This document shows, piece after piece, positions 1 through 64,000 of a stretch of DNA of 64,000 nucleotides (position 1 is the stretch's first letter; the number at the start of each line of letters is the position of its first letter). The stretch lies in NCBI GenBank assembly GCA_017591395.1, contig WEDG01004197.1, positions 1-64,000 of the forward strand, read 5' to 3'. Position numbers and translations under genes: made by a program. Origin of the DNA: Schistocephalus solidus (lineage: Eukaryota; Platyhelminthes; Cestoda; Diphyllobothriidea; Diphyllobothriidae). The notes under the pieces were generated by a model. That model saw nothing but the letters and a program-made list of their open reading frames with translations. It was not told the origin of the DNA and made no database searches.

Positions 1-199
1 TTGTTTTTTTGCTAATATAGAAACCTACCAACAAGCATAGCATTTTTAACCGACGTCTTTGTTTAAATTTGCCAAAAATGAATTTGTTAGAAGACGCAGA
101 GGAATTTTCCTCTTTCCAATCAATTCCAAGGACTCGCATTTTATGATTGTGTGAGCAATTTCATTGTGATTATAAAGATTGTTAAGTGATTCCGGACCA

Positions 200-550
200 A
201 CAGCGTCTGGACAGCGTCTGTTGGCTACGGCAGAAGCAGCGGCAATCAGGCTACGCAAACCGGTCCTGTGCGCTCAAAAGAACTTTATACAGGCACCGCA
301 ATTACCGTGACCGAAAGCCACCAATTTAGCCGCCCGCATCTAATTACCTGTTCCGGCGGCCACCATTCCTCTGACCATAATCAGAAAACGGACCGCAATT
401 TTGTTTTATCCCCCCACCCTGACAACCGTACAATTTGTTTTACTTACCCGCATATTTGACTTATTGACACAGTGATATAAATGTAAAGGCCTGATGAGAA
501 TTTATCGAAAGCTAACGTATGCTCGCCAAATTGTCTTTTGAATTTTTTCA
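200..550 (+). mobile_element. 3' tail of a Penelope-like element (PLE family 2)
   Basis: About 350 bases align closely with the tail of the PLE at 55,425-55,775: both run from the GGACAGCGTC region through a C/A-rich stretch to a hammerhead-like motif. In the longer copy this stretch lies downstream of a GIY-YIG-like endonuclease region, so this fragment is the element's 3' end without RT. The left boundary near 200 is where similarity becomes recognisable. Nothing is intact enough to code. Confidence 0.75.
466..535 (+). ncRNA. Hammerhead ribozyme motif, type I, well formed
   Basis: The sequence shows CTGATGA at 491-497, a short stem II (G498-C506, A499-T505), then GAAA at 507-510. Stem III is AGC (510-512) with GCT (521-523) around an 8-base loop. 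The expected cleavage site follows C524. Stem I pairs GGC (488-490) with GCC (525-527), and GACA (466-469) can extend it by pairing with TGTC (532-535). All invariant core bases are present. Hammerheads are known in the terminal regions of Penelope-like elements, and this one sits in a PLE tail. Self-cleavage is inferred from the fold only. Confidence 0.8.
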
Positions 551-559
551 ATCCTTCAA

Positions 560-860
560 TCTTTGCTCATTTCAAAAGGAATAAAAACAAACCAAGCAGG
601 ATCCCTCTCGTCCGTGCCTCAATTCTGATATACGGACACAAACATCAATTTTCACTTTCCTGCCTGTTGACCTAAACACCAAACTCTGATCCTTTGTACA
701 ATTGTTGGAGGTAATTTTCCTGACAAACGAAGTTATTTTATTGTTTGATGTTGGGTGCCAATTAAAATGTACTTCCCAGGATATAAAAATCGAGCCCAAC
801 TAACTGATCTTGAAAACCAAATAAATCAATTTTGCAAATACAACTAGTTAACCAGCCTGT
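560..860. other. Unassigned spacer
   Basis: About 300 bases between the PLE tail and the next dispersed repeat. A 75-codon minus-strand frame (572-799) is present, but I see no motif, splice context or second copy in the window to support it as a gene. Confidence 0.3.
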
Positions 861-879
861 CTATTTCTTTCAAATGCAT

Positions 880-1080
880 TCAGCAACATGATGAAATCTG
901 CCCGTCAGTCAGGGTCATAATTCATGCTTGACTTCACGTCTACTTGGCTTGACTTTTAAGCCTTTAGAAATGGAGTGGAACAGTGCAGCAGGGCATGGAG
1001 CACGAAATACATGATGCCTGTTTCGTCAGTTCTCAGTCGGTCACACGTTGTACACTTTAAGCTCATCTGTCCACCCGTCA
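880..1080. repeat. Dispersed repeat R3, copy 1 (diverged)
   Basis: The order of short matches (CCCGTCAG...CAGGG, CATG..TGCCTGTTTCGTCAG, GGTCACA) is shared with 8,440-8,620 and 10,630-10,840. This is the most degraded of three copies. No terminal repeats or coding signal were seen. Confidence 0.45.
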
Positions 1081-1245
1081 TTGTCAGTTACAAGGTCTGT
1101 AGATGGATAGGAAAGAGGTATTCACATCCACGCATGAACTTAGTAATGCACCCAGTCGGGATAACATGAATCGCATAAAATTTGTAAATTTCAAGGATCT
1201 AGTCGTCGAGACTTCTAATCATCCGGACAATATGATTTCCATGTA

Positions 1246-1795
1246 ATCTTCAACTCCAAGAAATCCTATCCAATTAATCCTGGTAGATCAATACCATGAA
1301 ACATAGAATTGTCTTCAAGAGGACCAAATCCTCCAACTCCAGAAGTTCTGTCTGAAGAAATACTTTAAATTTGACGTATCAATCTGCGAGCAGATGAAAG
1401 GCTTGCGAAATGGTTCGCCAATTTCAGGATTCTAAGCCGAGTCGGTCTTACAACGGTTGGAGTCACTGCTTTTCCGACCACACAGACAGAAATTCTGGTC
1501 TCGGTATGTGGAGGATATTTTTGTCTACATCAAATGGTATTAGTTGCAGACATTCAAAATACTTATCAACGCCATCTTCCCGGACAATCCATTTACGATA
1601 GAAGAAAACGACCACCTGATCTTTCTGGATTTCATGGTTTGTCAAGAAGATGATAGTTTTCCGTAGGTCAAAGTGATTAGAAAAGCAGCAAATGCAATGA
1701 AAGTACTAAACTTCAGCGGCAACCACCCAATCAGTCCCAAACGCAGTTGCTTATAGGCGCTATACCAGCAGGTGAGACGCGAGTTGCTCGATATA
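1246..1795 (+). mobile_element. PLE family 1 reverse transcriptase fragment, copy 1
   Basis: Translation in shifting frames gives Penelope-type RT blocks: a KG..NGSPISGF block near 1,395, a RYV-D motif near 1,500 (acidic pair as GD rather than DD), then a palm/thumb block with NHPISPKRSC near 1,720-1,745. From about 1,280 to 1,650 it is nearly identical to the fragments at 12,215-12,560 and 15,295-15,650, but it continues about 140 bases further in the 3' direction. Stops and frameshifts make it a pseudogene. Confidence 0.8.
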
Positions 1796-1949
1796 AATTC
1801 GGTGGACTAATTCGGTAGGTGATTCATGTAAATGGGATTCGTGCAAGTTACTCGACATGACCTTGCCATATTTTAAAGTTTGATCTGATCGAGATTCCCC
1901 CACGGGTGATACTCGTGTGAGCCGCGAGCTTCTCGTGTCATGTTTCTTA

Positions 1950-2420
1950 GGCCCGACATGGATTACCAAACGCAATTAATTCCAGTTCACATATTCTGTG
2001 TTGACGCATCACCCAAGCAGGGATATGGGTCACATGTGGAGGAAGCGAATGAATAATACCTCCAATGACAGTGCAACAAATGGCCCTGTACATATCACGC
2101 CTACATTCAACATGGATGATGTAATCATAGCCAGTAACGACTGAGAGATGTACGGCTTAGCTATCATAGCATCAATTACGAGCCTCACCGGTGATCACAA
2201 GATCGCCTAATAAGCTCCATGTTCCGAAATCATCCCTTATTATTCTGATCATTATCACGTCGAGCGGAAAGGACGAATGGATCTCCGAAACATCAAATGA
2301 TAAGCCAGTCTTACACTTGGGGAGCAACATACCAATTAACCTGTCTACTATACTTCGCTTCTTAACTTCTGTGTCGTTGCATCTTTCTGCCTATACTACT
2401 TCTGCTGTATTGTTTTAAAG
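1950..2420 (+). repeat. Unnamed repeat B, copy 1
   Basis: This copy begins at CATGGATTACCAAACG and matches 2,804-3,665 in order, except that the second copy carries about 245 extra bases. Both copies open with an ATG frame of about 32 codons (MDYQT...VEEAN, then stop). Differences between the copies are mostly amino-acid changing, so coding constraint is not obvious. I cannot assign it to a known transposon class. Confidence 0.55.
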
Positions 2421-2433
2421 GAGCATTCTTCAA

Positions 2434-2803
2434 ATGAATTATGTGCAGAGAAAAATTGAATGTTCACATCCTCCCATGAATTAAATTATCGTTTTAGATA
2501 AAACTGACATGCATATATTAACAAGTATGCTTGACGGAATACTTATAAATAGAAAGCATTAGTCGCAAAATAATAATAAGTGAAATTGTTTTGCTTTTAT
2601 ATTGCAGTGAAACATAATCTTGTGGATGTCATCTTGGAATAAAGAAGAAGATTTAAAAACAGAGCAAATACGGTTAAATTCTATCTATTTTGCCAGCAAG
2701 CATATCGCTTGCGTGCAATCGTGTCATTTGGCCCCTGAGATGCCATTGGTTGGCCTCGTAACGAATCGGCTAAGTCTGAACATTATTTGGGCTTATAAAA
2801 CAA
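2434..2803 (+). promoter_or_regulatory. Duplicated TATA-containing promoter block, copy 1
   Basis: This block aligns over about 360 bases with 15,672-16,027, the region directly upstream of the secreted-peptide gene. Shared features include the AATAATAATAAGTG stretch, TCTTGTGGATGTCATCTTGG, CCATTGGTTGGCCTCGTAA and the terminal GGGCTTATAAAA TATA-like box. Here the TATA box is followed within a few bases by repeat B instead of the peptide exon. Only the first 40 or so bases recur again at 3,726-3,770. Confidence 0.6.
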
Positions 2804-3665
2804 GCATGGATTACCAAACGAAATTAAGTCCCGTTCGCATATTCTGTGTTGAGACATCACCTGAGCAGGGATATGGGTTACATGTGGAGGAGGCGAATGA
2901 CTAATACGTCCAATGACAGTGCAACAAATGGCCGGGTACATATCATGACTACATTTAACATGGATGATGAAATCACGGCCAGTAACGACTAAGACACGGA
3001 CTAGTTAGCTATCATTGCATCAATTACGACCCCCACCGGTGATCACGAGATGTGCTATTTATTGTACTCATGTGATCGCGTGGTCACTACTCACCTTGTT
3101 CATCCTGCGCCATTTTCTGCAAGTGTCTCTGAGGCTTGGTTCGAGAGAGAATACGATGCGCCAGCCCTATAGGTTTCACGTTCCAGTGATCACTTCTTCT
3201 TATTCTGATCATTATCACGAGGAACGTTAACGATGGATGGGTCTTCGAAACATCAAATGATAAGTCACACTTACATTAAGATTGTAACAGGCCAGACGAA
3301 GCAGCTGTTTCACGGTCCTTACCGAGCATCAGTATGCCATACTTCAACGGATTGAGGTGGAAATACATGAAAGGAAGTCGAGGTAGCGACTTGGTTGTGG
3401 TTAGAAACCTACACATGTAGTAAACTTTCTATTTTGCTAGAGCAAATTTCTGCGAGTCCAACTTTCCAAACCATAAACAAAGCCATCGAAACTACAGCCC
3501 TATTCTTAAGCTCACCAGGACTATACTGAAGCCCGAGTGTAATTCTCTGTTACTCTGTGTTTTATACTTCGCTTTTTAACTTCTGTGTCATTGCATCCTT
3601 CTGGCTATACTACTTCTGCTGTATTGCTTTTTCCCTAAAATGCGTATTTTCAAGGAGCATTAATC
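2804..3665 (+). repeat. Unnamed repeat B, copy 2, with internal insertion
   Basis: Homologous to 1,950-2,420. The first about 490 bases match, then 3,292-3,560 is extra sequence not found in copy 1, and the match resumes with the TATACTTCGCTT...TACTACTTCTGCTGTATTG tail. The leading short ATG frame (2,806-2,904) is retained. It sits immediately downstream of a TATA-like box. Confidence 0.55.
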
Positions 3666-3728
3666 GATAATATCAAAAATAAATACTGATGCAGAATACT
3701 CAGTCAAAAGGCGCATACTTCCGATGCA

Positions 3729-3992
3729 TTATGTGTAGGAAAAATGTGAATGTTCGCAATCTCCCAGGTAGAAAATACTGGTCTCAGGCATCACTAGTTT
3801 CTGGTTCACTACAGCACCAAAAATAGCTCCCCACGTCGTATCTGTTACTTTCACGACCACAAAGACATATAGGGCATGGCGATCATTAAGGCTGATCATT
3901 ACATCCATTACTTGATACTTGATAGATGTGAGCCCATTGAAATGCAGGGTAGAGGATTTCGACTGTATACCATTCGCTTCTTGTAAATGCAT
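3729..3992 (-). CDS. Hypothetical 87-codon ORF (weak)
   Basis: An uninterrupted minus-strand frame encodes a mixed-composition 87-residue peptide with a hydrophobic middle (ALYVFVVVKV). It does not match a family I recognise, has no recognisable start context, and its 3' end overlaps a short piece of the promoter-block repeat (3,726-3,770). It could be an exon or a chance frame. Confidence 0.2.
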   Translation of the reverse strand: MHLQEANGIQSKSSTLHFNGLTSIKYQVMDVMISLNDRHALYVFVVVKVTDTTWGAIFGAVVNQKLVMPETSIFYLGDCEHSHFSYT

Positions 3993-4177
3993 CGTTTATA
4001 GATCACGGTCTTACGAAGACGCCTGCTATCAGTCTTCGTGAGATCCTTTAGATGTAACCTGCGTCAATTGACATCCGTTTATGCCTAGTCAGTTTCCGAA
4101 TTCAGGATATAAAGAGACTGTGCAGCCAATGCATTTAAATCACTGGCCGCATCCATGGCTATGGCATGAGAATGTTA

Positions 4178-5245
<1,068 letters not shown>

Positions 5246-5254
5246 TTATTCCTT

Positions 5255-7975
5255 AAAAAAACAGAATTCAAACTGTGCCAAGTTGTTTAAATTTTGAGCA
5301 GTAAAAAGAATTTCCACAACTGGACTGTTTTCAACAGGATTTGTCAACCGCGGAACAAAACAAATATCGTCACTGACCTGAGACAGTGGCTTAGCGAAGA
5401 GGAACAAAATTTGGTTATTATCAACAAGTGATCCATCGTCCATTGTTCTCCCCTTGAAGAGACCCGTTCTGGATGACCACGCAGTCGACCCAATAAAGAG
5501 GGACCCGCGGCCTACCGTAAGCACTTCTGCGGCAAACCAAAAACTAATGTTTATGCACACCAATGCACAGAGTATGTTATCGAATCTCGACGAGCTGAAG
5601 ATTCATGTCAGCAAAAAATATCCTGATATAACTTCACTAACAGAAACCTAGTTGTTCCAAATTATGGACAACCGAGAGATAACTATGCCTGGCTACCAAC
5701 TGTTTGGAAAAGACAAGGAAGGGCGTCAAGGAGGATGAGGCGTACTCACATATGCGAACAGTGAACTTACAGTTTTAGACAAAATGGATAAAGTGGCGTC
5801 TTCTTCCGAGGCGATATGTCTATTCATAAAAGTACCAGGTTCATCAAGTCTGGATGTCCTGACAGTTTACTGTCCACAGAGAAGAGACCCGTAGCCCATC
5901 CTTTCTTGATTGAGGAGCTTGGAATTTTGCTATACGGTTGGATCTCCTGAGCATGGGTGACTTTATTGCGCCTCACATAGACTGGAGCTTGGCCTACGCA
6001 TATAGCCCTGATCTAGCCTTTTGCGGTTGCCTTCTGAGCTTAAGCGAAAGCGACTTCTCACACAGCATGTCACATTTCCAACAAGGATGCGCGAAAGACA
6101 ACAGGCCAAATTTGTTGACCTCGTTCTCACGAAGTCGCAGGACAGCATCGACAAAGTGTCATGTCTACCACCGCTAGCTAAAAGTGACCACATTGTACTG
6201 CGATGGAAGTACTCACTATTTGCAATACCACAAAGACACACACCAGTCACAAGGAATATATGGCAAGGCGATTTCGATGGAATAAGTGCCAAACTCATGT
6301 GCACTCAGTGGGAACCTTTATTCTTTTAAAACATAACCGAGAACTGGGGAACGTTCCAGGACATACTGCACAGGCTCATTGAAAATGACTGTCCGATTTT
6401 GAGGAAGAGGTTGACCAACAGACCGGGATGGCTAATGCAGGCCTTCAAAATGGAAGTTTGCAAATAGCGGTTATTGTGGAAAACATCGGCCAAGGTTGAG
6501 GTTGAGAGTGGTGTTCCCTAAGGCTTTGTTCTCGGCCCTATTTTGTTTATTGTCTACATCAATGATTGCGCCAGCGAACTAGACTGTGATATGACCACGC
6601 TTGCCAATGATCGTTACCATTGGTGCATCATTCAAAATGCGGCTGACGAAGAGAACTTGCAGACTCGTCTCCAAAATTTGTCAAAGAACTGGCACTTACC
6701 ATTCAATGAGAGCAAGTGCAACATCATACAAGTTGGGAAAAACAATCCTTCGAATCGTACGGTTTACCAAATAAATGACATACCATTGAAAGAAGAAGAT
6801 GCCTTTAAAAAACTGGGAGTCTGTATCACGCCCTACATTGCGCAAAGGTAGCGAAGTCAGCGATGTCGATTATGTATCTCGTCAAACGAACTTTTTCGGC
6901 CTTCAATGATGACTGCTTGACCAAAGTCTTTGGAACCTTCGTGGGGCCAAAGTTGGAATCCAATATCCAAGTGTGGATACCATGGACATCGAAGGACACC
7001 AGCATCTTCAAAATGTCTAAAGCAAGCAGCCATACTTGTCCTTGCACAGGATCACAGCTTTATGAAAAATGGCTGTATAATCTCAAACTCATTCACTTGT
7101 GGTATAAACCGCTTCGAGGAGACCTGATACTATCATTTTACATATATTGCGTTCAGGACAGATGCCTTGCCTCAGTCAATTTCTTCGAGTTAGAAACAAC
7201 GATAAACTAGAGAGGTCATCCTCTCAAATTACGTGTGACTGGGGCTAGACTAGACACTCGGAAGTACTTTTTCTCAAAAAGAGTGGTTGAAGCTTGGAAT
7301 AATATTCCTCTGGATGTTGTTATGTCGGAATCCCTGGAGGCTTTTAAGCGAAAGTTGGATTCATATGACAGAAAGTGCTACAGCACGTACTGAAAGATGC
7401 AAGGGCGAAGCCATAAAAATAAAGCATTTGAGTACTACTTGCTGCATTTGAGTAATATTTCTGTGTGTGTTATGTTTTTCCTAGGACTAACGCTCTCTCC
7501 CACAATTCTTCTAGGTCTTCGCTCCTTTAATATCTGTACGTCTTGGGGACACCATGAGTACTCACATCAGCCGAACTTGGCGGCCATCGTCAATGCGGTC
7601 TCTAAACTGTCTCCCTTAGTTCGAAACACAGCGGAACGAGGACGATCTGGACGGATATTTCACAATTTGACAGCAGTTGGCGGACTGCAATCAGCAAGGG
7701 AGTGTCTGACTGCACCATCCGCACTTCGGTGATGATATGGGTGAGCTCCGTGATGCCCCCCTGCACCAAGGGCGAGAGTTTTTCTTTTAATATCACAGGG
7801 AGTTATATTTTACTGTCTGCTCTTTTTCAACGATGTTTTACCCCATTAGTCCATAGCGATTGACCTTGCAAGCAAACCGGGATACTATTTTTTAGACCAC
7901 AACACACATGTTCAATTAGGGAATGCAAAGGTTACTCAACTTCTTCTCCCTGAAATATACTGATACTGATATAAG
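5255..7975 (+). pseudogene. CR1-like LINE, family A, copy 1 (internally deleted)
   Basis: This non-LTR retrotransposon remnant aligns in order with 56,600-61,220. It starts inside ORF1. The endonuclease part follows, with NAQSMLSNLDEL near 5,560, a GDFIAPHIDW block near 5,950-5,985 and DLVLTKSQDS near 6,120. At about 6,470 it jumps straight to the RT GVP-GFVLGP block (6,510-6,540), losing about 950 bases that copy 2 retains (fingers and proximal palm). The motif C region reads LANDR where copy 2 has FADDL. The thumb and C-terminal region reach about 7,390, followed by a 3' UTR ending in TACTGATACTGATA. Multiple stops make it dead. Confidence 0.85.
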
Positions 7976-8099
7976 AGCCACTGTGTGGTTTCTGGCAGGG
8001 GTCGAGAGGATGCCCCATTGCACAAAGAGACGAGTGAGTCCTATAAACGATCGGTGAGCGCCTTTCTAAAATTGTAAACATTTTTTATTGAAATCGGCA

Positions 8100-8390
8100 A
8101 GACAAAGATACCTTGCCTCAATGGTTAGGGCGTTGGACCTCTGATCAACAGGTCACCTGATCGAGTCACGGGCTGGGCCCCACCTGTAACTGAATGTGGC
8201 TGGTTGCCGACTGTATATTTCATTTGGAATTGCCTGTAATACGGTATATAATCCAACAGTAACCAACATCCCTCCTCATGGACCGCAAACTGCGCGAACG
8301 CGATGCACCAGATGAAATAGATCCGACCAATACATCGAAATCTAGCTCGTGATCTAGGGGCATTGCAGATACGCATCCAGTGAAATATTT
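8100..8390 (+). repeat. tRNA-derived SINE
   Basis: The head resembles a tRNA gene with internal RNA polymerase III promoter boxes: A box TGGTTAGGGCG at about 8,121 and a B-box-like GATCGAGTC at about 8,160. A tRNA-unrelated body of about 200 bases follows. A diverged second copy of the body is present at about 8,725-8,880 (shared TGTATATTTC.TTTGGAATTGCCT). The head does not fold into a full cloverleaf that I can support, so this is a SINE rather than a tRNA gene. Confidence 0.65.
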
Positions 8391-8439
8391 TTTAATTTGG
8401 GAAGTGGTATATTACCTCCTGTGAGGTAATTAAATCTGA

Positions 8440-8620
8440 TCTTCTGACAGGGCTTAAAATGCCCACACAACTGCATATCTGATGAACTTTCCTCATGAGA
8501 CCTTTACGCATATGAGGAAACAGTGGAGTTGACATAGTGGATTAAGTCCAGGACGCCTGTTTCGTCAGCAGCCATTTGGTCACATGCTATAAACCCTGAG
8601 GGGATCAGTTCATGCGGGAG
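8440..8620. repeat. Dispersed repeat R3, copy 2
   Basis: Strong similarity to 10,630-10,840, including GAGACCTTTACGCATATGA.GA, CCTGTTTC.TCAGCA and GGTCACATGCTAT.AACCCTGAGGG. It lies just downstream of the SINE, so the two could be parts of one composite repeat. Confidence 0.6.
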
Positions 8621-8724
8621 ATTAGGGAAAGCATCTCGTTGAAAGGGCTGAAGTTTTATCAGCTGAATAAACCCAATTACCGTGAAACACTAGTAACGTT
8701 CTACCAGACTAAAAGTCAGTTGCA

Positions 8725-8880
8725 ATGTATATTTCCTTTGGAATTGCCTAGAAAATGCTAAAAAATGCACTTTTATCTTACATATAATACAACCATGCAT
8801 AACATCCTTTCCCCTGGACAGCAAAATGCACGAAGTTCTTCTGCTGGTCGAACGTGGTATATCAGAGGAAGATGGTCCAG
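8725..8880 (+). repeat. Degenerate SINE body, copy 2
   Basis: Matches the non-tRNA part of the SINE at 8,205-8,350 in scattered blocks. The tRNA-like head is missing, so it is a 5'-truncated copy, as expected for retroposition. Confidence 0.45.
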
Positions 8881-8889
8881 GAAATTAAT

Positions 8890-10620
8890 TCGGAATTTAC
8901 AGACCACAATCGAAAAGACCAAATGTTTACTGTGGGATATTGAATTGTTTGCCTTTTGTAGAGATAATCTTCGCAAAATTTAAATCCGTGACTAAAATAC
9001 CTAGCTTTCGTACATGAAATGGCCGAGAACCACTTCGGTTGTATTTGTGGAGTACAAGCTTTGGTCCCTCCTATCAAATGTGCATTTTGACTGCAAACAT
9101 GGAATTTCCTATTCCTAAGCGCTTGTCCGCGCATCCACACTGCGTTCCTTCATACCATTCTCGGGGAAAGATAAGAGGCAAAACTCCTGCCACACGAGGA
9201 CATCATATGTTCACCTGTTTCATCCCTCTGTACCTCCATTATCCAGGATCTGAAAGTGAAATGCATAGAATAGCTGTTGCAAAGCAAGTTGCATGGAAGT
9301 CTATGATTTCCTAAGTGTGTAGAAGAATCTAGGAAAGGAATCTTAGTTATACTTGTGATCCCGGATCGGGTGAACCAAATTCCCTGCAATTTACCCATTT
9401 CATGATATAAGTTTAAATAGTTAAAAATCGCATGAAATTATACGATCTTTCACCACAAAGCGCGTGTCCGTGAGTAGAATTTAGCGTACCCAATCAATAA
9501 TTAGTTGGACCGACACTAGTTAAAAGATAAGAAAGAAATTCTGGTCTGTGACTTTCATGCGCCAACAAACGAAACATCCGGGCTGCAAACATATTGTGCC
9601 AAGTGTGACAGAATTAGAGTGATTTTATACGCAAAACCCAATTGCTGGTCGTACATGACGTAGGAAACCACCATCGACAGATATGCTTCAGGTGTGAATG
9701 CTGCATTTATAAAATCGAGAGTTAGGTCCACCTCATAGCTCTGTCGCCAGGAAGCAATTAGACATTTCAAATAGGGAAACCGTTAATAGTCTTGAAATAT
9801 TGAATCTAGCCAAATTATATATTTATGTGCTGCCGCACGCATAGCGCTATGGTAATAACCTTTGATTTTGTACACTTCCTTGAGCTGTATTGTGTACTCT
9901 TGTTGACAATGGACACCTGCCTGAGCTCTAAGGCTCCGACAAAGAACAAATCATTCAGCTGCTCGACTCACACGTACACGTTGAATGTGAAAAGTCCGGT
10001 CTCTTGGTTGTTTAATCCCTTCCAAATCCATTAGTGCGTTTGACTTTTTCACTAGAGGGATAATTTAGTGAACGCGTTTGGACCACAAAACAAATTTTCA
10101 CAGTTGCTTACAGAGTTGGGCTAGATTAAAATTCTACTAAACATAATAAACCGAACATGGACCCTGATTGAATGATAGGATAGTGGAGGAGTAAGAAATA
10201 CTTCACCGACAGCGGTATCATAACGGGCATTAAACCCAGCTAGATCTGCAAATCATCCGGCAATCATTATTGCATTCCTTGAAATTGGCAAGCACCTAAA
10301 GTGTGTACTTTTTGAAACCAAAGTAATAATGGGCCTCGCAATAGGATATAATCGGTAAAGTAAAAAGTAAAAATATAGGAGGATTGAAGTTTGCTTGCTT
10401 TGGAAAATAAAAACATTCGAATGCAGAAATGATCGTTCTGGGTTAAAATGGACTACTTAGCGTGCGGAATACTTAACTGAACGAAACCGACTCTCTGTTA
10501 GCATATTGAATGTCACGGTATTTTCTGATTTCAAAATCCACAGGATATGGCACATAGAACTGCTCTTCTACGGCAGCTACTACTTAGTACGCAACCATGG
10601 AAACATTTAGAAAGTTATTG
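8890..10620. other. Unassigned region
   Basis: No repeat family seen elsewhere in the window and no recognisable protein motif. Frames of 60-92 codons occur on both strands around 8,862-9,398, overlap each other, and have no supporting motif or splice structure. This may be intergenic or intronic host DNA. Confidence 0.3.
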
Positions 10621-10629
10621 AGAGGTCTA

Positions 10630-10840
10630 TTACGTCCTGCGGATTGATGGAATCTTCCCGTCAGACAGGGCTCGAAATGCACACATGACTACATGTCTGG
10701 ATAACTTTTCTCTGAGACCTTTACGCATATGATGAGACAGTGGAATTGGCCGTGGTGGATAAAATCAAGGAAGCCTGTTTCATCAGCAATCATTCGGTCA
10801 CATGCTATGAACCCTGAGGGCATCAGTTCACGACTCGATC
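10630..10840. repeat. Dispersed repeat R3, copy 3
   Basis: Third copy of the repeat at 8,440-8,620. On the minus strand it stays open within a 68-codon frame (10,689-10,895), but the other copies do not preserve that frame, so I treat it as non-coding. Confidence 0.6.
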
Positions 10841-10899
10841 TAAAGTAGCCTATAAAACGCTTTGTGGATAGACGATAATAGGGAAATCGCTCCATAATT

Positions 10900-11900
10900 T
10901 TTTCACCGAAATCTCAAGCGTGACACAACAATCTACCTACTGTCAGACCTCACGGTTATAATCGAGAACATTTTCTAGAGACACATTTTGACTTGTGGTT
11001 CATGAGAACTCCCAGACAGGTATCACATCAGATTTTCCAGACAAACAGAAGTGGTATTCAGGAGATATGCCCAAATCACTCATGAAGATGATGTCTTGTT
11101 TTTTTTCCCTTTGTGTGATTCTATTTAGCCTTCAATTAGAATTGAGAACTCAGTTTCGGTGTCATGTGAACTGTAAAGCCATCAGTGGGATGAAATGATC
11201 TCAGAAGGAAACCATTTTTGAAGCCACAGCATTCCAATACGTGTCACACATCCCGAAAGAATGAAGGAGACATGTTGTAACTATTAAATCCTTAAAACAA
11301 CCGGTAAGGTATCCCATTTGGTTCACCAGATGCCAGTCAATGGCAAGATGCACATAAGCCCGATTCTATGGTAACCATGATTTCTTCTGAAATTTCTACT
11401 GGAGAAGATAGATTTATATGTGCAAAACATTTGCGTCTAAGGAGCATTAACAGAATTACGGAGAAATAATTGGGAGTTGACCAGGAGTGGTATAAAGAAG
11501 AGTATTAAACCATAAGTATCCTAGGAAATGCGGAGTGAACAATAAAATTATCAAACAATTTGCATATCATGTGTATTTGAAAGGATGCTCATCAGACGGG
11601 CGTATTACTGAAGCGCACTTGGAAAACTTCTGTAGGTGAGCCGTGGGCATATGATTCGTGATAGAACGATCGGGGCGATATCAGTGGTTTGCACTTGACC
11701 AAGTTACATACAGGTAATTGAAGGCAAGATGGTCAATGGACGAAATTCAACGTATTTCTTAGGGACAGAATCGACCCAAGAAATTGACACCACATCAGAC
11801 TAAGTGGAAACCATCCATAGAAATGCAAAAGATATACATATCCACTCTTAAATTTATTTTTGATGATAAGACATTTGTGGTTTCACGTTCATGGATACTA
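10900..11900. other. Unassigned region
   Basis: About 1 kb of A/T-rich sequence with no supported gene and no match to other parts of the window. It may contain the ancient 5' portion of the adjoining PLE, but I could not read PLE motifs before about 11,950. Confidence 0.3.
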
Positions 11901-11904
11901 ATGC

Positions 11905-12596
11905 TTATAAATGACTGGCCCTAAAAGGTTACCATCATCCTTGTGGGCACTCCGCTTCGGCCAATCGTGCTCTTAAATGTACTCTAAATTTCGGACTGAT
12001 AATGCGGCTGTTTCAACGTCTCAATTTTCTTACCTCTCATTCGGATACCACAGTCAGCTCCTCAGCACAATTCTTAGAGAAACCTAAAGGTGTTAGCTTC
12101 TTGCCAAGTGATGTCATGCTATCTTTTGTCGCGATGCAATATTTTAATTCGATTCCGTAGGATCTGGCAGTCGATCCTATCCAATTAACCCTGGTAGATC
12201 AATACCATGAAACATAGAATCATCTTCAAGAGGACCAAATCCTCCAACTTCAGAAGTTCTGTCTGAAGAAATACTTTAAATTTGACGTAACAATCTGCGA
12301 GCAGATGAAAGGCTTGCGAAATGGTTCGCCAATTTCAGGATTCTTAGCCGAGTCGGTCTTACAACGGTTGGATTCACTGCTCTTACGACTACACAGACCG
12401 AAATTCTGGTCTCGGTATGTGGAGGATATTTTTTGTTTATATCAAATGGTATTAGTTGCTGACATTCAAAATACTTATCAACGCCATCTTCACGGATAAT
12501 CCATTTACGATGGAAGAAAATGACCACCTGATCTTTCTGGATTTCATGGTTTGTCGAAAAGATGATAGTTGTCCTTAAGCCAGAAAAATTCACAAT
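11905..12596 (+). pseudogene. PLE family 1 reverse transcriptase fragment, copy 2
   Basis: Penelope-type RT pieces are readable in order: a conserved upstream block with NAAVSTSQFSY or the alternative frame LFQRLNFLTSHSDTTVSSS (about 12,010-12,070), FLEKPKGVSFLPSDVM, a FNSIP block followed by a stop where active elements have a coding triplet, YFKFDVTICEQMKGLRNG, SPISGFLAESVLQRL, and RYVEDIF near 12,415 in place of YVDD. It begins at TATAAATGACTGGCCC and ends at GCCAGAAAAATT, almost the same two points as the copy at 14,995-15,683. It cannot encode an active RT. Confidence 0.85.
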
Positions 12597-12664
12597 TAAA
12601 TATCCATTGGGCCAATTATGTGGTCCGAGTGTTCCCGTCTGTTGGCAAACTTCTGAGCTACCGC

Positions 12665-12885
12665 TTTTATCGTACCATGATAGTTTTAAGCTCGTCAGAC
12701 TGTTTATAGTGAGGACAATGGGCTGAGCCGTTGACATCACTCTCTCCCCGAACCCCACAATCAGCACACTGTCTGAGCCGGTCAGTTATCTGATGCGGAA
12801 GTGGAAGCAGCTGCTGCTGACCTCGCCTACGTTTACTACGTACACAAACTGGCCCTCCAAACACAAGCACCAGTTTAAAGTAAAA
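12665..12885 (-). repeat. Isolated S2-composite X module, inverted
   Basis: The reverse complement matches 57,290-57,500 and 40,690-40,880 (CACTATAAACA.TCTGACG.GCTT, the TCAGACAACTGACCGGCTC-type stretch and the GGCCAGGTCGTGTACGTAG-type stretch). It lacks the Y module. It was joined directly to the end of the PLE fragment at about 12,600. Confidence 0.65.
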
Positions 12886-13639
12886 TGCTCATTTGTACGG
12901 CATTTGGCTTGCTACTCAGTACGGAGTAACGATAGCGGTAACAGTGACTAGTTTTCAGTTTTTTAGTGCGGGTGATGCCACCGCTTTTTAAAACCATATT
13001 GTTTGTATGCCGGAGTGTCATATGCATCTTTGAAAACTAGAAAAAGTATTCAAATAATATATGTGGCATGATTGTAATAAATAACGTATGTCTGGATTAG
13101 GTGCCATATTAATTTGTGTTGCAATCGTCGATTTAAAACACAAAAAACGTCAAATTAACTTAATTATTCTTGAAAATCTGTTGTGACGTCGCCGTCTCTT
13201 AGCAATGGTGTAATTTACTCTTGAAGAAGACCACGGTCATTTTAAACTTTCTCCCTGGAAATTGCTGACGTTTGTTTAAGGACCACTTTTCTAACTGTAT
13301 TTAGTTTGCTTTTAAACCAGGCGCCTGCTCTCCCTTTTTGATTTGTTGGGTTGGTTTTTGTTCACATGGTTTGCTCACATTACTGTCGTGTGATATAGCT
13401 GAGAGCTTACGTCGACCTTTAGCAGGCTGTATGGCAGCCGCCGTTTGCTGCTGAACGTGCTTACATGTGGCCTTTGTAGACTGGTTTTCCAAAAAGTACT
13501 GTTGTACATGGTTTCGCTGCACTACTCTGAGTCTGCCAGCCTTTAGTCTGTGCTCCTGATAAGTCTAAAAATTTTGCAAGGACTTTGTTCTCTGTCGCTT
13601 CGCGTTTTACTGGAGGTTGTGTTCAGTGATGTTTCTTTC

Positions 13640-14270
13640 TATCAGGGGTAAAGAGGTATTAGTTAAGTGTAGCACCACAGAAATAGCATTTGGTCGCTCA
13701 ATTTGTCTCGTACAGCTATTTAATGCTCAAGTGGCCAACCCTATACCGGTACCCAACTCTCACCTGAGGCTCCTCGAATTTGGGTTCTTCCCAGCGGCCA
13801 CATCCCGGGCAAACATCACGACCAGCGGGCTAAACCACATGAGGGTCTCCGGTGTTATGTGTGCGTCAACACTTAGTATGTCTGACTACCGAACTTCCCA
13901 TCTCCCCCCTCCTCTCAAAAGTCCTACAGTGGGGGCGACAGCAACCCCGTAGGTGGCCCAGTCTAGCTTGGGTCTTTCTCCAACTAAAACAAAACCATGA
14001 CCAATAGTGGAGATCGGCAGCCGTCTGGGATGTCCGAGCAGCCATATTTAGGGACAGCACTGGTTGCCTCCTCGCGGAGGAAGAGGCTTGAAAAGGTACC
14101 CTTAACAAATGCTGGTTATCACGTCTTCTGCAGCCGGCCGCGGCCTGCAGATCGCAAAATACGTGGTTGTTAAATTCAAACAAACAAAAATTTCCCCGTC
14201 CCCATCCCCCTCGCCATACCCTCCAGGCTGCCCGGGTGAGTCCTCTTACACTAGCCTTGGTATAAAACCA
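13640..14270 (+). mobile_element. 5' region of the RTE-like zinc-finger LINE, truncated copy
   Basis: Aligns over about 600 bases with 35,930-36,510, the leader of the LINE described at 35,930-40,430. Shared landmarks include TAGCATTT.GTCGCTC, CCCAACTCTCA, AAAAGTCCTAC.GTGGGGGCGACAGC and TGCAGCCGGCCGCG. Copy 1 stops at about 14,270 just before the endonuclease coding region begins in the longer copy, so no protein part is present. Confidence 0.75.
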
Positions 14271-14361
14271 GTGGCAATTTTAGCCTATTTAAGTATACTC
14301 TTGTTAATTATTAACGCACTTTTTCTACTTAGAACACCAATATGCCGTCTACTAGTTCACG

Positions 14362-14799
14362 ATGTCCCGCAAGCGACTCACCAAAAGACGCAAGGTTGCA
14401 GCCTCCCCACTATCCTTGAGTAACAGATTAATGGAAGGGGACCTTTCTAGCGTACGAGAGACTTCGCAGCCCTCTGTATATATTGTCAACTCTAAAATCT
14501 ATTTGGAAAATCTTGAATATCTTGATCATCTGATTGCTAAAGCCTACACCTCGTCCTGCCATAATCGATTGTCATCTGATGACATAGCAGATTTTTTGCT
14601 TCAAGGAACTATAACCAATACCTCCTACACAGTTATCCAGCAGGCTTTTCACATAACTGAGATAATCATCTCCGAAACCGAAGAACAGATAAAACGCAAG
14701 CATAATTGTATGCTGCGTAATATTTCAAGTGTAATATCTGCTTTCGATTGGGCGCGTTTGTTTCTGGCAAGCTGTGGCTTGGGATTCAGAGTCGCGTAA
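14362..14799 (+). CDS. Hypothetical 145-residue protein
   Basis: An open frame starts at an ATG preceded by an in-frame stop and runs 145 codons. The predicted protein has a basic N-terminus (MSRKRLTKRRKV), a possible helical middle and no signal peptide. I do not recognise a domain. A plausible 3' splice site (pyrimidine-rich, TTTTTCTACTTAG) lies at about 14,320-14,332, so it could be an exon of a host gene; alternatively it is the 5' portion of a mobile element, since RTE-like leader DNA precedes it and a PLE fragment follows 200 bases later. Composition and codon texture look more protein-like than neighbouring chance frames. Confidence 0.35.
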   Translation: MSRKRLTKRRKVAASPLSLSNRLMEGDLSSVRETSQPSVYIVNSKIYLENLEYLDHLIAKAYTSSCHNRLSSDDIADFLLQGTITNTSYTVIQQAFHITEIIISETEEQIKRKHNCMLRNISSVISAFDWARLFLASCGLGFRVA

Positions 14800-14994
14800 A
14801 CTACACGAATGCGCTGGCTCAGTCTTAATGCCCCCATATTTGTCACGCTATTTTCTCAAGAAAGTAGATTAGTAGATAATGTTGTCAAAATGGCATTCCT
14901 CAGTTTCCCCTGGCCTAACCCCAATGCAGGGAAAAGCTGAAAAATGTTAAATTTTCCACAATTATTGTTGCTAATTATTGTTGATACTTTTGCG

Positions 14995-15683
14995 TATAAA
15001 TGACTGGCCCTAAAAGGTAACCATCATCATTGAGGGCTCTCCGCTCCGGCCAATTGTGCTCTTAAATGTACTCTAAATTTCGGACTGATAATGCGGCTGT
15101 TTCAACGTCTCAATTTTCTTACCACTCATTCGGATACCACAGTCAGCTCCTCAGCACAATTCTTAGAGAAACCTAAAGGTGTTAGCTTCTTGCCAAGTGA
15201 CGTCATGCTATCTTTTGTCGCGATGCAATATTTTAATTCGATTCCGTAGGATCTGGCAGTCGATCCTATCCAATTAATCCTGGTAGATCAATACCATGAA
15301 ACATAGAATCGTCTTCAAGAGGACCAAATCCTCCAACTTCAGAAGTTCTGTCTGAAGAAATACTTTAAATTTGACGTAACAATCTGCGAGCAGATGAAAG
15401 GCTTGCGAAATGGTTCGCCAATTTCAGGATTCTTAGCCGAGTCGGTCTTACAACGGTTGGATTCACTGCTCTGACGACTACACAGACCGAAATTCTGGTC
15501 TCGGTATGTGGAGGATATTTTTTTGTTTATATCAAATGGTATTAGTTGCTGACATTCAAAATACTTATCAACGCCATCTTCCCGGACAATCCATTTACGA
15601 TGGAAGAAAACGACCACCTGATCTTTCTGGATTTCATGGTTTGTCGAAAAGATGATAGTTGTCCTTAGGCCAGAAAAATTGAA
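14995..15683 (+). pseudogene. PLE family 1 reverse transcriptase fragment, copy 3
   Basis: Nearly identical to 11,905-12,596 by eye across its full length, including the same in-frame stop in the FNSIP block and the same YVED in place of YVDD. One visible difference is an extra T in the T-run near 15,520. Sharing the lesions means a dead copy was duplicated (or mobilised in trans) rather than two active insertions decaying independently. Its right end merges at GCCAGAAAAATTG into the promoter block of the secreted-peptide gene. Confidence 0.85.
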
Positions 15684-16027
15684 TGTTCACAACCTCCCAG
15701 GAATTTAATAATCGTTTCAGCTAAAACTGACATGCATATATTAACAAGTATGATTGATAGAATACTTATAAATAGAAAGCATTAGTCGCAAAATAATAAT
15801 AAGTGAAATTGTTTTGCTTTTATATTGCAATGAAACATAATCTTGTGGATGTCATCTTGGAATAAAGAAGAAGAGTTAAAAACAGAGCAAATTCGGTTTA
15901 ATTCTATCTTTTTTTGCCAGCAAGCACATCGCTTGGGTACAATCGTGTCATTCGGCCCCTGAGATGTCATTGGTTGGCCTCGTAATGAATCAGCTAAGTC
16001 TGAACATTATTTGGGCTTATAAAAGAA
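15672..16027 (+). promoter_or_regulatory. Promoter region of secreted-peptide gene (duplicated block, copy 2)
   Basis: This stretch matches 2,447-2,800 throughout. It contains a CCATTGG/CCAAT-like motif in the region TCATTGGTTGG (about 15,967) and ends in GGGCTTATAAAAGAAG, with TATAAAA at 16,018-16,024. Transcription would be expected about 25-30 bases downstream, around 16,045-16,055, which leaves a short 5' UTR before the ATG at 16,081. The function is inferred from position and motif. Confidence 0.6.
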
Positions 16028-16080
16028 GCTCGTGTTATGCTCAGGGCATGTCTAAGATCCTTCAGCCTACCACCCGGAAG

Positions 16081-16634
16081 ATGCGCGTTTTCCTATTGCT
16101 TGCGTTCCTGCTCGTGGTCTCCACCGTATCCGAAGCCTGCGCTACGGGCAAAACTGGTTATTCATCCATCAAAAGCAGCGCCGACTACCAAAAACCCAAA
16201 CCTCCGAAGTCGACTGGTGAGTCCTACAAGATTATTTAAAACTGTCATTTGAGATATTTACAGCACCATGCATATCAGTGCAACGGCTGTAGCGTTACTT
16301 GTACTTACTTGGACATGTAATATTTTGGCGTTTTTTTGCGCACTTTTCACTGACAATATCTTCAAGGCCTTCCACTCAAGCCAAATATTACTTCAGGTTT
16401 ATTTATTTTTAGCCCCTAAGGAGCTAGTGAATCCTTTGGACATAAAGATTTGGTAAAGCGATATATGCAGCCCATAGGTTCGCTTTTCAGTTATTCTTCA
16501 TAAAATCATATGATTAATTTAAGTGTGAAATCCAAATAACATTGATATTACTTTCCTTAGATATGTGGAAAACATTTTGCATGAACACCTGCGACATCCG
16601 AGGATATTCCTGTGAAATGCACAATAAAGTCTAA
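16081..16634 (+). CDS. Small secreted cysteine-containing peptide, two exons (69 aa)
   Basis: Exon 1 (16,081-16,216) encodes a classic signal peptide: Met-Arg, a hydrophobic core VFLLLAFLLVV and a small-residue cleavage site after SEA at residue 19. A Lys/Pro-rich stretch (KPKPPKST) follows. The exon ends in phase 1 at a strong donor G|GTGAGT. Exon 2 (16,561-16,634) follows a pyrimidine-rich acceptor CTTTCCTTAG, completes the codon and adds a tail with three cysteines (C52, C56, C63). With C20 at the start of the mature peptide there are four cysteines, enough for two disulfides. A TATA box lies 57 bases upstream of the ATG, and an AATAAA sits inside the last codons. An in-frame upstream ATG at 16,048 would add 11 residues before the signal but probably lies at or upstream of the transcription start. 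I do not recognise the family. The architecture resembles short secreted-effector genes of parasitic flatworms; that role is inference. Confidence 0.7.
16217..16560 (+). other. Intron of the secreted-peptide gene
   Basis: A 344-base intron with GTGAGT donor and TTAG acceptor, phase 1. An internal acceptor-like site (ATTTATTTTTAG, about 16,400-16,411) followed by a GT could define a tiny exon of 14 bases, but that would break the reading frame, so I do not call it. Confidence 0.6.
16624..16629 (+). terminator. AATAAA polyadenylation signal overlapping the coding end
   Basis: The hexamer AATAAA forms codons 67-68 (Asn-Lys) of the secreted peptide, three bases before the TAA stop triplet at 16,632-16,634. 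If used, the 3' UTR would be only about 10-20 bases. Confidence 0.55.
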
Positions 16635-16639
16635 GTTGG

Positions 16640-17295
16640 ATGACTCGGCCTTTCGTTCTCTCCCATATCACTAACGATGCAGTGTTTGCCCTCCTTAATA
16701 ACGATATTCTCTTATTTGAACTAGGGGTTCTGAGTCCGGAAAAAACCCAAATGGTCCTTGGAGATGCACATGTCTATATCATCATTCAAACCGGTCTGGG
16801 TAGCTTGTGAAGCATCTAAGGTTACCTTATGGGCTACGGTCGTCACAGGGTTGCTTTAGCACTTAAAAGGACAGCGTTGGAAGTGCTTTCGTTTCATCCG
16901 TGTCTTTTTATGTTGTCTGCGGAACCGACTATCTCCTTATTGGCAGCATTTTCTGAAAGCTTTTAGTGCTACGAATACATTATTTGAGTTAGGGTTGACT
17001 TTTCAACTGAGAAGATGGTACTATTAATCATAGCAGAAGTGTCCTTACTCAAATCGGATGGGAACGTTTACACAGTTATACGTCCACCACTTAGTTGTTG
17101 ATAACGCTGTAGAGACTGTTCCATCGTCTATGACGCGCACCAACAGCCAGTCTTGGTGGAAATTTGTTATTTATGTGTTTCAGTGAATTGACCGGGCCAC
17201 CTGAAGTCCAGCCTGATTTGTCAGATCGCAGGGTCTTTAAGAAATTAAACCACTCAGTTATTTACAAAGCTGAAAATATATTTTTTCACACTAAA
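16640..17295. other. Unassigned spacer
   Basis: About 650 bases after the peptide gene. No ORF, repeat match or motif was identified. Confidence 0.3.
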
Positions 17296-17299
17296 ATTG

Positions 17300-18640
17300 T
17301 GAAAATCAAATAACTGAAAACGGGGGATGGAAACTTCACGATCGTCCATCTTCGTGATCAGCCACGTCTCAGTTATGGAAATGATATCTGGTGAAGTTTG
17401 GCACACGTATATATTAAGCTCGTCTTATTTAGGGAGTAGGCTTTGGACATTGGTATGTAAACATTTTAGTTTATTTGTGTGTTTTAAGCCGGCTATGTTG
17501 CTGCCTTCTTCAATTTAGGCAGTTGGACCGACATTCACACAGGATGTGTCCATGTTCAAGACATTTTGCATATTTCCGCAGTAGAACTGGATTTTATGTA
17601 GATTGTTGCATTTGATTAGTTGCTCGACCGTGAGACTTTTGTCAGAATGACGGGCGTCCTCCACAGAAGGGGTTTATGTACTCGATCAATCACTCCGTTC
17701 CTTTTTACAAGTCATTATCTCCCTGTTCTTTCAAGTTCTCCAATTCCGCTTTTAGCGCCCTCCATTTCATTTTCTCTTGTCGGAGAAGTCCGGTTGAAAA
17801 AAATACCTCTGTGACCGGGGACTGCCCCTGCTGTTCGCTCGATTAGAAGGTCTCTCTGTAGTTTATTTTCCAAAATTACCTTTAAAGGCCTTGATTTATT
17901 TCTTAAAAGGTTTGTGTTATCTTTACTATTTAATCGGAAAAGTTTAAAAACCCTTATTGTTTCATCCTCTCATATTATTTCACTCATACACGCTTGCAAG
18001 GCCATGATGTCATCATTTATTCTTTACCTGGGAATTTCGTTGGTTGATTCATGAAGCCCATGGGCGATTATGCATTGTTACCTGTCCACAGCACCTCTAT
18101 CCAGGGAGTTCTGTTTAATAATTTGCCTGGCTGATGTTAGGGGTTCCCCAATACTGGCTTCAAATTCTTTGGCTTGGGGAGGTATTACTGCTGTGGGCCC
18201 ACTTTGTATCATCCATTCTGTGTGCAAAAGCTCCTCTTTATTTGCCTCTGATGAAGCGCGCGTGGCCTAGAGACTATTTCCGTTAACGTTATTTGTGGTG
18301 TTATGTTAAGCTATTTCATTGGTATATTTTGATCAATTTTATTTTGTACCTTGACTGGTATCTTAGATACCACATTGCATATATTTGGGGATTAGTTGTG
18401 TAGGTTGCCTCGTGCTCTTCTCCGTGTTATCCTATGCGTTGATGCTGGCAATCGATCCTCTGCTAACAGCATGCAACTCTCCACGGCCTCCCTTTTTCGC
18501 AGAAATGATAATTCACAACCATACATGGTAACCTCCCAAGCATATTCTCAGTCATCGTATGCATTCTACTATATTTCTTTAATTATTTGGCGGTTTTACT
18601 AAACGTCTTGTTCATTAAAAGTCACTTACAGGACGAAAAT
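17300..18640 (-). pseudogene. CR1-like LINE, family C, copy 1 (5' half only)
   Basis: Aligns in order with 34,560-35,800, for example CATCTTCGTG.TCA.CCA, GATAATATCTGGTGAA.TTTGGCA and GGCGTCCTCCACAGAAGGGG. In the other copy this region translates on the minus strand as the start of an endonuclease. Here the frames are broken. The downstream endonuclease body and RT are absent. Similarity fades near 18,460, so the right boundary is approximate. Confidence 0.7.
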
Positions 18641-18649
18641 TTATTACAT

Positions 18650-19835
18650 ATATAGGACTGCTAGCCAGCTATTCTTCTCGTTTTCTTACAGTAAAATATA
18701 TTGTTTTTATTTCTGGCTGCGTAATTAAATCTACTGACAACCATATATATTCCGACTCATTTTCCTTTGATCTCTCATAATCTCCTTTTCGATGTTCAAT
18801 TGCAGTTGCTAATAACATCCTGAGTATTCTTCATCGTTTTAACATGTGTTTTACGAACAGTGTTCGAGACTGTTATGAAATCCATATCTTCTTTTTATTT
18901 CATTAATTTCAAACATAATTTAGGATAATTCGCCCTTTTTATAGAATCGGTGCTTTTGATCAAATTCTGAAATATATTGCTTATTCACTCAATGTTCCCT
19001 CCGTCAGAGAATACTTGCAGCATTCGGCCTCTTGCACTAGAAACTAGTAAAGAATTCGATGTCAAATTGATGACTTCTTTACTTCAGGAGCGTTGGTGGT
19101 TTTCAGCAACTTCAAAAGGTAATAATTCATTTAACTTTCAATAGATTTTTCAATACGCACGGTCAAACGATATACGAAGAAGTGAAACCAATAGACTACG
19201 AACTGTTTGTGCGAATAGATTCGGGCATTTCTTATAAGGGAAAATCATTTCTTTCATTTCAAAATAACCACATACGATCAAATAAAATTTCTTCAGTGTT
19301 ATACATTTTGGTGTACTTTAAATGTTCTGCAGCATTGCCATTTGCTTTAAAATCACTCTTTAACAATCTTCTTACAATGATTTAATATGTGTTTCTTTTT
19401 ATGGACGAATTTCAATGGGTTATCGATCCATTACATTGAGACTTTCAGTTACAAGAATGCTAAATTTCTAAAAAAATATAACAATTCCCGTTGTAAGTAA
19501 GAACGTATGACATTAAAAAGGTCATTATCAGCTTATCATTCGTGTCTGTGCAAACTATTACGTCTGACTCATTCTTACTATGCACGAAAGTCATCGATGG
19601 TTGCATATAAGTGTAATATCTAACGGCCAAATTTGTGCTAACCAAATTCCTATTTATAAATTACTTCCCATTTTGGGCATAGGTCCCGCCACTAAGTCAA
19701 CTTACCATAATATGTTAGCTTTTATTTTAATTTTCCATTATAGTTGGCATCTTAATTCATTACAAAAAGGACAATTCTGCCTTTGACTGTGCACACGTTC
19801 ATCTCAGTTATTTGCTCAACGACATCATTAAGTCC
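18650..19835. other. Unassigned A/T-rich region
   Basis: About 1.2 kb, strongly A/T-rich, with only short frames (60-68 codons) on both strands. Nothing is supported as a gene. It directly precedes the duplicated segment. Confidence 0.3.
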
Positions 19836-19839
19836 AGTT

Positions 19840-22800
19840 ATTATTAAGCACCAGTAACTGTTTTGATTTATATAAAGCAAACAGAAGTCCATTTTCTACT
19901 CTTTAAATTCATATTGCAGTTTCTATGGAACTTCTACAGAATCAGAAAATTTGTAGAAAGAAGCGGCGCATGTAGTGCGTAGCAGGTATCCGCACATTTT
20001 CATCCTCCGATGCATCCCTTCGGCCATTTGAATAACAGAGTGGGATTTCTCAGAACGCGTGTGTTTTTGCTTGGTACGAATTCATATGTTCATTCACGTG
20101 AACCGTCCTTTTCAATTTTTACAACTTGACTTCCACTCTGTATATTACCGGTTACTCGCATGAGTTTGCGGAACACTTGTTTGGAGTTTCCTAAATAAAT
20201 GTAACGAGATATAAATTCTAGCGCATGTCAGTCTGCATTTTGAAGTAATTAAAAAATGAATAGAAACTAACTGTAAGGTAATTCCAACTTCATATTGTTT
20301 ATCTGGTGTGCCTTGCGAAAGAGTCGTTATCCCTTAACAAAGAATTATATTCTAAAATGGGCAACGTATTTGAATAAGGAAGATTCACCTCGAAAAACGT
20401 TAATCTATTCAATAGAAAACACATTAAAACGTTAACCATATGCCACAGACAAATCGTACAACTCAAAAGTGTTCATTTCTGCTGGGTAACCTTGATATCA
20501 TTGTCAAATTCTAATATCCATGAATCAGAATTATCCTTCCAAGGGTTAATAATTCTTGTAAATTGCGCACCCTGCACGGCTGTTGACAAACAAAATTCAT
20601 GTCAGTAGGAAAGTAAACCATGTTCTGCTTATGAGAATAACAAAGAGAATGCTCAAGTTCATACGTACCTGGGAACCACACGTTCTCTTTCACCATCACT
20701 ACAGCAATTGCAGGCAAGTTTGAAATTTCAGGAGTAAAAACAAGTGCTGCGGGAACGTGAAAAGGCTTTGCAATTATTCGGACACTGCGTTTGCTGTCAA
20801 AGTAAAGCAACGAATCCCGTCTATAATTTTTCATTGCTAGTATTATATGCAACACGGAACACTTAATATATACACTTTAAAATATAATACTTTCTTAGGT
20901 GTAGGCGCAAATAAAGTGCTATACAATGTATATAAGATATACTTCAGTTGAAAGATAACCGTTTTTTCGAGTTTTTCCATAAAAGCAGATAAACACTTAC
21001 AAATATGGGCTACTTGTACATGCCAACTGAATTTTTTCATGATATTAGTCACAAAAAAGAGCACGAAGAAGAAAGCTCACGTCTTTGGGTTCAATAAGCT
21101 GCCCACAAATTTAACAGCAATATGAAAAAGCAATTGGTGCCTTCAAACACTCACGTGGATAAAATTGAATTACATGACTGCGGAGCTGCACATGGATTTT
21201 CCAATGTTCCCCTTACCACGGTCCATTCCACAGAAACCTATTTGAAGCAAAAATGTACGCATTTCAAAGGACTTTCAGTTAAACAATATCAGAACAAACG
21301 TTTGCGTTTGACATACATTAATCGAAACAGGAACGTGAATGACAAAATTCGAAGTCCGAGTTAATCTTGACTGGCTGACGTTTGGAATCGAAGCTATATT
21401 AGATCAGTATACATAAATGATGACTGGTAAATTACCCCAATTATCAGATGCAAAGGCAACACAAATTGACCAGATTACGAAGAACATTGACCTTTTGGTT
21501 TCCTAATGTAATAATTGCAAAATTTATCTGGTACCATCTTCGGAATATTTTTTTGAGCTGCAAATTTCGTAGGTGTTTAGTGCATCCTAACTGATGGTTA
21601 TACGTTGATAAAATTTTACGCTCATTGAAAGTCTTATAATTATATTCATCTTCAATCTCTTTCCAGTGGTAGTTGCCCTGCAAAAGTGCTATCGAAGAGA
21701 TTGGCTGAAAGAAAGCTTGTAATAAATGGTGGTGTAACGAATGATAGTTTGTTTCTATGTAGTAGGTGGCTCTAGACATACGGTAAGCTAAAGACTGTTA
21801 AGAATGTTTATGGGTATTTCTGCCTATCAGATGAATCTGTACTTGCGTGCTTTGAAGGATGATACTTCAAACTATGGTGAGACTGAAAAAGCGTATCTTG
21901 CCATCCTTGACATGGGTAGACTTGCTCATTATAATCTCATACGCGCAAAATCAGGAAAGAAAAACGAACGCCGAAAAATATATCGGCATCACTTGGGCGT
22001 CGCATTTTCTATATGTGAATTTTGAATTTAAAAAAAGGATGGTGTTCTTTGATTAATTAGGGTTTTAATATTACTTATTTATGAAAATTGAAGGCATACT
22101 TTAACGTTATCTAATTAAATCATTATATTTCTTTCAACCAATTATAAGTGAAGGAATTAAGTATCTTTTGTCTTTTCACAGCGTGGAGTATTTTGGTGCA
22201 CACACCGCTAAAATATTGCCGTTGGGCAAAGATTGATTGTAAAAATTGGCAGCGAATTGCATAAAACTGCAATTTCCTTTGACATCATAAGACTAAATTT
22301 ACTTCTTTCGACAAAAATAAATTTTTGAGATACGATAAAGAAAGCATCAGGCAGTTTTTATGCTCAGGTTTGCTCTGCTACCTCCACTTGGTTAGAAGAT
22401 TGTCCTTGCATCCATAACGAACGTTTAACCAATGTTACTTATTCAATCCACACATGGGTATTCTCTTATATTATAAAAATTCCCCCGACACCTCTGTGTT
22501 CAGGGTACACACATAGCAGCTCTGATAGAGCATTGAAACACTCGTATCGATTTGGTTTCTGATTTTATCCTAAGTGTGTCATCAGATGTAACTATCCGGA
22601 CGGGTACTAAGCATCACTTCGTAAGGCTAGAAAATAAACTTTTTTAAAATAGTAAAAAAACCAACCGAGAGCAGATTAGAACGAAGAACACCAAACGTTA
22701 GCGATTAACTCCTTAAAAACCATAAAAGCATGACGGTATTAGTCAAATAAGCAGATGAAAAACGATGAAAATGTAATAGCTTTCTCGAAAGCATGATCAG
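19840..22800. repeat. Duplicated genomic segment, copy A
   Basis: A chain of collinear matches links this region to 49,430-54,090 in the same orientation: TATATAAAGCA.ACAGAAGTC (19,871 and 49,447), the four exons described separately, the ACTCACGTGGATAAAATT stretch (21,150 and 50,579), AACCAATCTCTTC, then TGGGTATTCTC.TATATTAT (about 22,456 and 53,716) and the GGGTACTAAG stretch. Divergence is substantial, so the duplication is old. Copy B has been enlarged by an S2 array. Confidence 0.75.
20090..20820 (-). pseudogene. Unrecognised multi-exon gene, paralogue P1 (last four exons; frame damaged)
   Basis: Four minus-strand exons are defined by comparison with 49,596-50,395. They are 20,669-20,820 (donor CCCAG|GTACGT), 20,491-20,579 (89 bases; acceptor GTCAACAG, donor AAG|GTTACC), 20,272-20,351 (80 bases; acceptor ATTTTAG, donor GTTAGT) and 20,090-20,190 (acceptor TTTAG, stop TGA). 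Conserved peptide blocks include SKRS, NLPAIAVVM, VWFPG and RVTGN. Aligned third-position differences around RVTG are mainly silent, which supports past coding. In exon 3 the frame entering from exon 2 meets TAA after five codons and is one base out at the end. More exons probably lie further right. No domain was recognised and no signal peptide seen in this part. Confidence 0.5.
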
Positions 22801-24480
22801 AATAAAAAAACGAATACATTTCTCTAAAATAAACATCGACATGACTATTATTTTATTCAGCCAGCATATGCTAGAGGAAGTGGCATGAATTCAAGCTCAA
22901 CGTTTTGCACTTCACCTGATATTGCATTCTTCAAAGATTTAATGATATTCTTCGCAGAATTTTTAATTTCAACTCAATTGAACCTGGAATTACCATCCTG
23001 AAGGCTGGAGTTAGATGGTAATGCTTTTCAAAGTTAGCGTTTATGTAATGCCTACCTTCTTCTGGGACTGATGGCTTAATGTTTTTCTAATGTAAAACTA
23101 TTTTTAGTATCAATTCACTTCTAAATAGCAAGTGAAATTTGACCTTTCTTAACATCAATAGTTCAATCTAGGCGTGATTTATCACAATTGTGCGTGTAAT
23201 ATATCCTGTGTTTCAAGCAAGGCTGATTAAAAGGAGACTATGTTCAACCCCATAGATTAACTCAAAATATTTAACCACTTAGAAGACCAATATTTTCTCA
23301 AATAGCAAAGCCAGTAGGGAAAAGCGGCAAATCTTCTTCTAAAACAATTTACAAGCGTTCCAATTTAAATTTTCAATTAGACGTTTATACTGATATATGC
23401 GAGGCGTCTTTTAAAACTGATTGACTTTCTAGACGTTATGAGGGTTCACTGGTTGATACCGGCCTCAGATTCTTCTGAAAAATGTGAATGATACTTTCTT
23501 AGTAAAGTATATTCCTCTCTATTCACTCCATTTCTTACACATTTACGTAGTACTGGGCGTTGTTGTCCACTCATGTGGAGTGGTTTCTGAGAAAGGATTG
23601 TCATGCATTTATAGCACGGTCATCATTATATAGCATTTGGAAAGCAGATGATTTATTTTTTGTTGCAGGGTTAAATGTCAACTTAGTTTTGCCGCCTTAT
23701 GCGTGTGTACCCATTTACTGTCGTCGGGACATTGGAGAAAGGAAAGTGCAGTTCAGTATTAAATATTTATTTAATCCTTTACCAGTGCCATGGTCACTAC
23801 GTGGGACACATCCTGTACATGGTCAGTATGAAATTCCTGAATTTGGAGTTTCTACAAAATTACATGCTCAGTCGCCTTTTTATGTGGCTGCTCAGTAGAT
23901 TCGGTAAATACTCCCTTTTATCCAGTCATCAGTAGTTTGCGCTCTTGAAGAAAGCACTGTTCTGCTCACATTAAGTGAACGTCCACAAGTATTGTTTTAT
24001 CCGTTCATCAAACTCTTTTGCGAAAGGCTATGGTCCCGTTGGTTGCGCTGCAAGATGAAAGCTCAAGTCTTTCCTCCTCATCGTTTCTGCGTGCTAAGCC
24101 TGTCGTATCCTGAGTAATGTCCCAATTTTTCCGACATTTATGATTCTTCTATCATTGCACACATTTTTTAACGACCTCACGCGTTTGATGCCAATTTAGT
24201 GCATCTATATATCTCAAGAAGGAAACCTGCTATGTGCTATCAGCATGTATAAAGTTGCGCATGATGTCTTCTTCGATGTTTCACAGTTTTCCTCGGTTCT
24301 GTAATCTGTACATAATTTCTAGCTTTTTTGAACGTTTTAATTATAAAATTATTCGCACATGTTCTTTCGTTTACGCAATGCTGTTTCAAACGTTAGTATT
24401 AGGACCATTGATTCACTTCTTATTAACAACTGAATTTGAACTTTATCGAGAAAATTGTAATGTTATTTAGGTATGATTCA
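22800..24480. other. Unassigned A/T-rich region
   Basis: No repeat in the window matches this stretch. A 112-codon plus-strand frame (23,560-23,898) encodes a plausible-looking sequence with four cysteines (FNPLPVPWSLRGTHPVHGQ portion), but no motif, partner exon or paralogue supports it. Confidence 0.3.
23560..23898 (+). CDS. Hypothetical 112-codon ORF (weak)
   Basis: The longest frame in this interval, starting with ATG and ending in TAG. The predicted product is mixed in composition and not low-complexity. A pyrimidine-rich acceptor-like site (TTTTTTGTTGCAG) occurs inside it near 23,656-23,668, so the true feature could be an internal exon beginning there. I recognise no family. Confidence 0.2.
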   Translation: MLSTHVEWFLRKDCHAFIARSSLYSIWKADDLFFVAGLNVNLVLPPYACVPIYCRRDIGERKVQFSIKYLFNPLPVPWSLRGTHPVHGQYEIPEFGVSTKLHAQSPFYVAAQ

Positions 24481-24499
24481 TCATTATAGTGCAAGAATA

Positions 24500-25330
24500 T
24501 CTTCCATATTTTGCCGGGTTCAGTCGAGTGAGCTGCGGCCTAAATACAATCTTCTTCTTTTACACCATTGCTTTGTGCCCGGACATTCGTCTCACGAGTT
24601 ATCTCACGATTTCTTAAACCTAGTCGCTTCGTCCATAACTGCACCAGATCCGGTAAACGACTAAGGACGTTTCTTGCCGGGGCCGTGATGGATGCTTTCG
24701 GCATGTGTGCAATGCAAACTCCAAGAGGTGTGGGAAGGCGGCTTGCGTCTACCAAGACATTTTCCACGTGCGGTTGACCTCGTCAAAAATTATGGTTGGT
24801 TGATTTTGTTATCTAGCGCCTCTAGGCACTGGTTTAAAAAGTCGTCCGAGTAGACATTCGCTCTCAGTACCTGTTGAAGATATGATCCTTTGGCAACCTT
24901 ACCTTCCGTTTAACCCCCCTGCCTATCATCGTGCCGGTAAAGCACCCTTACGCAAATGCGTATGTGACTGATCGGTTGGTTGCTGCGAAAGATCAGCACT
25001 TGAATCCTGCGTGTCGCCTTCATGCACAATTTGTATTTTAGGGCACCGCAAACTCTGCGGCAAACAAGGAAAATCAAGCAGGTTAGATAGTGGTTTCCTT
25101 TCTACCCAATCGTGAATTGCATGTCACATCAGATGGCATTAAGACGTTGTTTTATCACTTCAATTGACAACAAAGCTTTCGTCCACAGAGTGGAAACAGG
25201 GTTTTCTCAATGATGTCGGAAATCAATGGGCATTTACCCTTGCATGACTGCCTCGGATTTGAGTCTGGAAATCGGCGAACCTGTAGGCCTGTCTGGCACC
25301 CTTTCGTAGAAAGTTCTGTCGAAAGCGATA
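24500..25330 (-). pseudogene. PLE family 1 fragment on the minus strand (RT palm/thumb and linker)
   Basis: Reading the minus strand from about 25,330 down gives Penelope-like blocks in order across frameshifts: a QRLNAI..DMQFTIG region, LVCRRVCGALKYKLCMKATR, SNQPISHIRICVRVLYR near 24,960, YLQQVLRANVYSDDFLNQCL near 24,840, and the linker LPTPLGVCIAHMPKA near 24,725. These align with the same positions of the plus-strand family 1 copies (NHPISPKRSC, for example). The GIY-YIG domain that normally follows is not readable. A 75-codon fragment (24,540-24,767) covers the linker part. Confidence 0.65.
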
Positions 25331-25399
25331 ACCAGAATTTTTATAATTTCCTTGCATGCAAGCAGCAGAAAGATACAATGTCGAATTCCGAAAAAAACC

Positions 25400-27190
25400 G
25401 ATGAGCTGAGTAAATGTTGAATCTGTTAATCATTAAGTATCAGTAATATAGCACACTATGCCAAGTAGGCATTAGATAAGGGACAACGAGGACTAAGCAA
25501 AATCACCTAGCCATTATGTACGAAGGTTCGTTTAACGACTTCAGTGGCACGACGAATTACTGCAATGACAATTATGATGCGAATACAGCCTGCAATGGCT
25601 GAACTGAATATCATTCTCTGCACGTGTGATGCAGTTCGAGACACGATGTATATACAACCGCATTTTTTATAACAGTATTTGCTTTTGTGGAATTTGGATA
25701 ACTGTTGTCTACAATCCTGCAAAAGCCGAATTATGCACTTTCTTTGGTGTTGCATAAATTAAAGCTTAAATTGGATAGTCCATTTTCCCTATTTGTTGTA
25801 TGTAATAACCTCATGGTAATTCTGGCAATTTGAAGGTAGAAAATGGGAACATTTTAAACAATATTTTTACTTATTAGACTTAATAAATACTAATGAGCTT
25901 TTTTAATTATTTTTGTCCATTCAATGAAAAATGAACAATAATTAGTTTTTTTTAGATTTCCTCTGTTGTCGAGAGCAAGCTGTCTACCTATGGACCCTAT
26001 TCAGCCGCAACAGCTTGGCCTCATCTTTTAAATAACGTGCGAGAGGGCAAAATTGTTGTTCCTTTTTAAATTGTGGACTGTATAAACTTATGTGTCTAAT
26101 TAAAAGCGACTTAAAACTCTCTATTGGTTTCTGTAGAGTCTAGTCCAAGGGTAGCATAGGAGTAGCAATCTAAATGCTTTCGCATTTTTATGTAATATAA
26201 GCTATTAATTTTTTTCCAACGTGTCCATGACGACGTTGAATAAATGAGATATGTGTGCCGAGACAAGTTGGCACACTTTTCCTTCCTTCATATATTTTGT
26301 TACCGAAGAGAACTTAAAATGTAATGCTTATATTATCATTAAAGTCATTTCTTATTTCGAATAAATTTTTAACAATTACTGACCAATAATAATTGTCGTA
26401 TTTATGAAACCGCATCTGTCATCGTGGCATTTGTTGAAGGTCATGGGAATTCAACCGATGTCAAAATATTCTTTTGCGTTTCATGTCACTCATATCCTCC
26501 AAAAATGTAAAGTTAACTCTTAGGCTACTTGCCATTAGCTACTCTTTTATGAGCTTGAATTTTTTGGTTATCTTATTGGTTATCGTATGGTATGGAAAGA
26601 TGAGCATGTCCCAAATTGGAGGAAATAGCCCCACACTTATTAATATAAGTAAAATTACACAGTCGAAGTGTATGTGTGCCGATCACGGTTGCTGCGAGGA
26701 AGCTCCATAGATAATAATAATTTTTTTCCGTAATTAAGCCGAGCAATTCTTTTTATTTAGAACTTCCTAAATTGCTTCTTTGCTGACGAGTCTCTGTATT
26801 CATCGCTTAGTATTATATGTTAATAAACTTTCGTGTAAATGGCATCGGACGAAATGACAAGGGACAAATAGAACCAGCCTGTATCTGGTGTCATATGTCA
26901 ACGCAATGTGTTTGACCATTTGACCAATCACAGAATGTTGTATTAGGCACTGTTTAAATATAACGTTTTTGATACATCTACCATTTAACTGAATATGAAC
27001 TGGTAGACCGGATTCAACATTTTCATGATAAGGTTCTTATGTTTCTAAAGAACTTCAATGTATTATATAATGTATATAAAGAGGTATAGCCGAAGATGCT
27101 GACCACTGGTTTTTAAAAATTATGAAAAGGTTAGGTGATCTTTGAGTAAGAGGATTTCCTTGTTTAACATTTCACCTCATCATAAGAGAT
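25400..27190. other. Unassigned A/T-rich region
   Basis: No gene is supported. The stretch 26,480-26,710 matches 63,600-63,830 (TCACT.ATATC, CATTAGCTAC.C.TTTATG, GTAT.TGTGT.CCGA and GGTTGCTGCGAG), so it may belong to the same old duplication as the 20/50-kb segments. The reading frames are not conserved between the two. Confidence 0.35.
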
Positions 27191-27199
27191 CGACAATTG

Positions 27200-27535
27200 G
27201 GGGGAAATACATCTGTCAAGTAAGTCCTGCATGCTCAATCCAGATAGGCCTACTGCCTACACGTTTAAATGGCACTTGGCGCCTTACCTTCGTTGACACG
27301 TAATGAAGCTGCACCTGCAAATGTCCAAGCTAAACGTCCGCTCTGAATTCTTCACGCAACGGCTAGTAAAGCTTTGGAATGATCTCTCGAAATCAGTCGT
27401 GAAGTCGACATCCCTTCAGTTTTTCACGAATCGTCTGAGTAATTATGTGTATCCCTTATTTTGCGCCGATGATCTTGACCCTAAGGGATGCCACTTCCAT
27501 TTCAGACCATTGTATTGTTTAGATAGTAAATAGTA
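27200..27535 (+). pseudogene. CR1-like LINE, family B, 3' fragment
   Basis: The frame from 27,303 reads MSKLNVRSEFFTQRLVKLWN and matches the C-terminal end of the minus-strand family B element (46,546-46,788, MSKLNLRSEFFTQRVIQQCN). Only the last part of ORF2 and a piece of 3' UTR remain, a typical 5'-truncated insertion. Confidence 0.75.
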
Positions 27536-27539
27536 CGTA

Positions 27540-28240
27540 AAGCATGATTATGATAAGGAAGCATGTAAAAATACGGTTGTCAAGGGTAAGCTTTCCCCCT
27601 CACCAAATAAACTTAAAACTGCTGCCGTTCTCAGAAGACACTGTTGCCAAAAGGCGTGGATGCTTGTTTGTTTGAATAGCATGGCAAAGTTATTCAGACG
27701 TCCTTTTGCTGCCTTAAGCTTACCAGGGTTGGGAAAAAGCCAGCCCCGAATAATTATCGTATTAGGTCGCTGTCTATTTGTTGGAATTAGCAAGTCATAC
27801 CCAAGGTCGGACTGTCATGCAAACTGATCGGGGCGGCCCTCATCATCGTACCACTACTGACTTGCGAATAACTGCTTAGTGTTTATATTTTCCATACTTT
27901 TTATTGGCAAGTATCAGTTTATTATAACTCTCACCATTTCCTTCATGTCAGATTCCAAATGTACATATTAAGAGAGACGCATACTGTTAGTTTCCCATGT
28001 GATTTCTAATCGTCAGTCGGAAAAAGAGACAAAATCCTGCTTCTAGTCTCCTGAACAAAATGTATTTAAGCTTCGTTAGCTGGCATCCATTTGAGTTTGA
28101 AGTATTTGAAAGATTTGGAAACAGGAGTTTTATTTTAAATTTATTTTGAATATTTATTTAATTATCCGAAGAAAGGACAGTGAAATTAAAGAATGGGAAG
28201 TACAAACATAAGATAAGGTCTTAATTTAATTTCAGGAGAG
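27540..28240. other. Unassigned spacer
   Basis: An 81-codon minus-strand frame (27,548-27,793) is present without a recognisable motif. Nothing else was identified in these 700 bases. Confidence 0.3.
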
Positions 28241-29090
28241 TAGAAATTATAAGAAGTTAAGCCAAAAATCTGAGCAGCTTCGGTCGTATTTTCTATCGGC
28301 ATGAGGCGATATATGTAATTTATTGGTGTAGATTAAGCAAAAGTCCTTGATTGAAGAACTTTCAATCATAGGGCAGCCTTCAAAAATAAAAGGTTGCGGC
28401 AGCCTTACAGGCCCAAAACTCATGTAGCGACAGTAAGAGGGTGAGAACTTCATTAGCCATGTAGAGATTCATGCACAAAAAGCGTCTGAGTCCGAATGAA
28501 TTTGTTTTAGTCATCGTTCAGTCGTTGAGTTAGTGAATGAAAACACGCGTTTAAGGTCATCAGAATACAGGAAAAGATTAAGAATTTTAAACTATCGATG
28601 AAATATCATTTATACCCAGTTAGAACAGCAAAAGACCTAATACTTTACCTTGAAGGCCACCACTAACAATTGATGAAGAACCTGAGTATGAAGATCCCAG
28701 TAAAAAAAATTGTTTTCGATCATTTAGGTATGATCTAATAAAGTCAGTTAGGGGACAACAAAATCCTTAAGCTTCTAGTTTAGCTAGAACTCGTTTATGA
28801 GACACTTTATCGAATGCCTTACTAAGATCAAAATAGATAAATACTACAGATAGATGATCATTACGAAGAGAAGTTAGTTGATTTAGGTTTGACAAGAGTG
28901 GTCCGGTAAAACGCGCGTTAGGAAATTTTGATAATTGGAGTACTTGTGCAAAAATCCGTGATTTGTTTTGCAATACGTTTTGCAAAGAGTTTAGCAAGAG
29001 AGGGCGTTTTATGAACACTGCAATAGTTATGAATGTCAATAATTGTAATAGAAACCATTTTTGAGAAATACTGAAAATAATTTGCATAGT
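28240..29090 (-). pseudogene. Non-LTR reverse transcriptase fragment, family D, copy 1
   Basis: The minus strand reads a palm block IYFDLSKAFDKVSHKRVLAKLEA near 28,790-28,850. In broken frames this is followed by FIRSYLNDRKQFF, GLQGKVLGLLLF (RT GxPQGSxLGP-type block) and GINDISS, with a late FGPVRLPQPFIF segment near 28,400. The order and wording parallel the copy at 30,635-31,340. The catalytic ADD region is broken. It could be jockey-like or a CR1 relative. Confidence 0.7.
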
Positions 29091-29094
29091 AAAA

Positions 29095-30630
29095 GTGGAA
29101 AATCCCTTATTTATAAAATACTTGTGTTTGGAATGTTATCAGTTCCAACCGAATGTAAATTTTGTGAGGTGAGTTTTTTTTCTTTTTGAATACGTGAAGG
29201 CGAGAAATAAATGGTTATTAGATGGGAATTTGAATTTTGAAAGCAGAGCAATTGAGGGAGTGTTGCTAGTTTTAATGGTAAAGTGGTTAACGAAAAACGA
29301 ATTTTAAAATTCTGCTTAGCCCAAATCCTCTGGTACGAATATTTTGTATCAGTAAGTTACATTCTGACGCTTATCCGATGACCGAAAATGAAAGATGTGA
29401 GCAACAGATTTGGATGAATTGGCATCACTTAGTGCCTGAGACGCCCTACACTTATCTCACGTGAGCCAAATTTTCGATTAAACATCAAATATTTGTGCAA
29501 TCCTTAAGTGAACTTATAAATAGCTTTAAGAGGAAATTTTAAGTTGCTTTCGTAATTGTTTTAGTCTCTTTTAGAGAATATGTGGAACAGTTGAAGAAGC
29601 AGCGTTCGATTTATAAATATTAAACTGAATATAAACCTAATTTTCTTTTGTGAGTCTCTGTAATAGCTCATGGAACACGTTTGAATCGTTGATTGAAAAT
29701 ATGCTATGCCAATCTAGAATGCTCACGAAATTATTAATTAATTCCTGATTGTGTTAGCAAAGTCGAGGTAATTGCATTTAACATCAGGCTTCGTAAGAAG
29801 GGGGACTGGAAAACAACAGTGAATTATTGCGTGATCCCTTCTGACTTGATCACGAGGGAAATGTTTAATGAGTTGGTTGACATCATTTGTAAAAATTCAA
29901 TCTTAAATGGTTGCATTTCTAGTAACTAATCGGACCATTTGGGACATGTTTTAAACGTTTATGGCATCTACCAATTTCTGATGTTTTTGCGGAAAGGAAT
30001 TTGTCTGCCAGTCTTCTTGGTAACAGTCAGGTGTGCATATTTGTGATTTCGCGTCGCAGTTGTCAAGCCACTCTTGTTTGAATTTGCCATTCTTAGGCGG
30101 TCAATGAGGAAGAGTGCTCTGGGTGATTTGCTGAAGTTATATGTGCACTTCCTAGGCTTGCACTTTTCATATGAGTTGGCAGGTCAATATATGCCATTTA
30201 GCCTGCTTCACGCGGTATGATTTGCGACGTAACTCCGGCCATTCATGCCCTGTGCTCTACAAGTACAGACATGAACTGAGATGGAACCAACCATTGCTTT
30301 TCTGCCATACTTACACTTCAGCTATTACATTTTCCCCTCTAGCATCATTATGATTGGTGTTGGTGAGCCTGTGTGCAATGTTTGTCATGATTGAATCCAA
30401 AGTTCCGCGTGCAGCGTTTCCCGGAAATCATGCCTGATCATCTCACAGCTCACAGTCAAAGGTGTTGTCGAGAAGATTACACCAAAACTTTTTTCCACTG
30501 CCTATGCTTTCTTGTTCACCAGTAATTTCAAAACATTGCTAATTGTTGACCTAGCAGGTCAAGTTCTGTCTACCTTATTAAGTATTTGTGCATTTTGTCA
30601 TAACTTTTTTTCTTTACTTATGTTTGTTTA
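29095..30630. other. Unassigned A/T-rich region
   Basis: About 1.5 kb with no supported gene, repeat match or motif. Confidence 0.3.
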
Positions 30631-30634
30631 GACA

Positions 30635-31480
30635 GTGCCTTGCCATTGCAAACCAAATATCATTTCTAAAAAAAATCAAAATTACTTCTTAATAAAACTT
30701 CTTGAAACAAATATTTTTAATCTAGTTATCGACATGTGCCTAGAAAATAAGCCCTTGAGCAACTCGCAATATTGTTTTCTACCTGGGAGATCATGCGAAG
30801 TGTGTCAATTAGTTTTTATTTACCTCGTCACTTCCCTTCATAATGAGCAGCATTCAGTGGTTCCAAACTACTTTGACCTGAGCAAAGCCTTTGACAAGGT
30901 ACCACACAGATGTCTTCTGGTGAAACTGGATGCCCTCGGCATCTGGCCTCCTCTCCTTGACTTCATTGGCTCCTACTTGTCTTACCACAAGCAGAATGTC
31001 TTAGTTGGTAATAGCTATTCGACACCACAGCCGATACCGAGTGGCATTTTTCAAGGCACGCTTCTAGGTCCCGTGCTCTTATTCTGTACATAAACGATAT
31101 GTCATCTTTACTCAAAAATTCACTAAATTTCATTTACGCTGACGACCTTAAGTGCATTTATTCATTTTCTCAATGCACTGCAAATAGTTGCGTTGATAAA
31201 ACCAACACTGATTGTTTTATGCTATCACTTTGGAGCTCTAGTTTGCAGATGGAATTTTCTGCATCCAAGAGTACTCTTATGTGTTTTGGCCCCACCAAGC
31301 TTCCTGAACCACCAGTATTTCTGGGTTAAAAGACTGGACGTCTGTTTCTGCTTCCTGTTTCGCGTTAACTCTAGCACAAATCTCCCAAGAAGTAAATCTC
31401 TCACTCCGGTAGATCGACCCTTTGCCATTTGTTATTCCTACATGATCATTTCACCACCCCTTAGCTCTACAACTAACCCT
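30635..31480 (+). pseudogene. Non-LTR reverse transcriptase fragment, family D, copy 2
   Basis: The frame 30,635-31,093 shows LSNSQYCFLPGRSCEVCQL, then NYFDLSKAFDKVPHRCLLVK (motif A, catalytic Asp present) and PSGIFQGTLLGPVL (motif B). After a frameshift at about 31,090, INDMSSLLKNS and FIYADDLKCIYSF (motif C, YADD intact) follow at 31,130-31,165, then a SLQMEFSASKSTLM block. Endonuclease and N-terminal parts are missing. It is the better-preserved of the two family D copies. Confidence 0.8.
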
Positions 31481-31539
31481 ACTTAGTTTTTTTGCCTCCA
31501 CGTATGCTTTAATATAGAATTATAATCCACTGGAATTAA

Positions 31540-33680
31540 GGTTATCATAAACATGTGTTTCATGTCCCAGTTGGTAGTCAGTGATATGACTGGCTGAATG
31601 AAGGCAGAATAAGCCCGAAACAGACTGTATCACTCTACTCATATTTTTGTTGTCTATGCTCTCTGCATTTAAAACTTTACCTACTTCGGCCTTGTAAGTG
31701 GTTGCCTGCTCGTGATCTTTGCCACCCATACGTAGCTTGTTTACTTCGGGAGTCCAACAGGTTGGTGTGCGCCTATTACTTTTTGAATATATACCCGTTC
31801 AGAGGCATCAGAGAATGACCGTGGCGAGGCACTGATTAACCTTGGTTCTATGAAGTGCTTATGACCCATCTGCCAGACCAAGTGTGTGGACTGTCTGCGC
31901 CGTACTCGAGCGCATGTTTGAGTTTCCAGTTCCAGCTGGTAGTCAGAGTTATGTTTGGCTGAATAAAGGCATAATAAGCCCGTAAAAGACTGTATCACTC
32001 TACCCATATTTTTGTCATCACTCCTATCTACAACTATAACTTGACCGACTTCGGCCTGGTAAGTGGTTGCCTGTTTGTGACCTTTGCCACCCATACGGAG
32101 CTTTTTTTCTTCGGAATGCCAACAGGTCGGTGTGCGCTTATTCCTAATTTAAAACAAACCCGATCTGCAGCGACAGATACTGACGTTGGCGAGGCACTGA
32201 TGAACTTAGGTTCAATGAATTGCTTACGACCCATCTGATAGACCCTGTTTGTTGCTTGTCTGATCCGCGTTGGAACGCATGTTTGCGTTTCAAGTCCGAG
32301 CTGGTAGTCAGGGTTATTATTGTTTGAATGAAGGCAGAATAAGCCCGAAAACGACTTTATAAATATACCCATATAGCCTGTCATGTCTACTCACTGCAAT
32401 TATAATTTGACTGACTTTGGCCTGGTAATTGGTTGCCTGCTCGTGACCTTTGCCACCCATACGAAGCTTGTTTTCTTTGGGAAGTCAATATATAGGTTTG
32501 CTTCTATTCCTGTTTGACTAGATTCCCGATCTGCAGCGACAAAGAATGACGGTGGCTTGGCACTGATGAACTTCGGTTCGATGAAGGGCTTATGACCTAT
32601 TTGAAAAAATCAGGTATGTGGACTGTCTGCGCCGTGTTGGAATGCATAATTTTATTTCGAGTCCCAGCTGTTAGTCAGGGTAATGATTGGCTGAATGAAG
32701 GCAGAATAAGCCCGAAACGTAATGTATTGATCTGCCCATATTTTCCTGCCGTGCTTCTTACAGCAATAATATCTTGATCGACTTCAACTTGGTAATTTTT
32801 TTGCCTGTTCGTGATCTTTGCCACCCATACGGAGCTTTATTACTTCGGGAAGCCAAATGATCGATGTGCGCCTATTCCTGTTTTATTAAAAACCCGATCT
32901 GCAGCGACAGGGAATGACAGGTGGCGATGCACTGATGAACTTCGGTTTGATGAAATGCTTATGACCCATCCGATTGACCGAGTGTGTAGACTGTCTGCGC
33001 CGTGTTCCAGTTCATGTTTGTGTTTCAACACTTAGATTTTAGTCAGATTATGATTTGATGAATGAAGGCAGAATAAGTATGAAACAAACTCTATCAATCT
33101 ACCCATTTTTTTGACGTCTCTCCTCTCTGCAATTATAACTTGACTGAATTTGGCCTGGTAATTGGTTGCCTGTTCGAGACCATTGCCACCCAACGGAAGC
33201 TTGTTAGCTTCAGTTAGGCAATATATCGGTGAGCGCCTATACCAGTTTGACAAAATAGCCGGTCTGCATCGACAGAGACTTGGCACTGATGAACGTCTGT
33301 TAGATGAAGTGCATATGAACCATCTGATAGGCATAGTGTGTTGACTGTCTGCGCCGTGCTCGAGTGCATGTTTGTGTTTTCAGTCCTAACAGACTGTATC
33401 AATCAACCCATATTTTTTTGTCGTCTCTCCTCTCTTCACATATAACTTGGCCTAATCCGGCCTGGCAATTGGTTGACTGCTCGCGACCTTTGCCACCCAT
33501 AATAAGCTTGGTTGCTTCAGGAAGCCGACAGATCGGTTTGCGCCTATTCCTGTTTCAATAAATACCCGATCTGCAGCCACAGAGAATGACAGATGGTGAG
33601 GAACTGATTAACCTTGGCTTGCTGAAGTGCGTATGTCCCATCCGATATACCAAGTGTGTGAACTTTCTGGGCCGTGCTCG
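31540..33680. repeat. Satellite S1 array, left part
   Basis: Tandem head-to-tail copies of a unit of about 366 bp. The landmark GGTAGTCAG (or a variant) recurs at about 31,573, 31,938, 32,303, 32,670 and 33,039, with a partly deleted unit at about 33,380. Other unit landmarks are GAATGAAGGCAGAATAAGCCCGAAA (split here: GAATGAAGGCAGAATAAG), CTTTGCCACCCATACGGAGC and GCACTGATGAACTT. The array stops abruptly at GCCGTGCTC (33,672-33,680), mid-unit. Confidence 0.9.
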
Positions 33681-34110
33681 GTTCATCAAGTTACTTTTGA
33701 AACTTTGGCGGGCTTTATAAACCAGGCCTTTTACCCTGTTCCTCTGCGTGTTGTACTTCGTCAGCGATTAACGGTGTTTTATGCTAGATACTTTGCCCCA
33801 GCTTTCGCTTGTGAATTACTTCACTCTTCAGTGCGGTCGTTAGCCGCTGAGACCTGTTAGGGACATTTCTTTCCAATTAGGAGAGTATTTGGCTCTAAGT
33901 CCATGTAATACGGCCGTAAATTCAAACCCATTTTCGAGAGTACACCCGGTGAATGTTTCATTCCAATCTTAACGGCGCATATCAATTTTAATAAGGGTAA
34001 AATTTCCACGACATATGTGGTGTTTTACGGTAATGCTTCGATCGGTGACAGAGAAGAGTGACTACTCCCAATGTAGGACTATGTGGTACCGTTTGACCAG
34101 TGAAGGTAGG
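33681..34110. other. Unassigned left end of the array-splitting insertion
   Basis: About 430 bases with no match to the satellite or to a recognised element. A 77-codon plus frame straddling the array border (33,627-33,860) has no motif. Confidence 0.4.
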
Positions 34111-35870
34111 CAGATCACAACATCGACGCTGTCAGGTGCGATTGTCAATACAATATCCAAAACAATTGGCTTGGTGCCCCTCGCGTATTCTGGTTGGAGA
34201 CAGGACATGTTGAGTTACGAAGTGGTTCTGTATTGCTTCTACGAGGAGGCGATCACAGTTTAATTCGGAGCCTGATGCCGAGCTCTTATTCCAATCGATA
34301 TTCGGAGCGTTAAAGTCGCCCATAATAAGGACTTTGGATCAACTAGCAAAAGCTTCTATATCGTCTATCAGACTACTGTCTGACTGGGGGGGATCATTTC
34401 TTAATGGTCAGTAGACCGTTGGGATCTCAAGTGCTTGGGGACCCAAGCGATCTGATATTGGGCCAGATGGCTTTAGTTCCACACGCGAGCTATTTCGTTT
34501 TTCTGACACGAGCAGGCCATGTCTGACATAAGTCAGCAAACCCCCAACATGACGTCCTGCTCTATCCTTTCTGAATAACTGAAAACCGTGGAGAACAACT
34601 TCGAGATCGTCCACCTTCGTGGTCATCCACATTTCAATTATGGAGATAATATCTGGTGAACTTTGGCATACGTTTATCTGAAGCTTATATAATTTAGGGA
34701 GTAAACTTTGGAAACCTTCGTCATTTGCAGCTGATGGTCCGATATACACACGGGATGTGTCGATATTTAAGAGGCATTGCATATTTACGCAATAGAACTT
34801 AATTTTGTGTATATTTTTTGCATAGAATTCGTTAGAATGATGGGCGTCCTCCACAGAAGGGGTTTTGTACTCGAACAATCACTCCGTTCCTTATTACCAG
34901 TTCCTTCTCTCCCTGTTATTTCAAAGTCTCCATTTCCGCTTTGACGGCCCTTTATTTCATTATCGCTTGTACGGAGTAGTCGGGTTGTAAAAATACCTCT
35001 GTGACTGGGGACTCCTCTTGCTGTTTCTCGACTAGAAGGTCTCTTTGAAGTTTATTTTTTTCAAAAGTAGCTTTACAGGTCTTGATTTATTTCTATGAGT
35101 GTTTGCATCTTCTTTACTATTTATTGGGAAAAGTTTAAAAAACTATTTTTTTATCCTCTCTTATTATTTCAGTTCAACACTCCCGTGAGGCCATGAAATC
35201 ATAATTTTTCGGAACCTGGGGGTTTTCGTTGGTTGATTAACGAAGCCGGTGGACGATTATGCATTTTGACCTGCCCACCGCAACTCTATACAGGGGTTTT
35301 TGTCGAATAAATTGTCTGGCCGATGTTGGGGCTTACCAATATTGACTTAAACGCCTTTGGCTGGGTGAGTCGTACGGGTGGGTACTTCCGCTATGGGTCC
35401 ACTTTTTGTTGTCCTTTTGGTGGGCGTCATTTCCTCTATATTTGGCTCTGACGAAGCGCGTGTGGTCTGGAGACTATTTTCTTTAATCGTTTTCTACCGT
35501 GTTTCGTTTAGCTCGTGCATTGTTTTATCTTGATAAATTTCATTTTGTACATTCGATTGCGTTTCTGGCGAGTTTGACATCATTCCCTTCGGGTATTTGC
35601 GAACCATCCCTGTGGTCGTATGTTTCGCCTTTTTCGTATTCTTGAGTGTTTCTGGAGACTCTGAGTCACTACTGTTGACTGTTATCTTATAAACCAATTT
35701 GTCAATTTCTGGGGATTTGCTAGTAGATTGCCTCGTGGTCTACTCCATGTTATCCTATGCGAAGATGCTGGCAATCGATCCTCTGAAACTACTGTCTGCT
35801 ATAAAAATTCTGCATAATCCTGATTTATTCCGCCAATATATTTAACTTTGATGCTAGCGTTTTTCAACCG
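34110..35870 (-). pseudogene. CR1-like LINE, family C, copy 2 (endonuclease half)
   Basis: The minus-strand frame 34,408-34,878 reads as the N-terminal part of an APE-type endonuclease (SSPDIISIIEMW, then GFQLFRKDRAGRHVGGLLTY), and a downstream frame has MGDFNAPNIDW (34,290-34,323), the family's conserved GDFN motif. An in-frame tail with THVLSP-type sequence and HQANC ends near 34,132. No RT follows, so the element is 3'-truncated or rearranged. The upstream leader to about 35,800 matches 17,300-18,460. Confidence 0.75.
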
Positions 35871-36519
35871 CACAATTGTTTTCCCCATTTGTTGGCCGTA
35901 ACCTATTTACGAGGCTTTTTTGGGGTTAAAGGGTACTAGTTAGGGGATGCACCACACAGATAGCATTTTGTCGCTCCATTTGTCTCGTACAGGTGGTTAA
36001 TGCTCCTGTGTCCTCCTCTAACTGCTACCCAACTCTCATCTGTGTCTCTTCGATTTTGGGTTCTTCCCAGAAGCCACACCCCGAGCAACCGTCACGACTG
36101 GCAGGCTTAACCAGGTGAGGGTCTCCGGTTTTGTGTTTGCCTCCTCACCCGGTATGTCTGACTCCCGAACTTCCCAACTCCCCCTCTTAAAAAGTCCTAC
36201 GGTGGGGGCGACAGCAACCCCGTAGGCGGCCCAGGCTAACTCGAGTCTTTCTCCCACTAAAACAAAACCGTGACCCATAGTGGAGTTCGGCAGCCATCTG
36301 GGATGTCTGAGCAGCAACACTACTGCTTGCCTCCTCGCAGAGGAAGGGGTTAGAAAAGGTGCCCTAAACAAATGCTGGTTATCACCTCTTCTGCAGCCGG
36401 CCGCGTCTCGCAGATATCAAAATACGTGGTCGTAAAACTCAAACAAACAACAATACACCATGTCCCAACCCCTCCCATACCCTCCAGGCTGCTCGGGTGA
36501 GTCCACTCACACTAGCAGC

Positions 36520-37430
36520 CTGGAATGTTCGTTCCCTTTTAGACAATCCTAGGAGCAGCCGGCCGGAACGGAGGACGGCGCAAAACACTCGGGAACAGGT
36601 GCGCTACAAGGTGGACATTGCTTCTCTCAGCGAGACCAGATGATCTGAGCAGGGTCAGCTGGAGGAGGTGGGTGCCGGCTACACCTTCTTCTGGAGCGGC
36701 CGGCCAATGGCAGAGTGACGCGACGCTGGTGTTGCCTTTGCCATCCGGAATGACATCGTGGGACGTCTGCCATATCTGCCGAAGGGTATCGATAAGCGCC
36801 TGATGAGCCTCCACCTGCCTCTTCGGGGAGACCAGTTCACCATCATCATCAGTGCCTACGCTCCCCCAATGACGAGCTTGGATGTGGCGAAGGACAAATT
36901 ATAAGAGGACCTGCACGCCCTGCTGGCGACTGTGTCGAAGGTGGACAATTTAATTGTCCTTGGTGACTTCAACGCCCGCGTCGGGATGGACCACGCTGCC
37001 TGGCGGAGAATGCTGGGTCCCCACGGTCACGGTAGCTCTAACGATAACGGCCTCCTTCTTCTGCGCAAGTGTGCGGAACCCCGTCTTTTGCTGACCAACA
37101 CCTTCTTCCGCCTTCCGTCGCGGGAGAAGGTCACGTGGATGCATCCCTCGTTTGCGGCGCTGGCATGTGCTGGACTATGTTCTCGTCCGGTGGCGAGATC
37201 GACAGGACGTGCTGGTAACCAAGGCGATCCGCGATGCCAATGGTTGGACAGATCATCGCCTCGTCATCTCCCCGATGAGGCTCTGGATGCAACGCCAACG
37301 TAGACCCCAAGATAAGAGGCCGCCAGGTAAGTTAAATACTATTTTATTAAATTTGCCTGCTCACTGTTTTGATTTCAGCAACCAAATAACCGAGGCAACT
37401 GGACGACCTGCATGCTCCAGCTGATGAGGC
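36520..37430 (+). pseudogene. APE-type endonuclease region of the RTE-like LINE
   Basis: Readable blocks across frames are AAWNVRSLLDN (36,520-36,550), IASLSETR, a FFWSGRP block, [14 protein letters not shown] near 36,850, [19 protein letters not shown] near 36,955 (GDFN motif), then [13 protein letters not shown] and [10 protein letters not shown] near 37,240 (SDH-type motif with T in place of S). This is the order of exonuclease-endonuclease-phosphatase folds in LINEs. The enzyme would nick target DNA to prime reverse transcription. Stops near 36,645, 36,715 and 36,902 and a frameshift near 37,145 disable it. Confidence 0.8.
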
Positions 37431-37439
37431 TACCGTGAA

Positions 37440-38025
37440 GACACGATGGTGTCAATGCGAAATGTCATCCAGTCCACCGCCCTCGAAGTCCTCGGACGCG
37501 CACGCGTCAACACCAGGACTGGTTTGACGACAATGACGCAGACATCATCAGCTTACTCGTGGAGAAGAATGGACAACACAAAGCCTACATGGACCTCCGG
37601 ACTGACGCCACCAAAGCAGCCTTCTTCAGATGCCGGTGCCTTGTACAGCAACGGCTGCAAAAGATGCAGGATGCCTGGATGATCCGCAAGGCTGAGGAAA
37701 TCCAGGGGTATGCGGACAACAATGAAATGAAAAACTTCTTCAAATCCATCAAGGCCATCAACGGTCCGTGTATTAAGGGGACCGCACAACTGCTCAGCTC
37801 TGACGGCACAACACTGCTGACAGAGAAATCGCAAATTCTCAAGCGTTGGGCTGAGCACTTCAGAATTGTCTCATCAGCCATCTCCGATGATGCCATTGAC
37901 CGGCTCACTCAAGTGGACACGAACAATGACCTGAATCTGCTGCCTTCCCTACCAGAAACCATCCAGGCCGTGCAGCAGCTTTCCAGCGGTGAAACACTGG
38001 GATCCGACGAAATCCCACCGTAAGG
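37440..38025 (+). pseudogene. Linker between endonuclease and RT of the RTE-like LINE
   Basis: A 154-codon frame (37,559-38,023) is rich in Lys, Gln and Ala with predicted helices, and ends in GETLGSDEIPP, which corresponds to the SGKAPGxDxIP-type RT entry motif. A stop (TAA, about 38,021) breaks it from the RT. Confidence 0.7.
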
Positions 38026-38149
38026 GCTATAAGCACGGTGGGCCCCGCAGATGGCAGAACTCAAAACACTCTTCCAGGAGATAAGGCGCCAAGGAAAAGT
38101 TCCTCAGGATTTCAAAGACGCGACCATTGTCCACCTCTAAAAATGGAAG

Positions 38150-39350
38150 GGGAACCGGCAACCTTGTGATAATCACAGAGGCATCTCATTGCTTAACATC
38201 GCTGGGAAGATCTTCGCCCGTATCCTTCTCAATGGTCTGAACGGGCACCTAAAGCAAAGCCTGCTCCCGGAAAGCCAATGTGGCTTCCGCCGACACCGCG
38301 GAAAAACAGATATGATCTTTGCCGCCCGCTTACTACAATATAAGTGTCAGGAGATGCGAACTCACCTATACACTACCTTCGTGGATCTAACGAAAGTATT
38401 TGCAACGGTGAATCGTGACGGACTGTGAAAATTCATGCAGACATTTGGCTGTCTTGAGCGATTCACGCACATTGTGCATCAGCTTCATGATGGGTTAACG
38501 GGGCGCGTCACTGACAACGGGACGGTATCCGAAGCATTCGCAGTGACCATCGGAGTGAAGCAGGGCTGTGTATTGGCTCCCACCCTTTTCAGTCTCATGT
38601 TCTCGGCTATGCTGATGGACGTTTACCGTGATGAGCAGCCTGGAATCCGCATTGCCTACAGAACTGACGAGCACTATCTCAACATTCGGCTTATGCAGGC
38701 TCCAACGTGCGTGTCTACGACTGCAGTCCATGACTTGCTCTTCGTGGACGACAGCGCCCTTAACACCGTGACGGAGGAGGACATCCAAAGGACCATGGAC
38801 CTCTTCGCCACAGGCTTCGCCGATTTTGTATCAACAATTAGTTCTGCCAAAACGGTTGTCATGCACCAGCCGCCACCCAGCTCAAATACAATGTTCCCCA
38901 AATCAATGTCAACAGTGCTTAACTCAAAAACGTGGAAACCTTCGCTTTTCTAGGAAGCACGCTGTCGCGCGAAACGAGAATCAATAATGAGGTTGCCCAA
39001 CGGATCTCCAAATCTAGTCAGGCCTTCGGCCGGCTTCAAAACTCCGTGTGGAATCGCCATGGTATTCACCTGAGCACCAAACTGAAGATGTACAAGGCAG
39101 TCGTCTTGACGACACTCCTTTACGGAGAGGGAAACTGGACCATCTACTCGAACCAAGTCAGGAAGCTCAAGCAGTTTCATCTCAGCTGCCTCCGCAGAAT
39201 ACTGAAGCTGAGATGGCAAGTCAGGATACCGGACACTGAAAACCCTGGCGCGGACGGGAATCATCAGCATCCACTCCATGCTGAGGCAGATGCAACTGCG
39301 ATGGAGTGGCCACCTGGTAAGAACGGACGACGAGCGAGTACCTAAACTAA
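38150..39350 (+). pseudogene. Reverse transcriptase region of the RTE-like LINE
   Basis: Blocks in order: RGISLLNIAGKIFARILLNG-type (about 38,177), ESQCGFRRHRGKTDM, TTFVDLTKVFATVNRDGL (motif A with the catalytic Asp), TIGVKQGCVLAPTLFSLMF (motif B), then HDLLFVDDSAL near 38,730-38,760 (motif C as VDD). A final domain frame (38,932-39,345) contains [20 protein letters not shown] and [13 protein letters not shown]. Stops at about 38,427 and 38,951 and a frameshift near 39,235 separate the segments. Confidence 0.8.
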
Positions 39351-39418
39351 TTTTTTACTGAGATGTTGCTGCGGGTGCTCGTCGGCAGGCAGGTCAAAAA
39401 CGACGCACCAAGGACACT

Positions 39419-40430
39419 TTGATAAAATCGCTGAAGCAACTGCAAATCAACTCGGCGACCTGGGAGGACCTCGCCCAGGATAGACCGGTATGGAGAAGAT
39501 CAGTGAAGACTGGTTTAGCAATCTTTGAGGCCAACCGGATCGCCGCCGCCAAGGCCAAAAGAGCGGCACGAAAGTCACCAGTGCCCCGGACCAACATCGT
39601 CAATGCCCAGGCCCTGCCAATATGCCCGCGCTGTCAACGCATCTTCCGCGCGCGAATCGGCCTGGCAGGACATCTTCGGACGCAATGCACCAACAATCCA
39701 ACAATTCCAATTTCTACGTCAAATTCTGCCAACACTCCTTCTGACCACCCTACCCTCACTCCTGGCATTAATTCCATTACTTCCACCATCATAGACACCA
39801 CATCCCTCTACTCATCGCCTGTTAACCCTACCACCGAAACCACCACCTTCTTCGCCTTTACTGCCACCAATATCACCATTAGCGATGAGACTCTCTCCTA
39901 AAATGTCCTCAATGCGACCGCACATTGACCTAACGCACAGGCCTGGTTGGTCACTTGCGAATCTATCGTACAGAGACTGGTGAACGAGTGCCTGGAGCAC
40001 CAACACACAGCAGAGATCGTCGCCTCCATTGTCCTCACTGTCCTCGAGGATTCACTCATTGCATGGCCCTTTTTCGGTCACATGCGCGTCCATGGCTGCA
40101 GAATTCACCGCAATGCCGACAACGGCGATACATCATGCACACCCTCCACTCCTGCCATTCCTACCGCCACCTCCACCCCCACTACCATTAATGACATCCC
40201 CCCCAGCCTCAAATGATTTCTCCTGCCCACAATATGCCCAAAATTTAAACTCCCGCATCGCCCTTGTCGGTCACCTGCGGATCCATCGCACGGAGGCTGG
40301 TGAATCAGTGCCTCGGGCTCCGATGTACAGTCACCGCGCCCACCTTCACAGCCCTTACGTCTTCCGTAAATTGACACACCGCATGGGCATATTTGGACAC
40401 ATGCGCCTCCACGAAAACCTGCGGTAAAGT
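39419..40430 (+). pseudogene. C-terminal zinc-finger tail of the RTE-like LINE
   Basis: Five finger-like modules are readable across frames. Module 1 is CPRC..IFRARIGLAGHLRTQC (C2HC, 39,623-39,690). Module 2 is KCPQCDR...TGLVGHLRIY (about 39,900-39,970). Module 3 is LHCPHCPRGFTH (about 40,024-40,085). Module 4 is FSCPQY..NLNSRIALVGHLRIH (40,218-40,287). Module 5 is LHSPYVFRKLTHRMGIFGHM (40,344-40,412). Modules 2-3 and 4-5 share the same linker type (ETGERVPGAPTHS and EAGESVPRAPMYS), so a two-finger unit was duplicated. Several zinc ligands are lost in modules 4 and 5. A nucleic-acid-binding role is inferred. Confidence 0.7.
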
Positions 40431-40489
40431 ACCGGCGGCTAAGCCACATCAGCGCACGCCATCTTCACTAACACAAAGACAACACCCGC

Positions 40490-41637
40490 AAAATCATCAT
40501 AATGTAACTGAAAAAATCACGGTTTCCTAGAAACCGTTGCTTGGAAGGCTTCCAATCTGATGCTTACACCAGACCACGCCGTCGGCCCAGTGTATGTGCT
40601 GTGTATGTCGAGTGGCTAATCAGTGGACTGGGAGTCAGACGGTGATGGCTCCTTCATATCCCCTGAGTAAGTGAATCCTGGTGTGTGTGTTATGGGGGCC
40701 AGGTCGTGCTGTGGCGCGCGAAGACGGTTACGCCGACCCGTTAGCCAATGCGCCCACTCCCACATCAGACAACTGACTGGCTCGGATGGTGGTCTGATAG
40801 TGGGGATGTGGGAGTGAGTGAGGTCGACAGCTCAGCGCATTATCTCACTATAAACAATCTGACGCGCTTGAAACTATCACGGTGCGCTAGAAAAACCGTG
40901 GCTTGGAAGGTTGTCAACTGACGTAACAACTCGGACCACGTGGTCAGCCCAATGTGTGTTTTTTGTGGACTGGCTGACTGGCGGACAGAGAGTCAGGCTG
41001 CAATGGCTCATTCTTAATGTGGCCTTTATTGCACTCCCACTCCGTGGGATCAGATTCAGGTGTGGTGGTTCACCAAGGGTTGCCTCCGGCTGCACCAGCC
41101 ACCAGCGCCCTCTACCATCTCCGGTCTTCTGGGCTCTGTCTTCACACCGGGCTCAGGTGGGGGAGGAGGAGAAAGTACTTTAGCTGCAGCACAAGGCTAC
41201 TATCACTTTAAACTAAATCACGCGCAATTCACTGTCCCTGCTCCAATTTCCCATGGAGCATACGGTGGACATCGTTGGACTACGACGGTCGAACTATCGT
41301 GTCACGGGGGTCGAATTAGTGCACTGCATGCATTATTCGGGTGTCGCTCCGCTAACAAAGTACGAACATGGGCGGTGTGGTGGCACGCCTAGGGGCGGCT
41401 AGGACTTCGGGGACCAGGCCGCGCCAGCCACCTGTTTCCTTTCCCACCTCCGGTCTTCTTGACTCTGTCTTGTAACAGGGCTAAGGTGGGGGAGGAGGAG
41501 AGTGTGCGGTAGATGCAGCACAAGTCTACTACCACTTTAAACTAAATCACGCTCAGGTCACCGTCCCTGCTCCACTTTTCCATGGAGCATACGGTGGACA
41601 TCGTCAGACTACGACGGTCGAACTTTCGAACTGTCAG
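40490..41637 (+). repeat. S2 composite: X modules followed by Y-type satellite units
   Basis: Order: an X-like module (40,505-40,880, beginning with a TCACGG...CCGT hairpin), a second X module (from ATCACGGTGCGCT at about 40,877), then Y (about 41,057-41,330) with the landmarks CTCAGGTGGGGGAGGAGGAG and CACGCGCAA.TCAC. A spacer and another Y (about 41,380-41,637) follow. The X-X-Y order mirrors the composite at 56,980-57,906. It ends exactly where satellite S1 resumes. Confidence 0.8.
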
Positions 41638-44600
41638 GCCGTGCTCAAGCGCATGTTTGCGTTTCCAGTCCCAGCTGGTAGTCAGGGTCATGATTGGCTG
41701 AATGAAGGCTAAATAAACCAGATAAAGATTGTTTCAATCCACGCATATGGTAACTCGTCTCTCCTATCTGCAAATATTACTTTGCCAACTTTGTCCTTGT
41801 AATACGTTGCCTGTTTTTAAACATTGCTACCCATACAGAGCTTGGTTGCTTTGGGAAGCCCACAGATCGGTGTGCACTTTTTCCGGTTTTAAATAAATAT
41901 CCGACCTGCAGCGACAGATAATGACAGGTAAGGAGGCACTGATGTACTTCTTTACGATCAAGTGCTTGGGTTCATCCTGATAAACACAGTATGTGGACTG
42001 TCTGTGCTATGCTAAAGCCAATGTTTTTATTTCCAGAAGTAGCTGGTAGTCAGTGTTATAATTGTCTAAATGACGGCAGAATAAGCCCGAAAAAGACTGT
42101 CAATCTACCATATTTTCTGTCGTATCTTCTGATATTAAAACATGGCCGACTTCGGCCTGGTAATTGGGTTTCTGTTCGCGACCTTTGCCAACCACACGGA
42201 GCTTGGTTGCTTCTGGAAGCCACTAGGCACTGATGAACCAGTTATAGCCGGTAGTCAGTGTTATGATTGGCTTAATAAAGGCAGAATAAGCCTGAAACAT
42301 GATGTTTCAATCTACACATATTTTTTGTCGTCTCTTCTCTCTGCAATTATATTTTGACCGACTTTGACCTGATAATTGGTTGCCTGTTCGAGACCTTTGC
42401 TACCCATATGGAGCTTTTTTGCTTCGGGAAGCCAATAGATCGGTGTGCGTCTATTCCTGTTTGAATAAATACCCGATCTGCAGTGACATAGAATTACAGG
42501 TCGAGAGGCTCTGATGAACGTCGTGTCGATGAAGTTCAGTGTGATAGGCACAGAGTGTGGACCTTCTGCGCCATGCTCGAGCGCATGTTTTTTTCAGTCA
42601 CAGTTGGCAGTACGTGTTATGATTGGTTGAATGAAGGCAGAATAAGCCCGAAACAGACGGTATCAATCAATGTATTAATGTTGTATTCTGTCCTCTCTGC
42701 AATTATAATTTGACCGACTTCGGCCTCGTAATTGGATACTGTTCGTGAACTTTGGCACCCATACGGAGCTTTTTTTGCTTCGGGAAGCCAATAGATCGGT
42801 GCGCGCCTATTCCTGTATTAATAAATACCCGATGCCTAGCGATAGGTGATGACATGTGAAGAGGCAATGATGAAACTTCGGTTCGATGAAGTGCTATTGA
42901 ACCATCTCATAGACCATGTGTGTGTGGACTCTCTGCGTCTTGCTCGAGCGCTTGTTTGTGTTTTCAGACGCAGGTGGTAGTCAAGGTTATGATTGGTTGA
43001 ATCAATGCAGAATAAGCCCGAAGCAGACTTTATGACTCTTCCCATATTTACCGTCGTCTCTTCTCTTTGCAATTCAAACATGGTCGAATTTAACCTGGTA
43101 ATAAGTTGCCTGTTCGTGACATTTGCCTCTCATGCGTAGCTTGTTTGCAAAAAAAGACGCAAATATATCGGTGTGCACCTATTCGTGTTTAAGTAAATAC
43201 CCGATCTGCAGCGACAAGGAATGGCAGTTGGAGAGTCAGAGATGAAATTCGTATTTATGAAGTGCTTATGATCCATATAATAGACCCAGTGTGTGGACTG
43301 CCTGCGCCTTGCTAGAGTGTTTTTTTGTGTTTCCATTTCCAGCTGGTAGTCAGGGTTATGATTGGCTGAATAAAGGCAAAATAAGCCCTAAACAAACTGT
43401 ATCAATCTTCCCATATTTTCAGTCGTCTCTCCTCTCTGCAATGATAACCTGAGTAAATTCGACCTTTTTATTAATGTCCTGTTTCTGACCTTTGCCTCCC
43501 ATAAGGAGCCTGTTTGCATCGGCGATGCCAATAGATCGGTGTGCACGGTTTCCTGTTTGAGTTAATACCCGAGCTGCAGCGACAGAGAATGAGAGGTGGC
43601 GAGGAACTAATGAACCTCAGTTTTAGTGAAGTGTTTATGACCCATCTGATAGAATCAGTGTGTGGACAGTCTGCGCTGTGCTCGAGCGCTTATTTGTGAT
43701 TCCAGAATCAGCTGGTAGTCAGGGCTATGATTGGCTGAAGGAAGGCAGAATAAGCTCGAAATAGCCTTGATTTAATCTTCCCCTTCTTTCTGTCGTCTCT
43801 CTTCAATGCAATTAAAACCTGACGTAGATCGGCCTTGTAATTGGGTGCCTGTTCGTGACCTTTGCCACCCGTGCGGAGCTTGGTAGCTTCGGGAAGCCAA
43901 TAAATCAGTGTGCGCCTGTTCCTGTTTGAATAAATATCCCACCTACAGTGACAGAAAATGACAGGGGCGAGGAACTGATGAACTTCGGTCTGATGAAGTG
44001 CTTATGACCCATCTGATGCACCCAGTTTGAGTTCTATCTGTGCCGTGCTCGGGCTAATATTTGTTTTCCCAGTTCCAGTTGTTGTCAGGGTTATGGTTGT
44101 CTGAATAAAGGCGAAATAAGCCTGAAAACAACTGTATCACTCTACCCATATTTTTGGTCTACTCTCCTCGGTAGATTGATAACCTGACTCAATTTGGCCT
44201 TTTAATTGGTTGCCTTTTCGTGACCTTTCGACACCCATATGTAGATTGATTGCTTCGGAAAGCCAATAGATCGGTGCGCGCTTATTTCTTTTGGAAAAAA
44301 TACCCGATCTTCAGCGATAGAGCATGAAAGGTGGCGAGGCGCTGATGAACTTCGGTTCAATGAAGTGCTTATGACCGATCTGATAGACACAGTGTGTGTG
44401 TCTGCACCCTTTGTGACCTCTTTTTTTCTGTCCCAGCTGGTAGTCAGGAATATTAATGTCTGAATGAATGCAAAATAATCCTGAAAAAGACTTTATCAAT
44501 CCATCCATATTTCCTGTATTCTCTTCTCTTCGCAATTATAACCTGACCAATTTTGACATGGTAATTGTTTACCCCATCGTGACCTTTGCCACTTATACGG

Positions 44601-45835
44601 AGCTTGTTTTCTTCGGGAAGCCAAAAGATCGGTGTGCGCCTATTCCTGTTAAAATAAGTACCCGATCTGCAGTGACAGGGAATGACAGGTGGCGAGGCAC
44701 TGATGAACTTCGGTTCAATGAATTGCCTATGACCTGTCTAATAGACACATTTTGTTGACTGTTTGTACCGGGCTTCAGCGTTTGTTTATGTTACCAGTCC
44801 TAACTGGTAGTCAGGGTTATGGTTGGCTGCAGGAAGAAAGAATTAGGCCGAAACATAATGTATCAATCTACCCATTTTTTATGTCTTTTCTCCTCTCGGC
44901 AATTATAACGTGGTGAACTTCGGCATGGTAATTTATTGCCAGTTCGTGACCTTTGCCACCCATACGGAGCTTGTTTGCTTCGGGAGGCAAATAACTCGGT
45001 GTGCACCTATTCATGTTTGAAAAAATACCCGAGCTCCAGCGATAGAGAATGACAGGTGGCGAGGCACTGATGAACTGCGGTATAATGAAGTGCCTAGAAC
45101 CCATCTGATAGGCTCAGTGTGAAGACTGTCTTCACCGTGCTCAAGCGCATGTTTGCTTTTCCAGTCCCAGCTGGTAGTCAGGGACATGGTTGGCTGAATG
45201 AAGGTAAAATAGACCCTTAAAAGATTCTATCAATCTACCCATATGTTCTGTCGTCTCTCCTCTTAGCATTTATAACTTGACCAACTTCGACATGTTAATT
45301 GGTTGCCCCATCGTGAACTTTGCCACCCATACTGAGCTTTTTGCTTCGGAAAGCAAAAAGATTGATTCGCTCATATTCCTGTTTGATTAAATAGCCGATC
45401 TGCAGCGACAGAGAAAATACAGGTGGCGAGGCACTGATGAACTTCGGTTCGATGAAGTGCTTATGACGCATCCGATTGACCCAGTGTGTGGACTCTCCGT
45501 GCCGTGCTCGAACGCATGTTTGTGTTTCCATTTTCAGCTGGTAATCAATTTTATGATTTGCTGAATGAAAGCAAAATAAGCACGTAACAAACTGTATCAA
45601 TCTACCCATATTTTATGTCGTCTCTCATTTCTGCACTAATAAAATTTGGTGGACTTCGGCCGGGTTATTAGTTGCCTATTCGTTACGTTTCCCTTCCATG
45701 CGTAGTTCGTTTGCTTCAAGAAGCCAAAATATCGGCGTGTGCGTATTCCTGTTTGAACAAGTACACGATCTGCAGTGACAGAGAATGACAGGCTGAGAGG
45801 CACTGATGAACTTCGGTTCAATGAAGTGCCGACTG
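41638..45835. repeat. Satellite S1 array, right part
   Basis: About 11 further units of the satellite seen at 31,540-33,680. The GGTAGTCAG landmark falls at about 41,677, 42,045, 42,250 (shortened unit), 42,607, 42,975, 43,345, 43,713, 44,081, 44,440, 44,806, 45,173 and 45,540; the usual spacing is 366-370. Units are visibly diverged from each other. Many minus-strand short frames repeat the same peptide wording (GLFC.HS, KHFIEPKFISASP), a by-product of a unit length near a multiple of three. Confidence 0.9.
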
Positions 45836-46430
45836 GCCTCTGTTCACATGGTCGCAGATAACAAAAGAGCCTTCTCATGTACAACCGCTTGATGCATGGC
45901 CTTAGGGTGTATGCCATCATAACAGACGAAGTGATGTGTTGTATCGAAATGCTTCCGAAGTCTATCATTGTGCAGGTATTCATCGGTATATTTTTCCCAT
46001 TTTAAATAACAATTTATTCGTTAGATATTATCACTAAGATTCCTGGAGCATTTCTCCTCCGATTTGGCCTTGATGTTCTCACGAGCATTTAAGATAAATG
46101 CTCTCTTCTGTGGCTTGATATAAGTAAGGCGGCATCTAGTTAGCCCATACAATATCAGCTTGGGGCACGTAGCTACCGAGATACATTTGACATCGTTGAC
46201 GGAGTGAAAGATAGCGACCGGAATGGCATAGTGATGTGTTCACTGGAAATATCTTCTCTATTCACCATTGTGCCGGTTATAATAATGCCAGTGAATGCGC
46301 TAAATGAATGTTTACAATAGGTATCTCGAAAAGCCTCTTTATTTTGTATTAATTTTGAATAGGTCTTCTGCAATTTCCAGTGCTTTAACCAACATACTTA
46401 TTCGATTTGGCTAAGAGTGTTGTTTTTAGT
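45836..46430. other. Spacer with a short internally duplicated segment
   Basis: About 600 bases between the satellite and the family B LINE. Two stretches resemble each other (GAAGTGATGTGTTGTATCGAAATG.., about 45,930-45,980, and ATAGTGATGTGTTCACTGGAAATA.., about 46,228-46,278, each followed by ATTGTGC.GGT). On the minus strand the first reads as about 58 codons with THHFVCYDGIHPKAMHQ; the second keeps only THH and is broken. No family was recognised. Confidence 0.35.
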
Positions 46431-46545
46431 TTCAGTTTAGTTTATTTGGTGAGGATATTAGGCAATGCCTTTGAAAACCCTATTTAGCACGTGTAAATTT
46501 ACCACTACTAACATAGTATTGGCAAACAGTGAGTAGCATTGTGTT

Positions 46546-47165
46546 TTACAATATATGTCTGGTTTTTTTAGAGGTCAGACTTGGGGGGAGGAGAGTAGCA
46601 TTGTTTTTTACAATATATGTCTGGTTTTTAGAGTTCAGACTTGGAGAGGAGAGGGGACGCATGTAATTATCCAAGCGTTGTTTGTACATTTGAAGGGAAG
46701 TTGCCTCCACGACTGACTGTGGAAGGTTGTTACACTGTTGTATGACACGTTGCGTGAAGAATTCAGAGCGGAGGTTTAGCTTGGACATTTTTCGTGCGAA
46801 GCTTCATTTGTGTGCCCACGGAGATGAGGCGAGAGGTGCCACTGAAACATGTCTTCAAAGCGTAATCCTTTCTCAAGACCGTTTATTGTCTTGTAAACTA
46901 GGATAAAATCCCCTCTTTGTTGCCTGTAATGCAGAGGGAATAAATTTAGGCATGCCAGTCTATCTATGTAAGTGTGGTTTTTAAGACCTCTTACTAGCTT
47001 TGTTGCCCGACGCTGCACTTTCTCCAGACATGCTGTGTCCTTTGCTAGCCATGGCCGCCACGCCTGTATGCCATACTCTAGGTGTGGTCGAACAAATGTG
47101 CCGTACACTCTGCCAAAGAGATCTTCATCGAAGGCTAGAAACGCCCTTTTGATAGCGTGCAGCAC
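46546..47165 (-). pseudogene. RT thumb and C-terminal domain of CR1 family B
   Basis: The frame 46,776-47,165 contains IKRAFLAFDEDLFGRVYGTF, VRPHLEYGIQAWRPW, LEKVQRRATKLVRGLKNHTY and RQQRGDFILVYK, the usual CR1 C-terminal wording. A frameshift near 46,785 moves the last part, KLNLRSEFFTQRVIQQCNNL, into the frame 46,546-46,788. The 27.2-kb fragment matches this last part. Confidence 0.8.
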
Positions 47166-47345
47166 TCCCGTGGCTTTATTTGCGGCTTTGACAGACTGTA
47201 ATGAGGGCTTCAGATTACTCTGTATCCAAATGCCTAGGTCTTTTTGCGCAGATGCTACGGGAATTTGGATGTTTTTCAGGTGATATGTCCTGCTGCTCTG
47301 GGGGATAGTGTAGTTTGTTGGACGCAGGTGGAGAACGGCACACTT

Positions 47346-48385
47346 TTACACATTGAAATCCAGCAGCCATCTCTCAGACCACGTCTGCAGTTTGCAAAGA
47401 TTATTTTGCAGAGCATCTCGGTCGCTTGGGCGCTTAATGACCTGCCATAGTTTAACGTCATCGGCGAACATGATTTTACCGCAGTCCAGTTCTTGAAGGC
47501 TGTCATTTACATAGAGAATGAAGAGTAGAGGACCGAGAACGGAGCCTTGAGGAACCCCACTAACTACGTCAACCCAGTCCGATTTATCCTCCCCGATGCA
47601 AACGCGTTGTTTTTCGACCGACAAAAAAATGACCTGATCCAGTCCAAAATTTTTCCCTTGATGCCAAGAACGCTCAGTTTGTGTAAAAGGCGTTGATGGG
47701 GCACGCTGTCAAAGGCTTTGCGGAAATCGATGTACACTACGTCCACTTCGAAGCCCTCTTCTAAAGCACTTGTCCAGGCCTCAATTGAAGTCAGTAAATT
47801 TGAAAGGCAGGAGCGCCCTCGCCGAAAGCCATGTTGAAAATTTTGTATGATGTCACTTTCATCGCAAAATCTTAGTATGGCCTGCTTCACAAGGACCTCC
47901 ATCATTTTGCAGGAAAGGCAAGTCAAGCTTATGGGCCGAAAGCTGTTTGTAGACATCTTGCTACCTCCCTTATATAACGGTACGATGTTGGCCGTCTTCC
48001 ACTGCAAAGGCAAGTCCCCTGTTCGCATGGAAAGCTCGAACAGAATTGAAAGAGGCACCGATAGCTCGGTCGACAGTTCTTTAAGTATCAGTCCAGGGAT
48101 CCCATCCGGTCCAGGAGACTTGTCTGATTTGATGTGACTGAGGACATGTCTTACGTCTGCGACAGAAAAGGTAACAGTTTCAATAACCGCTGTACCTTCG
48201 CCCACTTCTACTCCCGAATTATCGTCGGGGGATTCCATCGTAAACGCCGATCTGAAAAACTCTGACAGTAACTCTACTTTCCGCGGTCCTTCCGTTACTA
48301 CGTTCCCTAGGTTATCCCTTAGCGTTGCAATGTCGTCCCGGTGCTTCCTTTGACTGCGGATGTAGCCATAAAACTTTTTGGACAT
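47346..48385 (-). pseudogene. Reverse transcriptase of CR1 family B
   Basis: The frame 47,564-48,385 holds DKSPGPDGIPGLILK (RT entry), WKTANIVPLYKGG, FRPISLTCLSCKMME, NFQHGFRRGRSCLSNLL and DVVYIDFRKAFDSVPHQRL (motif A with catalytic Asp). After a frameshift in an A/T homopolymer near 47,620-47,632, the frame 47,346-47,624 has VSGVPQGSVLGPLLFILYVN (motif B) and IMFADDVKLW (motif C, FADD intact). A stop follows in the FNV.KCAVLH segment near 47,347. Catalytic residues all remain, so inactivation is recent relative to other copies or partly an assembly homopolymer error. Confidence 0.85.
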
Positions 48386-49264
48386 ATTGTGGCTTGTGTT
48401 GTAAGTTGACGCTCAAAAGGCAGTTCTAGAATTTCGTATTTCCTTGCGGCATATATTTCGTTGCGCTTTATATTCGGCAAGTGATGTTGAATCTTGAAGA
48501 TGCTCGTACTTTTCCACAATCTTTGTTTCTTCTTCATGGCCCTTTTATCGGCTGGTTGACATATGGAGGTCTGGCACATGGTCTTATTACTTTCATTGGG
48601 CAATGGACTTCAATTAAGCGCTCTACAGTCCCCTGGATATGCTGCCATAATTCATTTGTATCGTTCGTACTGAGTAACCAGTTTTCTGCGGAAGCGGTAC
48701 GTCTCATTTCTTCAAAATCGGCTTTCCAAATATTTCTGCGCCTCTTTATTTGCAATTTTGGAGACAATAGGTAACACACGCAGGTAAAAAGCAACGTGGT
48801 CGCTTAACCCTAGTGGCGGTTGTGAGTTCACTTCCCTTATGATCCCCTCTTCTTTACTAAAAACGAGATCTAGACAGTTTGATCTTTGGCCTTCTCGCAG
48901 TTGGGTTGTGAAGTCTATGTGTTGAATGAGATATTCGTCCAAAGAAAACTGAAGTAGTTGATAATTGAAAGGTGCTGCTGCGGCCTTTACTCCAGGCCTC
49001 ATCCAATCGATGCCAGGAGCGTTGAAATCACCCAGGAGTAATAGATTTTTCCTGTTTACAGATAACCGTCAGTGAACTAAGCAGTTCTACGTCGTCACTT
49101 TCGCTGGAGCCGGGAGGCCGATAAACAACGCATATATTGAGTGCCGGATGTTGCCTTATCTTAATTTTGCATGAAATTATTTCATATCGTCGTAGGGTTA
49201 TGTCTGCAATTTCCCTCTGACAACAGGAAATTTCATTGGCTACGGTTGCAGTTTAGTTCAAGAA

Positions 49265-49430
49265 GGTTTTTGATATGATTAAGTATAAGGCTAGTTTAAA
49301 GATAAGTATTACGAAAAGAGTTAGTGGTGATTTTGGGTTAAGCTTTTACATGCTCCCTTACCCAATCCTACTTATTTATCGATAACCTGAGATAACCTAT
49401 TTACTGCCCGTGTATACGCTCTTATTCACC
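49265..49430. other. Short unassigned spacer
   Basis: Sequence between the 5'-truncated CR1-B end and the first recognisable match to the duplicated segment. No motif was seen. Confidence 0.3.
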
Positions 49431-51420
49431 ATTGTAGTTGTACTTTATATAAAGCAGACAGAAGTCACTTTTCGAATATATCAATTAATATTTCCGCTTG
49501 AATCAGTCTTCTAAAGAATTATAAATTTTTTAACGAAGTCAGCAGCAGGCCTCTTCTTTTTTTACCCTCCGTTGCATCCATGAGGCCAGTTGAAGTTATT
49601 GCACAACATTTGTTGGCATAGGTGCTTCTTCGCTTGGCATAAGAATGTATTCTTCATCACCTCTGGGACCGGCTGTCAGGGTGAAAGACTGACTAGTGGT
49701 CTCCATGCTTCCAGTGACTCGCAAGAGCATCCGCTGATTCTCGTTGTTTGGATCTTAAAAATTTAAGACAAAGTAAATATTACTGTCAATTAGTCTCCAT
49801 ATATCAGTTATTTGAAATAAATTTTGACTAACCGTAAGGCAGCAGCACTTGCAGGGCACTTTTTGGTTCAACAGCAGAAAAAGGTTTTATTTCTCCATAT
49901 AGTATTAACTCCTAAAAAAAAAGAAAGCTGCGAATAAAAGGAAGTGGTGTCTTGCAAATATTCATTCACAATTAAAACGTAGAAAAAATGAAAGTATTCA
50001 CGCATCAAATGCTAAAAGATAAATTCATGAAATAATCAATAAAACGTTTTCTATATTTTCTACCAGGCTACCTTTATTTCTTCGTCAAACTCTATAATCC
50101 GCGTTCCTGAAAAATCGCGCGAAAGGTAAATTTTTCTTATGAATTGGACACCTGGTAGTTCTGTAAATGGATAAAATCATGGCATTACGAAAATTAACCA
50201 TTTCTTTCATCAGAGAATAAACTATAATGCTCTAGGAAGAGTTCATTACCTGGGAGCCATTCGTCACTTTGCATCATAACGACCGCAATTGTAGGCAAGT
50301 TTGGGTTTTCAGGAATAAGAGTGATGGCTGCGTATCCGCTTTCCAAATTTCCAGATATCTGAAGACTGCGTTTTGCTGATAACGTAAAAGAGTGTCTTAT
50401 AGCCAATCGTATCAGAAAAATGCAAACAAACATACGGCGTGACAGCTTGATTTAACGAAGACATATAACATTTCTAATAATATTGTTTAAGGCAGAATTG
50501 GATTTATTAAATTATTGGTTTCACTAAGCATTATATTAATTTAACAGAAATATGAATAAGCAATTTGCTCCAATAATAACTCACGTGGATAAAATTTAAG
50601 ACATGGCATGGGAGCTGCACAGGAATAAGGTGACTCTCTAATAGCCCATGTTGGGCTATCTAAAACCTATTTGAGCCGGAAATAAAAGAATTTAAAAGTT
50701 TGATAAGTTATATAAATCAGAGAAAACATCTGTGTTTGGCGTACTTTGCTCGAAGCAGGAACGATAGTGACAAAGTAGAAGTACATTCTCGGATTCAAAT
50801 TCATCCGAATAACCTCTAGAAAAATGATTTGAATAAATAACGACTAGTAAACATACCCGGTTTAACAGACGCTAAGGCAACACAAATGAGCCAGATTACA
50901 AATTGAATTGACCCTTGGTTTGCCTAATATCATAATTTAAAAATTCAACGAGAACCATCTGAGGAATATTTTACTTTGAGCTAGAAATTATCAAGGGTTA
51001 CTGTGGCCCCTATCTGACGATAATGCGTTGATTAAATATTCCGGGCATTAAAAACCCTAATAAGTTTATTCATCCTGAAACTTCATTCAATAGTATTCAC
51101 CGTGTCAAAAATGCAATTGAAGAGATTGGTTGAGAGATTTCTAGTGAGAAATAGGGGCCTAACGAACTTAAAATTGGTTTCTTTGTAGGGCATGACTCCA
51201 GATATACGGCAAGGTAAAGACCGAGAAGATTGATTTGAGTATTTTTTTTGTTAGATGTTTCCGTATTTGCGTGTTGTTGATGACAATATTGCAAAGTTTA
51301 AGGCAGACTGAAATGGCACGGCTAAAAACCCTTATTATGTATAGTTTGGCTTATTTTTAACTCAAACACAGAATCAGGGAAGATTAAAAGGCCACAAAAT
51401 CATTTCACCATAGAATGAAC
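49430..51420. repeat. Duplicated genomic segment, copy B, left part
   Basis: Collinear with 19,840-22,030. It includes the four-exon gene P2 and non-coding flank matches such as ACTCACGTGGATAAAATTTA (50,579) and ACCAATCTCTTCAATTGCA (rc near 51,115). It is interrupted on the right by the S2 array (51,780-53,095) and resumes at about 53,100. Confidence 0.75.
49596..50395 (-). CDS. Unrecognised multi-exon gene, paralogue P2 (last four exons)
   Basis: Minus-strand exons are 50,250-50,395 (donor CCCAG|GTAATG), 50,072-50,160 (89 bases; acceptor CCATTTACAG, donor AAAG|GTAGCC), 49,833-49,912 (80 bases; acceptor after a nine-T run, donor G|GTTAGT) and 49,596-49,753 (stop TAA). The joins of exons 1-2 and 2-3 keep frame and yield WLPELPGVQFIRKIYLSRDF and TRIIEFDEEIKELILYGEIK. 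The last exon's conserved frame (LLRVTGSMETTSQSFTL, then an acidic tail) needs one base fewer in exon 3, which has a six-A run. That is a frameshift or a homopolymer error. The product looks beta-rich; I recognise no family. The exons are paralogous to P1 at 20,090-20,820, and 5' exons are not identified. Confidence 0.5.
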
Positions 51421-51429
51421 GCTTTTTAC

Positions 51430-51775
51430 CTTTCACAAGGATGGTTTTGAGACTTTTTTGGCGATGGAGTCATTAAAACTTTTGATCCTACCGCCGTGAC
51501 AAAGCTGGCTAGGGAAATATGGAACTGCAAGAACACTTTACAGCAGTAAGAGTACAAATTGAATTAAATTCATCTAGGATGCTGGCCAAGATCAGTCAGC
51601 CATTTCCTTACCCACTTCGTTTCAAGTGGTCAGAAACTGCCTCGTTGATATAACGTCTTGGTAGAGAGCCAATGTTCTCCGATCTAACAGAATTTTGGAC
51701 GAGAGGGCCGATTATTTCATGGTAAACTAATCCTACTCCACAAGTACAGTTCCTGCACCTAATCATTCCACGTGG
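51430..51775. other. Unassigned spacer left of the S2 array
   Basis: About 350 bases with no motif. A 120-codon minus frame (51,608-51,970) runs from here into the satellite and is not credible as a gene. Confidence 0.3.
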
Positions 51776-51779
51776 GATC

Positions 51780-53095
51780 AAGGACCGATGCACTAGACAT
51801 AAACGCATCACACCACAGTTCGACCGTCGTAATCCGACGATGTCCACCGTATGCTCATGGGAAAGTTGAGCAGGGACGGTGACTTGCGCGTGATTTAGTT
51901 TAAAGTGATAGTAGACTTGCGCTGCATCTACCGCACTCTCTCCTCCTCCCCCACCTAAGCCCGGTGTCAAGACAGAGTCAAGAAGACCGGAGGCGGGAGA
52001 GGACGCAGGTGGCTGGCGCGGCTGGGTCCCCTAAGTCCAAGCCGCCTCTAGGCGTGCCACCACACCTCCCATGTTCGGCATTTGTTATGGGAGCGCAACC
52101 CGAATAACGCCTGCCGTGCCCTAATGTGGCCCCCGTGTTGGTCCAACGCATCTACCACGTGGCCCGTTTAGGGGGCACACACACGACACGACAGTTCGAC
52201 CGTCGTAGTCCGACGATGTCCAACGTATGCTCATGGAAAAATTGAGCAGGGACGGTGACTTGCGCGTGATTTAGTTTAAAGTGATAGTAGACTTGCGCTG
52301 CATCTACCGCACTCTCTCCTCCTACCCCACCTGAGCCCGGTGTCCAGACAGAGTCAAGAAGACCGGAGGCGGGAGAGGACGCAGGTGGCTGGCGTGGCCT
52401 GGTCCCCTAAGTCCTAGCCGCCCCTAGGCATGCCACCACATCTCTATGTTCGGCATTTGTTATGGGAGCGCTACCCGAATAACGCATGCCATGCCCTAAT
52501 GTGGCCCCCATGTAGGTCCAACGCATCTACCACGTGGCCCGTTTAGGGGGCACACACGACAGTTCGACCGTCGTAGTCCGACGATGTCCACCGTATGCTC
52601 CATGGGAAAGTGGAGCAAGGACGGTGACTTGCGCGTGATTTAGTTTAAAGTGATAGTAGACTTGCGCTGCATCTACCGCACTCTCTCCTCCTCCCCCACC
52701 TGAGCCCGGTGTCAAGACAGAGTCAAGAAGACCGGAGGCGGGAGAGGACGCAGGTGGCTGGCGCGGCTGGCTCCCTAAGTCCTAGCCGCCCCTAGGCGAT
52801 GCCACCACACCTCCATGTTCGGCATTTGTTATGGGAGCGCAACCCGAATAACGCATGCCATGCCCTAATGTGGCCCCCGTGTTGGTCCAACGCATCTACC
52901 ACGTGGCCCGTTTAGGGGACCACGTGGTAGATGCGTTTGAAAACGCATCACACACATACACACACACAAACACGACAGTTCGACCGTCGAAGTCCGACAA
53001 TGTCCACCGTATGATCCATGGGATAAGTGGAGCAGGGACGGTGACTTGCGCGTGATTTAGTTTTAAAGTGATAGTAGACTTACGCTGCATCTACC
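51780..53095 (-). repeat. Satellite S2 tandem array (Y units)
   Basis: Three full units and one partial unit, head to tail, period about 365-420. The landmark GACAGTTCGACCGTCG or a variant occurs at about 51,815, 52,192, 52,557 and 52,975. Each unit contains the reverse complement of the Y module (CACTCTCTCCTCCT, ACTTGCGCGTGATTTAG) plus a spacer (TGTTCGGCATTTGTTATGGGA). The last unit breaks off at about 53,095. The host sequence on either side shares a short match (CACAAAATCATTTCA, 51,394 and 53,098). Confidence 0.85.
52889..52937. repeat. Perfect 18-bp inverted repeat within the S2 array
   Basis: AACGCATCTACCACGTGG (52,889-52,906) is followed by a 13-base spacer and its exact reverse complement (52,920-52,937). 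The left arm is the normal S2 spacer sequence; the right arm is an inverted extra piece found only in this unit, followed by a CA-rich microsatellite (about 52,946-52,972). It looks like a fold-back or template-switch product. Confidence 0.85.
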
Positions 53096-53097
53096 AC

Positions 53098-54090
53098 CAC
53101 AAAATCATTTCAACATTGAATGAACGCTTTTGACCTTTCTCAAAGATTGTTTTGAGACTAAAATGACAGTGCACTTTGTTTATTTGGGATTACCTTTTGG
53201 CGTGCGAATGGGAACCTCATGAATATTGTGTAGTTAACCAATGAAGTAATTACATTTCCAACATGTGCTTGTTTCGGTAAATGGACTTGCTTTTCAGTTG
53301 TACGATTTTTAATTAACTTCATGACCCAAATTGTAAATTAATGATAGCCTTCTCAATGTACTGACGTCATCATTCTTTCCTTGAGTATTTAAAAAGACAT
53401 CATTGTGATATCAGGTGTCGTATAGATGACATTGTGAGGTGTCCCACGCAGCTTAAAATTCAGCTGCCAGCCAAGATTGAGTAAAATTAGCACTGCCATC
53501 GAATTTGATTACAATACACTTCCATGTAATCAGTGCGAATAAAATCTACTTGCCTTTTGACAAATCTAGATTTTGGTGCCAATGATAAGCTGCCAGCATT
53601 CAACGTTTGTTGTTTCAATTTGCTCTTGTACCTTTACTTGGTTTTAACCGTGGTCCAGCATCTTGATGCTAAATGCAGAACGTCAGTTTACCCAGCGCGA
53701 CTTGTTCAACCGCACATGGGTATTCTCCTATATTATTAAAGTTTATTGGATACCTCGGTGTGTGGGCACGCAATATACAGCTCCTTTGCATCAAAATCAA
53801 TACCGTTGTGAATCTGGTTTCTGACTTCATCTTACTTTTGAAATCAGAGGTACAAATCAGGATGGGTACTAAGGGCCAATTCATAATACTCGAAAGATAG
53901 TCATTAGTAAAAGTGTAAACGTGCATATTGTGAACCGATTAGAAAGAATCTCGACAAAAATGAGTGACGTAAGTCGTAAAATCGACCACGGTTTACAGTA
54001 TAAGGCAAATAAGCTGATTTAAAACGACAGAAATATAATAATATTGTTGAAACCATGATCGAAATTTAAACCAGTCAAAATCGATAGAGT
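53098..54090. repeat. Duplicated genomic segment, copy B, right part
   Basis: Collinear with about 22,030-22,800: CTTGTACCTTTACTTGGTT versus CTGCTACCTCCACTTGGTT, CACATGGGTATTCTCCTATAT versus CACATGGGTATTCTCTTATA (each shortened here), and GGGTACTAAG. No gene is supported. Overlapping frames at 53,533-53,926 lie on both strands. Confidence 0.7.
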
Positions 54091-54375
54091 TTCTCGACAA
54101 TGGCAAGCTGCTGAATGCAAATGCTACATGTCCGCATACCCCGGCGTTACTTTTGGCATAGAACCTAAAACGCGAAGGCAGCTGAGTAGGTAAGTTCCTC
54201 ATTTTTGCAAGGTTATTGTGTTTCTCTTCCAACGGAACTAAGTAAAATCAGGTAAATTAACGATGGTTTACCTAAGAAGCTCAACAATTGCTTTATTTCA
54301 TGTAAATTATAATAACTAAGCCCAAAATTTGCTTCATTCTCCTCATTATAAATGAACGTCATTATGATTCAAAAG

Positions 54376-54436
54376 ACAATTTGGCGAGCATGCGTTAGCT
54401 TTCGATAAATTCACATCAGGCCTTTACATTTATATC
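54376..54436 (-). ncRNA. Hammerhead-like motif, minus strand, core substituted
   Basis: The reverse complement reads GGC then CTGATGT (54,413-54,419), GAATTTATC, GAAA, the AGC/GCT stem III and C followed by GCC. It is the same motif as at 466-535 in the opposite orientation. Stem I and stem III are intact, but the last A of the CTGATGA core is T at 54,413, which should strongly reduce cleavage. It lies about 50 bases left of the PLE body at 54,445. Confidence 0.7.
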
Positions 54437-55199
54437 TGTTATTCAAATGTACCGTGTACTTGCAGTTCCTATTTAAACAACAAATTGTACAGACAGATAG
54501 ACAGAGTAGCTATGGGCTTACCCCTTGGCCCACCTTCTGGCGAATATTTTCATGGGCAAGCTGGAAGCTTTACCACTTCGTCTGCAGATAAATCGTTTAA
54601 AATATTATGGTTGCTACGTCGATGATATCTTTGCGGTTGCATGTGAACAAATGGACATTTCAGCTGTAATGGATAACATGAATCAATTAAATTTACACGG
54701 GAAAGGGAACAATCCGGATCGCTCCCTTTCCTGGACGTGCTTCTGAGTAGAAGGCCTGACGGGAGTATTCGACGTAGAAGTTATCGTAAGAAGACATGGT
54801 CCGGACAATACACCATTTTTGAGAGTTTTGTACCGGTGAAAGATAAGCGTAATTTAAAGCGGTGTATGACACAAAGGGGCGAAAAGAATCTGCTTGGCCG
54901 ATAGCATTTGCAAAGAGCTTACGTTTGTAGAAAGCACTTTTGAACAGAATGGATATCCAGATAGATTTATTGTATGGAATATGACCGAAAAGACCATCAA
55001 AGCAGCCGTTGCTAATGGCAAACAAGAACCAACTATTCATCAGGGTCCAATTTCAAGGGGACGCAGCAAGTGAACTCCTACGAAGGCGCCTAAGCCAAGC
55101 TGTGTCAAGCTCCCTGCAGCAGCTGATGCCCATGTACTTTTCTCGACTACTCCCATCCTATATGGAGGGGGCAAGGACAAACTGCTAGCCCAGACCCCC

Positions 55200-55420
55200 T
55201 TAATGTGCATTTATTCTTTCACCTGCTCCTGTGGGGCAGAATATATTGGTCGCACGAGCCGACGTTTGTCCAAAAGAGTACGAGAACACCGCCTGGCATG
55301 GGCATATTAAGAGCATAAACAGCTCTATCCTCGCGCATGTGGTAGACACAGGCCATCGTGTAAATGCCAACGAGGCCTTCCGGGTACTTTAAAAGGTCCA
55401 CTCGACCTTTTCAAAATTCA
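55200..55420 (+). pseudogene. GIY-YIG endonuclease part of PLE family 2
   Basis: The frame reads a Cys-containing entry (FTCSCGAEYIGRT) followed by SRRLSKRVREHRLAW. The conserved features of the Penelope GIY-YIG domain are visible: the hydrophobic-Tyr strand, the YIG motif, and the Arg and basic helix that follow. A stop near 55,307 and a frameshift cut the distal part, where the catalytic Glu region would be. Confidence 0.7.
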
Positions 55421-55689
55421 TTGGACAGCGTCCGTTGGCTACGGCAGAAGCAACTGCAATCAGGCCGCGCAAGCCTGTGCGCTTCAAAATAACTTTATAC
55501 AGGCACCGCAATTACCATGACCGAAAGCCACCAATTAAGCCGCCTGCATCTAATTACCTGCCCCGGCGGCCACCATTCCTCTGACCATGATCAGAAAACG
55601 GACCACAATTTTGTTTCTTTCCCCTCCCTCCCCTCACCCCACCCTGACAACCGTACAATTTGTTCTACTTACCTGCATATTTGGCTTAG

Positions 55690-55765
55690 TTACACAGTGA
55701 TATAAATGTAAGGGCCTGATGAGAATTTACCGAAAGCTAACGTTTGCTCACCAAATTTTCTTTTG
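55690..55765 (+). ncRNA. Hammerhead-like motif in PLE family 2 tail, weakened stems
   Basis: CTGATGA (55,716-55,722), GAAA (55,732-55,735) and the AGC/GCT stem III with cleavage C at 55,749 are all present. Compared with the 466-535 copy, the second stem II pair has become A-C and the stem I pair nearest the core C-A, so folding should be weaker. Confidence 0.7.
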
Positions 55766-55879
55766 AATTTTTCAATGGGGATCTTCGCTTCTCTAAACAG
55801 TCTTAATGATTCGAAAATCAAAGCCACCTTGGCTGATTTCAGATCAAAGGGGTAAAATCAACATCAAAAATCACGCCAA

Positions 55880-55955
55880 CAAATTTATTTTTATTTTATT
55901 TTATTTATTTATTGCCAGTTTACAGGCAAGGTCAAAATATATATATATACAGTAG
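55880..55955. repeat. TTTTA/TTTA run and short TA microsatellite
   Basis: ATTTTTATTTTATTTTATTT-type sequence at about 55,888-55,910, then TATATATATATA at about 55,937-55,950. Such runs often mark LINE 3' ends, but no matching element body could be attached. Confidence 0.7.
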
Positions 55956-56024
55956 AGGGTCAAGCTGACAGTGAAAAAACTCCTGATCGTTGTTTCATGT
56001 GTTTTCAGGAGAAAAAACTGCAGC

Positions 56025-56320
56025 TTATTGAGTAATTAAATTTCTATACAGGGACGCGTTAACAAAGGTGCCCGGTGAAGAACCTCTCCATTCAGTGTTA
56101 CGGATCCGGTATTCTGCACCAGCAGGTATGTCGGCGAGCGGCTGTTCGCTATCGACTATAGTTCGCGAAACAAATGTATTGATTTCCCCAACCGGAACTA
56201 TCACCTGCGCTTCAAAATTGTCGAAGCCGTGGACATCGCCGAAACCAAAAAAACGGATCATAGCCAACTTATAGCCAATCAGCATCCACTCCATCATCAC
56301 CCGTGCACAAAGTGAAACCT
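56025..56320. other. Region with competing frames at the 5' side of CR1-A copy 2
   Basis: A 91-codon minus frame (56,025-56,300) and a 68-codon plus frame (56,068-56,274) overlap completely. The plus frame leads towards ORF1 of the LINE and could be its 5' part; the minus frame looks protein-like (FGFGDVHGFDNFEAQVIVPV portion) and could be a host exon. I cannot decide between them. Confidence 0.3.
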
Positions 56321-56379
56321 TCTCACCAGATAGTGGAAGACAGCATAGTAGGTACTACAAATGCCACTGACAGAAAAAA

Positions 56380-56709
56380 ATGGTTTTAATAATACAGGGA
56401 ATACCTGAACCAACAGCTACAACTCCCCAGGACGGATATTCCGAAGGCATGAACCACTTTCATGAATTTTTGAAAAATATGCAGGAACCCAATACGTCGA
56501 TTAAACTGGAAAAAGCTTTCCGCCTTGGAAAACGGCCTGAAAGCCAATCTGACTCAAGACGTCCTAGGTCTCTGAAAGTTATCTTGACCAGTAGCCAGGA
56601 AGCCAGTCTCAATTTGTCTAGGCGCTTTAAGTTCGAAAAACTTGAACCCTGGAGTTTTTTCAACAGGACTTCTCACCCGAGGAGCGGAAAAAACGCCTTT
56701 AACTTGTAA
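56380..56709 (+). pseudogene. ORF1 fragment of CR1 family A
   Basis: The frame opens with KKMVLIIQGIPEP and contains KLEKAFRLGKRPESQ and RRPRSLKVILTSSQEASLNL. This wording (IIQGIPE, FRLGKR, RPRPLKV) is characteristic of ORF1 proteins of flatworm CR1-type elements, which bind RNA and act as chaperones in retrotransposition. The N-terminus is not resolved and the frame ends in a stop at about 56,709. Confidence 0.7.
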
Positions 56710-56967
56710 TCGAACTGAGACGGTGGCTCAGCGAAGGTAAAACAAATTTGGTTATTTACAACAACCAAGTGATCCATCTTCCATTTTTCTCCCCATGGAG
56801 AGGCCCGTTCCAGTTTACCACGCAGTCGGTCAAGTAAACGGGGGCTCGCGCCCGACCGTAAGCAATTTCCGGGCAAACTGAACACTAAAACTCAGGTACA
56901 CCAATGCATAGAGTATGCTATCGAAGCTTGACGAGCTTAAGATGCATGTCTGTGATCTATCTCCTGA

Positions 56968-57918
56968 TATAATGTCCCTGTGGTGGCCCGCCCAGGGGCG
57001 GCTCCGGCCGCGCCAGCCACCTGTGCCCTCTCCATCTCCGGTCTTCTTGATTGTGACATGTGACCGGGCTCAGGTGGGGGAGATGCAGAGAGTGCGGTTA
57101 CGTTGTGTGCCGCGGTTGGAAGGTTGCCAACTGACAATTTCACTCAGACCTCGCAGTTAGTCCAATGCGTGTTGTGTGGAGTGGCTGACTGGTGGTCTGA
57201 GAGTCAGGCTGCGATGGCTCCTGCTTAACGTGACCTCTGGCTATCTCACACATGTGAGATGTGAACCGTTCAACCCCCTTTTGTGTGAAATCTTGTGCTT
57301 GTGTTTGGGGGGCCAGGTCGTGTACGTAGTACACGTAGACGAGGTCACCAGCAGCTGCGCCCGCTTCCGCATCAGACAACTGACCGGCTCGGACAGTGGT
57401 CTGATTGTGAAGTGGGGAAGAGAGTGAGGTCGAGAGCTCAGCGTATTTTTCCTCACTATAAACAATCTGACGCGCTTGAAACTATCACGGTGCGCTAAAA
57501 GCCGTGGCTTGGAAGGTTGCCAACTGACGGGATAACTCGGACCGCGTGGTCAGCCCAATGTGTGTTTTGTGTGGAGTGGCTGACTGGCGGACTGAGAGTC
57601 AGGTTGCAATGGCTCCTTCTTAATGTGGCCTTTATGGCACTCCCACTCAGTGGGATCCGAGCCAGGTGTGGTGGCACGCCCAGGGGCGGCTCCGGCCGCG
57701 CCAGCCACCTGCGCCCTCTCCCATCTCCGCTGTTCTTGACTCTATCTTGACACCGGGCTCAGGTGGGGGAGGAGGAGAGAGTGCGGTAGCTGCAGCGCAA
57801 GGCTACTATCACTTAAAACTAATTCACGCGCAAGTCACCGTCCCTGCACCACCTGGTGTGGAGCATACGGTGGACCTCGTCGAAATCGACGGTCGAACTG
57901 TCGTGCTATAATGTCCCT
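56968..57918. repeat. S2 composite insertion with 12-bp target-site duplication
   Basis: TATAATGTCCCT occurs at 56,968-56,979 and again at 57,907-57,918, flanking 927 bases (56,980-57,906) of S2 material inside the CR1 endonuclease; the LINE reading continues on each side (SPDIMSL, then MSLTETWFSQ). The insert starts and ends in Y-type sequence: a truncated Y (56,980 to about 57,095), an X module (to about 57,485), a second X module (to about 57,665) and a full Y (57,664-57,906). It therefore has LTR-like direct terminal repeats of about 115 bases. Confidence 0.85.
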
Positions 57919-58615
57919 AACAGAAACTTGGTTTTCCCAAAATTTAGACGACCGGGAGGTACCTTTGGCTGGTTACTTACCATTAAGAAAAGACAGGAAC
58001 GAGCGTCAAGGAGGCGGCGTACTCGCATATGTGAAACGTGAACTTACAGTTTTAGACAAACCTTATAAACTCGCGTCTATTTCCAAGGCAATATGGCTTT
58101 CCATAAAAGTGCCAGATTCATCAAGTCTGAATCTCCTGACAGTCTACCGTTCACCGAGTAGAGACCCCGTAACCAAAGCTTACCTTCTAGATGAGCTTGA
58201 AAGGATTGCTAAATGGTTGTAAATCCTGATCATGGGTGACTTTGATGCGCCTCACATCGACTGGAGCTCGGCCGTCGCACATATTTCTGATCTCGCCTTT
58301 GACGGTTTCCTTCTGAGCACGAAGCTAAAAGTACTTCTCACACAGCATGTCACTTTTTCAACAAGGGTGTGCGAAGGACAACAGGCCAATTGCCTGGACC
58401 TTGTTCTCACGAATTCGCGGGACAGCATCGACGATGTGTCATGTATACCGCCGCTAGGTAAAAGTGACCTCGTGGTACTGCGATGGGAGTACTCACTATT
58501 TTCTATGCCAGAAACATACACATCAGTCAAAATGAATATATGGCAAGGCAATTTCGGTGAACGAGGGCCGAACTCACACGCACTCAATGGGAACCTTTAT
58601 TCTTTGAAAACATAA
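57911..58615 (+). pseudogene. APE-type endonuclease of CR1 family A (distal part)
   Basis: The frame 57,911-58,222 has SLTETWFSQNLDD, PLAGYLPLRKDRNERQGGGV and LLTVYRSPSRDP. After a stop, the frame 58,232-58,615 has MGDFDAPHIDWSS (GDFD in place of GDFN), NCLDLVLTNSRDSIDDV and PLGKSDLVVLRW (SDH-type motif as SDL). The proximal part lies left of the S2 insertion (about 56,890-56,979). Two motif substitutions and the stop argue against activity. Confidence 0.8.
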
Positions 58616-58729
58616 CCGAGGACTGGGAAACTTTCTGGGACATACTGCACAGGCTCATTGAAAATCACTGTCCGATTTCGAGAAAAAGTTTAACCAACAG
58701 ACCGCGATGGCTTACGCAGGCCTTAAAAA

Positions 58730-60600
58730 TTGAAGCAAACAAAAAGCAGAGATTGCAGAAAAAATTGCTTACCGATGGAACTCCTGCTATTTATAAATAC
58801 GTACAAAATGCTGATAAATCGGGTCAAGGGCCTTATTGTTAAAACAAGACAGACTTTTAAAGTGGACCTGCTGAACCAGGCGACCGTGAACCCGAAACTG
58901 TTTTGTGGTGACCTCAGGCCGAATACACGGACCAAGGATCCGATACCCCTGCTGAGGATCGCCGAGGGCATAGACCTTACTGAAGACGGTGCGAAGGCTG
59001 ATCATCTTTCGGGATTTTTCCAGTCGGTTTTCACAAAGAAACGAGATACGATCACCCTACCGATGGCTTCGAAGTGAATACAATAGTCGAGACTGTTAAT
59101 TTCACCGAGACTGCTGTCCTCAAGGAACTATTGGGGTTAAATGAATCTAAGTCTCCGGGTCCCGATGAAGTACCTGCCAAGCGAGAGAGTTGGCAAAACC
59201 AATCTTATCGCTTTTCCAAACATCCTTTCAGACCGGAAGTCTACCAGCCGACTGATAATCCGCATGGATTACGCCGCTTTATAAGGGTGGAAGCCGGGTC
59301 TCTGCAAACAATTATCGACAGGTCAGCCGAACTTCAGTTTGCTGCAAAATCATGGAAAAAATAATTAAGCAACAACTTATGCAGTTCTTCGAACATATTA
59401 ATCTGCTATCCGAAGCCCAGCATGGTTTCCGTAGAGGTAGATCCTGCGTCACAAATTTGCTCTACTGTTTAGAACGTTGGACTGAAGCGGTCGATAGTGG
59501 AAATACGGTGCACGCAGTCTTTATAGACTTCAAAAAGGCTTTTGATAGCGTGCCGCACCACCGCCGTCTTTATAAGCTCAACCGCATAGGCGTAAGAGGT
59601 AGACTTCTGACATGGATAGAAAAGTTCTTAACTGGCCGCTCACAAACTGTCCATATCAGCGACAAACAGTCGACTAAAGTTGAGGTTGAGAGTGGTGTTC
59701 CCCAAGGCTCTGTTCTCGGCCCTATTTTGTTCATTGTCTACATCAACGATTGTGCCAACGAACTGGACTGCGATATTGCCATGTTTGCCGATGATCTCAA
59801 ACTTTGGCGCGTCATTCAAACTGCGGCTGATGAAGAGAACTTGCAGGCAAACTTAAATTGACTCCAAAAATGGTCAAATGACTGGCTCTTGCCGTTTAAT
59901 GAGAGCAAGTGCAACATCATACGAGTCGGGAAAAGCAATCCTTCGAACCGTACGGTTTACAGTCTGAATGGCATTCCACTGAAAGAAGTGGATGTCCAAA
60001 AGGACCTTGGAGTCTGGATCACGCCCTCGCTTAGACCCTCCCTACATTGCGCAAAGGTTGCGAAGTCAGCCATTTCGATTCTGTACCTCGTTAAACGAGC
60101 TTTTGCAGCGTTCACTACTGACTGCTTCGCTGAAGTCTTCGGAACATTTGTACAGCCGCAGTTTGGAGTCCGCTATCCAAGGTTGGATACCCTTGGCGGC
60201 GAAGGATATCAACATCCTCGAAAAGTTCCAAAGGTGAGCATCAAAACTTGTCCTTGGACATGGCTCACTGCCATATGAAACACAGTTGTCGAATCTCAAT
60301 CTCTTTTCCTTGCGCTATAGACAGCTTAGGGGAGACCTGATACTAATATTCCGCATACTACGCGTCCAGGACTGTTGTCTCGTCCCAGGTGATTTCTTCG
60401 AGTTGGCAACAACAACGAAATTGAGAGGACATCCTCTCAAATAACGTGAGAATGGAGCAAGGCTAGACACATTTGGAAGTACTTCTTCTCCAAAAGAGAA
60501 GTTGAACCTTGGAATAATCTTCCTCTGGATGTTGTTATGTTGGTAACCTTGGAAGCTTTTTACCGAAAGTTAGATCAATATAATGCTGCGAGCTACAACA
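58730..60600 (+). pseudogene. Reverse transcriptase and C-terminal region of CR1 family A
   Basis: The early part is damaged (frames 58,730-59,077 and 59,074-59,364; NESKSPGPDEVP present, then a small deletion). From 59,352 the frame is clean: NLLSEAQHGFRRGRSCVTNL, AVFIDFKKAFDSVPHHRRLY (motif A), VESGVPQGSVLGPILFIVYI (motif B) and AMFADDLKLWRV near 59,780 (motif C, FADD). One TGA at about 59,859 separates it from the thumb frame (59,889-60,278; NESKCNIIRVG, VQKDLGVWIT). The C-terminal part to about 60,600 is frameshifted. All catalytic Asp residues are kept. Confidence 0.85.
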
Positions 60601-60609
60601 CAAACTGAA

Positions 60610-61225
60610 AGCTGCAAGAATGACGTCAGTAAATAAGGTATTTATGATACTATTAGCTATAATTTAGTAACCTTTCTTTATGTTTGTTATTTTTGTTTGA
60701 GGGCTAGTAGTCTCCAATAATTCCCATGCTGAGGTCCCCGAGGTTTTCGCTGCTTAATTATTTGCACACCTTGGTGACACCGTGAGTGTTCGCATCAGCT
60801 GGACCTGGCGGCCATCGTCCATGCGGTGTATGAAGGTTCTCCCTTGGTTTTAACTGCAACGGACCGAGGATGATCTGCGCAGATATCTCTGCCTTTGAAA
60901 TCATTCAACGGAATCTGCAATCAGCAAGGGAGCATCTGGCTGCATCTTCCGCACTTCGGTGCTTTTTCATGTGACCTCCGTGATGCCCCCCGTTGGACTC
61001 CCACCCCAACGGTGACAGTTCTTTTCTCCTAAATATCACCGGGAATTTGCTTTTCACTGTCTGCTTTTTTTCAACTATGTTCCACACAGTTGGCTCATAG
61101 CAATTGGCCTCGCCAACATATCGAGATACAATTTTTTGATACCAAAACTCGCATGTTGAAATAGGGAATTCAAAGGTGATTTACCTATATCTCCCTCAAA
61201 TATACTGTTACTGATACTGAAACGT
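60610..61225 (+). repeat. 3' UTR of CR1 family A, copy 2
   Basis: Matches 7,400-7,975 in order, for example GACACC.TGAGT, TGGCGGCCATCGTC.ATGCGGT, ATCTGCAATCAGCAAGGGAG (in copy 1 ACTGCAATCAGCAAGGGAG) and CTCCGTGATGCCCCCC, then the terminal TATACTG.TACTGATACTG. Conservation of the untranslated end in both copies is expected because LINE RT recognises it. Confidence 0.75.
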
Positions 61226-61229
61226 TTTC

Positions 61230-64000
61230 TGAAAGTGGAACACTTCACTCTTCTAAAAATAACAGAAAAATTCAAAACTCATTTTTTTGAGAATTATTAA
61301 ATTGCGTACTCACTCAAAAGTCAAAGTGGCTAGCCGAATAACGCAAGCCGCCTGTACGCAAAATAACAATACCGAGTATGCGAGGTCATTTTGATTTTAT
61401 CGGTTTTAAAAAAAATCACTTGGTACATATAAAGAAAATACGATATCAAGCGCCATTTTTGTGCCCATTGATAACAGTGGCGGAAGCGTATAATGCAATA
61501 AGAACTCTCAAGTCATCTGTTTATTGTGACGGGTGCTTGCGTCGGCAGTGGCGATGCCTAAAAATGGCTTACTAGCCTTGTATCATGCTGGAAGGAAGCA
61601 CTGATTAGGGCTATCAAACGTAGATATGTTAAATGAAGTCCCGCATTTTCATCCCCCTATCTCGCCACGGTGTGTTACATCGTACACCGAATAGAAGCCG
61701 TTTTCCTCACAAATCACCCATTGCTCTCACCCGAAAACGCACGCCTTTAAACTCAAATAAACTGCAATAACCTTTAAAAGGCACATACTAACAAGCTTTC
61801 AAGTCTCCTTTTCAAGAGTAAAACCCATCGGCTGTTTGGAAGTACAGTGACAATAATTTTTCTGCTTTTATCAAATTCTGACGAGTACAATCCGGAAACC
61901 TATGGTTGCCCGCGTTGGATTAATCAATATTTGCATGGAAAATCATTGTCAACATTCGAATCCATTGCTAATTGCATCCGAAAATGCAGTTTGCGACGAC
62001 ACCGATGTCAAGGTCTGCTGTTGCGACAGTTCTGATGAGGATACCGTGTACAATCGTGGAAATTCAGAACATTCTCTTCACTTGTGAACAAGTTACAGAC
62101 ATTTCACATATCTTCCATTTGAATTCCCATTATTTCCTTTGACTTTTAACGAAGTTTCAACATTAACATCTTTGGAACTAGTATGAATGTCATCTACTTT
62201 TAAATGACTGATGTATGAATCATTTGTCTGAAGTGGTTATAATTAAAAGCTTAAAAACCGAATTGACATTTACTCAACTTGTTAAATCTACTAAACACGC
62301 ATTAGTGCTGCCTGGCTCGTAGTGGTTAAATAGAAAATATGAATACTAAAACTCTCAGTTTTTTACGAATAAGTTACATACAAGCATAAGATGCCGGTTG
62401 CTGTTACTCAAACACATTTCTCCCGCCCCTTGCGCCGAACGATGAGCTAGATTAAGTGTTTCATTAGTCTTATAGTGTCCTGACAAGGATGCGTCGCGAC
62501 AAACTTTCCAGTGAATGCTACTGTCAGATCTCCTAGCTTGAAGGGGGCGGGGAAGGCACATGCCGCTTCAAGTGAAACATTGATACGAATGGACAGATGT
62601 GCCATAATTACTGCATTTTACAGGGAGCTATCGCTTTTTATAGTGACGATTGCGAATATATCGTAAACGTAGCAATATCACTGTATTACCATATCTATCT
62701 TATCACTTATTTATGTGTTGCATCTAGCTTGCCCATTAAGACGACACTCAGAGGTCCGAGTGGCGTGCCAAGAGCAATGCCATTTATTTTTCTTTAAAGT
62801 TTGCGGTAAAAAGGATCTACGTTTTGAATGTACGTCTTGGCATTATCTCCTTCAGAGAGTTCATGTAAAATCATTGTTACTGCTTACTGGTAGATAGGGA
62901 TTTGCAAAATTTAATTTACTGCATCGATGATCCTGACATTTAAGGAAGAAGATAAATTATTTAGCGAGAATAATAGCATGCCGTTTAGGTTAAACCCATA
63001 TATTAATAAGAACGTATTTGATATCTATTGGGTGATACTGAGGCTGTCGAGACTTGAAATTCTCCGATTACACTTCGCCTAAGTGAGGCAGGGAAAGATT
63101 CGCAGGTCAAATTGACTTGCAAAATGCCCTGATGTATGTACGACAAACGTAAAGTCGGCGAACATGAGTGCCTTTACTTTATTTTTGTAATTATTTTACA
63201 TGTAACATTCCCTGGCTTGCTACTGAACTGACAGAACTAAAGGAGTTCTCTTAGCTGTTCAGTACTGTTAGCAAATAGGCCACGGATTAAATGTATTCAG
63301 CCAAATAACAGGAGCCCGAAATTCCTAATTATGGTCGATTGCATGTGGAAAAATTTGAAAACAAATAATGGGCAAATTAACCGATTATATTTCTTAAAAA
63401 CCGAAATGTTCATATTGTCTATCTTAACGAAGATATGATGAAGTACTAAGTGAATTTACTTTGGGCATGCATCTTATTATTTAAGCCATCCCTGTCTTAT
63501 TTAGAATAAGTATTTTTTAGGATTGATACATAAGAATTGTCAGACCCAAGTAACTGCATCCGTGCTTGGGGCTATTTTGATCAACGGCCAAGTGAATATT
63601 GGATTTTTCCTTCTTTTCCTGTCACTGATATCGTCAATATATATTTAGAGATAACGGGAAAGCTACTTCTCATTAGCTACCCCTTTATGGAAGAGAAAGA
63701 TTCGCATGTCAAAATCGAGACGAATTATGAGAAATGAATTTACGGTAAACTCAAACAGTTCAGGTATATGTGTACCGACCGGAAACAGTGATCGTAGTCT
63801 TGGTTGCTGCGAGCATCCTGCATAAATAATCGAACAATTGCGCCTCTACTACTACCGTCCAATGGTTTTATTTCTCACCTTCTACATTTATTCTGTTCCA
63901 GCGACATTTTTGTGCATTCCTTGCTTGGTATTACCTGTTTATACACGTTCCTCCAAAAGGCATCATACAAAATGAAATGGGACGAATAAAACCGTCTTTA
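61230..64000. other. Unassigned region, possible host sequence
   Basis: Mostly A/T-rich. A 61-codon frame at 61,902-62,087 is cysteine-rich (VKVCCCDSSDEDTVYN portion, CMENHCQH before it); the overlapping frame 61,847-62,035 has TYGCPRW...NCIRKC. A possible short exon lies at about 62,624-62,662 between CATTTTACAG and GTAAACG. The end (63,600-63,830) matches 26,480-26,710. None is strong enough for a gene call. Confidence 0.3.

Follow-up and report, generated by a model that had tools for sequence, protein, structure and literature searches.

Does the stretch at positions 16081-16634 of this 64,000-nucleotide tapeworm sequence (the whole of which is called the window here) hold a gene for a small secreted peptide, and what can be said of the product and of the origin of its promoter? 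A first-pass annotation had proposed such a gene there. When the sequence was read directly, its coordinates proved exact, letter by letter, and so did the individual elements that it named, all of which lie on the plus strand. The TATA box, TATAAAAG, occupies 16018-16025, with its first base 63 nt 5' of the ATG at 16081, and from the usual spacing of TATA boxes, transcription would be expected to start at about 16043-16049. Coding exon 1 (16081-16216) consists of 45 codons plus one base, ends in phase 1, and encodes a signal-peptide-like opening followed by a Lys/Pro-rich stretch. It is joined through a phase-1 intron of 344 nt (16217-16560), which begins with the donor GTGAGT at 16217 and ends with the acceptor CTTTCCTTAG just 5' of 16561; the 3' end of the intron reads ATTACTTTCCTTAG, the last base being 16560. 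Coding exon 2 (16561-16634), which is placed with less certainty than exon 1, is short and cysteine bearing as proposed, with 24 codons that read DMWKTFCMNTCDIRGYSCEMHNKV, three of them for cysteine, and a TAA stop at 16632-16634. The joined reading frame has no internal stop, and the spliced product is 69 residues long: MRVFLLLAFLLVVSTVSEACATGKTGYSSIKSSADYQKPKPPKSTDMWKTFCMNTCDIRGYSCEMHNKV.

An AATAAA poly(A) signal at 16623-16628 is the only AATAAA or ATTAAA in 16561-17000. Since it sits inside the last codons, the transcript would have only a very short 3' untranslated region. An alternative in-frame ATG at 16048-16050, which would prepend 11 residues (MSKILQPTTRK), falls at, or only a few bases from, the position where transcription is expected to begin. 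Base composition sets exon 1 (GC content, 0.529) apart from the intron (0.346), the whole window having a value of 0.422; exon 2 (0.378) is close to the intron, unlike exon 1. At third codon positions, the GC content is 0.622 for exon 1 and 0.586 for the whole coding sequence, the latter within the range of four long open reading frames (ORFs) of the window (0.473 to 0.615), three of which carry a reverse transcriptase domain (RVT_1).

The N terminus of the predicted product was analyzed with hydrophobicity and (−3, −1) rules rather than with SignalP. A hydrophobic run spans residues 3 to 13 and is followed by permissible cleavage sites, and the predicted signal peptide, MRVFLLLAFLLVVSTVSEA (16081-16137), would be cut after Ala19 or alternatively after Ala21, both of which were picked by eye and obey the (−3, −1) rule. 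By the same rule-based test, the N-terminal signal is accompanied by no further transmembrane segment, and the mature peptide has a GRAVY value of −0.87. The first-pass annotation had described a mature product of about 50 residues with four cysteines. This holds only for a cut after Ala19, which leaves cysteines at mature positions 1, 33, 37, and 44; with cleavage after Ala21, the chain has 48 residues, and three of the cysteines remain. The first permissible cut in our scan script was the one after Thr15, and four cysteines were counted from there. With either of the Ala cuts, the mature peptide is 48 to 50 residues long (5.5 to 5.6 kDa) and basic, with a pI of about 9. The Lys/Pro-rich stretch described earlier is present in the exon 1 product, the peptide contains three tyrosines, and its cysteines are spaced C-x3-C-x6-C plus one distant cysteine, with no CC pair.

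The elements are all in phase with one another, and together with the GC contrast between exon 1 and the intron and the joint-occurrence tests described below, they suggest that the locus is probably a real, lineage-restricted tapeworm gene, present in one copy in the window, that encodes a small secreted peptide. From the sequence, we infer transcription, splicing to the proposed exon 2, secretion, disulfide formation, and the site of action, as follows. A TATA-driven transcript would start near 16045, undergo a single phase-1 splice, and carry a very short 3' end, and the 69-residue precursor would enter the endoplasmic reticulum through its signal peptide and be cut after Ala19 or Ala21. 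The mature chain would then combine a flexible, Lys/Pro-rich N-terminal arm with a C-terminal C-x3-C-x6-C region, around which the cysteines suggest one or two disulfide bonds; the fourth cysteine would lie at the mature N terminus if the cut follows Ala19. Because of the signal, the product may be exported as a basic peptide, most likely from tegument or gland cells, and would act at the worm's surface or beyond it. A role at the host interface is speculation, guided by the roles that orphan secreted peptides often have in parasites.

The peptide could also be secreted without being directed at the host, for example as an internal structural or signaling peptide of eggshell or gland origin. 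This alternative, which concerns function only, is possible but doubtful: the product is basic and Lys/Pro rich with three tyrosines and holds no sequence pointer to a host target, but it is not similar to any Pfam family, and its composition is not rich in Gly and Tyr as that of the known fluke eggshell proteins is. Other known flatworm products resemble the candidate in part. The schistosome micro-exon genes encode small secreted flatworm peptides that, like the candidate, have no wider homology. These genes are made of many tiny symmetric exons, whereas the candidate model consists of a 136-nt and a 74-nt coding exon separated by one phase-1 intron. The genes for cestode antigen B and related hydrophobic ligand-binding proteins, which are helical and of about 8 kDa, are likewise short, have two exons, and encode secreted products; they are split near the signal peptide, whereas the intron of the candidate lies in codon 46.

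Orphan secreted proteins abound in the diphyllobothriidean tapeworms. In spargana of Spirometra erinacei, expressed sequence tags yielded 39 secreted candidates, about half of which were novel (PMC4262225), and a Spirometra genome paper gives 50 orphans among 146 transcribed and translated secreted proteins (PMC12249497). Sparganum proliferum and Spirometra have several orphan secreted families, namely OG0000083 (with P-ISF), OG0003096, OG0010117, OG0011363, and OG0011373, which, like the candidate, are diphyllobothriidean, of unknown function, and mostly equipped with signal peptides (PMC8166898). These families are expanded and include genes strongly upregulated in proliferating worms (PMC8166898), whereas the candidate has one copy in the window. 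The protein word search given below, which requires three shared 5-residue words, returned no match to P-ISF or the other expanded families. Schistocephalus solidus secretes orphan and knottin-like proteins; one of them, the UPF0506-like, flatworm-only A0A183TDP7, is, like the candidate, a cysteine-bearing secreted diphyllobothriidean protein (PMC8400842). Its motif, as printed, begins C-x6-C-x7-CC-x4-C-x9-C-x2-C and thus holds more cysteines than the C-x3-C-x6-C plus distant cysteine of the candidate, which has no CC pair and does not show the UPF0506-like knottin pattern (PMC8400842). Against this background, a further orphan of this type is no surprise and is to be expected, and the candidate is ordinary in kind. 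If expressed, it would enlarge the set of orphan secreted peptides in a parasite group in which a sizable part of the secretome lacks a known function, and it would suggest that gene prediction may miss short two-exon secreted genes.

The first-pass annotation had called the gene previously uncharacterised and its family unknown, and the database searches yielded no homologue or family. No protein sharing three exact 5-residue words with the 69-residue product was found among about 5.8 billion proteins, some from Spirometra and Sparganum included; this word search reaches close relatives only, and the gene sets behind it may miss short genes. The read-through frame of exon 1, which was included to catch longer gene models, gave no match in the same three-word search either. 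The product matched no Pfam family at E values of up to 10 and no PDB sequence, and of the 23 pattern matches in a scan of the viral contigs of IMG/VR, none was confirmed. A literature search by words, not by sequence, returned no such peptide by name. The absence of homologues is weak evidence, since the searches would detect close relatives only or were run on collections in which one would not expect a tapeworm gene. Within the window, blastn found no second copy of the gene, and when the full peptide was searched by tblastn, no match outside the gene had an E value below 0.28 among the matches listed.

Exon 1 might be real and the gene might continue otherwise, through another acceptor, through further exons, or through exon 2 plus others, in which case the mature peptide would differ. 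To gauge the 3' half, exon 1 was kept fixed and the downstream DNA was replaced by simulated sequence or by real-DNA placements. An exon of 20 to 60 residues with at least three cysteines then arose by chance in 16.7% of 5,000 simulated and 10.7% of 1,239 real-DNA placements, so that a three-cysteine exon 2 as such is to be expected in 11 to 17% of cases; when a poly(A) signal was required in addition, such an in-phase exon 2 arose in 1.9% and 2.2%, respectively. Four acceptors passed the filter (16413, 16491, 16561, and 16725), and those at 16413 and 16725 equal that at 16561 in pyrimidine fraction (0.73), but only 16561 combines the cysteines with the poly(A) signal. As for intron size, mean introns are 2.4 to 2.9 kb in the Spirometra and Sparganum gene sets (PMC12249497), and the next exon could therefore lie beyond the scanned region; on the other hand, 344 nt fits the median intron of 418 bp in the 2014 Spirometra assembly (PMC4265353). 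A repeat similar to 34574-35553, moreover, starts at 17309, which also speaks against a different continuation. Weighing these data, we consider a different 3' structure rather unlikely.

The upstream sequence revealed a feature absent from the first-pass annotation: the promoter is duplicated, and the other copy lacks the gene. The promoter-bearing segment (15672-16029, plus strand) is identical in 335 of 358 aligned columns to 2449-2805 on the same strand, which lies 13 kb away. Both copies retain the TATA box; their similarity breaks off four bases 3' of it, before the point where transcription is expected to start. Past 2805, the second copy runs into an unrelated repeat, also found at 1957-2203, and the gene body is single copy in the window. 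On its upstream side, the promoter segment abuts another repeat (14983-15680, plus strand), which recurs at 11894-12590 (97% identity) and partly at 1263-1670 (95%), and the sequences that meet at this junction have AGAAAAATT in common. Either the other locus may have lost the gene from a gene-bearing copy, or the gene may have acquired a duplicated promoter.

The duplication bears on whether the gene is newborn or decaying, that is, a young gene with a ready-made promoter or a remnant, an explanation that overlaps with the preferred one. The 23 differences in 358 columns between the two segments, the TATA box in both, the end of the match so soon after it, and the gene body without a second copy in the window all favor it. 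The copy at 2449 may, however, have lost the gene through a break after the TATA box, and decay in particular is at odds with a proposed frame free of internal stops. We regard a newborn or decaying gene as improbable, and the specific version, in which a young tapeworm-specific gene came into being, or was rewired, by capturing the duplicated TATA-bearing segment, as very improbable. If the promoter duplication proves to be genome-wide, it would offer a testable case for how new secreted genes gain promoters.

The repeats around the second promoter copy have an order of their own. Positions 1957-2476 and 2805-3766 form an interrupted repeat pair, 82 to 89% identical in blocks, that alternates with the promoter-segment copies in the pattern X-B-X-b. 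The repeat after the second copy contains a small ORF (MDYQ...) whose resemblance to the mature peptide is probably due to chance. The score of this ORF, when the bases 5' of its ATG were included, was reached by 1 of 5,000 shuffled peptides, and that of the sister copy by 163 of 5,000; for the repeat block proper, read in six frames, the figure was 60 of 2,000, and for the sister block, in which the best frame was a different one, 325 of 2,000. Between the copies, this ORF has eight nonsynonymous versus three synonymous codon changes.

We then return to the preferred reading, a real tapeworm gene, and to how often such an arrangement arises at random. Both strands were scanned for a full gene grammar: a signal ORF preceded at 30 to 100 nt by a TATA box, a donor matching GTRAGT, an acceptor that follows a pyrimidine tract, a short second exon that encodes three or more cysteines, and a poly(A) signal. 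The window has 10 signal ORFs, of which only the candidate at 16081 shows all the remaining features, and the full grammar appeared in none of 100 third-order Markov shuffles, in which signal ORFs averaged 5.55 per shuffle and a two-exon model turned up in three shuffles, never with a TATA box. In a larger series of 1,500 Markov shuffles, signal ORFs of at least 40 residues were combined with a TATA box in 69 and with a donor in 64; the combination of all three, found once in the window, occurred in none. All of these criteria were set post hoc, after the candidate had been seen, and signal peptides were recognized by rules instead of a trained predictor. That an open frame arose by chance in intergenic DNA rich in repeats and was singled out by a pattern-seeking reader is quite improbable: the post hoc criteria, the repetitive neighborhood, the lack of a homologue in the searches run, and the abundance of signal-like ORFs of at least 40 residues (five in the window against a shuffle mean of 2.4, with 152 of 1,500 shuffles reaching at least five) speak for it, but the 0-of-1,500 result and the GC contrast between exon 1 and the intron speak against it. 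The 5' half of the gene stands strongly above chance and the 3' half moderately. The two-exon structure described as complete at first therefore holds well for exon 1 with its promoter and only moderately for exon 2, for which rival acceptors of the same pyrimidine fraction exist.

The gene is surrounded by repeats and retroelement pieces. A parasitic flatworm had been suggested as the setting, and reverse transcriptase matches support this and make a diphyllobothriidean tapeworm the most likely source of the window. For the ORF at 47564-48412 (minus strand), the best 13 of 195 matches in total, of which 120 were listed, are from the diphyllobothriideans Sparganum proliferum or Spirometra erinaceieuropaei, at 47 to 74% identity; two S. 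solidus proteins (42% and 51%) stand lower among the listed matches, amid those of other animals. In Pfam searches of the window outside 13001-27999, which covered eight ORFs only, RVT_1 was found in four: 47564-48412 (minus strand), 59259-59861, 38429-38953, and 30632-31093. These pieces probably belong to LINE-like elements. The six frames of 13001-27999, with stops read as X and no positive control, gave no Pfam match at E values of up to 0.01, and Rfam gave no match in the window at the gathering score. A scan for bacterial-type promoters and terminators, irrelevant to a tapeworm, counted one and zero versus shuffle means of 2.5 and 0.6.

Several further repeats were observed. At 4180-4588, a long microsatellite of ACT trinucleotides, about 410 bp in length, produces spurious long ORFs in several frames. 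Three tandem copies of a repeat with a unit of ~370 bp occupy 51809-52918 and have inverted relatives at 41086-41628 and 57692-57905. Two degenerate tandem repeat arrays, at 31554-33386 and 42040-45829, have a unit of about 365 to 369 bp and lie about 9 kb apart.
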